Shown here in pieces: positions 1-64,000 of a stretch of DNA of 64,000 bases (within the stretch, counting starts at the first letter, position 1; every line of letters begins with the position of its first letter). The position numbers and the translations under genes are program-made. Under the pieces are notes generated by a model. The model was given only the letters and a program-made list of their open reading frames with translations. It had not been told where the DNA came from and did no database searches. This stretch comes from Brachypterus glaber (lineage: Eukaryota; Arthropoda; Insecta; Coleoptera; Kateretidae), in assembly GCA_958510825.1 (NCBI GenBank), contig OY294050.1:42669249-42733248 (forward strand), written 5' to 3'.

Positions 1-483
1 CCAGGTTGGAGAGTTATCGAAGGCATACTTTTTTGTCTAACCTGGACATATATTTTGGTTTGGATAAAAAAATATTCGATCGCAAAATACTTGTTGGCTT
101 GTGTTATCTATCTATCCTTGAAATAAAATGCACAGATATATTTTTTTTTCAATTTTTTTTACTTTTTATTAGCATTCCGAAAGGCATATTTTATGATTAC
201 TCGCAACGATTTAAAACAAAAGTAAAAATTTAACGAGCCCTAATCTGCCTTCCTAAGCTGAATGGTCCTATCTATATATGTTAAACCTATGTAGATAGGA
301 CCTTTCAGCTTAGCACGGCAGTAATGGACATGGATCACACCTCGGTATTCTTGTAGTTTTTGCTTAGAATAATAAAAATATATAAATTAAGTGAATAATT
401 ATGTTATTTTTTTTATCAAGTATAAAAAATGTTTTAGGAATTTGTAAAACTAAACATTCATCGTAATTATCTATAATTATAAT
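1..483. other. Unassigned AT-rich sequence with one hairpin
   Basis: AAGCTGAATGGTCCTATCTA (254-) pairs with its complement ending at 311. The 75-codon open frame at 6-233 has no recognisable domain and low-complexity composition. Confidence 0.5.
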
Positions 484-1180
484 TAACCAGCTGAACAGTT
501 GCAAGCACCTTGCCAAAACATCGGAACTAGGCACTAATTTGAAACGCTATGAAAAGGAAAGTTGTGTGATGACTTGAATAGGCAACCATTTATACACCTG
601 CATAGTTTATTAAAGTTTGAAAGTCTGTATCTCCAAAACGTTATATTCTAGCAAAAAACTATATATAGCATTTTTTATAGGGCCCAAAAGCAGCTTTCAT
701 TTAAAACATATTTTTTTGAAATCGGGTTATAAGTGAGATATGCTTTAAACGGCAATATATCAAAAACAATGCATTTTAGGAAAAAATAGTTCCTAACATT
801 TTTTGACCAATTTAAAATTATCTTTCATATAAGTGCTAAATTAATAAAATACAATAATAATTGCCTTAATTATAACCAAAACGCTAAAAATAGAAGTTTT
901 ACCCCATTCTTACCCCCTTACCCCCAATCGTTTATCTCCAAAATCTAATCAGCTCTTCGGAATACGATAAGAAACAATATGCGAAAAATCGCTTGTCGAT
1001 GAAATGGAGTTATAGAGTTTACAGACAGACATACAGAGGGACGAAAAACTTTTTTTTTATTCATTTCGACTCAGAAAGGTCTAAAACGTCCAGAAATTGA
1101 AAAAAACATGGTCAAAGATTTTGACTTTTCGGCGAATATTTCTATACATCGGCCCTCTTAGTAGCACTAAGTGCCGATGT
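484..1180 (-). repeat. ~690 bp repeat family A, copy 1 (inverted relative to copy 2)
   Basis: One end is AGCTGAACAGTTGCAAGCAC, the other GTAGCACTAAGTGCCGATGT. Related copies: 1267-1932, 7637-8321 and partial 3861-4140. A CTGT-rich tetranucleotide tract lies inside. No coding frame; probably a non-autonomous DNA element. Confidence 0.75.
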
Positions 1181-1266
1181 AAAATGAATTTACATAATAT
1201 GATTGTCTACTTGTTTATGGAATTGGGGACACACCACTTCTAGTCGGAGAGCTGGTGACCATTTTT

Positions 1267-1932
1267 ACATCGGCACTTAGTGCTACTAAGAGTGCCGATG
1301 TATTGAAATCTTCGCCGAAAAGTCAAAATCTTTGACCACGTTTTTCTCACATTTCTCGACGATTTAGACCATTCGAAATTAGTAAAAAAAAATTTTTGCG
1401 TCCGTCTGTCTGTCTGTCTGTCTGGGTGCAAACTCTCTAACTCCATTTCTACATGAGATATCGACTTGCGGTTTTTTGCATATTGTTTCTTATCGTATTC
1501 CAAAGAGCTGTTTAGATTTTGCTGCAAAACTCTTATTTTTAGCGTTTTTTGTTTACAATTAAGGCAATTATTATTGTATTTGGTTAATTTAGCACTTATA
1601 TAAAAGATAATTTTAAATTGGTCAAAAAATGTTATAAACAACGTTTTCCTAAAACTCGCTGTTTTCGAGATATTGGCGTTTAAAGCAGTAAAAGTTTTTT
1701 TTAGAATATCTCACATATTTATAACCCGATTTCAAAAAATTATATTTTAAATAAAAGCTCTTTTTAAGCCCTATAAAAAATGTTATAAACAGTTTTTTGC
1801 TAGAATATAATGTTTTAAAGATACAGAATTTAAAATCAAACTAAACACCTAGTTTGAAATTTGCAAACTAGATGGCTCTAGTGTACAATAGTGCCGATGT
1901 TTTGACAGGGTGCTTGCAACGTTTCATCTAGT
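1267..1932 (+). repeat. Repeat family A, copy 2
   Basis: Starts ACATCGGCACTTAGTGCTAC and ends TGCAACGTTTCATCTAGTTA, in opposite orientation to 484-1180 across an 86 bp spacer; together they could form a long hairpin. Confidence 0.75.
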
Positions 1933-2223
1933 TATTTCAATAGTTTCTCCCGGCTGTATTTTATATCAAATTAAGCTATTTTTAAATTGTTCCAACAAAA
2001 TCTATTTGTAACTTGCCGAGTCATATACATTACATTTATTACATTGAGATTGACCTATTTTAATAGTTATACACAATAGTTCTAGGGCCAAGGTCACAGT
2101 CTTTAAAAAGTGCCTTTTAAATATGTGATACTTAATTTTTTAAAGAAATGAGAATTTATGAAATGACATTTTGATTAAATGAAAATTCTTTAGACTTTTA
2201 AAGCATTTTTTATCCTTGGGCCT

Positions 2224-2956
2224 GGAGTTGCGTTCCACCCGTGGAACCGGCAACAAGAGTCTACGGCGCGGTCGGTAAATCATTAACGGTGTTTGGTCGC
2301 AGCCAGACTGTTTTATGTTAAAATGTGATTGTTAAGAATATATCTATACTACGAAACGGTTCTACATATTTAAATTGAATATTTTATGTTTGTGATGTAC
2401 TTTTGTGGCTTAACCACGTTTTTTTTGTGAGGTTATGTTAATAAGAAATTATATTTAGTTGAAACGATTAGAGAGACTCGCTTCAAGTCTCTAATACTTG
2501 TACCTGGTCAATAAGAACGAGAGTTCAAGACCATTAAGTCCTTTTGGGTCACTTTAATTTAGTGTCAAAATAATATACAAAATTAAAAATAAATTGATCA
2601 GTACGGACGTAGAATTAACAAGAAATTGTGATATTCACGAATATTTTACAAGAAATAACTTACAATATTATATAAAAACTACAACTACAAGTACTGGCAA
2701 AAGAAGAGTAACCCAAACTGCTTTGAACTGGTTTAATGAACTTCCAGAACATATAAAGACACAACAAACTCTAAAAGCTTTTTCTTCATCTGTTAAAGAC
2801 TATTACATAAATTTAAGAACATGATTAACTCATATGTACATTTATTATATTTTTAATTATATTTTCTGTGATATTTACCTGATATGGAATCCTGTATTCT
2901 CTTAAGGTTAATAATTAAATAAAAAAAAAAAAAAAAATTTGGAGAAGAAGAAGAAG
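2224..2956 (+). mobile_element. 5'-truncated LINE 3' end, flanked by 12 bp target duplication
   Basis: ATCCTTGGGCCT occurs at 2212-2223 and again at 2957-2968. Near the 3' end an open frame (2594-2824) reads TQTALNWFNELPEHIKTQQTLKAF, typical of the C-terminal tail of Jockey/CR1-like reverse transcriptases (FN-LP---IK-----FK). It ends with a poly(A) run near 2920-2937 and a GAA-rich tail. The 5' part shows no recognisable coding. A retrocopy truncated upstream of the reverse transcriptase. Confidence 0.8.
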
Positions 2957-3239
2957 ATCCTTGGGCCTACTAAATAATTGTGTAAAACTGTGAAAATAGA
3001 CTAATTTAAAAGTAGAAATGTGATGTGTTTGACTTAAAAGTAAATAAATGTGATTGTGTACTTGAAACATATATTTTTCGGGGATGGGGTCCCCACCTTT
3101 TCGGAGCTTCTAGCATCCAAATGAACCCGATCCATGACCTGGCTATTTGCAAATAGCCTAATTTGAATGTACTTTAAGATAATATATATGTTGTGTGACG
3201 TCGAAAGGTCCCATTCGGTGATATGGGATTGCCTCCGTA

Positions 3240-3720
3240 ACATCGCCTTTATGATATTAATTAAGTGGACTGCGAATAGGTATTAATGATTGAAAAGAAT
3301 ATTAAAGACAAAACGACAGTTCCAATAATATATATGGTAATCTTACCTTAATTACAGCATTCAGCACGACAGGTCATGACCGCCATTTCTTCACAGGAGA
3401 CACCACATAATTGGAAACTGATGTACGCGAATTAAAGTTTGTTTGACCAGTGTAGGTATACACTACTAATTATTTAAATACATATGTGTATATGGAACTT
3501 ATTTCTATAGTTTGCAGCCGTAAAATATGGTAAATTCTAACGAAATGCCCGGCGCGTGGTATATTCGTCAGCGGATTTGAGTATATTTGTATTGACACGC
3601 ATCGAGCGTTCTCGAGTGTCAAATTGCTACTACTGTCGTCCGGAAGGCAACCTACCCGAACTCGCGCAGAAAAGCTAGGAGGTTTTCAGCGCGTTACTTA
3701 CAAAAATACAATCAATTTAA
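3240..3720. other. Unassigned, locally GC-richer segment
   Basis: 3540-3705 is GC-richer than its surroundings (GCCCGGCGCGTGG, CGTCCGGAAGGC, CTCGCGCAGAAAAGC), but no open frame, splice pattern or known element was recognised. Confidence 0.4.
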
Positions 3721-3860
3721 AACAAAATATTATTTTTGAATTATAACTAAGTAAAGAAATTAAATGAAATTATGTATAATAAAACCCAAATTAAAAATAA
3801 ATACAAACACAGAAATGTGGTTGTAACAATATAAAATAAAGCTGGTAGAAAACAATGAAA

Positions 3861-4140
3861 TAACTAGATGAAACGTTGCAAGCACCCTGTCAAAACATCG
3901 GCACTATTGTACACTAGAGCCATCCAGTTTGCAAATTTCAAACTAGGTGTGTTGTTTGATTTTAAATTCTGTATCTTTAAAACATTATATTCTAGCAAAA
4001 AACTGTATATAACATTTTTTATAGGGCTTAAAAGGAGCTTTTATACAAAATATAATTTTTTGAAATCGGGTTATAAATATGTGAGATATGCCAAAAACAC
4101 CTTTTACTGCTTTAAACGCCAATATCTCGCCCCCACCTGG
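3861..4140 (-). repeat. Repeat family A, partial copy
   Basis: Begins TAGATGAAACGTTGCAAGCA and includes CATCGGCACTATTGTACACT; truncated near 4140. The open frame here is the repeat itself. Confidence 0.7.
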
Positions 4141-4676
4141 CTTTTCAGATATATATTATTTTGTTTTTTTTTTACCAATTTTAAAGTCTTTGGTCCTCCA
4201 GATTTTTAGAAATTGTTATGGAACGCAAATCCAAAAGAAACTATTTAGAATATCTTATAAACAATAATAATTTGCTTTGAAAATTCTGAGGTGAAAATTT
4301 GTAAAAAAGTCCAAAATGATCAAAATTTGCGTTAAGTAATACTTGAACGTTCCCTATTAGGGTGCTTCTTAAAATTCAAAAATTCGAAATGTTAACGAGC
4401 TACCACCTCATTTTATTATTCCCTTTAAAAAAATTACCCAAATTTTGCCAAAATCGAACCATTCCTAGAGGTTGCTACCAGGAAAAAAAAGCATTTTTTT
4501 CTAAAATTCATATATTTTTTCTAAAATTATTGATTTTTATTATATATGGATCACGGTGGTAGGAAAATTTAAATTAACCCGTTTCTAAGGACAGAAATTT
4601 TTAATTTTAAACAAAATTATAAAAATATTAATTTATTATTCCATCAATCTATTTTCTAATCATCGTACTGAGTGAT

Positions 4677-4723
4677 ATTGGTAGACTGACAGTTTCGGGC
4701 TGCTGGCCCTCTTCAGTACCAAG
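4677..4723 (-). ncRNA. Type I hammerhead ribozyme, retrozyme monomer
   Basis: Same structure as at 14881-14927: stem I UUGGUA/UACCAA, core CUGAAGA, stem II GGGC-CAGCA-GCCC, GAAA, short stem III ACU/AGU with a 3 nt loop, cleavage after GUC. Confidence 0.88.
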
Positions 4724-5030
4724 AGTCAACTCTGCACGCTGATTAAGAAAACGTTTTTAGACTTTACTCGCAAAAGGAATATAGCCATTAGATTGATGTA
4801 GACTTGTGCGCCATCTATTTCTAGATGTAGACAACTACTCATACCTCTCCTTATCTGGAGACTTTGAATGGTAGCAAGTTGAAGACTTGTGTGTCTCAAG
4901 CACATAGTACCACTAACGGGTGGTTAGACGTAAAATTAGTAAGGACAGAAATTTTTAATTTTAAACAAAATTATAAAAATATTAATTTATTATTCCATCA
5001 ATCTATTTTCTAATCATCGTACTGAGTGAT

Positions 5031-5077
5031 ATTGGTAGACTGACAGTTTCGGGCTGCTGGCCCTCTTCAGTACCAAG
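5031..5077 (-). ncRNA. Type I hammerhead ribozyme, second monomer
   Basis: Identical in core and stems to the copy 354 bp upstream. Cleavage at both sites would release one 354 nt unit. Confidence 0.88.
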
Positions 5078-7514
5078 AGTCAACTCTGCACGCTGATTAA
5101 GAAAACGTTTTTAGACTTTACTCGCAAAAGGAATATAGCCATTAGATTGATGTAGACTTGTGCGCCATCTATTTCTAGATGTAGACAACTACTCACACCT
5201 CTCCTAATCTGGAGACTTTGAATGGTAGCAAGTTGAAGACTTGCTTGAGACACACAAGTCTTCAACTTGCTACCATTCAAAGTCTCCAGATTAGGAGAGG
5301 TATGAGTAGTTGTCTACATCTAGAAATAGATGACGCACAAGTCTACATCAATCTAATGGCTATATTCCTTTCCCGAAACTGTCAGTCTACCAATATCACT
5401 CTGTACGATGATTAGAAAATAGATTGATGGAATAATTAACCCATTTCTGTTTCTGTACGTCTATTCTATGAGACGTAACTTACGTCTCTGACGTCACGTA
5501 AGGATGATTTTAACCAAAAATAAAAAAAACTATCGAGCACTTTTTCTCATTAAGCAAAAACCCCGTATTAGGTTGCTTCTTAAAATTCGAAGTTTCGAAA
5601 TATTAACAGGCTATACCCTCATGTTATTAGTCCTTAAAAAATGCCTCGGGCCAAATTTTGTCAAAATCGAACCATTCCTAGGTCGCTATTAGCAAAAAAA
5701 AAACATTTTTTTTTGTAAAATCCATATATTTTTTATAAAATTATAATTTTTTTTATTATGTGGATAAATTTTGGCTTAAAATAGTCTAGGTTTATTGCTT
5801 AATAAAACTCAGGGTCATAAGCGGCATGGGGGGTCAAGTTGCCCATCCCCTAGGCATTAAAATATTAATTTGGTATAATTTTAACACATATTGGAGGAAT
5901 TTTTGAGCTGTAAATATTAAAAAGTTGTGTCAACATATAATTTTTATAATATCTCAGCTAGATATAGGTGGGAAGCAATAAAAAAAATATATTTAAAGGA
6001 AACCAACTTAAGAATTATAAGTGAAATCTTGCAAGGAAAGTAAGTTTTTTTACATAATTATAAAAAACTGATATTTCGATGCCTAGGGGGTGAGCCACAT
6101 GACCCCCATGCCACTTATGACCACAAATTTTATTAAGCAACTAACCTAGATTATTTTAAGTCAAAATTTATCCACATAATAAAAAAATTAATAATTTTAG
6201 AAAAAATATATATGAATTTTACAAAAAAATGCTTTTTTTTTTGCTAGTAGCGACCTAGGAATGGTTCGATTTCCTTACGTATGAAGTATGAGACGTAAGT
6301 TAGGCCTCATAGAATCGACGTACAGAAACAGAAATGGGTTTTCAAGTTGATTTAAATTATCCTACCACCGCACCGTGATTAATTTATCGTGTTTTTCTTA
6401 AAATATTGAAACATGCTTTAAATGAAATAACATAAAATAAAATCATAAATTATATACATAAATGAAAATTACTAAACCTATGACTTAGATAAAAAATATA
6501 GTATATTACATAACTAGTGTGGAAAGTGACATATTTCACGCGAGTGGGTTTACGACCGAGCCGCCAGGCGAGTGAGGAAACTCCACAAGTGTATGAAATA
6601 CACTTTCCAACGAGTTATGTAGGTACACTATTTTTCCTACGATCCCGAAAAAATATGAAGTTTCTTATTTAAAAATATTCTAATTTTTATTAATTTTTAA
6701 GAAGGGCAAAGCACAAAATCCTTATAAATAGCAGACAAATTTATATATGTAGGTTTGTCGAACAGGAAATATGATTTTCATTTAGCTTTAGTTTTCTTGG
6801 TTTTATATTTAATACAATACATAGCTGTTTAATAGGTTGCCTATTCCTAAATAAATCCAAACTTGAGTTTGCTTATTAAATTAGATTTATGTGGTTATGC
6901 TGCCATATAAGACAGTAAAATTTAACTGTTTTACATTTCGTAAGAAAAATACTGTGTATTTTTATGTTTTTTATGTAATGTAAGGTAACTGAATAAAAAA
7001 TTAAGTAATTTTTTTAAGATCTAAACTGTCTAGACTAGACAGTAATGGTTAACCATTAGTATCGTTATAACTATAGTCTCTATTTTTGACATGAAAAACA
7101 GAAATATTTGGATAAAAAAACTTAAAAAATATAAAAGCTGTGGTGAAAGGTGTAAATGGTTTATAAAACAAGGTGAATAAAATTCGTAGAATCTACGAGG
7201 TAAATATCTAAATAAAATTAGGCAAACCTCCATACATAAATATCACAAGAGTGTGATGAAAAAATATCAAACTAGTGCGATATGAGGCGTTTTCTAAAGA
7301 ACAAAAGAGTGTGCTAAATGTCATTTTTATAGAGGATCGTAGGAAAAGTACTATTAACATTACAATTATTCCTATCTATAAAATACATAATGTGGCTGTG
7401 GTTGGTGTAATACACAAAAAAATTAAAGTTTTTAAAATAAAAATATCAAATATCTAAAAGAAATTATTTTATTCGAATGTAATATCTAAATAAACTTTTA
7501 TTTTTGACAAAACA

Positions 7515-7793
7515 TTTCACTGTGCTTTTTTGGGGGTATTTTTTGTTTTTTTCGAAACCGTGAAATTCCTTTACCATTCGATAGTACCGTCCATTTATAT
7601 GATTTTCAGCGAAAATCTACCAAGCGCTTCGTTTTTACATCGGCACTTAGTGCTACTAAGTGCCGATGTATTGAAATCTTCGCCGAAAAGTCAAAATCTT
7701 TGACCACGTTTTTTTCACATTTCTCGAAGTTTTAGACCATTCTGAGTCGAAATCAGTAAAAAAAATTTTTGCGTATGTCCTTCTATCTGTCTA

Positions 7794-7825
<32 letters not shown>

Positions 7826-8800
7826 GGTGTAAACTCTCTATTGCATATTGTTTATCGTATTCCGAAGAGCTGATTAGATTTTGGGGGTAAACGATTGGGG
7901 GTAAGGGGGTAAAAATAGGGTAAAACTCCTATTTTTAGCGTTTTTTGTTTATAATTAAGGCAATTATTATTGTATTTGGTTAATTCAGCACTTATATAAA
8001 AGAATTTTAAATTGGTCAAAAAATGTTATAAACAACGTTTTCCTAAAACGAATTGTTTTCGAGATATTGGCGTTTAAAGCAGTAAAAGGATTTTTTAACA
8101 TATCTCACATATTTATAACCCGATTTCAAAAAATTATATTTTAAATTTTAAAGCCCTATAAAAAATGTTATATACAGTTTTTTTTGCTAGAATATAATGT
8201 TTTAAAGATACAGAATTTAAAATCAAACAAAACACCTAGGTTGAAATTTGCAAACTAGATGGCTCTAGTGTACAATAGTGCCGATGTTTCGACAGGGTGC
8301 TTGCAACGTTTCATCTAGTTTATTAAAAAAAAATAAACGCTAAAGAGCTGCGAAAAGTAAAACAAGCCGTGAACATATGTAATCCTACGCATCCCATTAT
8401 ATACTATTCACAGTAAGTAGGTATATTGCATTTTTCCAATTATAAAAAAAAAATTAAAAAAAAATCATTTTTTTTTTATTTTCTTTTTGAGAAAAAGCAA
8501 AAACAAATTAAAAAAAATGTTGAATTTTTTATTTATTTTTTTTTTAATAATTGGAAATATGGAATATACCCACTTACTGTAAATAGTATATAATGAAATA
8601 CGTATGATTACATATGTTCACGGCTTGTTTTACTCTTCGCAGCTCGTTTAGCATTTATTTTTTTTAATAAAAAACGAAGCGCTCGGTAGATTTTTTTAAT
8701 TTTCGCTGAAAATCATATAAATGGACGGTACTATCGAATGGTAAAGGAATTTCGGGGTTTCGAAAAAAACAAGAAATAACCCCAAGAAAGCACCGTGCAA
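7515..8800. mobile_element. Foldback element interrupted by repeat A
   Basis: CCATTCGATAGTACCGTCCA at about 7574 is mirrored at about 8725, and the arms continue to a centre near 8470. Ends CACTGTGC and GCACCGTG are imperfect terminal repeats. A half copy occurs near 36645-36730. Confidence 0.65.
7637..8321 (+). repeat. Repeat family A, copy inserted in a foldback element
   Basis: Full-length relative of 1267-1932, with an expanded (TCTG)n tract near 7778-7826. It splits the left arm of the foldback at 7515-8800. Confidence 0.78.
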
Positions 8801-8905
8801 TTAAGTTCAAATGTCATCAATTAATAAATATCCAATCAACGTTGACTAGTTTATAAAGAACTTTCACTTTCGGGTTTAGACCATGTTAATGGATTTTCAC
8901 TTTCC

Positions 8906-8940
8906 GACGTTTCGTCTCTTACTACTAGAGACATCTTCAG
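8906..8940 (-). ncRNA. Hammerhead-like core in Penelope terminal region (minus strand)
   Basis: Minus strand reads CTGAAGA, an extra T, stem II GTCTC/GAGAC, then GAAACGTC. The core CUGANGA-stem-GAAA is that of hammerhead ribozymes known from Penelope-like elements; stem III would be the self-complementary ACGU, so activity would require a dimer. The extra base between core and stem II lowers confidence. Confidence 0.6.
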
Positions 8941-8983
8941 GGATTAATCTGAAACTAAGTTTCGAATCAACTTGTGTCACTAT

Positions 8984-9367
8984 TTATGACGAGTTGTGGT
9001 TATTCACCCGTGACGAGGTTTTTCCTATCAACGACTTCCATATTGCAGGTAAGTGGTAACCAGTGTCCCGATTAATATTGTTAGGATGCTTGATGATTTC
9101 TATCGATTCCCGTATCTTCCTTGGCATTTTTCTGTTTTCTGTTAATATTTGTTTTGTTTCAGACAAATTGATTTTATGACCTGTTTCATGTACATGTTCG
9201 GCTACTGCCGATAAGGAAATTTGTTTCTTTCTTATATTGCGCTCATGCTCTTGAAGACTTGTAGAAATTTTTCTCTTAGTTTCACCTATGTAAACCGTAC
9301 CACAGGAGCAAGGTATTTTATATACGCCTTCTGAACTCAGGGGTATTTTGTCTTTTGTTGAAGTCAA
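8984..9367 (-). pseudogene. GIY-YIG endonuclease domain of a Penelope-like element (partial)
   Basis: 127 codons. GVYKIPCSCGTVYIGETKRK matches the GIY-YIG signature of Penelope-like elements (G-x-Y, then VYIG, with the CxC typical of the family), followed by a basic helix region and a terminal WKSLIGKTSSRVN. The position that usually holds the catalytic arginine before LxEH is serine (STSLQEH), so this copy is probably inactive. It is only the C-terminal piece of the polyprotein. Confidence 0.82.
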
Positions 9368-9395
9368 ACATTGACCTAATTTTTGGTTGGACCGA

Positions 9396-9653
9396 CAACA
9401 ATATAAGAAAGAAACAAATTTCCTTATCGGCAGTAGCCGAACATGTACATGAAACAGGTCATAAAATCAATTTGTCTGAAACAAAACAAATATTAACAGA
9501 AAACAGAAAAATGCCAAGGAAGATACGGGAATCGATAGAAATCATCAAGCATCCTAACAATATCAATCGGGACAATGGTTACCACTTACCTGCAATATGG
9601 AAGTCGTTGATAGGAAAAACCTCGTCACGGGTGAATAACCACAACTCGTCATA
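9396..9653 (+). pseudogene. Second, shorter GIY-YIG tail copy
   Basis: Near-identical to the C-terminal two-thirds of the minus-strand copy (NIRKKQISLSAVAEHVHETG onward) but lacks the GIY-YIG catalytic part. It arose by the inverted-copy insertion described at 8854-9817. Confidence 0.85.
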
Positions 9654-9697
9654 AATAGTGACACAAGTTGATTCGAAACTTAGTTTCAGATTAATCC

Positions 9698-9732
9698 CTG
9701 AAGATGTCTCTAGTAGTAAGAGACGAAACGTC
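9698..9732 (+). ncRNA. Hammerhead-like core in Penelope terminal region (plus strand)
   Basis: Mirror copy of the motif at 8906-8940: CTGAAGA, GTCTC...GAGAC hairpin, GAAACGTC. Same reasoning and caveat. Confidence 0.6.
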
Positions 9733-10039
9733 GGAAAGTGAAAATCCATTAACACGGTCTAAACCCGAAAGTGAAAGTTCTTTATATCTTAATGGCCGTG
9801 AAAGCTTAAAATCTAAAGTTGACTAGTTTACTTATCGCCCTAGTGCGAAAAATTAAACTTTTCTTACAGATTTATTATACAAAAAATGGTGTTTTTAAAT
9901 ACAATCGAATAAAAAATTGATTTCAATGGTGCATTTATTTATAAAATAAGCACTTGTGAGCCAATAATAAACACAGCCTTATAAACTATTTTACTATTCC
10001 TTACAACTACTTTTGTTTTGATTAAAACAGTCGTCCAAA

Positions 10040-10094
10040 CCGAAGTGACTGATCGATTTCGTGCTTTTTAGCACTCTTCAGAACCACATATCGG
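10040..10094 (-). ncRNA. Type I hammerhead ribozyme, family 2
   Basis: Minus strand: CCGA, internal loop, GUGGUU (stem I 5' side), CUGAAGA core, stem II GUGC-UAAAAA-GCAC, GAAA, UCGAUC, then AGUCAC and UCGG completing stem I. The stem I halves pair over six positions (two G-U) plus CCGA/UCGG. Predicted cleavage falls between 10051 and 10050. Stem III AUCGAU is self-complementary with no loop, which predicts a dimeric ribozyme as in newt satellite RNA. Confidence 0.78.
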
Positions 10095-10490
10095 TAGTAG
10101 GGACAACTGTAAAAATCAAATCTTTTCCATATGCTATATGGAGTAGAAAAATAGTAAATTATTACAAATATATTTTTCTACATTTTTAAAATGTACCAAG
10201 TTTTTAATTAATTAATTAATTCTGATACCACAGTAAAGGTAATCTATAGCGTTTAGGATTCAATTGGCGGCAAATGTCCACCGTGGCATAAAATGCTGCC
10301 CCCTATCGACTGCGTGCAAGAGGTTCTTGAAACCTTATAAATTGCTTCCTTTTTGGGACTATCGTTAGGTTTTATCCAGTCTCTGTTTTTAGCAGAAGAT
10401 GTCGCTAACTGTTATTGCTTTTCCTTACAATTATTTTTCTACTCCATATAGCATATGGAAAAGATTTGATTTTCACAGTTGTCCTTATAC

Positions 10491-10546
10491 TGATATGTTG
10501 CTCTGAAGAGTGCTAAAAAGCACGAAATCGATCAGTCACTTTGGTT
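10491..10546 (+). ncRNA. Type I hammerhead ribozyme, family 2 (plus copy)
   Basis: CTGAAGA at 10503-10509, stem II GTGC/GCAC around TAAAAA, GAAA at 10524-10527, palindromic ATCGAT stem III, then AGTCAC. Stem I has diverged slightly from the minus copy but still pairs over most positions. Confidence 0.72.
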
Positions 10547-10841
10547 TGGACGACTGTGTTAATCAAAACAAAAGTAGTTGTAAGGAATAGTAAAATAGTA
10601 AATTATTACAAATATATTTTTCTACATTTTTAAAATGTACCAAGTTTTTTAATTAATTAATTATATTATGAAGGCTACCTAAAGTTAATATTGAGAACCA
10701 AACAAAATATGAAAGTTATATGAAACAAATCGATTCGATTTATCGATGAGAAGACTCGAATATGTCTTTATTAAAATTATAATCATACTAAACGAGCCCC
10801 ACATTAAAATCATAAATAGACACCTTGTAATAAGGCATTTA

Positions 10842-11828
10842 AATAGTTATTTTCCTAACTAGTGTATTAGTAGATATTCTTAAGTGGATAAAATCACTTA
10901 ATACACGAGCTGAGAATTAAATTTTATCCAACACCCTTTAATTTTAAATAAAAACTTATAATTTAGCAAAAAATTGTGACAAAAAGATTAGGTTTCCTTA
11001 ATACGCAAAACATTTTTTAGTCACTAATGGAAAAAAAAATAACTTTTTATATTTAAAAGGTACTAAAAACAAGTGTTTCTATGAAGGTGTTGGATAAATG
11101 TCTTTTATCCAACACCTTCACAGAAACACTTGTTTTGAGCACTATTTTAAATATCAAAAGTGAGTTTTTTTCCACTAGTGACTAAAAAATTTTTCACCCA
11201 CTCCTTTACGTTGATCTCACCCAAAATTAGTTACATACCCTATTAAGTATTATAACTATTCTATAAATAAAAGCACGTTAACTAAACCATAAAAATTAAA
11301 GAAAACCCCAAATTATTCTTTATTTATTTATTTATTTTTATTTATTTATTTATTTATTACATCCAACAGTACATGACCAATTACAGGATGAGTCACAAAA
11401 GAAAAAAGAGATAAAAACAAAAAAAATTAACATCTAAAACTAAATTAAACACTATGAGCAGCAAGTACTAAAAATACAATAATCAAAATTCTTCTTCTTC
11501 TTTAGTTTTTGAATAAAATACTGTTTTTATTAAAAATTCTGTCATCACCGCGTCCATTTTGACGTTTGTAAGAAATGTAAAACTAGCAATTGTTTATTTT
11601 TAATAGACATACTTAGGCCATGGCTACCTATTATTTTAGTATTAAGAAAAATTAATCTTAATATTTTTGACATAATTTTTCGCAAAATTATAGATTTTTA
11701 TTTAAAAATAAAAGGTGTTGGATAAAATTAAATTCTTAACACGTGTATTAAGTGATTTTATCCACTTAAGAATATTCTTTGCGTGGGTAAAATGCTACTT
11801 AATACACTAGTTAAGAAAATAACTATTT
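10842..11828. mobile_element. Inverted-repeat element, ~140 bp termini
   Basis: Ends AAATAGTTATTTTCCTAACT and its complement near 11828, both with internal TCCACTTAAGAATATTC-type sequence. It contains a second perfect hairpin (11040-11161) and a (TTTA)n tract at 11321-11360. No coding frame. Confidence 0.68.
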
Positions 11829-12009
11829 ACAAACTCAATATGTACAAATCTGAGTTTTAAATAAAAAATGTTCTACGAAATTTTAATATTTTGCTTTGTT
11901 CGTGTGTTATTTAGGTCGGATTTAAATAAGACATTCTGTAACGTAAGTCCAAAGATATTGCATATGTATTTTTGGCTTATTTTTATTATTGCGACCATTG
12001 GATTCCTCC

Positions 12010-12145
12010 AGCAAAGACACTTTAATGCTAGAGACATCTTCAGGTATTAATAGCAGTAAGAGACGAAACGTCGGAAAGTGAAAATGTATTAGCAAAGAAA
12101 TTTAAAGTTCTTTATATCTTAGTGGCCATGAAAGCTTAAAATTTA
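12010..12145 (+). mobile_element. Penelope terminal remnant with rearranged hammerhead
   Basis: Shares GAGACGAAACGTCGGAAAG and the downstream 'AAGTTCTTTATATCTTAGTGGCC' type sequence with the element at 8854-9817. The 5' half of the ribozyme is present but inverted (CATCTTCAGG on the plus strand), so the motif is broken at its stem II loop. Confidence 0.65.
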
Positions 12146-12149
12146 AAAT

Positions 12150-13290
12150 ATTAACTATTTTTTAAATTTGGCATGCGACCAGTGGTGCGATTTTTTAAGC
12201 GACCGCCCAAGGGTTAATTTAGTTCAAACTTATACCGTGGGATTATAAAATGCCGAACATTTTTTAATGCAAAACTGACATTAGCGATGAGTAAAATGCA
12301 AGAGAGCTGTGTGCGTTTTACTGGCCACCGAGCTGTCGTACATAGCAAACACATGGGCTTGTAGCACAGACGCGTGGCTTCAAACGAAGAGTATTTTCTT
12401 TTCAAACTGTTCGGCACTTTATAATCACACTGTATAGATATGCAATATTTTTGGGCATATGTGAAAACAATTGCGTTTCGAAATGGGCTAACTAAAATTA
12501 GAGATCTTTTAGAACGACACAATTAGATAGTTTTTTACTGATAAGTCGAAACATTCGGTTTCTTTTTAACACTTCTTAGAAAGCATTTTTACCAGTATGA
12601 TGCTGAGAAAAGATATTAAACAATTTGAACAATATTATTCATGCTTTGTTGTCACCATTAATCCATACGGCACTATCATTTACATAAGTCACAGCCTTTG
12701 TATCGTCACCTTTATTTTTATTCTTCGCCATATTTACATAATTGTCGCTTGATTTTAAAAGATTTTGGTGTAATCTAAAAACAGAGTTTTAAAAGTTAAT
12801 TTTTGATAAAAGATAATGTAAAATTGCAAAATTGATTTAATTTTTTACAAAATAATAATTAGAGTATGATCATTATAAATATTTATAATAATCATGCTAT
12901 AATTATAAATATTTCGCAGCAACCGAACCTACTGTATAGAAAAGTACACTGTCTTAATTTTATTTTTTAACTGTTATTTATTTGTTTAAATAATGTTTTA
13001 TTTATGTGAGTGTTTACTGTTAGTGACAATGACTAATCTTTGGCTTTAATTATCTGTTCGAAAACAACGAAAGTCCATCGTCGAAACGTCACAGCAAAAT
13101 TAGATAACAATTTTAGTCAGATCCAAAGCCCTTTTCCCCAAAAATCAAAAAGTTCAATTATACAAATCGGGCAAAAACTTTCAATTTTATATTTAGTAAC
13201 GTTTAACGTGGCTCATTTAAGCTTAAATATTAGAACGGAAATAGCTGCCCATTCAAAGAATGGTAGAGCAGTTCAAGATGACACAATTTA
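12150..13290. other. Unassigned segment with a minus-strand open frame
   Basis: 12214-12522 (minus) gives 102 codons, Cys/Arg rich (SFEATRLCYKPMCLLCTTAR), from a GC-richer patch. No family recognised and no start or splice support; may be decayed transposon. The remainder holds only a small palindrome near 12855-12905. Confidence 0.35.
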
Positions 13291-13294
13291 TATA

Positions 13295-14443
13295 CACGGT
13301 GTATTTGAAATAGGGTCGGAAATTTTAACTGATGATTCTACATCATAAAATATGACAAAAAGTTCCTATAAACATATGTCTAAAAATGCCCCTTTGAAAG
13401 TGGCTAAAAAAATCGGTTTTTATTTAATAACTCAGGAACCCTTTGAGATATATCAACGAGGTTTTGCACGTCAACTAATCCTACCAAGGCCCGTTTTTAT
13501 GTGTTATTTTCATCTACTTATTTCAACCAGGGGTGTGCGAAACGGGGAGGGCTTATCAGTTTTTTGTCCCAAACTTTGTTCTGTGTAACTTTTTTGGAAT
13601 TTTATTTTTGAAATATGATTCCTCAGGTCAAAATACATAAAAAAGGTTCTCTTGTTGTAATACTGTAGGATTAACCGTTTTCGAGAAAAATTCATTTGAA
13701 GGTGAAATTCTACGGTTCGAGGACGAAAAATTAAATACTAAAATGTTGAAAACCAAAATTTTAATGATGCAGGGCGAATCTACATTAAAAACTAAGAAAA
13801 AAACCTCATATACAGGTACTTCCAAAAATCAATCCTAATGGAGCTATGGTCTCCTAAATATGCACCATTTTTAAAGCGCTATGGTAGCTTTAAAATCGTT
13901 TTTTCGACCTGGAAACTTTTTTTCTTAGTTTTTGATGTAGAATAACATTGCATCATTAAAATGTCGGTTTTCAACATTTTAGTATTTAATTTTTCGTTCT
14001 CGAACTGTGGAATTTCACCTTCAAATGAATTTTTCTCGAAAACGGTTAATCCTACAGTATTACAACAAGAGTACCTTTTTTATGTATTTTGACCTGAGGA
14101 ATCATATTTCAAAAATAAAATTGCAAAAAAGTTACACAGAAAAAAGTTTGGGACAAAAAACTGATAAACCCCCCCCGTTTCGCACACCCCTGGTTGAAAT
14201 AAGTAGATGAAAATAACACATAGAAACGGGCCTTGGTAGGATTAGTTGACGTGCAAAACCTCGTTGATATATCTCAAAGGGTTCCTGAGTTATTAAATAA
14301 AAACCGATTTTTTTAGCTAATTTCAAAGGGGCGTAGCTCCCTTATGACGCATTTTTAGACATATGTTTATAGGAACTTTTTGTCATATTTTATGATGTAG
14401 AATCATCAGTTAAAATTTCCGACCCTATTTCAAAGTCACCGTG
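13295..14443. mobile_element. TA-flanked foldback element, 1,149 bp
   Basis: Ends CACGGTG...CACCGTG with TA duplicated on both sides (13293-13294, 14444-14445). Arms of ~500 bp meet near 13870. ORFs at 13352-13588 and 14132-14326 are the two arms read in the same sense, not genes. Confidence 0.8.
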
Positions 14444-14880
14444 TATGAATGGGTATCTTCTTTTGCTTGATAACGTGTATCTTCCAAACTAAGCAAGATA
14501 GAGACATGAATCAAAAACCAGAAGTTAAAGTACATCCTTTTATACATGGCTAAGTTTAATTCCAGTGCTCTAAAAATTCTCAAAAAATATGACAATTAAA
14601 AAAAATATTTAATCTCAATCTCAAAGAGCAACTCTCCAAAATAAAATACAAAAAGCAATCGAGCAATCAGTTCTAAGGCTATTTGACATCATACCTGGAC
14701 CAAGTTTTAAGTGGGCCATTTTCTGAGCTCAGAAAAATTATAACAGTTCGTATTACACTAAACTTACAAGTTGGGTGTAATAGGAACAGTTAGCTATACA
14801 ATGCAGTTATAAGTAATTATTTTTGTAATAACATATTTATTATTCCATCAATCTATTTTCTAATCATCGTACAGAGTGAT

Positions 14881-14927
14881 ATTGGTAGACTGACAGTTTC
14901 GGGCTCCTGGCCCTCTTCAGTACCAAG
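14881..14927 (-). ncRNA. Type I hammerhead ribozyme, monomer 1
   Basis: Minus strand from 14926: UUGGUA (stem I), CUGAAGA, stem II GGGC-CAGGA-GCCC, GAAA, stem III A-C-U/A-G-U closed by GUC, then UC with predicted cleavage between 14888 and 14887, followed by UACCAA, the perfect complement of the stem I 5' side. All invariant core positions are present. The stem II loop has one change from the other copies. Confidence 0.88.
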
Positions 14928-15234
14928 AGTCAACTCTGCACGCTGATTAAGAAAACGTTTTTAGACTTTACTCGCAAAAGGAATATAGCCATTAGATTGA
15001 TGTAGACTTGTGCGCCATCTATTTCTAGATGTAGACAACTACTCATACCTCTCCTAATCTGGAGACTTTGAATGGTAGCAAGTTGAAGACTTGTGTGTCT
15101 CAAGCACATAGTACCACTAACGGGTGGTTAGACGTAAAATTAGTAAGGACAGAAATTTTTAATTTTAAACAAAATTATAAAAATATTAATTTATTATTCC
15201 ATCAATCTATTTTCTAATCATCGTACAGAGTGAT

Positions 15235-15281
15235 ATTGGTAGACTGACAGTTTCGGGCTGCTGGCCCTCTTCAGTACCAAG
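15235..15281 (-). ncRNA. Type I hammerhead ribozyme, monomer 2
   Basis: Same as monomer 1, with stem II loop CAGCA; positioned exactly 354 bp on. Confidence 0.88.
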
Positions 15282-15588
15282 AGTCAACTCTGCACGCTGA
15301 TTAAGAAAACGTTTTTAGACTTTACTCGCAAAAGGAATATAGCCATTAGATTGATGTAGACTTGTGCGCCATCTATTTCTAGATGTAGACAACTACTCAT
15401 ACCTCTCCTAATCTGGAGACTTTGAATGGTAGCAAGTTGAAGACTTGTGTGTCTCAAGCACATAGTACCACTAACGGGTGGTTAGACGTAAAATTAGTAA
15501 GGACAGAAATTTTTAATTTTAAACAAAATTATAAAAATATTAATTTATTATTCCATCAATCTATTTTCTAATCATCGTACAGAGTGAT

Positions 15589-15635
15589 ATTGGTAGACTG
15601 ACAGTTTCGGGCTGCTGGCCCTCTTCAGTACCAAG
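15589..15635 (-). ncRNA. Type I hammerhead ribozyme, monomer 3
   Basis: Same core and stems. The fourth, partial copy at 15943-15966 stops inside GAAAC/GCCC and is not a complete ribozyme. Confidence 0.88.
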
Positions 15636-16185
15636 AGTCAACTCTGCACGCTGATTAAGAAAACGTTTTTAGACTTTACTCGCAAAAGGAATATAGCCAT
15701 TAGATTGATGTAGACTTGTGCGCCATCTATTTCTAGATGTAGACAACTACTCATACCTCTCCTAATCTGGAGACTTTGAATGGTAGCAAGTTGAAGACTT
15801 GTGTGTCTCAAGCACATAGTACCACTAACGGGTGGTTAGACGTAAAATTAGTAAGGACAGAAATTTTTAATTTTAAACAAAATTATAAAAATATTAATTT
15901 ATTATTCCATCAATCTATTTTCTAATCATCGTACAGAGTGATATTGGTAGACTGACAGTTTCGGGCTGTACGATGATTAGAAAATAGATTGATGGAATAA
16001 TAAATTAATATTTTTATAATTTTGTTTAAAATTAAAATTTCTGTCCTTTGTAATAACATATTGTTCTGATGGAAATTTTATTTAAAATTAATAAAAATAT
16101 ACGTTAATAATTTTGACAACGGTAGACGTCAACAGCAAGCTGGGAAGGTCTACGAGTGAGGAATAGTTATTCTACACCTGTTGCA

Positions 16186-16472
16186 GACTATACTTTTTCT
16201 ACGACTGAAGTTTTATACATTCATTTTTTTTTAATTACATAATAACCAAAAGTTTTAATAAAAAACAATAATTTACATCCAAATTTTGGATTTCGTTGAT
16301 TTTGCTAAAAATATGACACATATTCCTGTAAATGAAACCTATCACGGAATGTGCCATAAAACGTAATAGTTTTCATATACCGCAATAGGTTTCATCCGGT
16401 TACAGAATGTGCAATATACCGTAAGAGTTTTCTGTGCAATTTAACTAACAATCTAAGACAGTCGTAGAAAAA
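16186..16472. repeat. Short member of the GCAGTCGTAGAAAAA family
   Basis: Bounded by CTTTTTCTACGACTG and CAGTCGTAGAAAAA in opposite orientation; ~285 bp, no coding. Confidence 0.65.
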
Positions 16473-16997
16473 ATTAATTTTACTTAATAAATATTCGCAA
16501 TCGATTTTATTGTGCAGGAGATTAAGTAAGAACGAGAGAGATATATTTTTCTTTCGATATCTATCATATTTATTTAATAATACTGTTTGACTAGCACACT
16601 GAGGCGAGTATACAAATGGAAATTATTAATTTTACTATAAATAAAAGAAAATAAATGATTTGGAAATAATATTATAATGAAATAAAAGGTTATTGTATAA
16701 AAATTATTTTTAGAAAAACACCACAACACAAAAACATTTAGATAAAAAACTAATTTGGCTATCTTGGGAAAATATATAATTAAAAAATTAAGCTTTGCGC
16801 AAAAATTAATATTAGATAATCTAAAAATTGGAAAATTGAGGTCGGAGTCAGTAGGCAATAGCGGCCAAAAATCTATAACTTTTGAATGAGTGAACCGATT
16901 TGACTGATTTTTTTGTTTGTTTGATAATTGAATCCCAATTTTTTAGAATTATACTGATATTCCGTATAAACCGGATAAAAATAGATAAAAATTATCC

Positions 16998-17197
16998 NNN
17001 NNNNNNNNNNNNNNNNNNNNNNNNNNNNNNNNNNNNNNNNNNNNNNNNNNNNNNNNNNNNNNNNNNNNNNNNNNNNNNNNNNNNNNNNNNNNNNNNNNNN
17101 NNNNNNNNNNNNNNNNNNNNNNNNNNNNNNNNNNNNNNNNNNNNNNNNNNNNNNNNNNNNNNNNNNNNNNNNNNNNNNNNNNNNNNNNNNNNNNNNN
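16998..17197. other. Assembly gap (200 N)
   Basis: Exactly 200 unknown bases, a conventional scaffold-join size rather than a measured length. ORFs crossing it are artefacts. A kinase exon could in principle lie here. Confidence 0.99.
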
Positions 17198-17446
17198 GTT
17201 TTGCAATAATTTTTTTTTTACAAACACATCAAAACATATACTATTTGATATTTTGTAGGTTGTTCGAATAAAGTTGTGATTACATATCTGAAAAAAAATC
17301 AATAAAAACCCTTAATTTTCCGGAGCCAGTTGGTATATAACCCCTTAAATTGAAATGAAATATATCGGAAAACACAAAAAAAGTGCCAACTGGGCTTCGT
17401 GGCCCTGTAAAAAATTAATAATTTTTATTTAGCAATATTTTAATAT

Positions 17447-17870
17447 ATTTTTTCTATTTTGCGACTCTTATAAGCTCATAATCACACGCATTTTGCGTGT
17501 TCTTATAGGCCCATAAGAGGTCTCTACTTTTTTTTCTGTTGGGTTGGCAACTTACAAAAGCCTATCTCTTGACGTTTTGCGTGCAAATGTCAATGTCGAT
17601 TTAAAGTTTAATTTTTTACAAAATTTTGTGTTTGGGTTATTTTTTACCGTGTTAAAATCGTGGACTGGTTAATTGCAGTGAAAAAAGAAGAGATGACTGT
17701 AAAATATATCAAAATATCATTTGTTCTTAGAATTTTAAACATAGTGTAAACTGTAATGCCAACCCAAAACAAAAATCCCTAAATCAGTCATCAATTTAAA
17801 TTAAGTTCTCTATTTTAAAGGCCAATAACTTTTTTCATTGCCATATTCGTTTTCAGTTCCCAAAAATAGG
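17447..17870. repeat. Repeat family F copy
   Basis: Starts TTTTTCTATTTTGCGACTC and carries the ATTTTGCGTGTTCTTATAGG and TTGGGTTGGCAAC signatures also seen at 37590-38100, 44157-44600 and 54545-55505. Miniature-element style, non-coding. Confidence 0.7.
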
Positions 17871-17876
17871 TAGAAA

Positions 17877-18592
17877 ATAGTATATTCTATAACTAGTATG
17901 GAATAGACAATATTCCGCGTGAGCGGAAAATTTGTCATACGAGCCGGTAGGCGAGTATAACGGTCCTGCGAACGCGGAATGACTATTCCATACGTGTTGT
18001 AGACTATACTTTTTCTTCGACTGCAAATATAAAAAACTGTATTGCTTTAAACTGCAGACAAAGTTAAAAACAATGTTTTTTGTGACTCGACATTGTAAAT
18101 GCAATAAAACACATATTTTTAAATAAAGCAATTAATGTTATTTGATAATTTTATCAAATCAGTACTTAAAAAAGATTTTTATTTAATTTTAGCACATATT
18201 TACAAATTATAATGCAAAAATTGAAGGTTATGTGAGATTGTTGTGACATCAGGTTTAAATATTTAACAATAGATCGAGCAGTTTTAATTTTTTGAACTAA
18301 ATTGATAAAAAACTGGTCAAATATTAAGAAAAACTAATAAACTTTATGTAATTTTAACGCAAAACTTTAAATTGCATTAAATTATTCAATGTTTCATGGA
18401 AAAATATATATATATTTTTGCTAATTTTGCTACAGTTTTCTTTACTTTTATAAACAAGAGATGGCACTACATGTGCTCATTCTAACACTTGATACGGAAT
18501 ATTCATACCGTATCTAGAGCTAGAATGTATTCATTCTGTGTTTGAAAAGTGTGTGTATTTGCTTACATTCTAAAGCAGTCGTAGAAAAATAT
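17877..18592. repeat. Repeat family E copy (termini GCAGTCGTAGAAAAA)
   Basis: Contains TATGGAATAGACAATATTCC and ends AAAGCAGTCGTAGAAAAATA. Copies at 34685-35346 (same orientation) and 29686-30185 (inverted). Likely a non-autonomous DNA transposon. Confidence 0.72.
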
Positions 18593-18599
18593 ATTCTGG

Positions 18600-19745
18600 T
18601 TTATAAAAACTAACTTTATTTTGCTTTTCCATTTTGAAAATTTTCAAAATTTCGGAAATACACGAATACAAGGCATTCGTTTGGACTTTTTCAATTTTTT
18701 TTTTTCGAATTTTAGCGTTTTATGACGTTATATGTCGATATAAATCAATTTCAAGCAAAAAAAAAATTGTCGGTCGGTCGGTCTGTCCGGGAAATCTTGT
18801 AAGCACGATAACTTAAGAATGCTTTAAGCTAGAGCCTTGAATTTTGGCATACAGGTATGTTACCAAAAGTTCTTGCTCGGGATTGTTTTTGGTGAACATT
18901 GGCGTGCGCCAAGGGGGGCAAATGGGGGAAAAATACATTTTTTTAGAAAAAAATTAAAATTGCTATATAGAGGTTTTTAAGGTTGCTGAAATTGAATCTG
19001 ATGATAAAATTTCTCTAACTTCACTCCCGAGGGGGTGAGGGGGTAAATATTTTGAAATGTTTTCCGGATTTTCGTGAAAATTTGTAGATAGGGGTATTTG
19101 AGGTTGATAAAAATGAATCTTGAAATATATTTTTTGAAACCCACCCCCTTAGGGGTGGGGGTCATTTTTGTGAAAATTGGTATATTGACGTTTTTTAGGT
19201 TGCTGGAAATGAATCTGATAATAAAAATGGTGTAACTCTACCCCTACCCCCAGGGGTTGGGGGGTGATTTTGTGAAAGTTGGCATATAGGGGTTTTCAAA
19301 GTTGCTGAAACTAAATATGATAATAAAACACTGCTCAGTAAAAGAGCTTTCCCATTTTTCACCTCCGCGCGTGAAATTGATTTTTATTATCACATTTTTT
19401 TTCCTAATTTCACCCCTGAGGGGTGGGGAGTAGTTTTTGTGAAAACTGGAGTATTGGGGTTTTTGAGGTTGCTGAAAGTGAATCTGATAATAATAATATT
19501 CTAAATCCACCCCCTGAGGGGTGAGGGGTAGTTTTCATGAAAATTGGTATATTGGGGTTTTTGAGGTTGTTGAAAGGGAATCTGATTATAACAAAATTCT
19601 AACTTCACCCCCAAAGGGGCAGAGGGTAGTTTTCGTGAAAATTGGTATATTAAGGTTTTTATGGTTGCTGAAAGTGAATCTGATAATAAAAAAATCCATT
19701 TTACGCGCGGAGGTGTAAAATGGGAAAGCTCTTTTACTGGGCAGT
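18600..19745. repeat. Repeat family G with degenerate ~100-120 bp minisatellite
   Basis: A unique head (GGTCGGTCTGTCCGGGAAAT, AAGCACGATAACTTAAGAA) precedes six or seven units, each with GGTTGCTGAAA--GAATCTGATAATA and a CACCCCCTGAGGGGTG palindrome, at roughly 98-119 bp spacing with one larger gap. It ends near TGGGAAAGCTCTTTTACTGG. A second copy lies at 39400-40180. It stops about 60 bp from exon 16. Confidence 0.78.
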
Positions 19746-19803
19746 GTATTTTTTGTGATCCAGTGTCATTGATGAATGCAGACTTTTATTTGATTTAACT
19801 TAC

Positions 19804-19926
19804 ACTTTCTTTTTTTGTATAATTTTCATTCTTGTACATATTTCTGGCAAGTCCAAAATCACAAATTTTTACTATATTATTTTCGGCTAATAATATGTTT
19901 CTTGCTGCTAGATCACCGTGTAATAC
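19804..19926 (-). CDS. Pvr: Pvr-like exon 16: catalytic loop and DFG
   Basis: Acceptor TTTTTTTAG, donor AGT|GTAAGTT; 41 codons in phase 0. Encodes [13 protein letters not shown] (catalytic Asp and Asn present; the usual HRD arginine is Gly), [10 protein letters not shown] (metal-binding DFG) and the activation-loop start NMYKNENY with two tyrosines. The next expected exon (KWMA/L-E motif, alpha-F) was not found at lower coordinates. Confidence 0.95.
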
Positions 19927-22900
19927 CTAAAAAAATAACAAAAATTAATAGTACCTTTGTGCAACATTAGATGGCGCCACCAATTGTACGCTCTCACTAC
20001 AGTAACTTTTTGATTTAATAAGAATCTAGACTTTTCAGCGATCGATCCGAAAGCTTCTCTGAGGATCCTGGGCCCCTAAAAATCGTAAAAATTACCCATT
20101 TTTGTGTAAAATTTCAAAATGATCAAAAGGCTATTTTACGAATTTTAAGGGCCCAATTAGGAAGGACCCTTAAAGAAGTTGTATCATTCTCATATTTTTA
20201 TAATTATCTAGTTACACCTAAATGAAAATTTCCCCCTTATCCAGATACATAAAAATATGATGGAAAAATAAAACGGAAAATATTTTTAAAAAATCATTAT
20301 AGCTTTGTTTTTCCACACGAATGGTATTTCTTCGCACGAGTATGAAAGATGGCACTTTCTTACTCTTTAAATCGTGTAAATTTTGTCGTTTTGTTCTGCA
20401 ACACATTAAATTCCGGACACTTAAAAATTTGACATTTTTTAAATTCAAATATTTCGAAAACTAATTAATGGATTTGACTGATTCTTTTTTTTGTTTTAAA
20501 GCTTAAACATTCTCTACTTTTGTTTGTTTTAAGATTGATAATTTTTTTTTTTCGTGTTAACAGCAACAAATAATGTACAACTATGTTTTTTACCCCATCT
20601 TCTAGGACTTGCATGGTACGCCACTGCAACTGTTTATCAAATTATTAAAGTCTTTCTTATTGCCGCAGTTTTAATGAATATTTTCTTTTTTAGTTTTTTA
20701 TATTTTTACTTCTGGTTTAGGAGATATCAGGATTTTTCTGAAAGTTGTCATTTTTTCAGTTAACTTAAAAAGTACTATATGAAGTTGATTGATGCTGTGC
20801 TTTAAATTTGAATCTTAACCGAGTTACGTTTTTCTTCTAATCAAGTTTATCAAAAACATAAATTGGGTTTGAAAAACTTGAGTAGAAGAAAAAATAGGGT
20901 CACTCCGGCCGGCAGCAGTTCTTACTTGAGTGGTATTGCAAGAAGAATGGGCACAAATACCCCAACAGGATATTGTCACCCTCCTTCAAAGTATGCCACG
21001 TCGTTGGGGGAGGCTATTAGAGCTCGTGGTGGTAATACTAATTATTAATTTTGTTTTGTTAGTTTGTTATTGTGTTATTTTATTGTTTTAAGTTTTCATA
21101 AAAACGTTCATTTCAATTTTTTGCGGTTTTTATTTTTTTTTGTTAATGGATATTTTTGTTCCATTTTTTTAAGTGTCAACATAAAATTTCACTTAGTTAA
21201 GTACAATTTCAAACATTCCATTATTTCTTAGTAATTAAAACAACGATTTTCAAGGTGTCCGTTCTTTTTCTGGTTTAGGATATATCAGCATTTTTCTGGA
21301 AGTTGTAATTTTTACTTAAAAAGTACTAAATCGGCAGAGTTTTTTATTTGAAGCTCATTTCTTTAACTTCTTCTTCTACAGTTTCTTCATCAACTTTCTA
21401 TTGCCGTCTGACGGAGGCTTAACGGTGATTTTGCAGAACTGCCGCCGGACGGAGTGACCCTATTTTTTCTTCTACTCAAGTTTTTCAAACCCAATTTATG
21501 TTTTTGATAAACTTGATTAGAAGAAAAACGTAACTCGGTTAAGCTTCAAATTTAAAGCACAGCATCAATCAAATTCATGTAGTACTTTTTAAATGACAAC
21601 TTTCAGGAAAATCCTTATATCTCCTAAACCAGAAGTAAAAATGTAAAAAAATAAAAAAGAAAATATTCATTAAAACTGCGGCAATATGAAAGACTTTAAT
21701 AATTTGATAAATAGTTGCAGTGGCGTACCATGCAAGTCCTAGAAGATGGGGTAAAAACATAGTTGTATATTATTTGTTGCTGTTAACACGAAAAAAAAAA
21801 TGTTAATCAATCTTAAAACAAACAAAAATAGAGAATGTTTAGGCTTTAAAACAAAAAAAGAATCAGACAAATCCATTAATTAGTTTTCGAAATATTTGAA
21901 TTTAAAAAATGTCAAAAAAAAGTCCGGAATTTAATGTGCGTTGTATTATTTGATTTATAAAAATTACCTTTCTGGATGCTAGGTACTCCATTCCTCTGGA
22001 AACTTGGAATGCCCAGACAATTAAATCTGTTGTACAGATGGGATTAACATTTTCCCCATAGTCTCCTTTATAATTTGATCTCCAAAGTGGTTCCACACTG
22101 GTGTTACCTATACCATCTATAAAGAGACAAAAAAATAAACTAAACATGGTACGATTTGGACTTTTTCGCTTAAAGGTTTGAATTAGTTTTAAGCTTTTGA
22201 TTAATTTGTTATTTTTATAATCAGTTTTTGGAAAAATTTAATTTTTCAATTTTTTTTTCATCAGTAAACTACAGATGACATAATAGAAATTAATAAAATC
22301 CTCCTGAGCAATCCTCTAAAAACTTTAGGTTTAAAGTTTAGTTTTGATCTCTTAAACGGTTTGGCCTGTAGGTCTGGACCTACGGACGGACGGACATCGA
22401 AAAATCAATTTTTCGGAATGTGATCCCGAAAAATTTTTTTAATAATTTACTTACGACGTTTTTCTGTGTCAGTAACCAAACTTTGGATGAACAGACCTTA
22501 AATAACTTTGCAGTTTTAAGAGCCTATTTACATTTGTCTGTAATAGGCTTCTTTATTCATTTGCAAATGAGTAAAAGCTCGTTTTAGAGATAACACTAGA
22601 GATACACTACAAAAACCCTGTGTGCCATATATGGGACATTATGTGGGAAGGGCTTAACGTAAGAAAGCCCCAGCTCCAAAGGCGAAAATTAAAAAAATAT
22701 GATCTATTTTAATTTTAAAACTTCAACAGAGATAACACTAGAGATACACTAAAAAAACCGTGTGTGCCATATATGGAACATTTTGTGGGAAGGGCTTAAC
22801 GTAAGAAAGCCCCAGCTCCAAAGGCGAAAATTTAAAAAAATATGATCTATTTTAATTTAAAACTTCAAAAAAATGAAAGAAATTCAAGCGCCGCAGGCGA

Positions 22901-25900
22901 AACTACGAATTTAAATTTCTATGGTACACTTGTACCTGTATTGCACATCACCACTACAACTTCAAACTCGTTCGGGACAGCATACATTTGTTTAGGGATG
23001 ACACAAAATAATAAATAATAATTTGATATCAAAAATTGTTCACGACCAAGCCTTAAAATTTTAAATGACTGGTTACCCATAGAAGGGGCAAGTGTAACTG
23101 GTGGTCCTGGGGTAAGTGTAAATGCGTTTTTAAATAAATTGAGTATAAGTTTTTATAGGTTTTTTAGTTTAGTTTAGTATAGGTTTTCTTTTGTTTCAGA
23201 TTTTAAATTGAAGTTAAATGGTATTATCTACAAATAAGTTTATATCTTTTTTGCTATGAGAGATAAAAAAATGATTTTTTTTGGATGAAAGCTAAATTCT
23301 TGGACTATGTTACACTTAAGTCCATAACATACACCAAGTTTTATATCCCTGCGGCCAGCCGTGGTTACACTTGCCCCAAATGGCGGGGAAAGTGTAACCA
23401 CACGACATGGTAAAATATTTTTTTAGATTAAAAAATTGTGGTATAAAATTACTCAAAAACTTGCAACTACTGTTTTTCTAAACCCCCAGGTTACCTACAA
23501 AAAGATACGTACTGCCCTGCTGATGCTTATTTAGTCAAGGCTAATTTTTAAAAACGAACTATGCGTTTTTACACTTACGCCACTCCACCTTATGCTTAAA
23601 AGGAAAAAAATAAGTTTCCAAGGTCTTTAAAATTTTCACTTGTACAAAAATTACAGATTTTTTACGATTTGTGGATAATTTCACGAACTTTAGGGGCCCA
23701 GTTAGGACCGTTAGAGAAGTTTCAACACTCTCATATTTTCAGAATTTTCTAAATGAAAATTTTAAGATAATAAACAAATTTAAGTTTCACCCATCAAGTG
23801 ATAAAATTCAAAAAATAGTATTGCGGCACGGGTTAACGATATCGGATTGGGCTGAAATTTTGCAGGGTGAGTTTTCTCTTCATGTCGGAGGTAATAATAA
23901 TAATAATAATATCTTTATTGACGGATAATCCATTTAGAATTTACAAACATATAATCACTTAAAAACTAAATTTATAAATACAAGAATAAAAACTGTCTAA
24001 AAACTAAATATAATGAGACAGATACATATTAAAATAAACACAACAATAAACATAAATTAAAAGAGTTAAAATAAATAAAAAATTATATTTGACTAAGTTT
24101 TAAATTCACTTGTGTCTTAAACCTATCAAGAGTCAGTGAAAAATCCAAATCCAGATTATTTGCGATTCTACAAAGTCTATTAACTGGTGCATTTAACATA
24201 TAATTTGTCTTGCAATAGTTCACGTAAAAAGTTCGATTGTTATTGTTAATTCTAGTATTCCTTGCTGGAACCAAAAAATTTAAAAATGAAAAATGGACAA
24301 TCTATAATACCATTAATTAATTTGTATAGAAAAACCAAATCTAAGTAGATTCTTCGGTTTTCAAGCGTACTTATTTGAAAATAAATTCTTATAGAGTTAT
24401 GATTTGGAAGCATTAAACTCGATTTGAAATTTAAAAAATTTAAAAATCTGTTTTGTACCCTTTCAATTTTAAGCTTGTTTTCAATATAAAAAGGAGACCA
24501 AATTATCGAGGAAAACTCTAAATGCGAACGTACTATAGAGTAATATAAACTTTTAAGACAATTTACATTACTAAAGTCTTTTAAATTTCTTTTTAGAAAA
24601 CCCAAGAGTTTTAGTGATTTGTTTACCTGTAATTGTATGTGTTTGTCAAAACACATTTTGTTATCATAGGTAACTCCTAGATCTTTAATAACAGAAACAT
24701 TTTCAAGATCTACACCATTTATATTATAATTAAAATTAATGGGATTAATACTGCGATTAAAATGCATAGTTTTGCACTTATCTGCATTAAGACGCATGCC
24801 ATTAGCAACACACCATTCAAAAAGTTTGTCTAGAGCTTCCTGAAGTCGTAGACAATCAAGCAGACTTCTAATAATAAGATACATTTTCAAATCATCCGCG
24901 AACAATAAAAAGAATAAAAAGCCTAGATGTTTTTTTATGTCATTTATAAAAAAAATAAATAAAAATGTGGACAAGTGTCCCCCTTGTGGTAAGCCTAGAT
25001 ATCAAAAAAGGTAACTCCTAGATCTTTAATAACAGAAACATTTTCAAGATCTACACCATTTATATTATAATTAAAATTAATGGGATTAATACTGCGATTA
25101 AAATGCATAGTTTTGCACTTATCTGCATTAAGACGCATGCCATTAGCAACACACCATTCAAAAAGTTTGTCTAAAGCTTCCTGAAGTCGTAGACAATCAA
25201 GCAGACTTCTAATAATAAGATACATTTTCAAATCATCCGCGAACAATAAAAAGAATAAAAAGCCTAGATGTCTTTTTATGTCATTTATAAAAAAATTAAA
25301 TAAAAATGTGGACAAGTGTCCCCCTTGTGGTAAGCCTAGATATCAAAAAAGAAAAATAAAGGGCTCTTTTGGAACAGCCAATTGTATACTATACCTACTG
25401 TTAGTTACCTGATAAACAAGTGGATCCAGTTTTACCAGTGTTATCTCCCATCGTATCAGTAGTATTACTCGTAAACTCGAAAGCAGCGTCCCTTAGTGGC
25501 GGACTTTTCAAATTACTTGAAGAAAAAATATATATTATTTTAGATTATTATTTATTAGATATTAGACATTATTAGCTTGACAAAAGTGGCACGGGTGGTT
25601 TTAAAAATTTTCACCTAAAAGGTCTGGCAACTTCGATATATTTTTTTTATTATGACCCTAGTAGAAATTTAACGTTAGAATAACGTTTTTCTAATGTTAG
25701 AAAACTGTATAAAAGTACGTTATAAAATATGTGCAAATGTCCCGCTTTTTAACGTTCTATAGTTAGTTACAAACGAATCTAACGTTAGTTACAAACGTAA
25801 ATCTAACGTTAGATTTTTAAGTTAGAAATACGTTTCATTTCTAACTTTCGGAGGGGGCGTGGCCAACTAGGAAATTTCTACCTGCATCATAAAATGGCAG

Positions 25901-28900
25901 TTGGAGATAAATTTATTCATATAAATAAATCTTAATATATTTTAGCAATTGTAATAATTTTAAACATAATTTCGTTACATTTATCTAAATATTTTAGGGT
26001 AATATCCTGTTATACTTCGATAAATACGTTTACCTCTCAGAAAAACCTTATATTTAGTTGGTTAATATTTATTTATACATTCAGAATCTTAAAATATTTT
26101 TTCAATTATAGTACAGCGTTGCCAGACTTACTATAATTTTGACTTTTGGGGATATATTTTTAAACTTATTATAGAAATAATAAATAATTATCAAACCTAG
26201 GCACATAGCTGTCTGAAATGAGTATTTTCTACTATAGCTTACGTATTAATAATGGAAATTTAAAAAATATTTGAAGTTAGAATAAGATTAGAAAAAGGTT
26301 AGAATTTAGTTACGAAACTAACGTTAGATTTATGTATTTTATAACGTTTTTATCAAACGTTAGTTTTTAAGGTTAGATTTATATATTTTATAACGTTTTT
26401 GTCAAAGGTTAGTTTTTAAGGTTAGATTTATATATTTTATAAAGTTTTTGTATAACGTTTGAGACTAAACATAAAAATGTCATTAATCTAATGTTATGTT
26501 AAGTTAGATTTATCTACTTTTCTACCAGGGGATTCTCTGGTGTATTTTACGCATTCTGTGTAAAAATTAAAAAAATCGTTAGATGGCTTTTTTGCATCAT
26601 CGTCTTAAACTTAACACTTTTACCAAGGAGCAGTTATTCATCTTTGACCTAATAAAAACTTCCTTACAGATTTTGATCGGCTGAATCCATATCTGTTCTT
26701 AAAATTTGGTTACATTGTCTAGTTTTTGCGAAATATTATATTTTATATTCAGGAAGTTGAAATTTTGCCCAAGGGAGTCCATAATTTTGGACCGGCAAAG
26801 TGTTTTAATACTTTTATCAAATACATACAGATAATAAGACAATTACCAGCTTTATTTTAAATAGATAAACTCAATAATAACCCCCGTGTGGCTTTTACTT
26901 TATTCAGGCCTATTCACACGTACCATTGATATTGAGATTTGTGGCAATATTGACGAAAATTGCAAGGTCATGTATTAAAACTGCATGGGATTGTAATTTT
27001 TGTCAATATTGAATAGATTTCAATGGTACATGTGAATAGGCCTGAATGAGTGGATAATTATTTATTTTACCCACTCAACTGTCACTTGTCAAATTATTTT
27101 CTTGTAAATGTCATTAAAATTTTTAATAAAAATATGAATTCCTAAGCTATTTATTGGATAAAACCTTGTATGGCACTCATGGGTAAACCGATATTGCCCT
27201 CTCGAAAATTAACCTGCTTGGCTGAAAAAGTCCAAACGAGGCGTCAGCCAAGCAGGTTAATTTTCTCATGGGCAATATCTTACTTTACCCACTAGTACCA
27301 TAAATAACTATTTCGGCCTGTATGAATGAGTCGTATATTTAAGTTTATAGGTATAAACCATAAAATGATCTAAGGTTTTATTTCAACTACGGCAAAATTC
27401 ATTTTCTAAGTACCTAGGTACTTAGGTACCTGTATTGGCTTTAAATTAGCCAAAACAAAAGTTACTGTGCATGTCATGATTGACAACATATTTTTGGCAT
27501 GCTAATTATTATATACCAAGGTAGAGAAGACATTTTTTATAGCCGTGCGTCTTAAATTCCGAGCTGCGTAGCAGCAACGAGGGTATAATAATCACCCGAA
27601 TTATTAATAGCTAGCAAACGCGAGTAGAATACTATACTTTATCCACGGCCGTTTTAAAGTGTTTATTTTTACAGACCCGTGATTAAAAGGCCTATTAATA
27701 ACGGCCGTGGATAAAATTAATTAATTATAAAAATTGATTAATTAAAAAAAGTGGCCATTAGGGTGGGTCAAAAAAAACCGATCATTTTTTTTTAACTTTA
27801 TACTCTGAAAAATCGGTTGGTAGACACCTCTAGAAAATTCTCACCAAATATGAGCTCTTAACTTTGATAAAAAGGTTCTCCGCTTTACAATTTTCCATTT
27901 TTTTCTCAGTATTAGAAACAAAAATTCATATCTGTTTGACAACTGTTCGTTAAAAAGTATCTCTCCTGATATTCTTGTAGGAAATCGAACGCTCTACAAA
28001 AAAGGTATCTTACAATTTTTTCGTAAACCTCACCGTTTAAAGATATCAAAGGTTAAAGTTTGATTATTTTAAAAGACATTTCTGTTTTGATTATGAATTT
28101 TATAACTCGCTTACAAAAAATTGTTATGAATTGCGCAATTCATAGTTTTATAGGAAATTAACTGCTCTACAAAAATGGTCTCTTATGATTTGTCGATTAA
28201 ATTAAGCGTTTAAGAGATATTCATCGTCAAACTTCAATGCATACTAATTTTAATAGTTTTTGATGAATAATTCGAAAAATTTCAATTTAATTCGAAAGGT
28301 AAACTTCTATAAGAGTTACTCTTACGAAAGAAACTCAAATATGTATAAATTTTCGTGAAACTCATAAATTAAATTGAAATTTTTCGAATTATTCATCAAA
28401 AACTATTAAAATTAGTAAGCATTGAAGTGTGACGATGAATATCTTTTAAACGCTTAATTTAATCGACAAATCATAAGAGACCATTTTTGTAGAGCAGTTA
28501 ATTTCCTACAAAACTATGAATTGCGTAATTCATAACAATTTTTTGTAAGCGAGTTATAAAATTCAAAAGCAAAACAGAAATGTTCGATTTCCTACAAGAA
28601 TATGAGGAGAGATACTTTTTAACGAACAGTTGTCAAAGAGATATGAATTTTTGTTTCTAATACTGAGGAAAAAATGGAAAATTGTAAAGCGGAGAACCTT
28701 TTTATCAAAATTAAGAGCTCATATTTGGTGAGAATTTTCTAGTGGTGTCTAGCAACCGATTTTTCAGAGAAGTAAAAAAAAAAATAGTCGGTTTTTTTGA
28801 CCCACCCTAGTGGCCATAGCAGAGTAAAGCGACGTTTAATGAATAAAACAAAGTATTAAATTTTCAGAATTTAGTGACTTGTGAAAGAAAGGTGGCTTTA

Positions 28901-31900
28901 GAGGGTTATTAAAAGGTTTAAAATTTCCTTTTTGATTAAAATTTAGACATTTAAAATCAAGGAGACAGAAAACTTTGGACAGCAGGTATACAAAAAAAGA
29001 TATACGATTTAAAAGAGACGACCGGAAACAGCGCTCTTAGCTAAAATTTTTGGAGAAACAAATACCCATTGTTCAGTGTAGATAGTACAAAAATTAATAC
29101 TGACCTTCTGTTGCTTCTGTAACTTGAGACAGAATATGTTCTATCAAAACCAGCCATTTTCTCACTTATAGAATAGTCTATGCTTCCTGTTTTCTTATCA
29201 ATTTGATTGATAAAACTATGTCTGTGCCTTAAAAGATAATTTTGCAAGTTTCCAAACTGACAGTATTCTACAATAACCAATAATTCTCCTAAAATTTAAA
29301 TAATACTTTTAGTTAGTTTTTTTTTACATTTTGTCAATAAAATGCGATTCTTTAGTCAAAAATACACCAAAAAGGTACTCTGTTTGTAATGCCGTAGGCC
29401 CAACCGTTACCGAGAAAATTGCTATTAAAATGAAATTTCACGTTCTGAGAATCAAAAATAGAAAAGAAAAAATGCACCAATAAAAATGGCAATACTGCAG
29501 TGCGATTCTACATCAAAAACTATGAAAAAAGTTCCAGTACACAAATATCCACAAATCGCTTTTAAGGGAGCTACAGCCCCTTAAAAGAGGCCGTAGTACT
29601 CTAAAAACTGATTTTCGATGTATCGAGAGTCCAAACGAGCTTTTTTACGGTTCTTAATGTAAAATCACTCTGAAGTATTGACTTTTTCTACGACTGCTTT
29701 AGAATGTAAGCAAATACACACACTTTTCAAACACAGAATGAATCCATTCTAACTCTAGATACGGTATGAATATTCCGTATCAAGTGTTAGAATGAGCACA
29801 TGGAGTGCCATCTTTTGTTTATAAAAGTAAAGAAAACTGTAGCAAAATTAGCAAAAATATATATATATTTTACCATGAAATATTGAATAATTTATTGCAA
29901 TTTAAAGTTTTGCGTTAAAATTAAATAAAGTTTATTAGTTTTTTCTAATATTTGACCAGTTTTTTATCAATTTAGTTCAAAAAATTAAAACTTCTCCATC
30001 TATTGTTAAATATTTAAACCTGATATCTGTCACAACAATCTGACATAACCTTCAATTTTTGCATTATAATTTGTAAATATGTGCTAAAATTAAATAAATA
30101 TATTTTTTAAGTACTGATTTGATAAAATTATTAAATAACATTAATTGCTTTATTTAAAAATATGTGTTTTGTATTTGTAAAATAAAAACTACTTTTTAGA
30201 TGTACCCTTAAAAGGGTGTAGCTTCCTTAGCTCCGGACCAACCTTTATAGAATACTTTTTTCATGTTTTTTTTTTAAATGTAGAATTACCTCTAAAAATA
30301 TCTACATGTTTCTCTGGAACACCCTATACAGGGTGATCAATAACTGCCATGCCAAAATTTAAGACTTGATTACACATCCATAAATATGAAAAAAAGTTTC
30401 AATAAAAGTTGGTCCGGAAATGAGCCCTAAGGGAGCCACGGCGCTTCGAAGATGACATATTGAATGGGGAACAAAAAAAAGCATCAATAAAATTTTAATG
30501 TTGCAGGGTGATTCTTTATTTAAAACTGAGCAAAAAAGTATTCTCCACCAAAACACCTAAATTTAATATTAAAGGAGTAATAGCCTTTTAAAAAGTAACG
30601 TTTTTGGTGGCAGAAAATGTTACTTCCTCTTAATTGCATTTTTTTTTAAACGGTTGCTCCTACAGTATTACACTATATGACATTTTTTATGAATTTCACT
30701 CAATGAATCTATATTTTTTACAAAAAATCCAAAAAAAGTACACATAAAAAAGTTTGGGGCAAAAATGTGTTAAGCCTAATCCTTTTTTCGTCTAGGGACG
30801 CCTCTGGATAAATTCAAAAAAATAAATGAACATAAACTTATTGCCCTTATTAGTACTAGTATATATGCAGAAGCTCGTCGCTCTAGCTTAAAGGGTACCA
30901 GAGTTATTAATTAAAAACCTTATTTTTATTACAATTTTAAGGGGCCGTAACTCCGTTAGGGCTCATTTGTGGACCAACCTTTACAGGAACTTTTTTTGAT
31001 TTTTGGATGCAGAATCACCTCTTAAATTTTGGCATGACAGTCACTGATCACCCTGTATAAAAAGAACAAAAATATTTAAAATAAATTAAATTGTTTTTAA
31101 ATCATACTTTTAGTAACGTTTTTGGTGCAAGCTCCTAACAGATTAACAACATTTAAGTGCTGTCCCAGATGAACCATAATCTTTAATTCGGACGCCAAAG
31201 CTTTGATATAAGTATTATCAGCATTACGCCTAACCATTTTAACTGCAACGGTGGTATGTTTTTCATTATCTAGAATTCCTTTAGCTTGGCCTTTCATCAC
31301 TACACCAAATGCTCCAGATCCCAGTTGTTTGCCTTAAATAATAATAATAATAATAATATTACATGTTTGTTTGCATGTTTGTTTAACCTCGTACTATTCT
31401 ACTTAATTAAGCATCCTCTAAGTCCAGGACTTGTGTGGGCTAGTAGTAGAGGGAACCACCTGCTTATACTGACTTTCGAACCAGTTTCTAGGGAGTGTCC
31501 GTTTCACTTATCGCCTTCGCCAAATTTCAATTATTAATTAATTGAAAAAGGGAAATAGCCGCCAGTGAGAATCGAACTCGCTCTAGTAGACTTGCTATGC
31601 ATAAGCGCTAGCGACTACGCTATTAATAATAATAATAATAATAATAATACTAACTCGATTTATTTCATTATGTACCAAGGCGAAAACTATCCCTCGGGCC
31701 AAATGCCCTCGGGCATTATAGTCTAGTAACGCCTGTAGTGCATACAAGACTTGATTATCATAAATTATAAAATAAATTCCTGCATTTTTTTTAACTATTT
31801 TGGTTAATTTTTAGTATTTAGTGAGCTTTGATCGGTTGTCATAGAATAAATTTGACGGTTGCTAAGGGTTGTTTATTTTATTTAAAGCGTCCTTTACTTT

Positions 31901-34900
31901 TAATGAACGAAAAAATATGAGATTTCACAAAATATTATAAAAAATGCTGAAAAAGCTAAGGAAAACTTATTACCGGGAAGTCTAAAGCCCTGTATGAAAA
32001 GGAGTATGAAAATTTTCCACAATGGAAAGTAAAAAACCAAATTAACGTGATTACTGAAACAGTAATGATGGCTTACTTTTAGGTGTGTAACCTTTTTGCG
32101 CATTGGTAATAACAATTTTTAATTAAACTAATCAAAATTTTAATTGGAACAACAAAAAATTTTTAACAAATTTAAAGTCAATTATCTCCAAATTTAATAA
32201 ACCGATTTAAACAATTGTTTTTTTACAAGAAAGGTATATCTTTTGACTATAATTATTTCTGATTAGAGTTTCCAAAAATTTAACAGTCTACAAGGTGTTA
32301 CAGAATAAATGTGACTATGTTTTTTTGCTTAATCCTTTAATGTGCACCAAACACGTTTTAGAGAATTTTTAAAAGTTTTTCTGCTTTAGTGTAATTAGGG
32401 AACGTTCAAGTATTACGTAACGCTCCTAGGGGGGGTGGGGGTCATTTCGGAGTGTTATGCCCATGTTAATGTTATAGGAAAATAGCGTTACAGGGGGGGT
32501 CCAAAATGATCAAAATTTGCGTTACGTAATACTTGAACGTTCCCTTACCACGTTTAGTTTAAACAATTATTTTTTTAAATTTTGTCTCTATCCCGTTTCG
32601 TTGTAAAGATGTTGGGGATTTTGTGGAAAAAGTGATTTTTATGTAAAATTGAAAAAAATGTTTTTGTTTTGATATAAAAAGTACGGGGTAACGTCCCTTC
32701 GGACCATTTATTACTTATTTGTCATGTGACTTGAGATTTTTATTTAGTCTTAAAATTTAAAACTGTCTAAATCCAGTATATCATAGTCACCGGCCGTGTA
32801 TTTACTTACAGAAAAAACTTTTGAAACGGAGCCCCGCGGAGCTTCAACTAAAATATATTTTTTTCATTAAAAGCTCATAATATTTTTTTTTTAAGATGTA
32901 TTTTTTTGAAAATTGATCATAGACTCATAAACATATAAACCACACACATGTGTGCACACCCAGTCAACACAAATACATGGCAGGAACATAGCAGGTACAT
33001 AACCACTGTTCTATGTGATGTTGCAGACATGTAATTTTTATAGCCCATGTATAGTCCTTGGACTTTAACAATTCCGCCTCAAGTTATGTATCAGCTACAT
33101 AACATGCTACATATCAGATACATACTAGGTACATAACAATAAAAGTAGGCGTTTCCGAATTTTGCTTGTTATGGAGTGCATCATAGATTTAGACATGGTG
33201 AACATTTTTACGTCTTTTTGATAAACCTAATAATTAAAGTATATAAATATCTTTATATGTAGCATCCATCAGGCAAAATTCTTATACGATGTGCATTTTT
33301 ACTGTGAAAGCAAACTTTCTACCAGGCTTAAAAATCATGGGCCACATAAAAAGCCAATTTTTAGAAAAAAAAAAAATAGCAAATAATCATTTTAAAAAAT
33401 ATATATATATTTTAATTTTTTGTCTAAAATTATCTAAAATCAGTTTAGTTGTCTAAAAATACATGCGTTTCTACTACTTAAGGGTAAAACTTTTATTATT
33501 AACAACAATTTTAAGAATATTAGTGATTCTAACCTATAAAAATTAAAATAATATAGACGCCATATTTAGTATTGAATTCATAACATTTTATGTATCGTGT
33601 ATGTTCTCGTACCATGTATATGATACATAACATGCAATATTGCATGTTATGTATCATACATAGGTATGTTACATCTTATGTAATATGGCACATGTAACGT
33701 AAAAAATCTTTCTGTTATAGGGCATGTTATGTAGCATACATATGTATGTTATGTCTCATGTAATATGGCACTTGTTACCTAAAAAATCTTTCTTTACCAT
33801 GTTGCATCCATATATGTGCGGACTGGGCAGTAAGTATATTATTTGATCTGAAGAGAGTTCGACAAAAGTCACGATATTTCAGAACAAAAATTTGCACCTT
33901 GTGCCTTTCTTTGACATAAAAAAAATATGTTTACATCTTCCCCAAAAAATAATACCATACCTTAAAAAAATACCTCGGGTGAAAAACTTTGTAGCTTCTG
34001 TAGTTTTACAGCTATACAGCTTTTTTAGTTTTCTCTGTTTCAACTTTGGTAAAGTTAATCTCTTTTTAATTAGATTTAAAATTAGTACAGTTCTTACCTC
34101 TCTCTATTTATTTGGTCTTTTTCTTCCGAATAATTAACCAGGGTTTCTCTATATAATCATGAGGTTTCCAGTGCGCAAGTACTAATCGCGCACTATCACT
34201 GATAAATTACTACTGTAGTAATTCCCACGGTAATATAAAAAGTTATCATTAAAAATACACAAAAAAACTATCTTTAAACGTCCATTATTATTCACTTAAA
34301 ATTCAACAGTTCGCACGATTAATAACTATATATATGGTTCACTTTTACTTGTACATAAAATATTAACATAAAAATACTCTAGGCATATCATACAAGATGA
34401 CAAAACAAAAATATACAAGGCACATCATAAAAGATGGCTTAGCATGATGCTGTCGCTTGATCGCCTAGTACTTGCAGTTCTTACCTAGCTTTAGATTTTC
34501 AATAGGAAATTCCCATTTTTTATCATAAGGTAATAATTCAGCCTGCTCATCAATGGCAAGATCTTGGTTTATACATTCAATGTCCCCTTTTTCCCAGTGT
34601 AAAAGTCCTAATTTTTTCAGTTCATCTTGTACTTTCTAAAAAATATACATAATTATTTATATACCTTTTAAATGTGGTAAGAATAGTAGTAGTATGGAAT
34701 AGACAATATTCCGTGAGAGCCGGTAGGCGAGTATGACGGTCCCGCGAGTGCGGAATGACTATTCCAAACGTGTTGTAGACTATACTTTTTCTTCGACTGC
34801 AAATATAAAACACTGTATGACTTTAAACTGCGATCAAGATCAATGTTTTTTGTGACTCGACATTGTAAATGCAACAACACATATTTTTAAATAAAGCAAT

Positions 34901-37900
34901 TAATGTTATTTAATAATTTTATCAAATCTGTACTCAAAAAAGATTTTTTTTTTATTTTAGCACATATTTCCAAATTATAAGGTTATGTCAGATTGTTGTG
35001 ACAGATATCAGGTATAAATATTTAACAATAGATGGAGCAGTTTTAATTTTTTGAACTAAACTGATAAAAAACTGGTCAAATATTAAGAAAAACTAATAAA
35101 CTTTATGTAATTTTAACGCAAAACTTTAAATTGCATTAAATTATTCAATATATCATGGTAAAATATATATATTTTTGCTAATTTTGCTTCAATTTTCTTT
35201 ACTCTTATAAACAAGAGATGTCACTACATATGCTCATTCTAACACTTGATACGGAATATTCATACCGTATTTAGAGCTAGAATGGATTCAATCTGTCTTT
35301 GAAAGGTGTGTGTATTTGCTTACATTCTAAAGCAGTCGTAGAAAAATATTTTTTCTATTTTGCGTTCAACATTATTTTATTTCAACACTATAAGTACAGA
35401 ACAACTTGTTTTTATAAAATATATATTTTTTTTGCATTAAAAAGTTTGCAAAATAGAAAAAATAGTATAACATATAAGTTTTAAAAGAATTTTAGCGCAC
35501 TCGTACGTTAGGAAACTCCCCGCAAGCAGGTAGTTTCCTAACTTTGTACTATGGTATGTTTTTTCAAGCAAGATAGTAACATTAGATATGAGAATATACT
35601 GCGTAGTTTATTTTATAAAACATAACTATATTCTTTACACAAACATATACTATTTAACCCTGTTGTAAAAATATTTACTGTGCGATTTTTAACTTACTAT
35701 CTTGTTTGAAAAAACGAACCATAGTGCGAAAAAATATTATCTTTTAAAACTAGTATCTTAGTATACTTACTATTTGCCTGCATTAACATTTTTATTAAAA
35801 GTAAAGATATTTGATACGTGTAAATTACTGTATATTTATGTATATATTTATTTCTTACCTTATATTTGTAGAATTTTAGGAAAAGTATAGACACTAATCC
35901 CAGTAAGATCAAAATTATGACAGAAAGTACACCATATATTAAAGTATTGTCTTTAGGTTTATCTAAAATAAAAAAAAAGTAAGTTACAAGTTAACCTTCC
36001 GTTAATCTGGGGGTCTAATTTGGTTTCGTGCGAAAATAAATAAACTTGGCGCCCCTGCAAAAAAATACCCTAAAGAAAAAAAGAAAAAAGCTTTGTCCCT
36101 GACCAAACTTGGCGCCCCTGCAAATAAATTGGCGCCCAACCCTATGGGGGGGTGTAATTACCCCCATTACTCCCCTCATCTACGCCCTTGAGTGTTATAG
36201 TGTATACTTTCGAATTTCCCAAAATCGCCAAAAAACGCCCTAGAGAAAAAATCCTGAATACAAATGCGTTTCATGAAAAAAAAACTTTGAAAAGGCGGAC
36301 TGTCTGTTTGTCTGTCCGTCCGATATCACGCTTTTTGTGGACAAAATAAATTAAATACGAATAATCCGATTGACTTAAAATTTTCAGGAGAAATCAAGTT
36401 CTATGAAGGAAAGATCCTTATTGTTTTTGAAAGTAATCCCAAAAAAAAAGTTACGGGTGGTTAAACTACCTAGCAACAACAAAAGAATCAATCTTTTTTC
36501 GTTTTATGAAAAAAGAAAATAAAACAAATGGCTGAAAGTTTGTTTTCTTATTTTTCAAAAAAAAAAAAAATCGTTTTTTAAAAAAAGATGTTTTAAAAAA
36601 ATATTGTTAATTTTTTTTATATATTTTTTTATGATAGATATGGGAAAATGCAATATACCATATAAAGTAATGTGAATAGTAGTTTATAATGGAATGAGTA
36701 GCATTACATATCTTTACGGCTTGTTTGTTGTTTACAGCCTGTTCCAGAACTCGCCTACAGAAATTTGAGGGTATATTAAAAACCCTCTGGAAAATATGAA
36801 AAATATTTCAAAAATAATCCATCTTCAATACTAATTAAAAAGGAAGCTATTTAATCTGACCTACAAATTAGTTTTTACCTACTTATTAGTAACTATGGTT
36901 GCATTTTAATTTTTGACGCGTGCTTTATTTAAGACTTTCAACTTTAGAATCTTTTTAGGTTATTATATTTTGACAAAACCGACAGAGGCTATCAAATATT
37001 CTATTTTTATAGGGTCACTCCATACGGCGGTTGTTTTTTGACATTAATAAATATTTATGTCACAATAATCACCTTGTCAACCTACAGAATATGTACCTGC
37101 AATAATTAAATTTGCTTCCATAGCTACAGATTCAACGTTTAAAGGTAATTTAACATCAGCAACAGTATTGGTCCACTTAAAGCGTTCTTTTTTTTTTGAA
37201 TTGAACGAAGATGGATTTTTTTCGAAATTTTTTTCATTTTTTAATATACCCTAAAATTTCTGTACGCGAGTTCTGGAACAGGCTGTATTTTTGTAATAAT
37301 AAATAATGAATAAAATCTAAAATGTAACTACTTACTTTTTAAAAATAATTTGATTTCGTTTGAAACTGTAGATATTTTATTAGTTGCTTCACATCTATAA
37401 GTACCCTCGTCCTCAACTTTGCTTTTTAGAAATTTAATACTGTTTTTGCCCATTACTATTCTACGGTTATTTTCCGGCAAAAAAGGCTCATTATTCTAAA
37501 ACATTAAAATAAAAATATAGTAGAAAAATAAAATGAAGCAGGGTGGAAATTAGATTTTTGACATTTTGGGAACCGTGGTTTTTTTTATAATCTTTTTCTC
37601 TTTTGCGACTGTTATAAGCTCATAATCACACGCATTTTGCTTGTTCTTATAGGCCTATAAGAGGTCTCTATTTTTTTTCTTTTGGGTTGGCAACAGACAA
37701 AAGTCTATCTCGTGAACGTCGGTTTAAAGTTTAATTTTCTACAAAATTTTGTGTTTAGGTTATGTTTTACCGTGTTAAAATTGTGGCTTGTTACTTGCAG
37801 TGGAAAAGAGAAGAAATTACTAAAAAACATGTGAAAATAATATTCGTTCTTAGAATTTTAAACATGGCGAAAACTGTAATGCCAATTAGAAACAAAAATC

Positions 37901-40900
37901 CCTAAATAAGTCATCAATTTAAATGTAAGTTTTTTAAAATTTTAGAGCAAAATAGAAAAAATTGTATATATTCGTTTCATAACACGTTTTTAGCGCACTA
38001 GTACTTTAGAAAACTCACCGCAAGCGGCTCGTTTTCTAAACTTGTACTCGTGCGCTAAAAACGTATGTTATGAAACTAGTACTTTAATATACTATTAAGT
38101 AATTAAAAAAAAATACTTCGCGAAAATTTATTTTTTTTTGTGTTTCAAGTGACTCACTATGCAATAACAGCGTTGACATGAAAATCCAGTTAGTAAAATA
38201 CAGGGTGTTCCGTATCGTTATTTTCAAATTTTGTGAGTATGTAGTAGACTTAATTCTAAGACAAAAAAAAACACAAAAGTGGTAGGTAGGTCGATTTTTA
38301 TTCTTTCCGAAGTTACAGTCCTATCCAATTATTAACAATAAATAATAAGATTTAAATTTGAGAACCACATAAAAACTTATACAGGGTGTAACAGAGTCGC
38401 ATGTAGATATTTTAAGGAATGATTCTACATTAAAAAATATGAAAAAAAGTTCCTATAAAGGTTGGTCCGGAAATGAGTCCTAAGGGAGCTACGGCTCTTC
38501 GAAGATGACATATGGGAATGGGAAACAAAAAAAAAAGCATCAATAAAATTTTAATGCTGCAGGGTGATTCTTCATTTAAAACTAAGCAAAAAAGTATTCT
38601 TCACCAAAACACCTAAATTTAATATTAAATGGCCTTTTAAAAAGTAACGTTTTTGGTGGCACAAAATGTTCTTCCTCGTAATTGCATTTTTTTTTATAAC
38701 GGTTGCTCCTACAGTGTTACACTATATGACATTTTTTATGTATTTTTACTGAAGGAATCTATATTTTTTACAAAAAATACAAAAAACATAAACATAAAAA
38801 AGTTTGGGGCAAAAATGTGTTAAGCCTCACATATTTTGTCCGTCTAGGCACGCCTCTGGATGAATTCAAAAAATTAATTAACACAAACTTATTGCCCTTA
38901 TTAATACTAGTATACGTGCAAAAGCTCGTCGCTCTAGCTGAAAGGGTACCAGAGTTATTAAATAAAAACTTCATTTTTATTACAATTTTAAAGGGCCGTA
39001 GCTCCCTTAGGGCTCATTTTCGAACCAACCTTTATAGGAACTTTTTTTCATATTTTTTAATGTAGAATCATTCCTTAAAATATCTACATGCGACTCTGTT
39101 ACATCCTGTATAGGAATGTTTTGTACATAGCTATGGCCATGCTATGTCAATTTCACTAGAAAAAACGTCAGTCAGATATTTTGGAATAAATACAACTGAA
39201 ATTCACACTTTCTATTTATTCCAAAATAATTTTATATGACTGACCCCCATTCCGGACGCCACTGGTTAAAGTAACTACATGCAAATACCCTTATTAGGGA
39301 TAGATCACATGCAAAACCTTGTCACTCTATCTCAAAGGGTTCCTGAGTTATTTAATAAAAATTAAACTTTTAAAACCCCTTTTGAAGGGGCGTAGCTACC
39401 TTACGAGTCGTTTTTCTTTCCCATTTTGAAAATGTTCAAAATTTCGGAAAGCCTTGTATTCGTGCAAAAAATTTCAATTTTTTTTGTGTATTTTTGCGTT
39501 TTATGAAGTTTTATGTCGATATAAATCAATTTCGAGCAAAAAAAAATTGTCGATCGGTCGGTCGGTCGGTCGACCGGTCTGTCCGGGAAATCTTGTGGGC
39601 ACGATAACTTAAGAACGCTTTAAGCTAAAGACTTGAAATTCGGCATACAGGTATGTTACCAAAAGTTCTCGCTCGGGATTATTTTTGGTAAACATTGGGG
39701 TGCGGCAAGGGGGCAATTGGGGGAAAAATACATTTTTTTTGTAGAAAAATTTGAAAATTGCTATATATGGGTTTTTGAGGTTGCTGAAATTGAATCTGAT
39801 AAAAAAACTTTTCTAATTCCACCCCCGAGGGGTGAGGGGGTAAATATTTTTCAATATTATTAATATTTTCTTCAAAATTGGTATATAGGGGTTTTTGGGG
39901 TCGACGAATATGAATCTGATAATACTTTTTTTTCTAATTTCACCCCCTGAGGGGTGGGGGTAGTTTTCGTGAAAACTGGTGTATTGGGGTTTTTTGAGGT
40001 TGTTAAAAGTGAATTTGATAATAAAATTTTTCTAAATCCACCCCCTGAGGAGTTGGGGGTAGTTTTCGTTAAAATTGTTATATTGGGGTTTTTGAGGTTG
40101 TTGAAACTGAATCTGACTATAAAAAAATCCATTTTACGGGCGGATGTGAAAAATGGGAAAGCTCTTTTACTGGGCAGTGTATTTGACATATGTTACAGGC
40201 ACTTTTTTTCTTATTTTGACCTCAAAAACACATCCTGTAAATATTCCCCTTTCCTCGCGTAATAATTTTGTAATTTATAATTATAGTGTATTCAACTCCA
40301 AGATGCAGTAGTAATAAACAAACGCACGTGATTACAACTGATTTAGTGACAGGGTAGGACTCAAAGCAAAATATTTCTATGACGGTCCATTGCAATGCAT
40401 TGTACGATACACTAAAAGTGCTCACGTACCTGTTTAATTTTCTACATCCCTACTCTCGCAACATTCGAGTGTTTTAACCAATAAAATGACACGCCCGCTG
40501 CCGCCTGCGCGATTCTCTTGTTTCCATCCACTGCACCTTGGACTTGAATTTACTATAATAAACTCTAATTCTAATTACCTTATACCACCGAATACTTGGA
40601 ATTGGAAGTCCAGACACATTACATGGCAATACAACAAAATCGTCTAAATTTACAGTTTTATTTTTAATATTGGTTAATATTTTAGGACCAATAGGATCTG
40701 AAATATTATTAGGAATTAAATAGATTTTATAATGTATAATTCGGTGTGATTTAAGGCATATTCACCCAAAGGAACCGGATCCGGATTTTAGCAATATAGC
40801 CGGGAGCAAATAATGTAATAAAAATGGTCACCAGCTCTCCGACTATTATGTTAACGATTCACTCACCGCAGTAATGGGAAGAATCCAGCGCATGCCCACT

Positions 40901-43900
40901 GATTTTCTTATTTTTGTTTTGACGTATGCCAAAAATTATTTTTTGCACCACCAAGACTAAAACCTAATTTTACGCTTTCATTTTCGGGACTAAACTTGCC
41001 GTTTTTCTCCCTAGGGAATAAAAATCACGGCGACCTTGATAATATTAACATATTATACCCATCTACTATGTGCTTTGCTGGTTCAAAAATTAGGTTTGGT
41101 GGTGTTTTGTAATAAATTAGCGATTCAAACCAATTTATTTGATTTTAACAAAGAAAACCTTTAAAAATAACATTGTTATAACAATTTATACATAACTTAA
41201 AATTTATCATCTTCGTCCATTTTTTTGACGTTTGTGTGAACCATATTAAAAAACAATTAAATTCGCGATAGCCATGAAACTGACTTTTCGCAATCTTGAT
41301 TAAATTACGAAAATAAAACAACCGATTTTAGACGCGCGGTTTTTAATTTTAATTTTATCTACCTACCTAAATTATGTTTGGTCCTGCAAAAAATAGTGTA
41401 TATACCTCAGGACTAAACTTGGCTGTTTTAGTCCCTTGCATATCTAAAAAGTCCAAACACTAATGCAGCGGGACTAAAACAGCCAGTTTAGTCCCTTGGT
41501 ATATAAATAACTATTATAATGTATAATTCGGTGTGATTTAAGGAACCGGATCCGGATTGTAGCAATTTGGAAATAGCTTAACTTGAATGTACTTTAAGAC
41601 ATATATAAAATACAGCCGGGAGAAAATAATGAATTAAAAATGGTCACCAGCTCTCCGACTATTATTTTAACGATTCACTCACCGCAGTAATGAGAAGAAT
41701 CCAGCGCATGCGCACTGATTTTCTTATTTTTGTTTTAACGTATGCCAAAAATTATTTTAAGGTTATGTAACATTCTTTTGCAGAATTTTACAAAAATATC
41801 TACTTTTTTCTTTGCTAGCTAACAGTTTTTTTTTTAAATTGGCTAAAAGTACTCGCTTTTAATATTATTTTCGTAAAAAAAATAGCGGAATATTCATTAA
41901 TAAACAAGAAATTAATTTTTTAAAAGTACAAAATTCGAGTCTGGATCATACGGCCGAAAGTTGTACGGCCGAAGAAATGGTTTTACCCCCTCTACTGTAT
42001 TCTCCAGAGGTTCTCAATATTTGTTTAAAACAATGAATTTCTTATGCATATTGTTACACCAGGCGACCATTTATTTTTTAATTAGCTAATGCTAAATTAT
42101 TTAGCCTAAATATAAGCCTATTTGATTCTTAAAATATATCGCCTTCTAAATTCTGAAATATCGTATCTGAAAAATGCCTCCCATTAAAAAAAAACACCAA
42201 ACCAGCAAACTACCAAACCAAACCATTGTTAACGTAAACCAACGCCCCATTAAAAAAAATCAAACAGAAATTCGTGAGTATTTTAACAATCTTTTGCTAT
42301 ATATTCTAACAAAAAAACTGGATTTTCCGCACCTAATTATATTCAAGACAGTAAGTTTTAGTAATAAAACCAGAAACCAGGGCAAAAATATAGTTCATTT
42401 TTGTAGACCTTATGCGCACCGTAACCCCACTCAAATTAAACTATTTCATAAAACTACAACTGCCTAAACGGAAGCCACTTTTGACATCCGTCAAAACAAA
42501 AATAAGCAAATCAGTGCGCATGTACTAGATTCTTCTCATTACTGCGGTGAGTGAATCGTTTATGTTAGGCTCGCGTAAGAGCCTGTGGATAGGCCCTTAG
42601 GTGATTCATATTGTATATTTAAATAAAGTGACATATTCATATAAAGTTTGAAAAATAGTTTAGCCTACCTTCCACCGAAACGTATATTGTTTTAGATTTC
42701 GTCGAACCATCTTGTAATATCGCTAAACATTTATATGCACCCGTATTAGATTTCCTTGCATTTTTGACTTGAAATGTTAATTTTGTGCTATAGGGTGTGG
42801 AGCTTTTAATACCTAAAATAAATATCATAGAGTCTTTAACGAATGTCAACAGTAATATCACAAGAGGTAATGAAAGAACCTGGCACACATATAGGGGGGT
42901 TCCTGGGCCTCAGTCAAACTGCCTAAAATTTTGATATTTTGTAATTTCGGGGGTAAACATTAAATTAGGAAAATTGCAGCCAAATTAAATGACCAGTTTC
43001 GGAGAAAAACGCTTTTAAAAATCTAATTATATGACAGATTTTTTGACGTGTATTAAGGTTATTTTTTTTTACTTACGTAAATATTAACTTAATTAGCCGT
43101 TTTAAGTTTATTATACTCTATTAATTAAAGAACAGGCAAGATAAATATTACATAAAAGGCTTTATTATCATTTACTTACATGTGGTTCTATAAAAAATTT
43201 TAAACTTTGTGAAACTTCCACATGCTGGCATTTTCCACGTGTTTGCTAATTATCTGCATATTTTCTGTTAGATTTTTGCTTGATTATGTTGAAACATGGT
43301 TTGGTACATCGACAAATATTTTATAATTATATATTTTAGATTTTCTTGATATATTTTTTCAAAACAATATCTGATGGTTGACAAATCTCTCATGATATTT
43401 TCATATGCAAGACATATTATTGAGATTGCCTAGCAACAACTTAATTTATTAGTGAACCCTTTATAGTAATATTTATTAAAAGTTGTTGCTAGGCAATCTC
43501 AATAATATATTTTACCTATGAAAATATGATGACAGATTTTTCAAGCCTCAGACGTATTTTTGGAAAAATATATCAAGAAAATCTAAAATATATAATTATA
43601 AAATATTTGTTGATGTAACAAACCATGTTTCAACAAAATCAAGCAAAAATCTATCAGAAAATATGCAGATAATTAGCAAACACGTGGAAAATGCCAGCAT
43701 GTGGAAGTTTCACAAAGTTTAAAAATTTTTATATAACCACATGTAAGTAAATGATAATAAAGCCTTTTATGTAATATTTATCTTGACTGTTCTTTAATTA
43801 ATAGAGTATAATAAACTTAAAACGGCTAATTAAGTTAATATTTACGTAAGTAAAAAATAACCTTAATATATGTCAAAAAATCTGTCATAAAATTAGATTT

Positions 43901-46194
43901 TTAAAAGCGTTTTCTCCGAAACTGGTCATTTTTGGCTGCAATTTTCTTTATTTAATGTTTACCCCCGAAATTACAAAATATCAAAATTTGAGGCAGTTTG
44001 ACTGAGGCCCAGGAACCCCCCTATATGTGTGACAGGTTCTTTTCGATAATTTTATTATGGTCCCAGTATTTTTTGAGTATATTTTTCGATATTAAAAGCT
44101 TGAGACCGAAGGTGGATAACCTACCAAGTGAAACTAGACTTTCCGCTTCTGTTAATATATTTTTCTATTTTGCGACTCTTATAAGCTCATAATCACACGC
44201 ATTTTGCGTGTTCTTATAGGCCCATAAGAGGTCTGTACTTTTTGTTCTTTTGGGTTGGCAACAGACCTGGCCTATAGCTTGACGTTTTCCGTGCAAATGT
44301 CAATGTCGCTTTAAAGTTGAATTTTCTACAAAATTTTGTGTTTAGGTTATTTTTACCATGTTAAAATTGTGGCTTGGTTAATTGCAGTAAAAAAGAGAAG
44401 AGATGACTATAAAATATATCAAAATATCATTTGTTCTTAGAATTTTAAACATGGTGTAAACTGTAATGCCAATCCAAAACAAAAATCCCTAAATCAGTCA
44501 TCAATTTAAATGTAAGTTTTTTTTTAATTTTAGAGCAAAATAGAAAAAATTGAATAAAGCACTAGTTTCATAACACGTTTTTAGCGCACAAGTACTCTAA
44601 TATACTATTAAGAATCGTTTCGACGATTGGCTAAGGAGAAGTCCTTAAAGTATTTTTTTACTACTCTCTCTCTTATTATTATTTGTCCTTTCTTATTTTT
44701 TTATAATTTAATTTTTAGGTTTTTCTTTTTTTTTTTCTTTTTTTCTTTACTATTTTAAGCGAAGTTGTTTCTTGGGCTTTATAGGATAAATCCTCTGCCC
44801 TTCTTAATTTATAATAATGATAATAATAATAATAATAATAAAAACCTTGGTGTACAATTACTATTCATTACCTTTACTTTGATCCATAAGTTTATCGTTA
44901 AAATACCATACAATATTCGTAACAGTTTTTTTGGTTGCTCCACAAGTAATATTCAGTGTTTCGTTGATTGCCACTTTGACCCTCCCTTGGCTTACATGAA
45001 CGGAATTTTCTGGTTCATCTATTTGAAATCCATTCAGCACATCTAGAAATTATTCGCGTTAATAACTCATCCCAGGTTTTTTTTCCCAGGCATGTAATAT
45101 TTTGTAAGGTACTTGCGGCAAATATGGCCCAGCGAGTAATATGGTCCAAAATCGATATCTTGAAAATTTAAGGCTTCTTAAAGTTCGGCAACATTGTATT
45201 ATTCCTCATGATTTAAGCACAGACCTCACAACGAAAACTAGACTTGCAATCTGCCTCTACAGAAAAGTGACGCCGGTATGTTGGCCGCCATTCTGTGGAA
45301 AATCTAGTGATTTTATTGTCTTAAGGTTGATTTTAACTGACACTTTCTTTGAAAGAAGAATCCACAGACGCCTGCGCATTTCCGCGACAGTTAGGATTCC
45401 CAACAGTCAAAATCCACCTTAAGACAATAAAATCAGCATAGTCAGTTATAATGGCCCGATTGCCGAGTTGACTCTTTTTGTATATAACTCCAAAATATTC
45501 CTTTTTTTGGACTTTAGCTTTATTTATGAGAATTTATTAGGCATCTTTTAGATTTGTGTAAAAATTATTTTACAAAATAATAAATATTTATAGTTATATG
45601 CTTTTTAATTTTAGGTGGGCCATATTAGACGCAAGTGCCTTAGTAATTAAACAAAAATAAAATATATTAAAAAAAACTTAAATGTTAAATTCCGATTACA
45701 CAGTTAGGACTTTTTTTCTGGACGAAAAACATAGTAAAAGACATTAAATAAAAACTCTTTTATAGGGGCACTTTTAGTAGGGCAGTAGCTCCCTTAGGGC
45801 TCGTTTCCGGACCAACCTTGATAGGAACTTTTTTTCATATTTTGTATTTAGAATCTCTAAAATTTCTGGAACACTCTGTATTTTAATAAAAATTAAAAAA
45901 ATTAAAAAGGAACACATTACCTGTTGGTATGATAATACTTTCTTTGGATAAGTTGCCCAACGAGTTTTCTGCTGTACAAGTTAAAGCTGTCATATTATTT
46001 GTTGCATTAAATGGCATTGATAGCTTTGAAATGTACTCTATATCCCTCATTTTTTGTATCGAGGTGTACTTTTCGTTTATCTAAAAAAATAATAATTTAC
46101 AATACGAAGTGGCTATGTTTACGTCCAACGTATGCGAAGTATACGTCCTGTATTGTTATTGGCTGAACAAGTTACGTGATTATTCGGAGGTAAG

Positions 46195-46249
<55 letters not shown>

Positions 46250-47811
46250 ATATACTTTAACTAACGTCCACGTCCCACATTCAACTCGGTCTTTCGCGCT
46301 GTTGCCAAATTATGCAATTTAATTTATCTTCGGTTTTTGGTTGTTTTGGAGTTTTTTTTTGCTTTGGTTTTTGGTTGTTTTGGTGTTTTTTAGAAAATAC
46401 ATAGGAGTACAATGAAAAATAATCGAACCTTCTTTCTTTTTTGTGTGGCTGTGTTGTATTTCACCCATGCCATACAGCAGATAATGCGTTTTTGAATAAG
46501 AAATGCGTCTTGTTAGACGACGAACCCCATAAAAGTATTACCTGTTTTATGTTTGATTTGGAATGATTATGTACGTTTAAATGTACGATAAAATTCCAAC
46601 CATTTAAGTGGTTGTCTATTTTTATTTTGACAAAGCTAGTCAACCTGAACCCAAAATTATCAATAACCCAAAATACTCAAATTGTACTTGATCTGCTTGT
46701 ATTTTCAGCCGTCCAATTGTAGGTATTATTCGTTTTTAGGGATTTTCTTTTAACAGTAAAAGATATTTTTAATGAGAAATAAGAAGTTTAAAATTTACCC
46801 TAAGGTATTCACATGTCGTACAAGTTTTATATTTCCATAAAATATTTGGTTTGGATTTGCTATCACCCTACACTCTATTAATAAAGGTTTATATCTTAAT
46901 TTTTAACACGAATGGCTCTAAGATGAACAGTGGAACTGGTGCTGAAATACACGGGGCAACTGTCAAATGGGACAAATCCCTTCCTCTTGGGAGGCATGCT
47001 ACTGTATTTCAAGCAGAAGTACATGCTATTAATAAGTGTATTCAGGAGAACTTGAGGAGGGACTATAGTAATAGGAAAATCCTCATACTTTCTGATAGTC
47101 AATCGGCAATCAAAGCAATATCTAACTTTGAAATCAAATCTAAACAGGATTGAGACTGTCGAAATAACCTGATAACCTTAGCCAATCACAATAAAGTAAC
47201 TTTAGGGTGGGTGCCGGGGCACAAAGGCATTGATGGCAATGAGAGAGTAGATCAACTCGCAAGAGAAGGATCGGAAACTCCCTTCATTGGACCTGAGCCT
47301 GCTATTGGGATAACCAAAACCACGGTAAAAAGCTGGATATCCAACTGGATAACATCCTAGCAAAATTTACAGTGGGGTCAGGCACCGGGACTCAGGCAAA
47401 GCAAGTTAAGACTTGCAATAACTGCTGGTCCACTAACCAAGAACCTTCTACATCTTGGCAGGGACCACCTCAGAAAGGTGATAGGGCTAATAACTAGTTA
47501 CTGTCACCTGAGGAAACACATGCACACCATCCGTGTGTATAGGGATGAGCCAATATGCAGACTGTGTAATGAGGAGGCGGAAACAGCCTCTCATGTTCTC
47601 TTTGACTGCGTGGCTCTACATCGATGGAGACACCGGCAACCGGCAAATGGTAACCCAGAAGCTATGCTCTCCAATGCAAATCTAGTAAACAGCCTAGTAA
47701 GCCTGATAAAGGAAACGAAGCTGTTTGACTAGCAAGAGACCCAAGAACAGCACAATAGGCCCGCAGGTGGCCGCAGTGTTTGAGGTAAGAATCCTCATCT
47801 TGTTTCTATTC

Positions 47812-47858
<47 letters not shown>

Positions 47859-50800
47859 CATCAATTTTTAACAGTGCAAGATATTTTGAATGAGGTATAA
47901 GAAGTTTAAAATTTACCTTAAGGTATTCACACGTCGTATAAGTTTTATATTTCCATAAAATATTTGGTTTGGGATTTGCTATCACCCTACACTCTATTAA
48001 TAAAGGTTCATATCTTAATTTTTAACAGTGCAAGATATTTTTAATGAGAAATAAGAAGTTTAAAATTTACCTTAAGGTACTCACACGTCGTATAAGTTTT
48101 ATATTTCCATAAAATATTTGGTTTGGGATTTGCTATCACCCTACACTCTATTAATAAAGGTTCATATCTTAATTTTTAACAGTGCAAGATATTTTTAATG
48201 AGAAATAAGAAGTTTAAAATTTACCTTAAGGTATTCACACGTCGTATAAGTTTTATATTTCCATAAAATATTTGGTTTGGGATTTGCTATCACCCTACAC
48301 TCTATTAATAAAGGTTCATATCTTAATTTTTAACAGTGCAAGATATTTTTAATGAGAAATAAGAAGTTTAAAATTTACCTTAAGGTATTCACACGTCTTA
48401 CAAGTTTTATACTTCCATAAAATATTTGGTTTGGGATTTGCTATCACCCTACACTCTATTAATAAAGGTTCATGTCTTAATTGGTGATGTTCTGAAGATA
48501 ATTCAATTTTTGGTATATCTAAAATAAATTAAAAAATATATATACATTAGTATTTACACTTGTCAAAATAAATAAATAAATAAATAAATAAATACAGATA
48601 TTGATATAGTTGATACAAATAGTAACAGATTACATTAAAATAAAATACAAAAAAATATATACCGGGTGTCCCACCAGGTTCTTGACAAGCTATATCTCCG
48701 TTATTTGAAAAGATAGAATTTTTTTTTGCAAAAAACAGCGTTAAATGGGAACTATTGAAGTTTTTATTCACGTATCCAAAACCACCCCTTGCTTACCCAC
48801 CCCCTTGGAACCACCCCCAACTTTTGTTTTTCAAATAGCACGCCCCCATTTTTATCAAAGAATATAAAAGTAAATTTTATTCTTAATTCGACCATGTATT
48901 ATAAGTAGTATCTTATTTCTTAAAGGGGCTCCAAATAACAACTATTATTTATTAATAATACTGTCCCACCAGGTTTTAGACGGTCTATATCTCCGTTGTT
49001 TAAAGAGATAAAAAAAATCGAAAAAAAACAAAATTAAATGCGAGTCAAAGAAGAATTTACTGACTTATGCAAAACTACCCCTTATTTACCCACCCTCTTG
49101 GAACCACCCCCAACTTTTGTTTTTTAAATAGTACCCCCCCATTTTTACTAAAGAAGAAAGCACATTTTATTCTAAATTCAACCATGTAATATATAAGTAA
49201 TATCTTATTTTTTTAAGGGGCTCCAAAGTACAACCCCATCAGATCACAAGCAATATTTTTCATCAAAAAAAAAATCAAAAAACTCAGGTTAGATTATATC
49301 TAAAAGACAACTGATTAATGTATCCATAAACCACCCTTAATAACCCACTCCCCTGGAACCACCTGCAACTTTGTTGCTAAATACCACCCTATTATTAATA
49401 AATAATAATAATTGTTATTTAGAGCCCCTTCAAAAATAAGATACCACTTATATGGTTGAATTCAGAATGAAATGTACTTTCATATTCTTTGGTACAAATT
49501 AGAAGGTGCTATTTGAAAAACAGAAGTTGGGGGTGGTTTCAAGAGGGTGGGCAAGCAAGGGGTGGTTTTGGATATGTGAATAAAAACTTCAATGACTCTC
49601 ACTTAACGCTGTTTTTTGCAAAAAATTCTATCTTACCAAATAACGGAGATATAGCTTGTCAAGAACCTGGTGGGACACCCGGTATAGGACCAAAATTACA
49701 AACATAAATGATAAAAGTACATGCTAGATGATAAAAATACCGTTAAATTAATAGGATCTATCCATAAATTGTTGCAAAGAATAACAAGGATTTTTTTGTA
49801 AAGTTGCCTGTAAATAAATTTTGACCCAGTTCTGATAAAGAAAAAATAACACTAGGCATCACGGTTTCTTGCCCCGATTGGAGTCATATGTTTTTTAACT
49901 AATTTTGGGTCGCTGAAACCGAATCTGGCCTCAGAATATTTCTATTACCTAAGTTTTCTAAGAAAAATAAGATAAAAATGTTAAAAAATCATTATTTTAT
50001 CCCTCTTTTGTTCTAAAATCATGGGAGACAAAAATATTCCAAGGACAAATTTGGATTCGGCGACTCAATATTAGTTAAAAAATACCCAACTTAAAACAGA
50101 GAAACTTTAAATTCATAGGTAGAATAAATAGGGATATTATGAAAAAAAAATATTAAAAAAAAATGGATAATGTGACAAAACTAAGTAGGGGTGGAGGGTA
50201 AAAAGAAGGGTGCATAAGTGGACAAGCATATCGCCACGTACTCATGCTAAAAATTGTCAAAAATCATTACTAGGGGGTCAAAAATTAACTAAAAAAATGT
50301 TACGTATTATGGTTCTTATGTAATAAAGTAACATTTTTATGATGTAGAACCATTAAAAAAAAAAAAAAATATTTTGTTTTATAAATTATTTTTAAATTGG
50401 CATAATTGCATGTACTAAAATTTAAAACACTTTAATTTTATATCTTTTTCATTTATTTACTTTTTAGAAACAAACTAAGCAAAATAAAAAAAATATTTGT
50501 ATTTTTGTAGAAAATTTTATAATCTACAAATTAAGTTCTATAATTTTTTTAAAAAAATTTGATAGTTTTGCCACAAATGAGCAATTAAGTAAACTCTGCA
50601 CTTTCATTTTAACCTTTTTATTTTTTTTTCGCGTACTTACTCTGACAGTAGGTTTTTGACATATAGATTTTTGAATTCCTCGTATTTTTTTTTAATATAC
50701 ACTAAAATTTTCAAAATTCTACTATTTTTTTTTAAGATTTTGAGAAAAAACGTCATTATTACCTGAACTAATATCTCAAAAATTTTAGGTGCTGGAATTT

Positions 50801-53800
50801 TTCTAAGGTCAGATTCGGATTCTACCCCCTCGAATTAGTAAGAAAAATTTACTTTCCGATCGGGGCAAAAAAAAAGTTGCGATTTGTTGCCTAGTGTAAT
50901 TATTCACTGGGTCTAAACATTGCACGATAGGCCTTAAAAAAATTAAATTAAAAATTAAGCACCCAATTTTTTTATTGGATGGATTTTTTAGTACAGAGTC
51001 TACAGAGTAAAACAAAGCCAAAATTAAAATAGTTGTAGCATTTTTTGAAAAAAAAAAATGTTTTATATTTTTTTAGGGCATGCTAAATTTTTATTGGTAA
51101 TATAGAAATAATTTATTTTTATAAAAAAAATAAATAAAAACAATTGAAAATCGATTTTCTCAAAAACTGCTATAAGCATCATTTTAATTTTGCCTTTGTT
51201 TTACTTAGTAGACTCTCTAATGCAAAAAACATTCAATAACAAAAATGGGGTGCTTGATTTTGAATTAATTTTTTTTAAGAACTTCCGTGATTGTTTATTG
51301 CAATAAATCCTTTAGGAGATCTACCCTGGTAGAAAAGTACACAAATCTAACTTAACATAACATTAGATTAGTGACATTTTTATATTTAGTCTCAAACGTT
51401 ATACAAAAACGTTATAAAATATATAAATCTAAGCTTAAAAACTAACGTTTGACAAAAACGTTATAAAATATATAAATCTAACTTTAAAAACTAACGTTTG
51501 ATAAAAACGTTATAAAATAAATAAATCGAACGTTAGTTTCTCAACTAAATTCTAACCTTTTTCTAACCTTATTATAACTTTAAATATTTTTAAATTTCCA
51601 TTATTATTACGTAAGCTATAGTAGAAAATACTTATTTCAGACAGCTATGTGCCTAGGTTTGATAATTATTTATTAATTCTATAATAAGCTTAAAAAAATA
51701 TCCCCAGAAAGTGAAGGTCTGGCAACGCTTTATTAGAATTTAAAAAAATATTTTAAGATTCTGAATGTATAAATAAATATTAACTAACTAAATACACAGT
51801 TTTTCTGAGAGGTAAACGTATTTATCGAAGTATAACAGGATATTACACGAAAAATATTTAGGGCCACCTAAAAAGATGGCTATTTAATAAATAAATGTAA
51901 CGAAATTATGTTTAAAAATATTATGATTGCTAAAATATATTAAGATTTATTTATATGAATAAATTTGTCTCCAGCTGCCATTTTATGATTGAAATTTCCT
52001 AGTTGGCCACGCCCCCTCCGAAAGTTAAAAATTAAACGTACTCATAACGTCTTAACTTAAATATCTAACGTTAGATTAACGTTTGTAACTAACGTTTGAC
52101 TCTAACTTTAAAAAGCGGGACATTTGCACATATTTTATAACGTACTTTTATACAGTTTTCTAACGTTAGAAAAATGTTATTCTAACGTTAAATTTATACT
52201 AGGGTAGTCTCTTACCTGTTATATTTAAATAAACAACTTGCTTCACATTGTCTTTTCCGTTATTTGCTTCAATTGTATAATTACCATAATCTTCAATACC
52301 AACTGTTTCTAGTCTAAGTACCGATTCTTTTTTTAAATTTACTAACTTATATTTTGATGAATTCATAGCAATCCTTTCATTTTTGTTATTAAACCTATAA
52401 ACACAAATATTTAATTAAAAAGTATTTTTTATTGGTTACTACTATAGTTTAAAAATCGTTAGCCGTTTTTGAAAAAATGTGTTTTTTAGAAAATATCTCT
52501 GATTTTTTACGCTAACATACTCGGTTTGTCCTCGATGTCTCGGATTTTGACCAAACTTGGCATAGGGGTACCACTATGGTACCTAAGCACTCCATCTAAT
52601 TTTTTTTTCAAAACGGTCCATCCGTTCACTATACTGGGTGTCCCACCAAGTTCTTGAAATAGCTTATGTCCGTTATTTGAAAAGGTATTAAAATTTGCAA
52701 AAAATAGCATTAAATCAAAGCCAAAGAAGATTTTACTGACTTATTCAAAACCGCCCCTTGCTTACCTACTCCCTTAAAACTACCCCCAACTTCTGTTTTT
52801 CAAATAGCCCCCCTAATTCCTAATAAAGACTATGAAAGTGCACTTTATTCTGAATTCAACCATTTATTATAAGTGGTATCTTAGAGTTTAAGGGGCTCTA
52901 AATAACAATTATTATTTATTAATAGAAGGGTGGTATTTGAAACAAAATTGCGGGTAGTTCCAGGAGACTGGGTTGTTATGAGTTGGTTTTAAATATATTA
53001 ATCAATTTTCCTTTGGGTACAATTTAACGTAAGTTTTTGGAAAATTTTCTGGTTAAATTTAAAATGAAATGTGCTTTTATATTCTTTAGTAAAATAGGGA
53101 AGTGCTATTTAAAAAACTAGTTGGAGGTGGTTCCAAGAGGGTGGGTTAATAAGGGGTAGTTTTGCATATGTCAATAAATTCTACTTTGACTCCAATTTAA
53201 TTTAATTTTTTTTTTAACTTTTTTATATTTTTAAATAACGGAGATATAGCCCGTCTAAAACCTGGTGGGACATTATTATTATTACTAAATAATAATTGTT
53301 ATTGGAAGCCCCTTAAAAGAATAAGATACTATTTATAATGGTTTAATTCAAAATAAAATGTAATTTCATATTATTAGATAAAAATGGGCGTGGGAGGTGT
53401 TATTTGAAAATCGGAGGGTGGGGTGGTTACAAGGGAGTGAGTAAGCAATGGAGGGGGGATTGAATAAGTCAATAAAATACTTTTTGGCTCCCATTTAACG
53501 CTATTTTTTACAAAATAAATTACCTTTTCAACGGAGATGTAACTTGTCAAGAACCTGGTTGGTGGGACACCCGGTATCGTGAACGGATGGACCGTTTTGA
53601 AAAAAAAAATGGATGGAGTGCTTAGGTACCATAGTGGTACCACTATGCCAAGTTTGGTCAAAATCCGAGATATCGAGGGCAAACCGAGTATGTACCTATG
53701 CGTGAAATATCAGAGATATTTTCTAAAAAACACATTTTTTTCAAAAACGGCTCTAACGATTTTTAAAATTTTGTTCTTATTTTTTTAATTTAAGCTCATA

Positions 53801-56800
53801 TAACAAATTCCAAAAAGAAAAAAAAATGGAAGTTGTCATGTAATTTAAAAGTTCTTCTAGAACAGCGTGTACGAGGTACGCGTACTTCGTACGCGGTGTG
53901 CATATATGGCTATGCATAGGCACTAAGCCTAAGGGTCGGTGCTTGGACCGCTAATATTTTTGCTTTATATAAACTAAATGCCTCTACATGTTAGAGCCAG
54001 GCTACTTGTATTGTTCGCGGATGATACATCATTGGTGGTGTCAGCGCAGACTTTGTCGGAGCTTCTGTGAGTACAAAATTTTTGGGAATACTTTTGGATG
54101 ATGATCTGAGATGGACTAGTCAAAAATTACAATATATTTTCAACGAATTTTTTACGTAATTGTACGAGTTTTAGTGGATACCTAAAAGGACCACTGGAGA
54201 AGTCCACCCTTATATTTTCAGGACTAGTTACAAGTTAAAGAAAATTTTAAGCCAATAAAAAATAAGGTCCACACTAAAGTGTCATATTATGACACCATAA
54301 GGGAGTGCAATAGTATCATCTTTTTCTAGTGCGTAATACTACAAGAGTATTGCTATACTTACCATTCTATGGTTAGTATTGGCGGAAGACTTTTATAAGG
54401 AACTCTCCATTCAATTTGATAAGCTCCATCTTGTTTAATATTTCTAAACTGATTTTCTGGTTTCGTTAAGTTAATAAAGTGGTCGTCTTTTTCTAAAAGA
54501 ATAATAATAAATAATATTTATTTATTTATTTATTTATTTAGACTCTTACAGGGACTTACTTTTTTTTCTTTTGGGTTGGCAACAGACAAGTCTATCTTTT
54601 GCCGTTTGCCGTGCAATTGTAAACGTCGGTTTAAAGTTTAATTTTCTACAAAATTTTGTGTTTAGGTTATGTTTTACCGTGTTAAATTTTGGCTTGGTTA
54701 CTTGCAGTGGAAAAGAGAAGAAATGACTATAAAATATATCAAAATAATATTCGTTCTTAGAATTTTAAACATGGTGAAAACTGTAATGCCAATTCGAAAC
54801 AAAAATCCCTAAATCAGTCATCAATTTAAATGTAAGTTTTTTAAAATTTTAGAGCAAAATAGAAAAAATTGTATAAAGCACTCGTTTCATAACACGTTTT
54901 TAGCGCACTAGTACTTTAGAAAACTCACGGCAAGCGGCTTGTTTTCTAAACTTGTACTCGTGCGCTAAAATAGTACTTATATTAAAGTACTAGTTTCATA
55001 ACATACGTTTTTAGTGCACGAGTACAAGATTAGAAAACGAGCCGTGAGTGCGGTGCGGTGAGTTTTCTAAAGTACTACTGCGCTAAAAACGTGTTATGAA
55101 ACGAGTGCTTTATACAATTTTTTCTATTTTGCTCTAAAATTTTAAAAAGCTTACATTTAAATTGATGACTGATTTAGGGATTTTTGTTTCGAACTGGCAT
55201 TACATTTTTCGCCATGTTTAAAATTCTAAGAACGAATATTATTTTGATATATTTTATAGTCATTTCTTCTCTTTTACACTGCAAGTAACCAAGCCACAAT
55301 TTTAACACGTTAAAACATAACCTAAACACAAAATTTTGTAGAAAATTAAACTTTAAACCGACGTTCACAATTGCACGGCAAACGTCAAGAGATAGACTTT
55401 TGTCTGTTGCCAACCCAAAAGAAAAAAAAGTAGATACCTCTTATGGGCCTATAAGAACACGCAAAATGCGTGTGATTATGAGCTTATAAGAGTCGCAAAA
55501 TAGAAAAACGTATGTTATGAAACTAGTAATTTAATATACTATTATACCAAAGAGTGAACTTAGTACTATAATTTAGCGTGCTTCAAAGCCATCAATTAAC
55601 CATTCCAATAATTTAGTCGCAGCGTGTTCTTTGTAAGAGACGGATGTGGCCGCTTTGGCGGATTTACTCCTGCATCAGCCTTGCTATAGTAGATATGCAC
55701 AGGACTTGATTTATTTTATGTTGTTTCGTGAAAATATTACTTTAATAGTAAAGTTTTAAGTGAATCGTGAATATTTATGTTTTTTTATTGTGTGATGTTA
55801 AATTTTAACGTGGAACTGTTGAACATGTAAAGTCATTTATTTTATAAATTTTAAATGTAATTTTTTATAAGTTGGCGTCTGCGCAAACATCACTACAAAG
55901 TGAGACGGTTTTGCGTAGGCCGAAAATTATATTAGATTGAGCTGGCAAACTATCCTATGGAAAATGCCATTATTGGAATGGGAATTGAAAATTATTATAC
56001 AGGGTGATTCAGAAATAAGTTTAGGGGCGATTCTAGGTCCAAAAATATAAAAAAAGTTCCTATAGAGGTTGGTCTGGAAATGAGCCCTAAGGGAGCTACG
56101 ACCCTCCTAAGGGTACATCTGGAAAGTAGTTTTTATTTAATAACTGTGGAACCCTATAAACAACAGTAACGAGATTTTGCACATGCCTGAACATAAAGGT
56201 TATCATTTTATGTAATGTTTGTTTGGTAATTTTAACCAGGGACTTTAGAAAATATTAATCTTTGATTAAAAATACATAAAAAAGGTACTCTTTGTGTAAC
56301 ACCGTAGGGCCAACCGTTTTCGAGAAAATTGCAATTAAAGAGGCAATTTTACTTTGAGCATCAACAATCTGAACTAAAAAATGCACCAATAAAAATTTTA
56401 ATACTGCTGGGTAATTCTACATTAAAAACTATGAAAAAAAGCTCCTATACAACTAGGTTCGAAAATCAGTTTTAAGTGTACTACGGCCTCTTAAAGAATA
56501 ATACTTTTTAAGGTAACGTAGCTCCCTTAAAAACGATTTGTAGATATTTGTGTATGGGAACTTTTTTTATAATTTTTGATGTAGAATCGCCTTGCAGTAT
56601 TAAATTTTTATTGTTCCATTTTTAGTTCCTTTTTTTGATGCTTATAATGTGAAATTGCCTATTTAATTGCAATTTTCTCGCAAACGGTTGGCCCTACGGT
56701 GTTACACAAAGAGTACCTTTTTTATGTATTTTTTATTAAAGATTAATATGCTATTGAAAAAATGTCAAAAAATCCACAGATAAAAAAGTTTGGGGCAAAA

Positions 56801-59800
56801 ACGTGACATCACCCCCTCATTTTGCATGCCCCTGTTTAAAATTACCAAATAAAAATTACATATAATGATAACCTTTATTAATATTAAGGCATGTACAAAA
56901 ACTCTATATTGTGGATTTTAAGCTTTCACGGCCATTAAGATATAAAGAACTTTCACTTTCGGGTTTAGACCGTGTTAATGGAAAGTGAAAATCCATTAAC
57001 ACGGTCTAAACCCGAAAGTGAAAGTTCTTTATACTCTATATTGTGGTTTATAGGGTTTCCGAGATATTAAATAAAAACTACTTTTCAGATGTACCCTTAG
57101 GAGGGTCGTAGCTCCCTTAGGGCTCATTTTCGGACCAACCTTTATAGGGTCTATTTTTCATATTTTCGGACCTAGAATCGCCCCTTAAAATTTTGTAACT
57201 TATTTCTGAATCACCCTGAATTAAGGTGGAAGCGTAAAATACTTTTTTTTTAGATGAATAGTAACCGTCCAAAATATTCTTCTTTGGGATCCCCTAAAAT
57301 GCTCCTAAAAATTTAGAATTGAAAAAAGGTCAATAACCAGTGCCGACTTGATCTTAAAGTTTTAAAAATTAGAAATGTTTTAAAATTTTGGTACGTTAAA
57401 AAATCAAGTTTTGAAAAAAAGCTCGCTGATTAAAAATCTGCGTTTAATATTATAATTAATTATACAAAATGGCGAAACCAATATGGCAGACATAAATATC
57501 AATATTTTGATTAAATTTTGCGAAAATTTGATACGGGGGTTTTCGAGATCGCTAATTACAAATCTAACGTCAAATTTATGTTTACTGTACGGCGGACCGA
57601 ACAGGGTGGAAAAAATATTAAATTTTTATTCTATTTCACAAAAATTGGTATACGGTCGGTCGCTGATTACATATCTAAATTAAAAACTTTTTAAGTAACA
57701 AAATTTTGATTGTTTCTCAAAAATTAGTATACAGGGGTTTTCCGAAAACCGTTTTCGAGGTAGCTGATTACAAATCTAAAATGAACAATATTTTTTAGAA
57801 TATGGCTTATCCAATGTGGCTGACATAAATATCTATTTTTTCCTATTTTTTTTTTTTAAATGTTGTACCTTAAGTCTCCATGTTACAAAGAGAGCAGCCA
57901 TACTGTCGGCCACAAGACTTGATGCCACATCGCTTGAATAAAAAATCGTCTTTTACCGCTGGCACTCAAACCCTCCCTTTTAGCCAGACGTATTGTAAAT
58001 GGCTAGGGGTCTTTACAGCGCAGTCCATTACCGCGAAACCGTTACCGCGACACCGTTACCGCTCAAGGACTTTACCGCGCATGGACTTTACTGCGAAAAC
58101 CATTACCCCGCTTAATTATTTTAATTTTTTTTTTGAAAAAAAAAGGTTAAATAAAAAAGTATATATTTTGCAGAAAACAATAAAACAGTTCTAAATGATA
58201 TACCTGCTGGGTCAGGGTTGTGGCCATTACTAGTTTCCTTTAAAACAAAAAGGTTAAATAAAAAAGTATATATTTTGCAGAAAACAATAAAACAGTTCTA
58301 AATGATATACCTGCTGGGTCAGGGTTGTGGCCATTACTAGTTTCCTTTAAAACATTTCCGTCCAAAGTATGCAAACGCCCCTTGCAACAAAGCAAGTCGT
58401 AATTTACGCACTTACAATTTTTTTATTTTTAAGAGTATTTTAATTCCTGTATATGAAATGTTTATATACAGCGAGGTCTTTGCCCCTAGCACTTTTTATT
58501 ATTTCGATCGACATGACGATTCTTACTAAACTGATTATTAATCAGCGATTTATACAAATCAGTCGATATACATTTAAAAAACACACCCATAAAAAACCTA
58601 AACACAGATATATGGGTACATTTAGTAAACGTTCCACTATATCAATAAAAATCCAAACCAAAACCAAAACTAACCAAACCAAACTGCCATCAATCCCACG
58701 GAAATACCCATACAAAAAATAAAAATAATGTATAACGATTTTTGCTGTAAAAGTCATACGCGGTAAAGACCGTTCGCGGTAATGAACTACGCGGTAATGG
58801 TCTTCGCGGTAAAGGGCATGAGCGGTAATGGCTTCTCGAGGTAATGGCGATCGAGGTAATGCACTGCGCGGTAATGGTCTTCGCGGTTGTTTTTTAGCTG
58901 TAAAGTCCGGCTCCCATTGTAAATGTATATCGAATGATAGTCTTGGAGACTTTCTATGCAAAATCATTTCTGTTTTGAGGAGGGACATATAGAGACGTCT
59001 GTGGATTTAGGCGTGGATGTTTCGAGTACTTTGCTTTGAAGGGATTAAAATCTGGACGAAAGATTTGCTCTCGGTAATTTTTCAAGCTAGGTCTCCGCAA
59101 AGAAAGAGTCTGGCTTAAAGGATTTATTAAATATTGTACAGTTTTAATGTATACAGAACTATTCCTTACCAAAGTTTATTTTTTTAAGGTATAGTTATTT
59201 TAAATTTGCCGCTAATCCACAAAGTCCGATTTACACTGAAGCATGTGGCTTGTTTTGAATGTCAACATAACCAAAATTTATAATTTTTGTTTACTTACTT
59301 TGTTTTTATGATGTTTTGATGTAAAAAAAGAGAATTGATAAAGCTGTTGCTAAAAACACTTTTGTATTCCTGTAGAAACAAAATTTGCTTATAAAATCGC
59401 TTTTATTCCAATAATATAGAGGAATAAACCATTGTTCTGTTCTCGTTAATGACACGTCAACGTTTTACGGTTGTGTAAATTGGGCCTAGTCATTTCGCTT
59501 ACGACGCATGCGTATCTTACGTTGCTATGGTAATTTCGAGATTGTTTACAAGCGGGAAGGTTTAAAATAACTATACCTTAAAAAAATAAACTTTAGTAGA
59601 AGGTATTATACCCGGCCGTTGGCTGTTTGGAGGGTATTTAAAACTTAGTAATAAAAAAGTAGAATGTCTTTTATCCCATCGATTGTATTAATACTTACTA
59701 TATATTTTTATGTCTGTTGTATTACTACTGTTATGGTTTTGTTTATCAAAAACTTCGCACCTGTATTGGCCACTATCTTTACTTGTTGCATTTTTGATAA

Positions 59801-59861
59801 CTAATGTTTGGTTGATATAGTTATCATTGGTTGGTCCATATTCGGTACACAAATTATCGTC
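19804..59861 (-). CDS. Pvr: PDGF/VEGF receptor-type receptor tyrosine kinase (Pvr-like), 16 internal exons, both ends missing
   Basis: Sixteen exons on the minus strand join by GT-AG sites and phase into an uninterrupted 803-codon reading frame. Order: half Ig, four full Ig domains, transmembrane helix, juxtamembrane region ([10 protein letters not shown]), glycine loop [12 protein letters not shown] lysine, alpha-C glutamate in ASELKIM, hinge VIVEYC, kinase insert, [11 protein letters not shown]. Several Ig repeats plus a split kinase define the PDGFR/VEGFR class, and insects carry one such receptor, Pvr, which binds PVF ligands at the plasma membrane and signals in blood-cell and epithelial migration. 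Ig-domain boundaries are all phase-1 introns, as expected for shuffled Ig modules. Start codon, signal peptide and first Ig domains would lie above 59861; activation-loop end and C-lobe below 19804. Coding sequence is about 6% of the 40 kb spanned; introns are full of transposons. The family is certain; the symbol rests on motif recognition. Confidence 0.9.
20401..21943. mobile_element. 1.5 kb foldback element next to exon 15
   Basis: ACACATTAAATTCCGGAC at the left is mirrored by GTCCGGAATTTAATGTG at the right; arms continue inward, including ORF-like stretches read identically from both arms ([17 protein letters not shown] region), to a centre near 21190. No transposase recognised. Confidence 0.75.
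21968..22116 (-). CDS. Pvr: Pvr-like exon 15: end of kinase insert and alpha-E helix
   Basis: Acceptor CTCTTTATAG, donor AAG|GTAATT. Encodes [17 protein letters not shown] and then [20 protein letters not shown], the alpha-E helix of RTKs, ending SRK in phase 0. A long foldback element ends about 24 nt into the downstream intron. Confidence 0.94.
22586..22870 (+). repeat. Two tandem copies of a 142 bp sequence
   Basis: AGAGATAACACTAGAGATAC begins at 22586 and 22728; both copies contain GTGGGAAGGGCTTAACGTAA. Confidence 0.8.
23080..23600. repeat. Repeat with multiple GGGGCAAGTGTAAC-type motifs
   Basis: GGGGCAAGTGTAAC and GGGGTAAGTGTAAA at the left and inverted forms (GTTACACTTGCCCC, TTTACACTTACGCC) at the right suggest an inverted-repeat element with subterminal motifs. 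No coding seen. Confidence 0.55.
23893..25351 (-). mobile_element. LINE reverse-transcriptase fragment with internal 341 bp tandem duplication
   Basis: Minus-strand frame 24252-24974 encodes PQGGHLS (RT motif 4), [15 protein letters not shown] (catalytic FADD), [21 protein letters not shown] and thumb sequence, then continues after a frameshift into 24083-24274 ([22 protein letters not shown]). 24669-25009 is repeated almost identically at 25010-25351, duplicating the FADD region. The 3' end has a (TTA)n tail near 23893-23911. Degenerate non-LTR element. Confidence 0.85.
25409..25515 (-). CDS. Pvr: Pvr-like exon 14: small kinase-insert exon
   Basis: Found by phase: exon 13 leaves two bases and exon 15 needs one, so an intervening exon was required. 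Acceptor TTTTTTCTTCAAG, donor G|GTAACT; 35 complete codons, open throughout, with [16 protein letters not shown] and [10 protein letters not shown]. The composition (Ser/Thr/Asp rich) fits a kinase insert loop. It sits in a ~300 bp non-repetitive island between a LINE fragment and a TA-type repeat. Moderate certainty: there is no motif, only phase, splice sites and an open frame. Confidence 0.72.
25656..26530 (+). repeat. Repeat family J copy (CCCTAGTAGAAA termini)
   Basis: 875 bp, ends CCCTAGTAGAAATTTAACG and TTTTCTACCAGGG; internally dense in AACGTTAGA-type motifs and three near-identical ~65 bp segments around 26330-26460. An inverted relative lies at 51324-52204. Confidence 0.8.
26902..27047. 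mobile_element. 146 bp miniature inverted-repeat element
   Basis: TTCAGGCCTATTCACACGTA pairs with its near-complement at the right end (ATGTGAATAGGCCTGAA); ~45 bp arms. Confidence 0.75.
27180..27300. repeat. Long hairpin
   Basis: GATATTGCCC..TTAACCTGCTTGGCTG pairs with CAGCCAAGCAGGTTAA..GGGCAATATC around a ~25 nt loop. Confidence 0.7.
27759..28809. mobile_element. hAT-type foldback, 1,051 bp, 8 bp target duplication
   Basis: TAGGGTGGGTCAAAAAAA at the left and its complement at the right; GTGGCCAT is duplicated at 27751-27758 and 28810-28817. An 8 bp duplication and TAGGG termini fit the hAT superfamily. It is almost entirely two ~520 bp inverted arms, with no transposase. Confidence 0.85.
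29105..29288 (-). CDS. Pvr: Pvr-like exon 13: kinase hinge and start of the kinase insert
   Basis: Acceptor AAATTTTAG; the leading GA joins the preceding A as Arg (TKRELL). Encodes hinge [20 protein letters not shown], then the polar kinase insert. Best donor is AAG|GTCAGT at 29105, which joins exon 14 in frame. A weaker donor at 29124 (CAA|GTTACA) would instead allow a direct in-frame join to exon 15. Confidence 0.9.
29390..29660. repeat. Fragment of the CAGGGTG-type repeat superfamily
   Basis: Shares TGCACCAATAAAAAT, AACCGTTACCGAGAAAATTG and 'GTAGAATC' segments with 56270-56640. No termini seen. Confidence 0.6.
29686..30185 (-). repeat. Repeat family E copy, inverted
   Basis: Begins CTTTTTCTACGACTGCTTTA and runs to AAATATGTGTTTTGTATT; same family as 17877-18592 and 34685-35346. 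Confidence 0.72.
30329..31055. mobile_element. 727 bp TA-flanked inverted-repeat element (CAGGGTGATCA termini)
   Basis: CAGGGTGATCA...TGATCACCCTG between TA dinucleotides; long arms share GGTCCGGAAATGAGCCCTAA-type sequence. The same length as 38382-39108. Non-autonomous. Confidence 0.82.
31108..31332 (-). CDS. Pvr: Pvr-like exon 12: kinase N-lobe (glycine loop, VAVK, alpha-C)
   Basis: Starts GC AAA CAA after ATTATTTAAG; ends A|GTATGA. Encodes [15 protein letters not shown] (ATP-binding glycine loop), HTTVAVKMV (catalytic lysine), ALASELKIM (glutamate that salt-bridges that lysine) and [14 protein letters not shown], a run highly typical of PDGFR/VEGFR kinases. The acceptor tract is a (TTA)n run that is the tail of a SINE (31336-31625). 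Confidence 0.95.
31336..31625 (-). mobile_element. tRNA-derived SINE whose (TTA)n tail abuts the exon 12 acceptor
   Basis: Minus strand begins with a tRNA-like head: box A-like TAGCGTAGTCGCTAGCG (31606-31622) and box B-like AGTTCGATTCT (31568-31578), followed by a body shared with 61205-61905 and a (TTA)n tail at about 31336-31358. The tail ends four bases before the exon 12 coding sequence, so it supplies the acceptor tract. Confidence 0.8.
32397..32545. mobile_element. ~150 bp miniature element
   Basis: AGGGAACGTTCAAGTATTAC and its complement at the right end; a half copy occurs at 4311-4355. Confidence 0.75.
32950..33830. repeat. Element dense in ACATAAC/CATGTTATG motifs
   Basis: Left end near CACACCCAGTCAACACA and right end TGTGCGGACTGGGCAG are imperfect inverted termini. 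The interior repeatedly shows short motifs such as CTACATAAC, GTACATAAC, ATGTTATGTA. No coding. Confidence 0.6.
34485..34635 (-). CDS. Pvr: Pvr-like exon 11: juxtamembrane segment
   Basis: Acceptor TTTTTTAG, donor G|GTAAGA. 50 codons beginning [10 protein letters not shown]; contains [18 protein letters not shown], the juxtamembrane motif shared by PDGFR/VEGFR-class kinases (tyrosine and tryptophan just before EFP), then IENLKLG running into the glycine loop of the next exon. Confidence 0.95.
34685..35346. repeat. Repeat family E copy
   Basis: TATGGAATAGACAATATTCC to AAAGCAGTCGTAGAAAAATA; lies between exons 11 and 10. ORFs here are shared with 17853-18131 and are repeat sequence. Confidence 0.72.
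35859..35962 (-). CDS. Pvr: Pvr-like exon 10: transmembrane helix
   Basis: Acceptor TTATTTTAG, donor AAG|GTAAGA. A short extracellular linker [10 protein letters not shown] is followed by about 21 hydrophobic residues ([18 protein letters not shown]) and a basic stop-transfer stretch KFYKYK. Position between the last Ig domain and the juxtamembrane exon fits a single-pass type I receptor. Confidence 0.92.
35990..36640. other. Intron sequence with TTGGCGCCC repeats
   Basis: ACTTGGCGCCCCTGCAAA occurs twice (about 36046 and 36105), then a CTGTCTGTTTGTCTGTCCGT tract like that heading families A and G. No coding. Confidence 0.5.
36735..37285. mobile_element. 551 bp TA-flanked inverted-repeat element
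   Basis: CAGCCTGTTCCAGAACTCGC with a near-perfect ~45 bp inverted partner ending GGAACAGGCTG; TA duplicated (36733-36734, 37286-37287). It ends 51 nt downstream of the exon 9 donor. Confidence 0.85.
37336..37495 (-). CDS. Pvr: Pvr-like exon 9: C-terminal half of the membrane-proximal Ig domain
   Basis: Acceptor ATGTTTTAG, donor A|GTAAGT. Encodes [12 protein letters not shown] then [14 protein letters not shown], a canonical Ig F-strand motif with the second cysteine. Confidence 0.92.
37590..38100. repeat. Repeat family F copy
   Basis: Shares ATTTTGCTTGTTCTTATAGG, TTTTGGGTTGGCAACAGAC and AGCGCACTAGTACTTTAGAA segments with the other F copies. Confidence 0.7.
38382..39108. mobile_element. 727 bp TA-flanked inverted-repeat element (CAGGGTGTAAC termini)
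   Basis: CAGGGTGTAACAGAGTCGCA mirrored by TGCGACTCTGTTACATCCTG; TA on each side. Internal sequence is close to 30329-31055 although the outer termini differ. Confidence 0.82.
39400..40180. repeat. Repeat family G copy with minisatellite
   Basis: Same head (GTCGGTCGGTCGG run, TCTGTCCGGGAAATCTTG) and same ACCCCCTGAGGGGT units as 18600-19745, with fewer units; ends at GGGAAAGCTCTTTTACTGGG. Confidence 0.75.
40579..40697 (-). CDS. Pvr: Pvr-like exon 8: N-terminal half of the membrane-proximal Ig domain
   Basis: Acceptor ATATTTCAG, donor AAG|GTAATT. The leading AT with the previous G gives Asp (VEDPIGPK). First cysteine in VVLPCNVSG, tryptophan in SIRWYK; ends phase 0. Confidence 0.9.
40925..41515. 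repeat. Repeat family L copy (GGGACTAAAC)
   Basis: Contains AAAACCTAATTTTACGCTTT, TTCGGGACTAAACTTGCCG and ends GCCAGTTTAGTCCCTTGGTA; inverted partner at 60005-60605. Non-coding. Confidence 0.7.
41672..42561. mobile_element. ~890 bp element with ~75 bp inverted termini
   Basis: CGATTCACTCACCGCAGTAA near 41673 is mirrored by TTACTGCGGTGAGTGAATCG ending near 42560. A related fragment lies at 40855-40925. It holds an open frame (42174-42467, plus) of 97 codons rich in Lys/Asn/Gln with no recognisable domain. Confidence 0.75.
42669..42812 (-). CDS. Pvr: Pvr-like exon 7: C-terminal half of the Ig domain
   Basis: Acceptor TATTTTAG, donor G|GTAGGC. Contains [11 protein letters not shown] (second Ig cysteine) and ends YVSVE. 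The long inverted repeat at 42865-44045 begins about 50 nt upstream of its acceptor. Confidence 0.88.
42865..44045. mobile_element. 1.18 kb near-perfect palindrome
   Basis: AAAGAACCTGGCACACATAT at the left mirrors ATATGTGTGACAGGTTCTTT at the right; arms of ~575 bp meet near 43458 and include GGTTCCTGGGCCTCAGTCAA. No coding, no clear target duplication. Confidence 0.8.
44157..44600. repeat. Repeat family F copy
   Basis: TTTTCTATTTTGCGACTCTT to GAGCAAAATAGAAAAAATTG, then AACACGTTTTTAGCGCAC. Same family as 17447-17870. Confidence 0.72.
44872..45042 (-). CDS. Pvr: Pvr-like exon 6: N-terminal half of an Ig domain
   Basis: Acceptor ATTTCTAG, donor G|GTAATG; phase 1 on both sides. 57 codons; linker [11 protein letters not shown], first cysteine in LNITCGA and core tryptophan in IVWYFND. 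Without it exons 5 and 7 would join in frame but lack half an Ig domain, so it was sought and found by phase. An AT-rich (TAA)n tract lies in the intron just downstream. Confidence 0.88.
45308..45438. repeat. Short inverted-repeat element
   Basis: TGATTTTATTGTCTTAAGGT is mirrored by CTTAAGACAATAAAATCA; a ~130 bp miniature element between exons 6 and 5. Confidence 0.7.
45921..46080 (-). CDS. Pvr: Pvr-like exon 5: C-terminal half of the Ig domain
   Basis: Acceptor TTTTTTTAG, donor G|GTAATG. Starts in phase 0 with INEKYTSIQ and contains [14 protein letters not shown], the second Ig cysteine context. Joins exon 4 in frame. Confidence 0.9.
46195..46246. repeat. (TA)n microsatellite
   Basis: About 25 TA units in the intron upstream of exon 5. 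Confidence 0.95.
46753..48486 (-). repeat. Tandem duplication of the 3' part of exon 4 (154 bp unit, five copies, one split off by a LINE)
   Basis: Units start at 48333 (the genuine exon's 3' end), 48179, 48025, 47871 and 46753; the spacing is exactly 154 bp in the uninterrupted part. Each unit holds ~97 nt of exon 4 reading [17 protein letters not shown] without stops, the donor GTAAAT, then a short intron stretch with a pyrimidine-rich patch. A potential acceptor TTAAG precedes each copy, but using it would shift the frame. A 954 bp LINE separates the leftmost copy from the rest. Confidence 0.92.
46909..47862 (+). mobile_element. 5'-truncated LINE with RNase H domain, flanked by 11 bp target duplication
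   Basis: Flanked by AATTTTTAACA at 46898-46908 and 47863-47873; ends in a (TCAA)n tail. It encodes the end of a non-LTR retrotransposon polyprotein: an RNase H domain ([51 protein letters not shown]) and a C-terminal CCHC-like segment ([18 protein letters not shown]). The first RNase H acidic residue is replaced (TNGSK for the usual T-D-G) and at least two in-frame stops occur, so it is dead. RNase H places it in an I/R1/Jockey-like group. Confidence 0.88.
48379..48518 (-). CDS. Pvr: Pvr-like exon 4: N-terminal half of an Ig domain (source of a tandem duplication)
   Basis: Acceptor TTTATTTTAG, donor AAG|GTAAAT. The leading AT joins the previous G to give Asp; ends in phase 0. 46 codons with the first Ig cysteine in [17 protein letters not shown] and the core tryptophan. 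The last ~97 nt of the exon plus its donor and ~57 nt of intron were copied in tandem downstream (see 46753-48486). This is the only copy with the full 5' half and a good acceptor. Confidence 0.9.
48659..49685. mobile_element. ~1.03 kb inverted-repeat element (ACCGGGTGTCCCACC)
   Basis: ACCGGGTGTCCCACCAGGTT mirrored by AACCTGGTGGGACACCCGGT. Inner copies of the same termini occur near 48961. Related to 52634-53577. Confidence 0.8.
49690..51300. other. AT-rich intron sequence with a loose inverted repeat
   Basis: No exon found. Segments around 49825-49890 (ACACTAGGCATCACGG, CTTGCCCCGATTGG) reappear inverted around 50855-50930, so part is an old foldback. Otherwise homopolymer-rich sequence. Confidence 0.5.
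51324..52204 (-). mobile_element. Repeat family J copy, TA target duplication, beside exon 3 donor
   Basis: 881 bp, CCCTGGTAGAAAAG...ACTAGGG with TA on both sides (51322-51323, 52205-52206). It starts 11 nt into the intron after exon 3. Confidence 0.85.
52216..52394 (-). CDS. Pvr: Pvr-like exon 3: C-terminal half of the same Ig domain
   Basis: Acceptor TTTATAG, donor G|GTAAGAGAC. Enters needing one base and leaves one. Contains [18 protein letters not shown], the usual D-x-G-x-Y pattern before the F strand, but isoleucine instead of the second cysteine, matching the missing first cysteine in the preceding exon. A TA-flanked repeat begins 11 nt into the downstream intron. Confidence 0.85.
52449..53771. 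mobile_element. 1.3 kb foldback with nested inverted termini
   Basis: Outer arms start AAAATCGTTAGCCGTTTTTG and end in its complement near 53771. Inside, GGGTGTCCCACCAAGTTCTT (52636) and GTGGGACACCCGGT (53562) are the termini of a 48659-type element. GTACCACTATGGTACC-like palindromes lie in both arms. Confidence 0.8.
53932..54190 (+). pseudogene. Short LINE reverse-transcriptase remnant
   Basis: Reads [14 protein letters not shown] then a stop, then [23 protein letters not shown] (catalytic FADD), and after a frameshift [15 protein letters not shown], the standard RT thumb motif. It is a second, unrelated LINE lineage (GSVLGP rather than GGHLS). Only about 260 bp survive; no tail or target duplication seen. 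Confidence 0.78.
54363..54492 (-). CDS. Pvr: Pvr-like exon 2: N-terminal half of an Ig domain
   Basis: Acceptor TTCTTTTAG, donor TG|GTAAGTAT. The leading AA completes a lysine with the previous exon; the trailing TG completes a tryptophan (TIEW) with the next. 43 codons including [10 protein letters not shown]. Where Ig domains usually have the first cysteine, this half has a tryptophan (QIEWRV), so the domain may lack the canonical disulfide. Confidence 0.8.
54545..55510. repeat. Two family F copies head to head
   Basis: The left copy runs to the GCAAAATAGAAAAAATTG end (~54870), the right copy is its inversion from ~55110 to AATAGAAAAAC near 55508; between them lie inverted AGCGCACTAGTACTTTAG segments. 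Confidence 0.75.
55560..55995. other. Unassigned intron segment
   Basis: GC-richer patch near 55610-55690 (AGACGGATGTGGCCGCTTTGG) and 55870-55920 (GCGTCTGCGCAAAC). No frame, splice pair or repeat partner found within the window. Confidence 0.4.
56000..57218. mobile_element. Larger CAGGGTG-type element, interrupted by a Penelope tail
   Basis: CAGGGTGATTCAGAAATAAG mirrored by TTATTTCTGAATCACCCTG. Arms share CTAAGGGAGCTACG-type sequence with 30329-31055. Carries the 118 bp insertion at 56915-57032. Confidence 0.8.
56915..57032. mobile_element. 118 bp Penelope tail insertion, inverted, 14 bp target duplication
   Basis: ACTCTATATTGTGG is duplicated at 56901-56914 and 57033-57046. The insert is only the terminal sequence of the local Penelope family (AAAGAACTTTCACTTTCGGG type) as two inverted copies meeting near 56980. 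It interrupts a TA-flanked element (56000-57218). Confidence 0.85.
57890..58930. mobile_element. Element with inverted 15 bp minisatellite arms (CGCGGTAATGG)
   Basis: 58011-58110 is a run of ~15 bp units of the type TTACCGCG; 58746-58890 is the inverted run, CGCGGTAATGGTCTT repeated about nine times. Between them a 107 bp sequence is duplicated in tandem (58145-58251, 58252-58358). ORFs here read through the repeats. No transposase recognised. Confidence 0.72.
59165..59605. mobile_element. ~440 bp inverted-repeat element
   Basis: AAAGTTTATTTTTTTAAGGT is mirrored by ACCTTAAAAAAATAAACTTT-type sequence near 59570-59600; ~45 bp arms. About 90 bp from exon 1. Confidence 0.7.
59699..59861 (-). CDS. 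Pvr: Pvr-like exon 1 in window: C-terminal half of an Ig domain
   Basis: Acceptor TTTTTCTAG, donor A|GTAAGT; enters in phase 0 and leaves one base. It encodes 54 codons beginning DDNLCTEYG and containing the Ig signature [10 protein letters not shown] (conserved Asp, Gly, Tyr and the second cysteine of the fold). N-glycosylation sequons are frequent (NQT, NAT, NHS, NTT). The first half of this Ig domain must lie to the right; nothing Ig-like was seen between 59862 and 64000. Confidence 0.85.
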
Positions 59862-60004
59862 CTAGAAAAATACAGTTAATTAATATTTAAAATAAACTTT
59901 GACTAATAACTTTAACTTTATATAAACTGCTCAGTAAATGAAGTGAATCACTAAAAAAAATAATTTTTTTAAATTACTATATTTCAAAGACCGAGAACTC
60001 GTTT

Positions 60005-60605
60005 TAATAGTTATTTATATACCAAGGGACTAAACTGGCTGTTTTAGTCCCGCTGCATTAGTGTTTCCTGAGCGAGCGTAGCGAGCGAGGGAAACAGAAA
60101 CGCAAGGGACTAAAACAGCCAAGTTTAGTCCTGAGGTATATGCACTATTTTTTGCAGGACCAAACATAATTTAGGTAGGTAGATAAAATTAAAATTAAAA
60201 ACCACGCGTCTAAAATCGTTTGTTTTATTTTCGTAATTTAATCAAGATGCCTGTAAATTGCGAAAAGTCAGTTTCATGGCTATTTCAATTGTTTTTTTAA
60301 TATGGTTGACACAAACGTCAAAAAAATGGACTAAGATGATAAATTTTAAGTTATGTATAAATTGTTATAACAATGTTATTTTTAAAGCTTTTCTTTGTTA
60401 AAATCAAATAAATTGGTTTGAATCGCTAATTTATTACAAAACACCACCAAACCTAATTTTTGAACCAGCAAATCACATAGTAAGTATAATATTTTAATAT
60501 TATCAAGGTTGCCGTGATTTTTATTCCCTAGGGAGAAAAACGGCAAGTTTAGTCCCGAAAATGAAAGCGTAAAATTAGGTTTTAGTCTTGGTCGTGCAAA
60601 AATTA
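60005..60605. repeat. Repeat family L copy, inverted
   Basis: ACCAAGGGACTAAACTGGCT to GGTTTTAGTCTTGGTCG; inverted relative to 40925-41515, with an extra GAGCGAGCGTAGCGAGCGAG segment near 60070. Confidence 0.72.
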
Positions 60606-60609
60606 TTTT

Positions 60610-61200
60610 TCTTTTACCTAAAAGGATGTTCTTTTGGCTTTATTTTGCAATGATAAAGATTAAAAAAATAAATTATTTAAACAGGTTGCACCGTAATAAG
60701 CCCGAGTATGTTTTATTAGGTAGAGTTGTCTTATGTCCCGTTTTGGCAACAATTGTTTTTGTAAAGTCTTAAGTACTTATTTTTATAGAAGGTTTTATTC
60801 TTAACAATTTGATTTTTTCTAAACATGTCTATGACTTTTTTCCAGGGCTATGAAGGATTTTGCAAAAGAGTGCATATTTGTCGCTTAAGCTATTAGCAAA
60901 TAGAATTTTAAAAAATTTGATAACCAAAACTGCCGTCAGAGGAGGTTTTCTTATTGTGCAAATGACATTTTTTTTTGTTTAAAAAATAACAAAGAAAGAA
61001 AATTTTCAGTTTTATCTTCAATTTGATCGTTTGTATTAAAAAATAAAGCCCATTCTGCTATCGATGGTTTGCAAAAATGTCTTAATTTAACAATATTTCG
61101 TCATTAACAGTTGCTGTGATTGATTTAAAGAAATATAATTACTTTTAGCAGGGTACCAGGTACCTACAAAAATGATGTTTTAAACGATTATAAAAGCCAA
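60610..61200. other. Unassigned sequence upstream of exon 1
   Basis: Searched on the minus strand for the missing Ig half-exon (cysteine and tryptophan context with a GT donor in phase 0); none seen. Confidence 0.4.
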
Positions 61201-61204
61201 TTAC

Positions 61205-61905
61205 ATTTATTCATTTTTGTTTAACCTGGTATTATTCTACTTAATTAGGCATCCCCTAAGTCCAGGACTTGTGTGGGCTAGTAGTACACGGAAAGAAATT
61301 AGTGGGCTCTGCGCTATACATTATAAGATATTTGGTAACAGTGGCAAATTATAGTGATTTAAGCTATAGATTATAAGGGACACAATAACTAATAATGTTA
61401 AAAATAAATTGGAAACGATTATATATATTACAGACACGATTATATTTATTACAGGCACTATTATAAATTTACAGAAATTTTATTATATTATAAAAATTAT
61501 TAGCACGGACAATAATTAAATCTATTTAAGCTATAAATGCCATACTATTTGTTATATTTTATTATTCACTAAACAATTAAAGTATTTCATATAAATTTTT
61601 ACACTGACTGCCATAATTGTAAGAGAAAGCCTTGTATTTATATAATAAGCGATTATAATTTGCTTGGTGTGTTATAGCTCCTAGCTATAATTTTTTTTTT
61701 CCGTGTAGAGGGAACCACCTGCTTTAATTGACTTTCGAACCAATTTATAGGGAATGTCCGCTTCACTAACGCCTTCGCCAAATTTCAATTATTATTTAAC
61801 TGAAAAAGGCAAATCGGCACCGGTGAGAATCTAACTCACGCTATTTGGGTAGTAAACTCGTCAAGTACGACGCGGTAGTCTACTACACCAATCCTCCCAT
61901 TAATT
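61205..61905 (-). mobile_element. Second SINE copy, split by a nested miniature element
   Basis: Shares the body (AAGTCCAGGACTTGTGTGGG, AGGGAACCACCTGCTT, CGCCTTCGCCAAATTTCAAT) and a decayed tRNA-like head at about 61832-61900 with the copy at 31336-31625. It is interrupted at 61287-61705. Confidence 0.78.
61287..61705. mobile_element. 419 bp miniature inverted-repeat element with TA duplication, inside a SINE
   Basis: Ends CACGGAAA...TTCCGTG and duplicates TA (61285-61286, 61706-61707). Removing it restores the SINE sequence seen at 31336-31625. TA target and short termini fit a Tc1/mariner-type non-autonomous element. Confidence 0.82.
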
Positions 61906-62220
61906 AGTAATTTTTACTTATAGTATATAAAATAATGACAAATAATCTTAAATTAAATAGTTAATATAGGTTAAATAATTAGGTTAAACTTATGTAGGGT
62001 CTTAGCTTATTTACTAACAGCTTAAACAGCTGGTGGCCTAGGCCAATATGCACTCTTTTACAAAATCCTTAATACCCCTGAAAAAAAAGGTTGTAGACAT
62101 ATTTAGAAAATATCAAATGGTTAAGAATAAAACGTTCTATAAAAATAAGTAGTAATAAGACTTTACAAAAATAATTTTTGCGAAAACGATACATACAAAA
62201 TACTCGCGCTTATTTCGGTG

Positions 62221-64000
62221 CACCCTGTATAAATAATTAATTTTTTGAATCTTTATTATTGTAAAATGAAGCAAAAAGGTCATCCCTTTAGTCAAAAGAA
62301 AAATCATTTCAAACGGGCTAGCGTTCTTTGAAATATAGTGCTTTAAAATTTGTCAATTTTTTTAGTGATCCACTTCGTTAGCCGTTAAAAAAATATGTCT
62401 GCGTGGAGTCTGCTGAAATAATTCATCCACAGAAACAAGACATTACAAAATTTGTTTGCTTGTCTGTCATATTTTTAAACGTAAATTAAAAGCAAGATTC
62501 TAAATTACTGTTTAATTCTGAATGCAGTGAGGTAGCAACTTAAAATACAGGGTGTTGAAAATATACCAACTTAATTTAATAGTTATAAAATTTATTAATA
62601 AAATCCTATACCTAAAAAAACATACTCGCACTTATTTCGGTGCACCCTGTATAAATAATTAATTTTTTGAATCTTTATTATTGTAAAATAAAGCAAAAAG
62701 ATCATCCTTTTAGGCAAAAAAAAATCATTTCAAAAGGGCTAGCGTTCTTTGAAATATAGTGCTTTAAAATTTGTCAATTTTATTAGTGATCCACTTCGTC
62801 AGCCGTTAAAAAAATATGTCTGCGTGGAGTCTGCTTAAATAATTCATCCACAGAAACAAGACATTACAAAATTTGTTTGCTTGTCTGTCATATTTTTAAA
62901 CGTAAATTAAAAGCAAGATTCTAAATTACTGTTTAATTCTGAATGCAGTGAGGTAGCAACTTAAAATACAGGGTGTTGAAAATATACCAACTTAATTTAA
63001 TAGTTATAAAATTTATTAATAAAATCCTATACCTAAAAAAACATACTCGCACTTATTTCGGTGCACCCTGTATAAATAATTAATTTTTTGAATCTTTATT
63101 ATTGTAAAATAAAGCAAAAAGATCATCCCTTTAGGCAAAAAAAATAATTTCAAACGGGCTAGCGTTCTTTGAAATATAGTGTTTTAAAATATGTTATTTT
63201 TTTTAGTGATCCACTTCGTTTGCTGTTAAAAAAAATATTTCTGCGTGAAGTGCTTAAATGATTCATCTAATATGCTCCACAGAAACAAGACATTACAAAA
63301 TTTGTTTGTTTGTCTGTCATATTTTTCATACGTAAATTAAAAGCAAGATTCTAAATTACTGTTTAATTCTGAATGCAGTAAGGTAGCAACTTAAAATACA
63401 GGGTGTTGAAAATATACCTACTTAATTTAATAGTTGATTTACACCAAAATTTATTAATAAAATCCTATACCTAAGAAAACATACTCGCGCTTATTTCGGT
63501 GCACCCTGTATAAATAATTAATTTTTTGAATCTTTATTATTGTAAAATAAAGCAAAAAGATCATCCCTTTAGGCAAAAAAAAATCATTTCAAACGGGCTA
63601 GCGTTCTTTGAAATATAGTGTTTTAAAATATGTTATTTTTTTTAGTGATCCACTTCGTTTGCTGTTAAAAAAAATATTTCTGCGTGGAGTCTGCTTAAAT
63701 GATTCATCTACTATGCTCCACAGAAACAAGACATTACAAAATTTGTTTGCTTGTCTGTCATATTTTTAAACGTAAATTAAAAGCAAGATCCTAAATTACT
63801 GTTTAATTCTGAATGCAGTGAGGTAGCAACTTAATTTAATAGTTGATTTACACCAACATTTATTAATAAAATCATATACCTAAGAAAACATACTCGCGCT
63901 TATTTCGGTGCACCCTGTATAAATAATTAATTTTTTGAATCTTTATTATTGTAAAATAAAGCAAAAAGATCATCCCTTTAGGCAAAAGAAAAATCATTTT
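62221..64000. repeat. ~420 bp satellite array, running off the right edge
   Basis: CACCCTGTATAAATAATTAA recurs at 62221, 62643, 63064, 63502 and 63911 (spacings 422, 421, 438, 409). Each unit contains CAGGGTGTTGAAAATATACC except the last, which lacks it, and a GGGCTAGCGTTCTTTGAAAT block. No coding. Confidence 0.9.

Follow-up and report, generated by a model that had tools for sequence, protein, structure and literature searches.

Paired insertion ends of a 354-nt hammerhead retrozyme in the beetle Brachypterus glaber resemble those of a resident Penelope-like element

In the genome of Brachypterus glaber, we found a dispersed repeat with a 354-nt unit and a hammerhead ribozyme, and we interpret it as a non-autonomous, non-coding animal retrozyme inserted by Penelope-type machinery, a reading to which we assign a probability of roughly 0.77. 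It was met in a stretch of 64,000 nt (the window, by which we mean the whole stretch analysed). The main evidence is the way in which the insertions end. Positions in the unit are numbered in the sense direction from u1, the first base after the hammerhead cut. We sampled 29 retrozyme insertions flanked by a target duplication; in 26 of them, one end was at u46–55 and the other at u94–99 (here called the proximal and distal start sites), and the RNA 3' side faced outward at either end. No insertion among the 29 used one site twice. A Penelope-like element (PLE) resident in the same genome pairs its ends by the same rule.

The larger of the two retrozyme insertions in the window, insertion A, has three complete units and a partial fourth, arranged head-to-tail at a spacing of 354 bp with 99–100% identity. 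Its features are as follows.

14838–16046, minus strand: retrozyme insertion A, with a long left arm of 3.2 units in minus sense and a short inverted right arm
14822–14837, no strand: target duplication of A, left copy, 16 bp
16047–16062, no strand: target duplication of A, right copy, 16 bp
14838–14887, minus strand: left terminal stretch of A, from the hammerhead cut to the proximal start site (u1–u50)
About 15966–16046, plus strand: inverted right arm of A, whose end is the distal start site (u95)
14882–14926, minus strand: hammerhead 1 of A, cleavage site 14887/14888
15236–15280, minus strand: hammerhead 2 of A, cleavage site 15241/15242
15590–15634, minus strand: hammerhead 3 of A, cleavage site 15595/15596

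A sequence-only reading of this DNA had described 354-bp monomers with a minus-strand type I hammerhead, and the three complete units each carry one with an intact core (CUGAAGA...GAA), a C at the cut, a 6-bp stem I (UUGGUA/UACCAA) and a 4-bp stem II (GGGC/GCCC). Stem III was read as ACU/AGU, i.e., 3 bp with a 3-nt loop, and an automated greedy count gave 4 bp with a 1-nt loop. The same reading had reported a perfect 16-bp target duplication, which is present on both sides (TTTGTAATAACATATT), and had proposed that a multimer was inserted as one block, which is supported for A. The inverted partial copy with which it had the array end also exists, but it forms the second arm of a two-armed insertion and is no stray terminus, and the outer ends of both arms lie at fixed RNA positions, a layout also seen in the resident PLE. 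The unit is non-coding. It has no reverse transcriptase or endonuclease frame, the longest stop-to-stop frame in a four-fold unit being 65 codons, and no LTR, primer-binding site or polypurine tract was recognized in the unit on reading it through.

The hammerhead call rests on a stem-and-core descriptor, because Rfam gave no match. The covariance-model check that had been suggested for the hammerhead region returned no hammerhead, either in the whole window at the gathering score or in 14600–16300 up to E 10; the miRNA-like Rfam matches at 14600–16300 lie on the inverted repeat and were rejected. The descriptor found six sites in the 64-kb window (five in the 354-bp family and one in a 444-bp family) and 0 sites in 60 simulated 64-kb sequences with equal first-order base statistics. 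Stem I may also have a distal helix, of at most 9 bp and with an internal loop, in which array B has one mismatch (see below). For the 80-nt ribozyme region in isolation, the fold of lowest computed energy differs from the hammerhead, part of the core being paired with the cleavage-site strand (−32.0 kcal/mol for the lowest-energy fold vs −21.7 for the imposed hammerhead pairing). When the sense unit was folded as a closed circle, it was more stable than 60 of 60 shuffles (z −4.9). The hammerhead was not more conserved than the rest of the unit (11 of 1,280 vs 74 of 8,556 positions changed, in unselected laps), and no selection on it within copies was seen in this lap comparison. A circular RNA of 354 nt, as had been proposed, is a fair inference from the published retrozyme family (PMC7229834).

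For the genome-wide distribution, 648,179,424 bases (648 Mb) in 842 contigs were scanned with a hammerhead pattern of 35 places, three of them free. This pattern had 3,170 exact matches (1,616 forward and 1,554 reverse), and its backward control had zero in the genome. A DNA search with the entire 354-nt unit, by a method that passes over very frequent words, returned no match. The first 100 matches listed formed 65 dispersed clusters over about 14 Mb of one contig, with 1–5 exact hammerheads each; within the same 100, the spacing of same-strand hammerheads was 354 in 19 of 24 cases. All 11 clusters of mixed orientation among the matches listed ran minus-then-plus. The retrozyme is a dispersed family and not a local satellite. 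The second insertion in the window, array B, belongs to the same family as A.

4587–5433, minus strand: retrozyme insertion B, left end at the distal site (u97) and right end at the proximal site (u46)
4572–4586, no strand: target duplication of B, left copy, 15 bp with 1 mismatch
5434–5448, no strand: target duplication of B, right copy
4678–4722, minus strand: hammerhead 1 of B, found by the descriptor
5032–5076, minus strand: hammerhead 2 of B, found by the descriptor

Insertion ends were determined in 53 of the 65 listed clusters (45 first, and 8 later with shorter flanks) and in the two window arrays, all loci having been chosen by the hammerhead. In the counts, a low-complexity duplication fragment (L034) is excluded from the 28 insertions with a duplication; L038 consists of two clusters with identical ends, of which the first, with a duplication, is counted in the 28 and both in the 37 and 27 given here. 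The first 45 loci and the window arrays comprised 51 segment clusters, in 37 of which the RNA 3' side was outward at both ends. Both ends lay in the site windows in 27 of these 37 two-armed insertions, and all 27 were mixed (14 distal/proximal and 13 proximal/distal). The remaining 10 had at least one end outside the two windows, and no same-site pair of ends occurred among the 37. A target duplication was present in 25 of the 37, vs 3 of 444 when flanks were paired across different insertions, and was lacking by the criterion used in 12. When short and one-armed insertions were included, the first 45 loci and the window gave 28 insertions with a duplication, 25 of which paired u46–55 with u94–99; the later eight clusters gave one duplication, in L118, whose ends are u52 and u95. 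Among the other later clusters (L116, L117 and L119–L123) there was no duplication by the criterion used, the ends of L119 were mixed, and L117 had a tail-to-tail junction. The duplications of the 29 sampled insertions were 12–16 bp long, most commonly 13.

The two window arrays were the source of the idea of paired ends; when they were left out, the pairing was followed in 24 of 27 insertions, and with independent and equal use of the sites, the probability of 24 mixed pairs in 24 would be 6e-8. Two of the exceptions, L039 and L068, keep the distal end at its usual site and have shifted proximal ends, at about u37–40 and u25, respectively; the third, L048, has one arm only, ending at u97. The two arms usually stop at different inner positions, and their junctions often share a few bases. 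In arms with at least three laps, four variants were present in all laps, four in some and 25 in one; the all-lap variants were also found in the other arm in four of four cases, array B being a counter-example by eye. Microhomology between primer and RNA averaged 2.26 nt vs 0.76 nt after shuffling, which is partly an effect of the choice of duplication boundary. A hairpin between the two start sites was considered and rejected, since in three families its stability did not exceed that of shuffled sequences (z +0.94, +1.05 and +0.49).

The resident PLE is represented in the window by two insertions.

8854–9817, no strand: PLE insertion whose two arms face opposite ways and both include GIY-YIG coding sequence, terminating 52 and 85 nt beyond the cut
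8841–8853, no strand: target duplication of this insertion, left copy, 13 bp
9818–9830, no strand: target duplication of this insertion, right copy
56915–57032, no strand: short PLE insertion, only two short arms in opposite orientation, terminating 80 and 53 nt beyond the cut
56901–56914 and 57033–57046, no strand: target duplication of the short insertion, 14 bp

The arms of 8854–9817 are 99% identical over 388 nt, and a hammerhead core was found there by regular expression, with a minimal stem III (stems by eye). Homologues of its coding sequence include beetle and bee proteins as well as members of PF01541 (GIY-YIG). We take the PLE frames to be GIY-YIG from these PF01541 homologues and from the characteristic motif; a Pfam search of the two PLE fragments in the window returned no domain. 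An older PLE 3' fragment lies at 12022–12147 (82% identity over 107 nt); it reaches the distal site on the right, and no target duplication was found around it.

A 26-nt motif just before the PLE proximal site matched the genome exactly at 4,903 places. The first 100 of these listed included 33 pairs of neighbours within 2.5 kb, which were minus-plus in 31 cases, plus-plus in one, minus-minus in one and plus-minus in none. We examined 30 of the 31 minus-plus pairs (the 20 shortest and 10 longer ones) together with the two window insertions, 32 in all. A duplication was found in 28 of the 32 (12–16 bp in 25 of these), and in all 28 an end at p49–57, in PLE numbering, was paired with one at p75–88. 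In total, 31 of the 32 were mixed, three of the four without a duplication being mixed by presence of the tail, i.e., the stretch between the two sites. The exception, L094, carries the tail at either end, and the bases that follow it are also identical at the two ends, as if it were part of a larger palindrome. By ungapped extension, in which some inner ends only mark where the extension stopped, 11 of 44 PLE arms ended at p−49/−50; these stops, 49–50 nt before the cut, perhaps reflect a fixed 5' end of the templates, as at a transcription start.

Matches to PLE proteins are abundant in this genome: 141 of 4,888 candidates were scored, and open frames among those scored reached 971 aa. One locus (L124) has an 818-aa ORF that starts inside the hammerhead, with the cut 29 nt into the ORF and the two start sites at about ORF +83 and +114; Pfam reported only RVT_1 in this frame, and a search by sequence matched no solved structure for the PLE protein. 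The distal site is about 11 nt farther from the cut in the retrozyme than in the PLE (typically u96 vs p85), and the start-site regions of the retrozyme and the studied PLE showed no clear sequence likeness, so the studied PLE family may not be the helper of the retrozyme.

The window also contains a second hammerhead family with a repeat spacing of about 444 bp.

9985–10664, no strand: second hammerhead family, with an inverted left arm and a right unit

By eye, the two ends of this copy lie at different places, about 66 and 131 nt beyond the cut, and no target duplication was found at 9985–10664. In a two-sequence search, the 444-bp and 354-bp families were 63% identical over about 118 aligned columns around the hammerhead (E 0.014). 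Stem III is minimal and self-complementary, by eye, in both the resident PLE and the 444-bp family. Other repeats in the window were a 49-bp tandem repeat that occurs twice in opposite orientation (26319–26459 and 51395–51535), two arrays of 98-bp period with a similar unit (19413–19695 and 39866–40124), a 421-bp tandem repeat of 4.3 copies up to the window end (62200–63999), and a 341-bp stretch tandemly duplicated within a reverse-transcriptase reading frame (24668–25351).

Because the retrozyme and the resident PLE share the end-pairing rule, and because a lizard PLE primes on both target strands, we infer that the retrozyme is inserted by PLE-type machinery through priming at two paired sites. 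The repeats would be transcribed in minus sense, the hammerhead would cut the RNA into units, and these may close into circles. A PLE protein with reverse transcriptase and GIY-YIG endonuclease would cut the two target strands with an offset of about 13 nt, so that 3' overhangs remain. Both target 3' ends would then prime on retrozyme RNA, in one case at the proximal site (about 50 nt 3' of the hammerhead cut) and in the other at the distal site (about 96 nt 3' of it). The two cDNA arms would extend 5'-ward, at times for more than one lap, and then join, often sharing a few bases, and the overhangs would become the target duplications. Paired two-site priming would explain the outward 3' sides, the two fixed ends, their mixed pairing, the duplications and the inverted partial copy of A. 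More generally, we consider it slightly better than an even bet that PLE integration is two-handed and asymmetric by rule, in that the complex opens both strands and each starts on a different fixed RNA site 3' of the hammerhead, and that animal retrozymes are parasites reduced to this two-site cassette and a hammerhead, here on a 354-nt RNA.

Arms longer than one unit imply a template that is either a circle or a multimer. It is a serious possibility, although we place it somewhat below even, that the template is an uncleaved linear multimer, with cleavage and circles irrelevant to insertion. The lizard PLE does not need hammerhead cleavage in vitro (PMC11167929), and arms of up to about 1.7 kb run over the cut position; against this, such crossing is partly built into a sample chosen by the hammerhead, 4 of 44 PLE arms end at p1–p3, i.e., 1–3 nt past the cut, and animal retrozymes are described as accumulating as monomer circles in available parts of the published account (PMC7229834).

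A different origin of the head-to-head arms, self-priming of cDNA on an antisense template instead of priming on both target strands, was proposed for bdelloid Penelope, where available parts of the report explain the inverted PLE layout with junction palindromes in this way (PMC3846280), and some PLE junctions in our sample do carry short extra repeats (L084 and L085). Self-priming gives no reason, however, for a second, different fixed end beside the duplication, as seen in 26 of the 29 retrozyme insertions and in all 28 PLE insertions with a duplication, and the arms usually stop at different inner positions. We therefore regard it as unlikely. Twin priming is known for L1. Ordinary twin priming by a LINE-type element could be considered for the retrozyme, LINEs being kept as candidates beside PLEs in the parts of the published account at hand (PMC7229834); it is nevertheless very unlikely, since both retrozyme ends are fixed and paired, without a poly(A) end, and the resident PLE pairs its ends likewise. 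Ordinary satellite DNA spread by recombination, for which the head-to-tail units and the hammerhead satellites known in cave crickets (PMC2837043, in part) might speak, is highly improbable, being contradicted by the target duplications as well as by the fixed ends and the 65 dispersed clusters among the first 100 matches listed. The sequence-only reading had itself named ordinary satellite copies without target duplications as evidence against a retrozyme, and we found duplications in 28 of the 51 segment clusters.

The retrozyme type itself is already known, and what is new here is the mode of insertion. The enzyme that moves animal retrozymes has so far been argued from co-occurrence with PLEs and from the shared ribozyme type; the insertion scars link retrozyme and PLE within one genome, and a PLE is the probable helper of this retrozyme parasite. 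The one-site-per-side rule is a sharp, testable prediction for Penelope-type integration, and under it the "optional" PLE tail becomes a regular trace left by one of the two priming events. In titles and the openings of abstracts, with few subscription journals covered, we found no report of paired-site retrozyme insertion.

Among known systems, plant LTR retrozymes are also non-coding hammerhead retroelements, but available parts of their descriptions give type III hammerheads in LTRs and 4-bp duplications, whereas the present hammerhead is type I and the duplications are 12–16 bp (PMC4918200, PMC7229834). The pDo500 repeat of Dolichopoda cave crickets likewise has a hammerhead in each unit of an insect repeat; unlike the retrozyme, it is described, in the part of the report at hand, as satellite DNA whose hammerhead is more conserved than the rest (PMC2837043).

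Canonical PLEs and the present elements have in common the hammerhead, the inverted arms, a pair of neighbouring start sites separated by a tail, short target duplications and AT-rich targets. Small hammerhead variants of PLEs reportedly cleave as dimers, according to work by Lunse et al. in 2017; the resident PLE and the 444-bp family resemble these in their minimal stem III, whereas the 354-nt family has a 3-bp hairpin stem III. With the lizard PLE PAc, both target strands were cut and extended in vitro, and synthesis started at two adjacent internal sites, most often 111–118 bp into the ORF, with the hammerhead cut 26 bp into the ORF; the stretch between the start sites is the known "tail," and the start site was alike on both strands in vitro (Frangieh et al., PMC11167929). 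In available parts of Arkhipova et al., the tail is optional at one of the inverted pLTRs and the head-to-head layout arises through self-priming (PMC3846280), whereas here the tail is on exactly one side of each insertion in nearly all sampled cases. The footprint of the retrozyme insertions appears to carry the features of Penelope-type insertion, namely two adjacent start sites, priming of both strands and a tail. The retrozyme is not an autonomous PLE, however, its 354-nt unit having neither the reverse transcriptase nor the endonuclease frame of canonical PLEs.

The closest relatives are the non-LTR metazoan retrozymes defined by Cervera and de la Pena in 2020, for which PLEs were named as strong candidate mobilisers (PMC7229834), a candidacy repeated in a review (PMC7761336, in part). 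In available parts of their description, these have a type I hammerhead, an AT-rich tandem unit of 150–450 bp, thousands of copies, no LTR and target duplications of more than 4 bp, all as here, and insects are among the named hosts (PMC7229834). The sequence of the unit and of its ribozyme is specific to the present genome, and the two-armed layout with two fixed, differing ends sets the present family apart from those parts of the description. The retrozyme architecture and the animal type I hammerhead class proposed at the outset are supported, and on every feature that can be judged from sequence the family is best filed as a non-LTR animal retrozyme.
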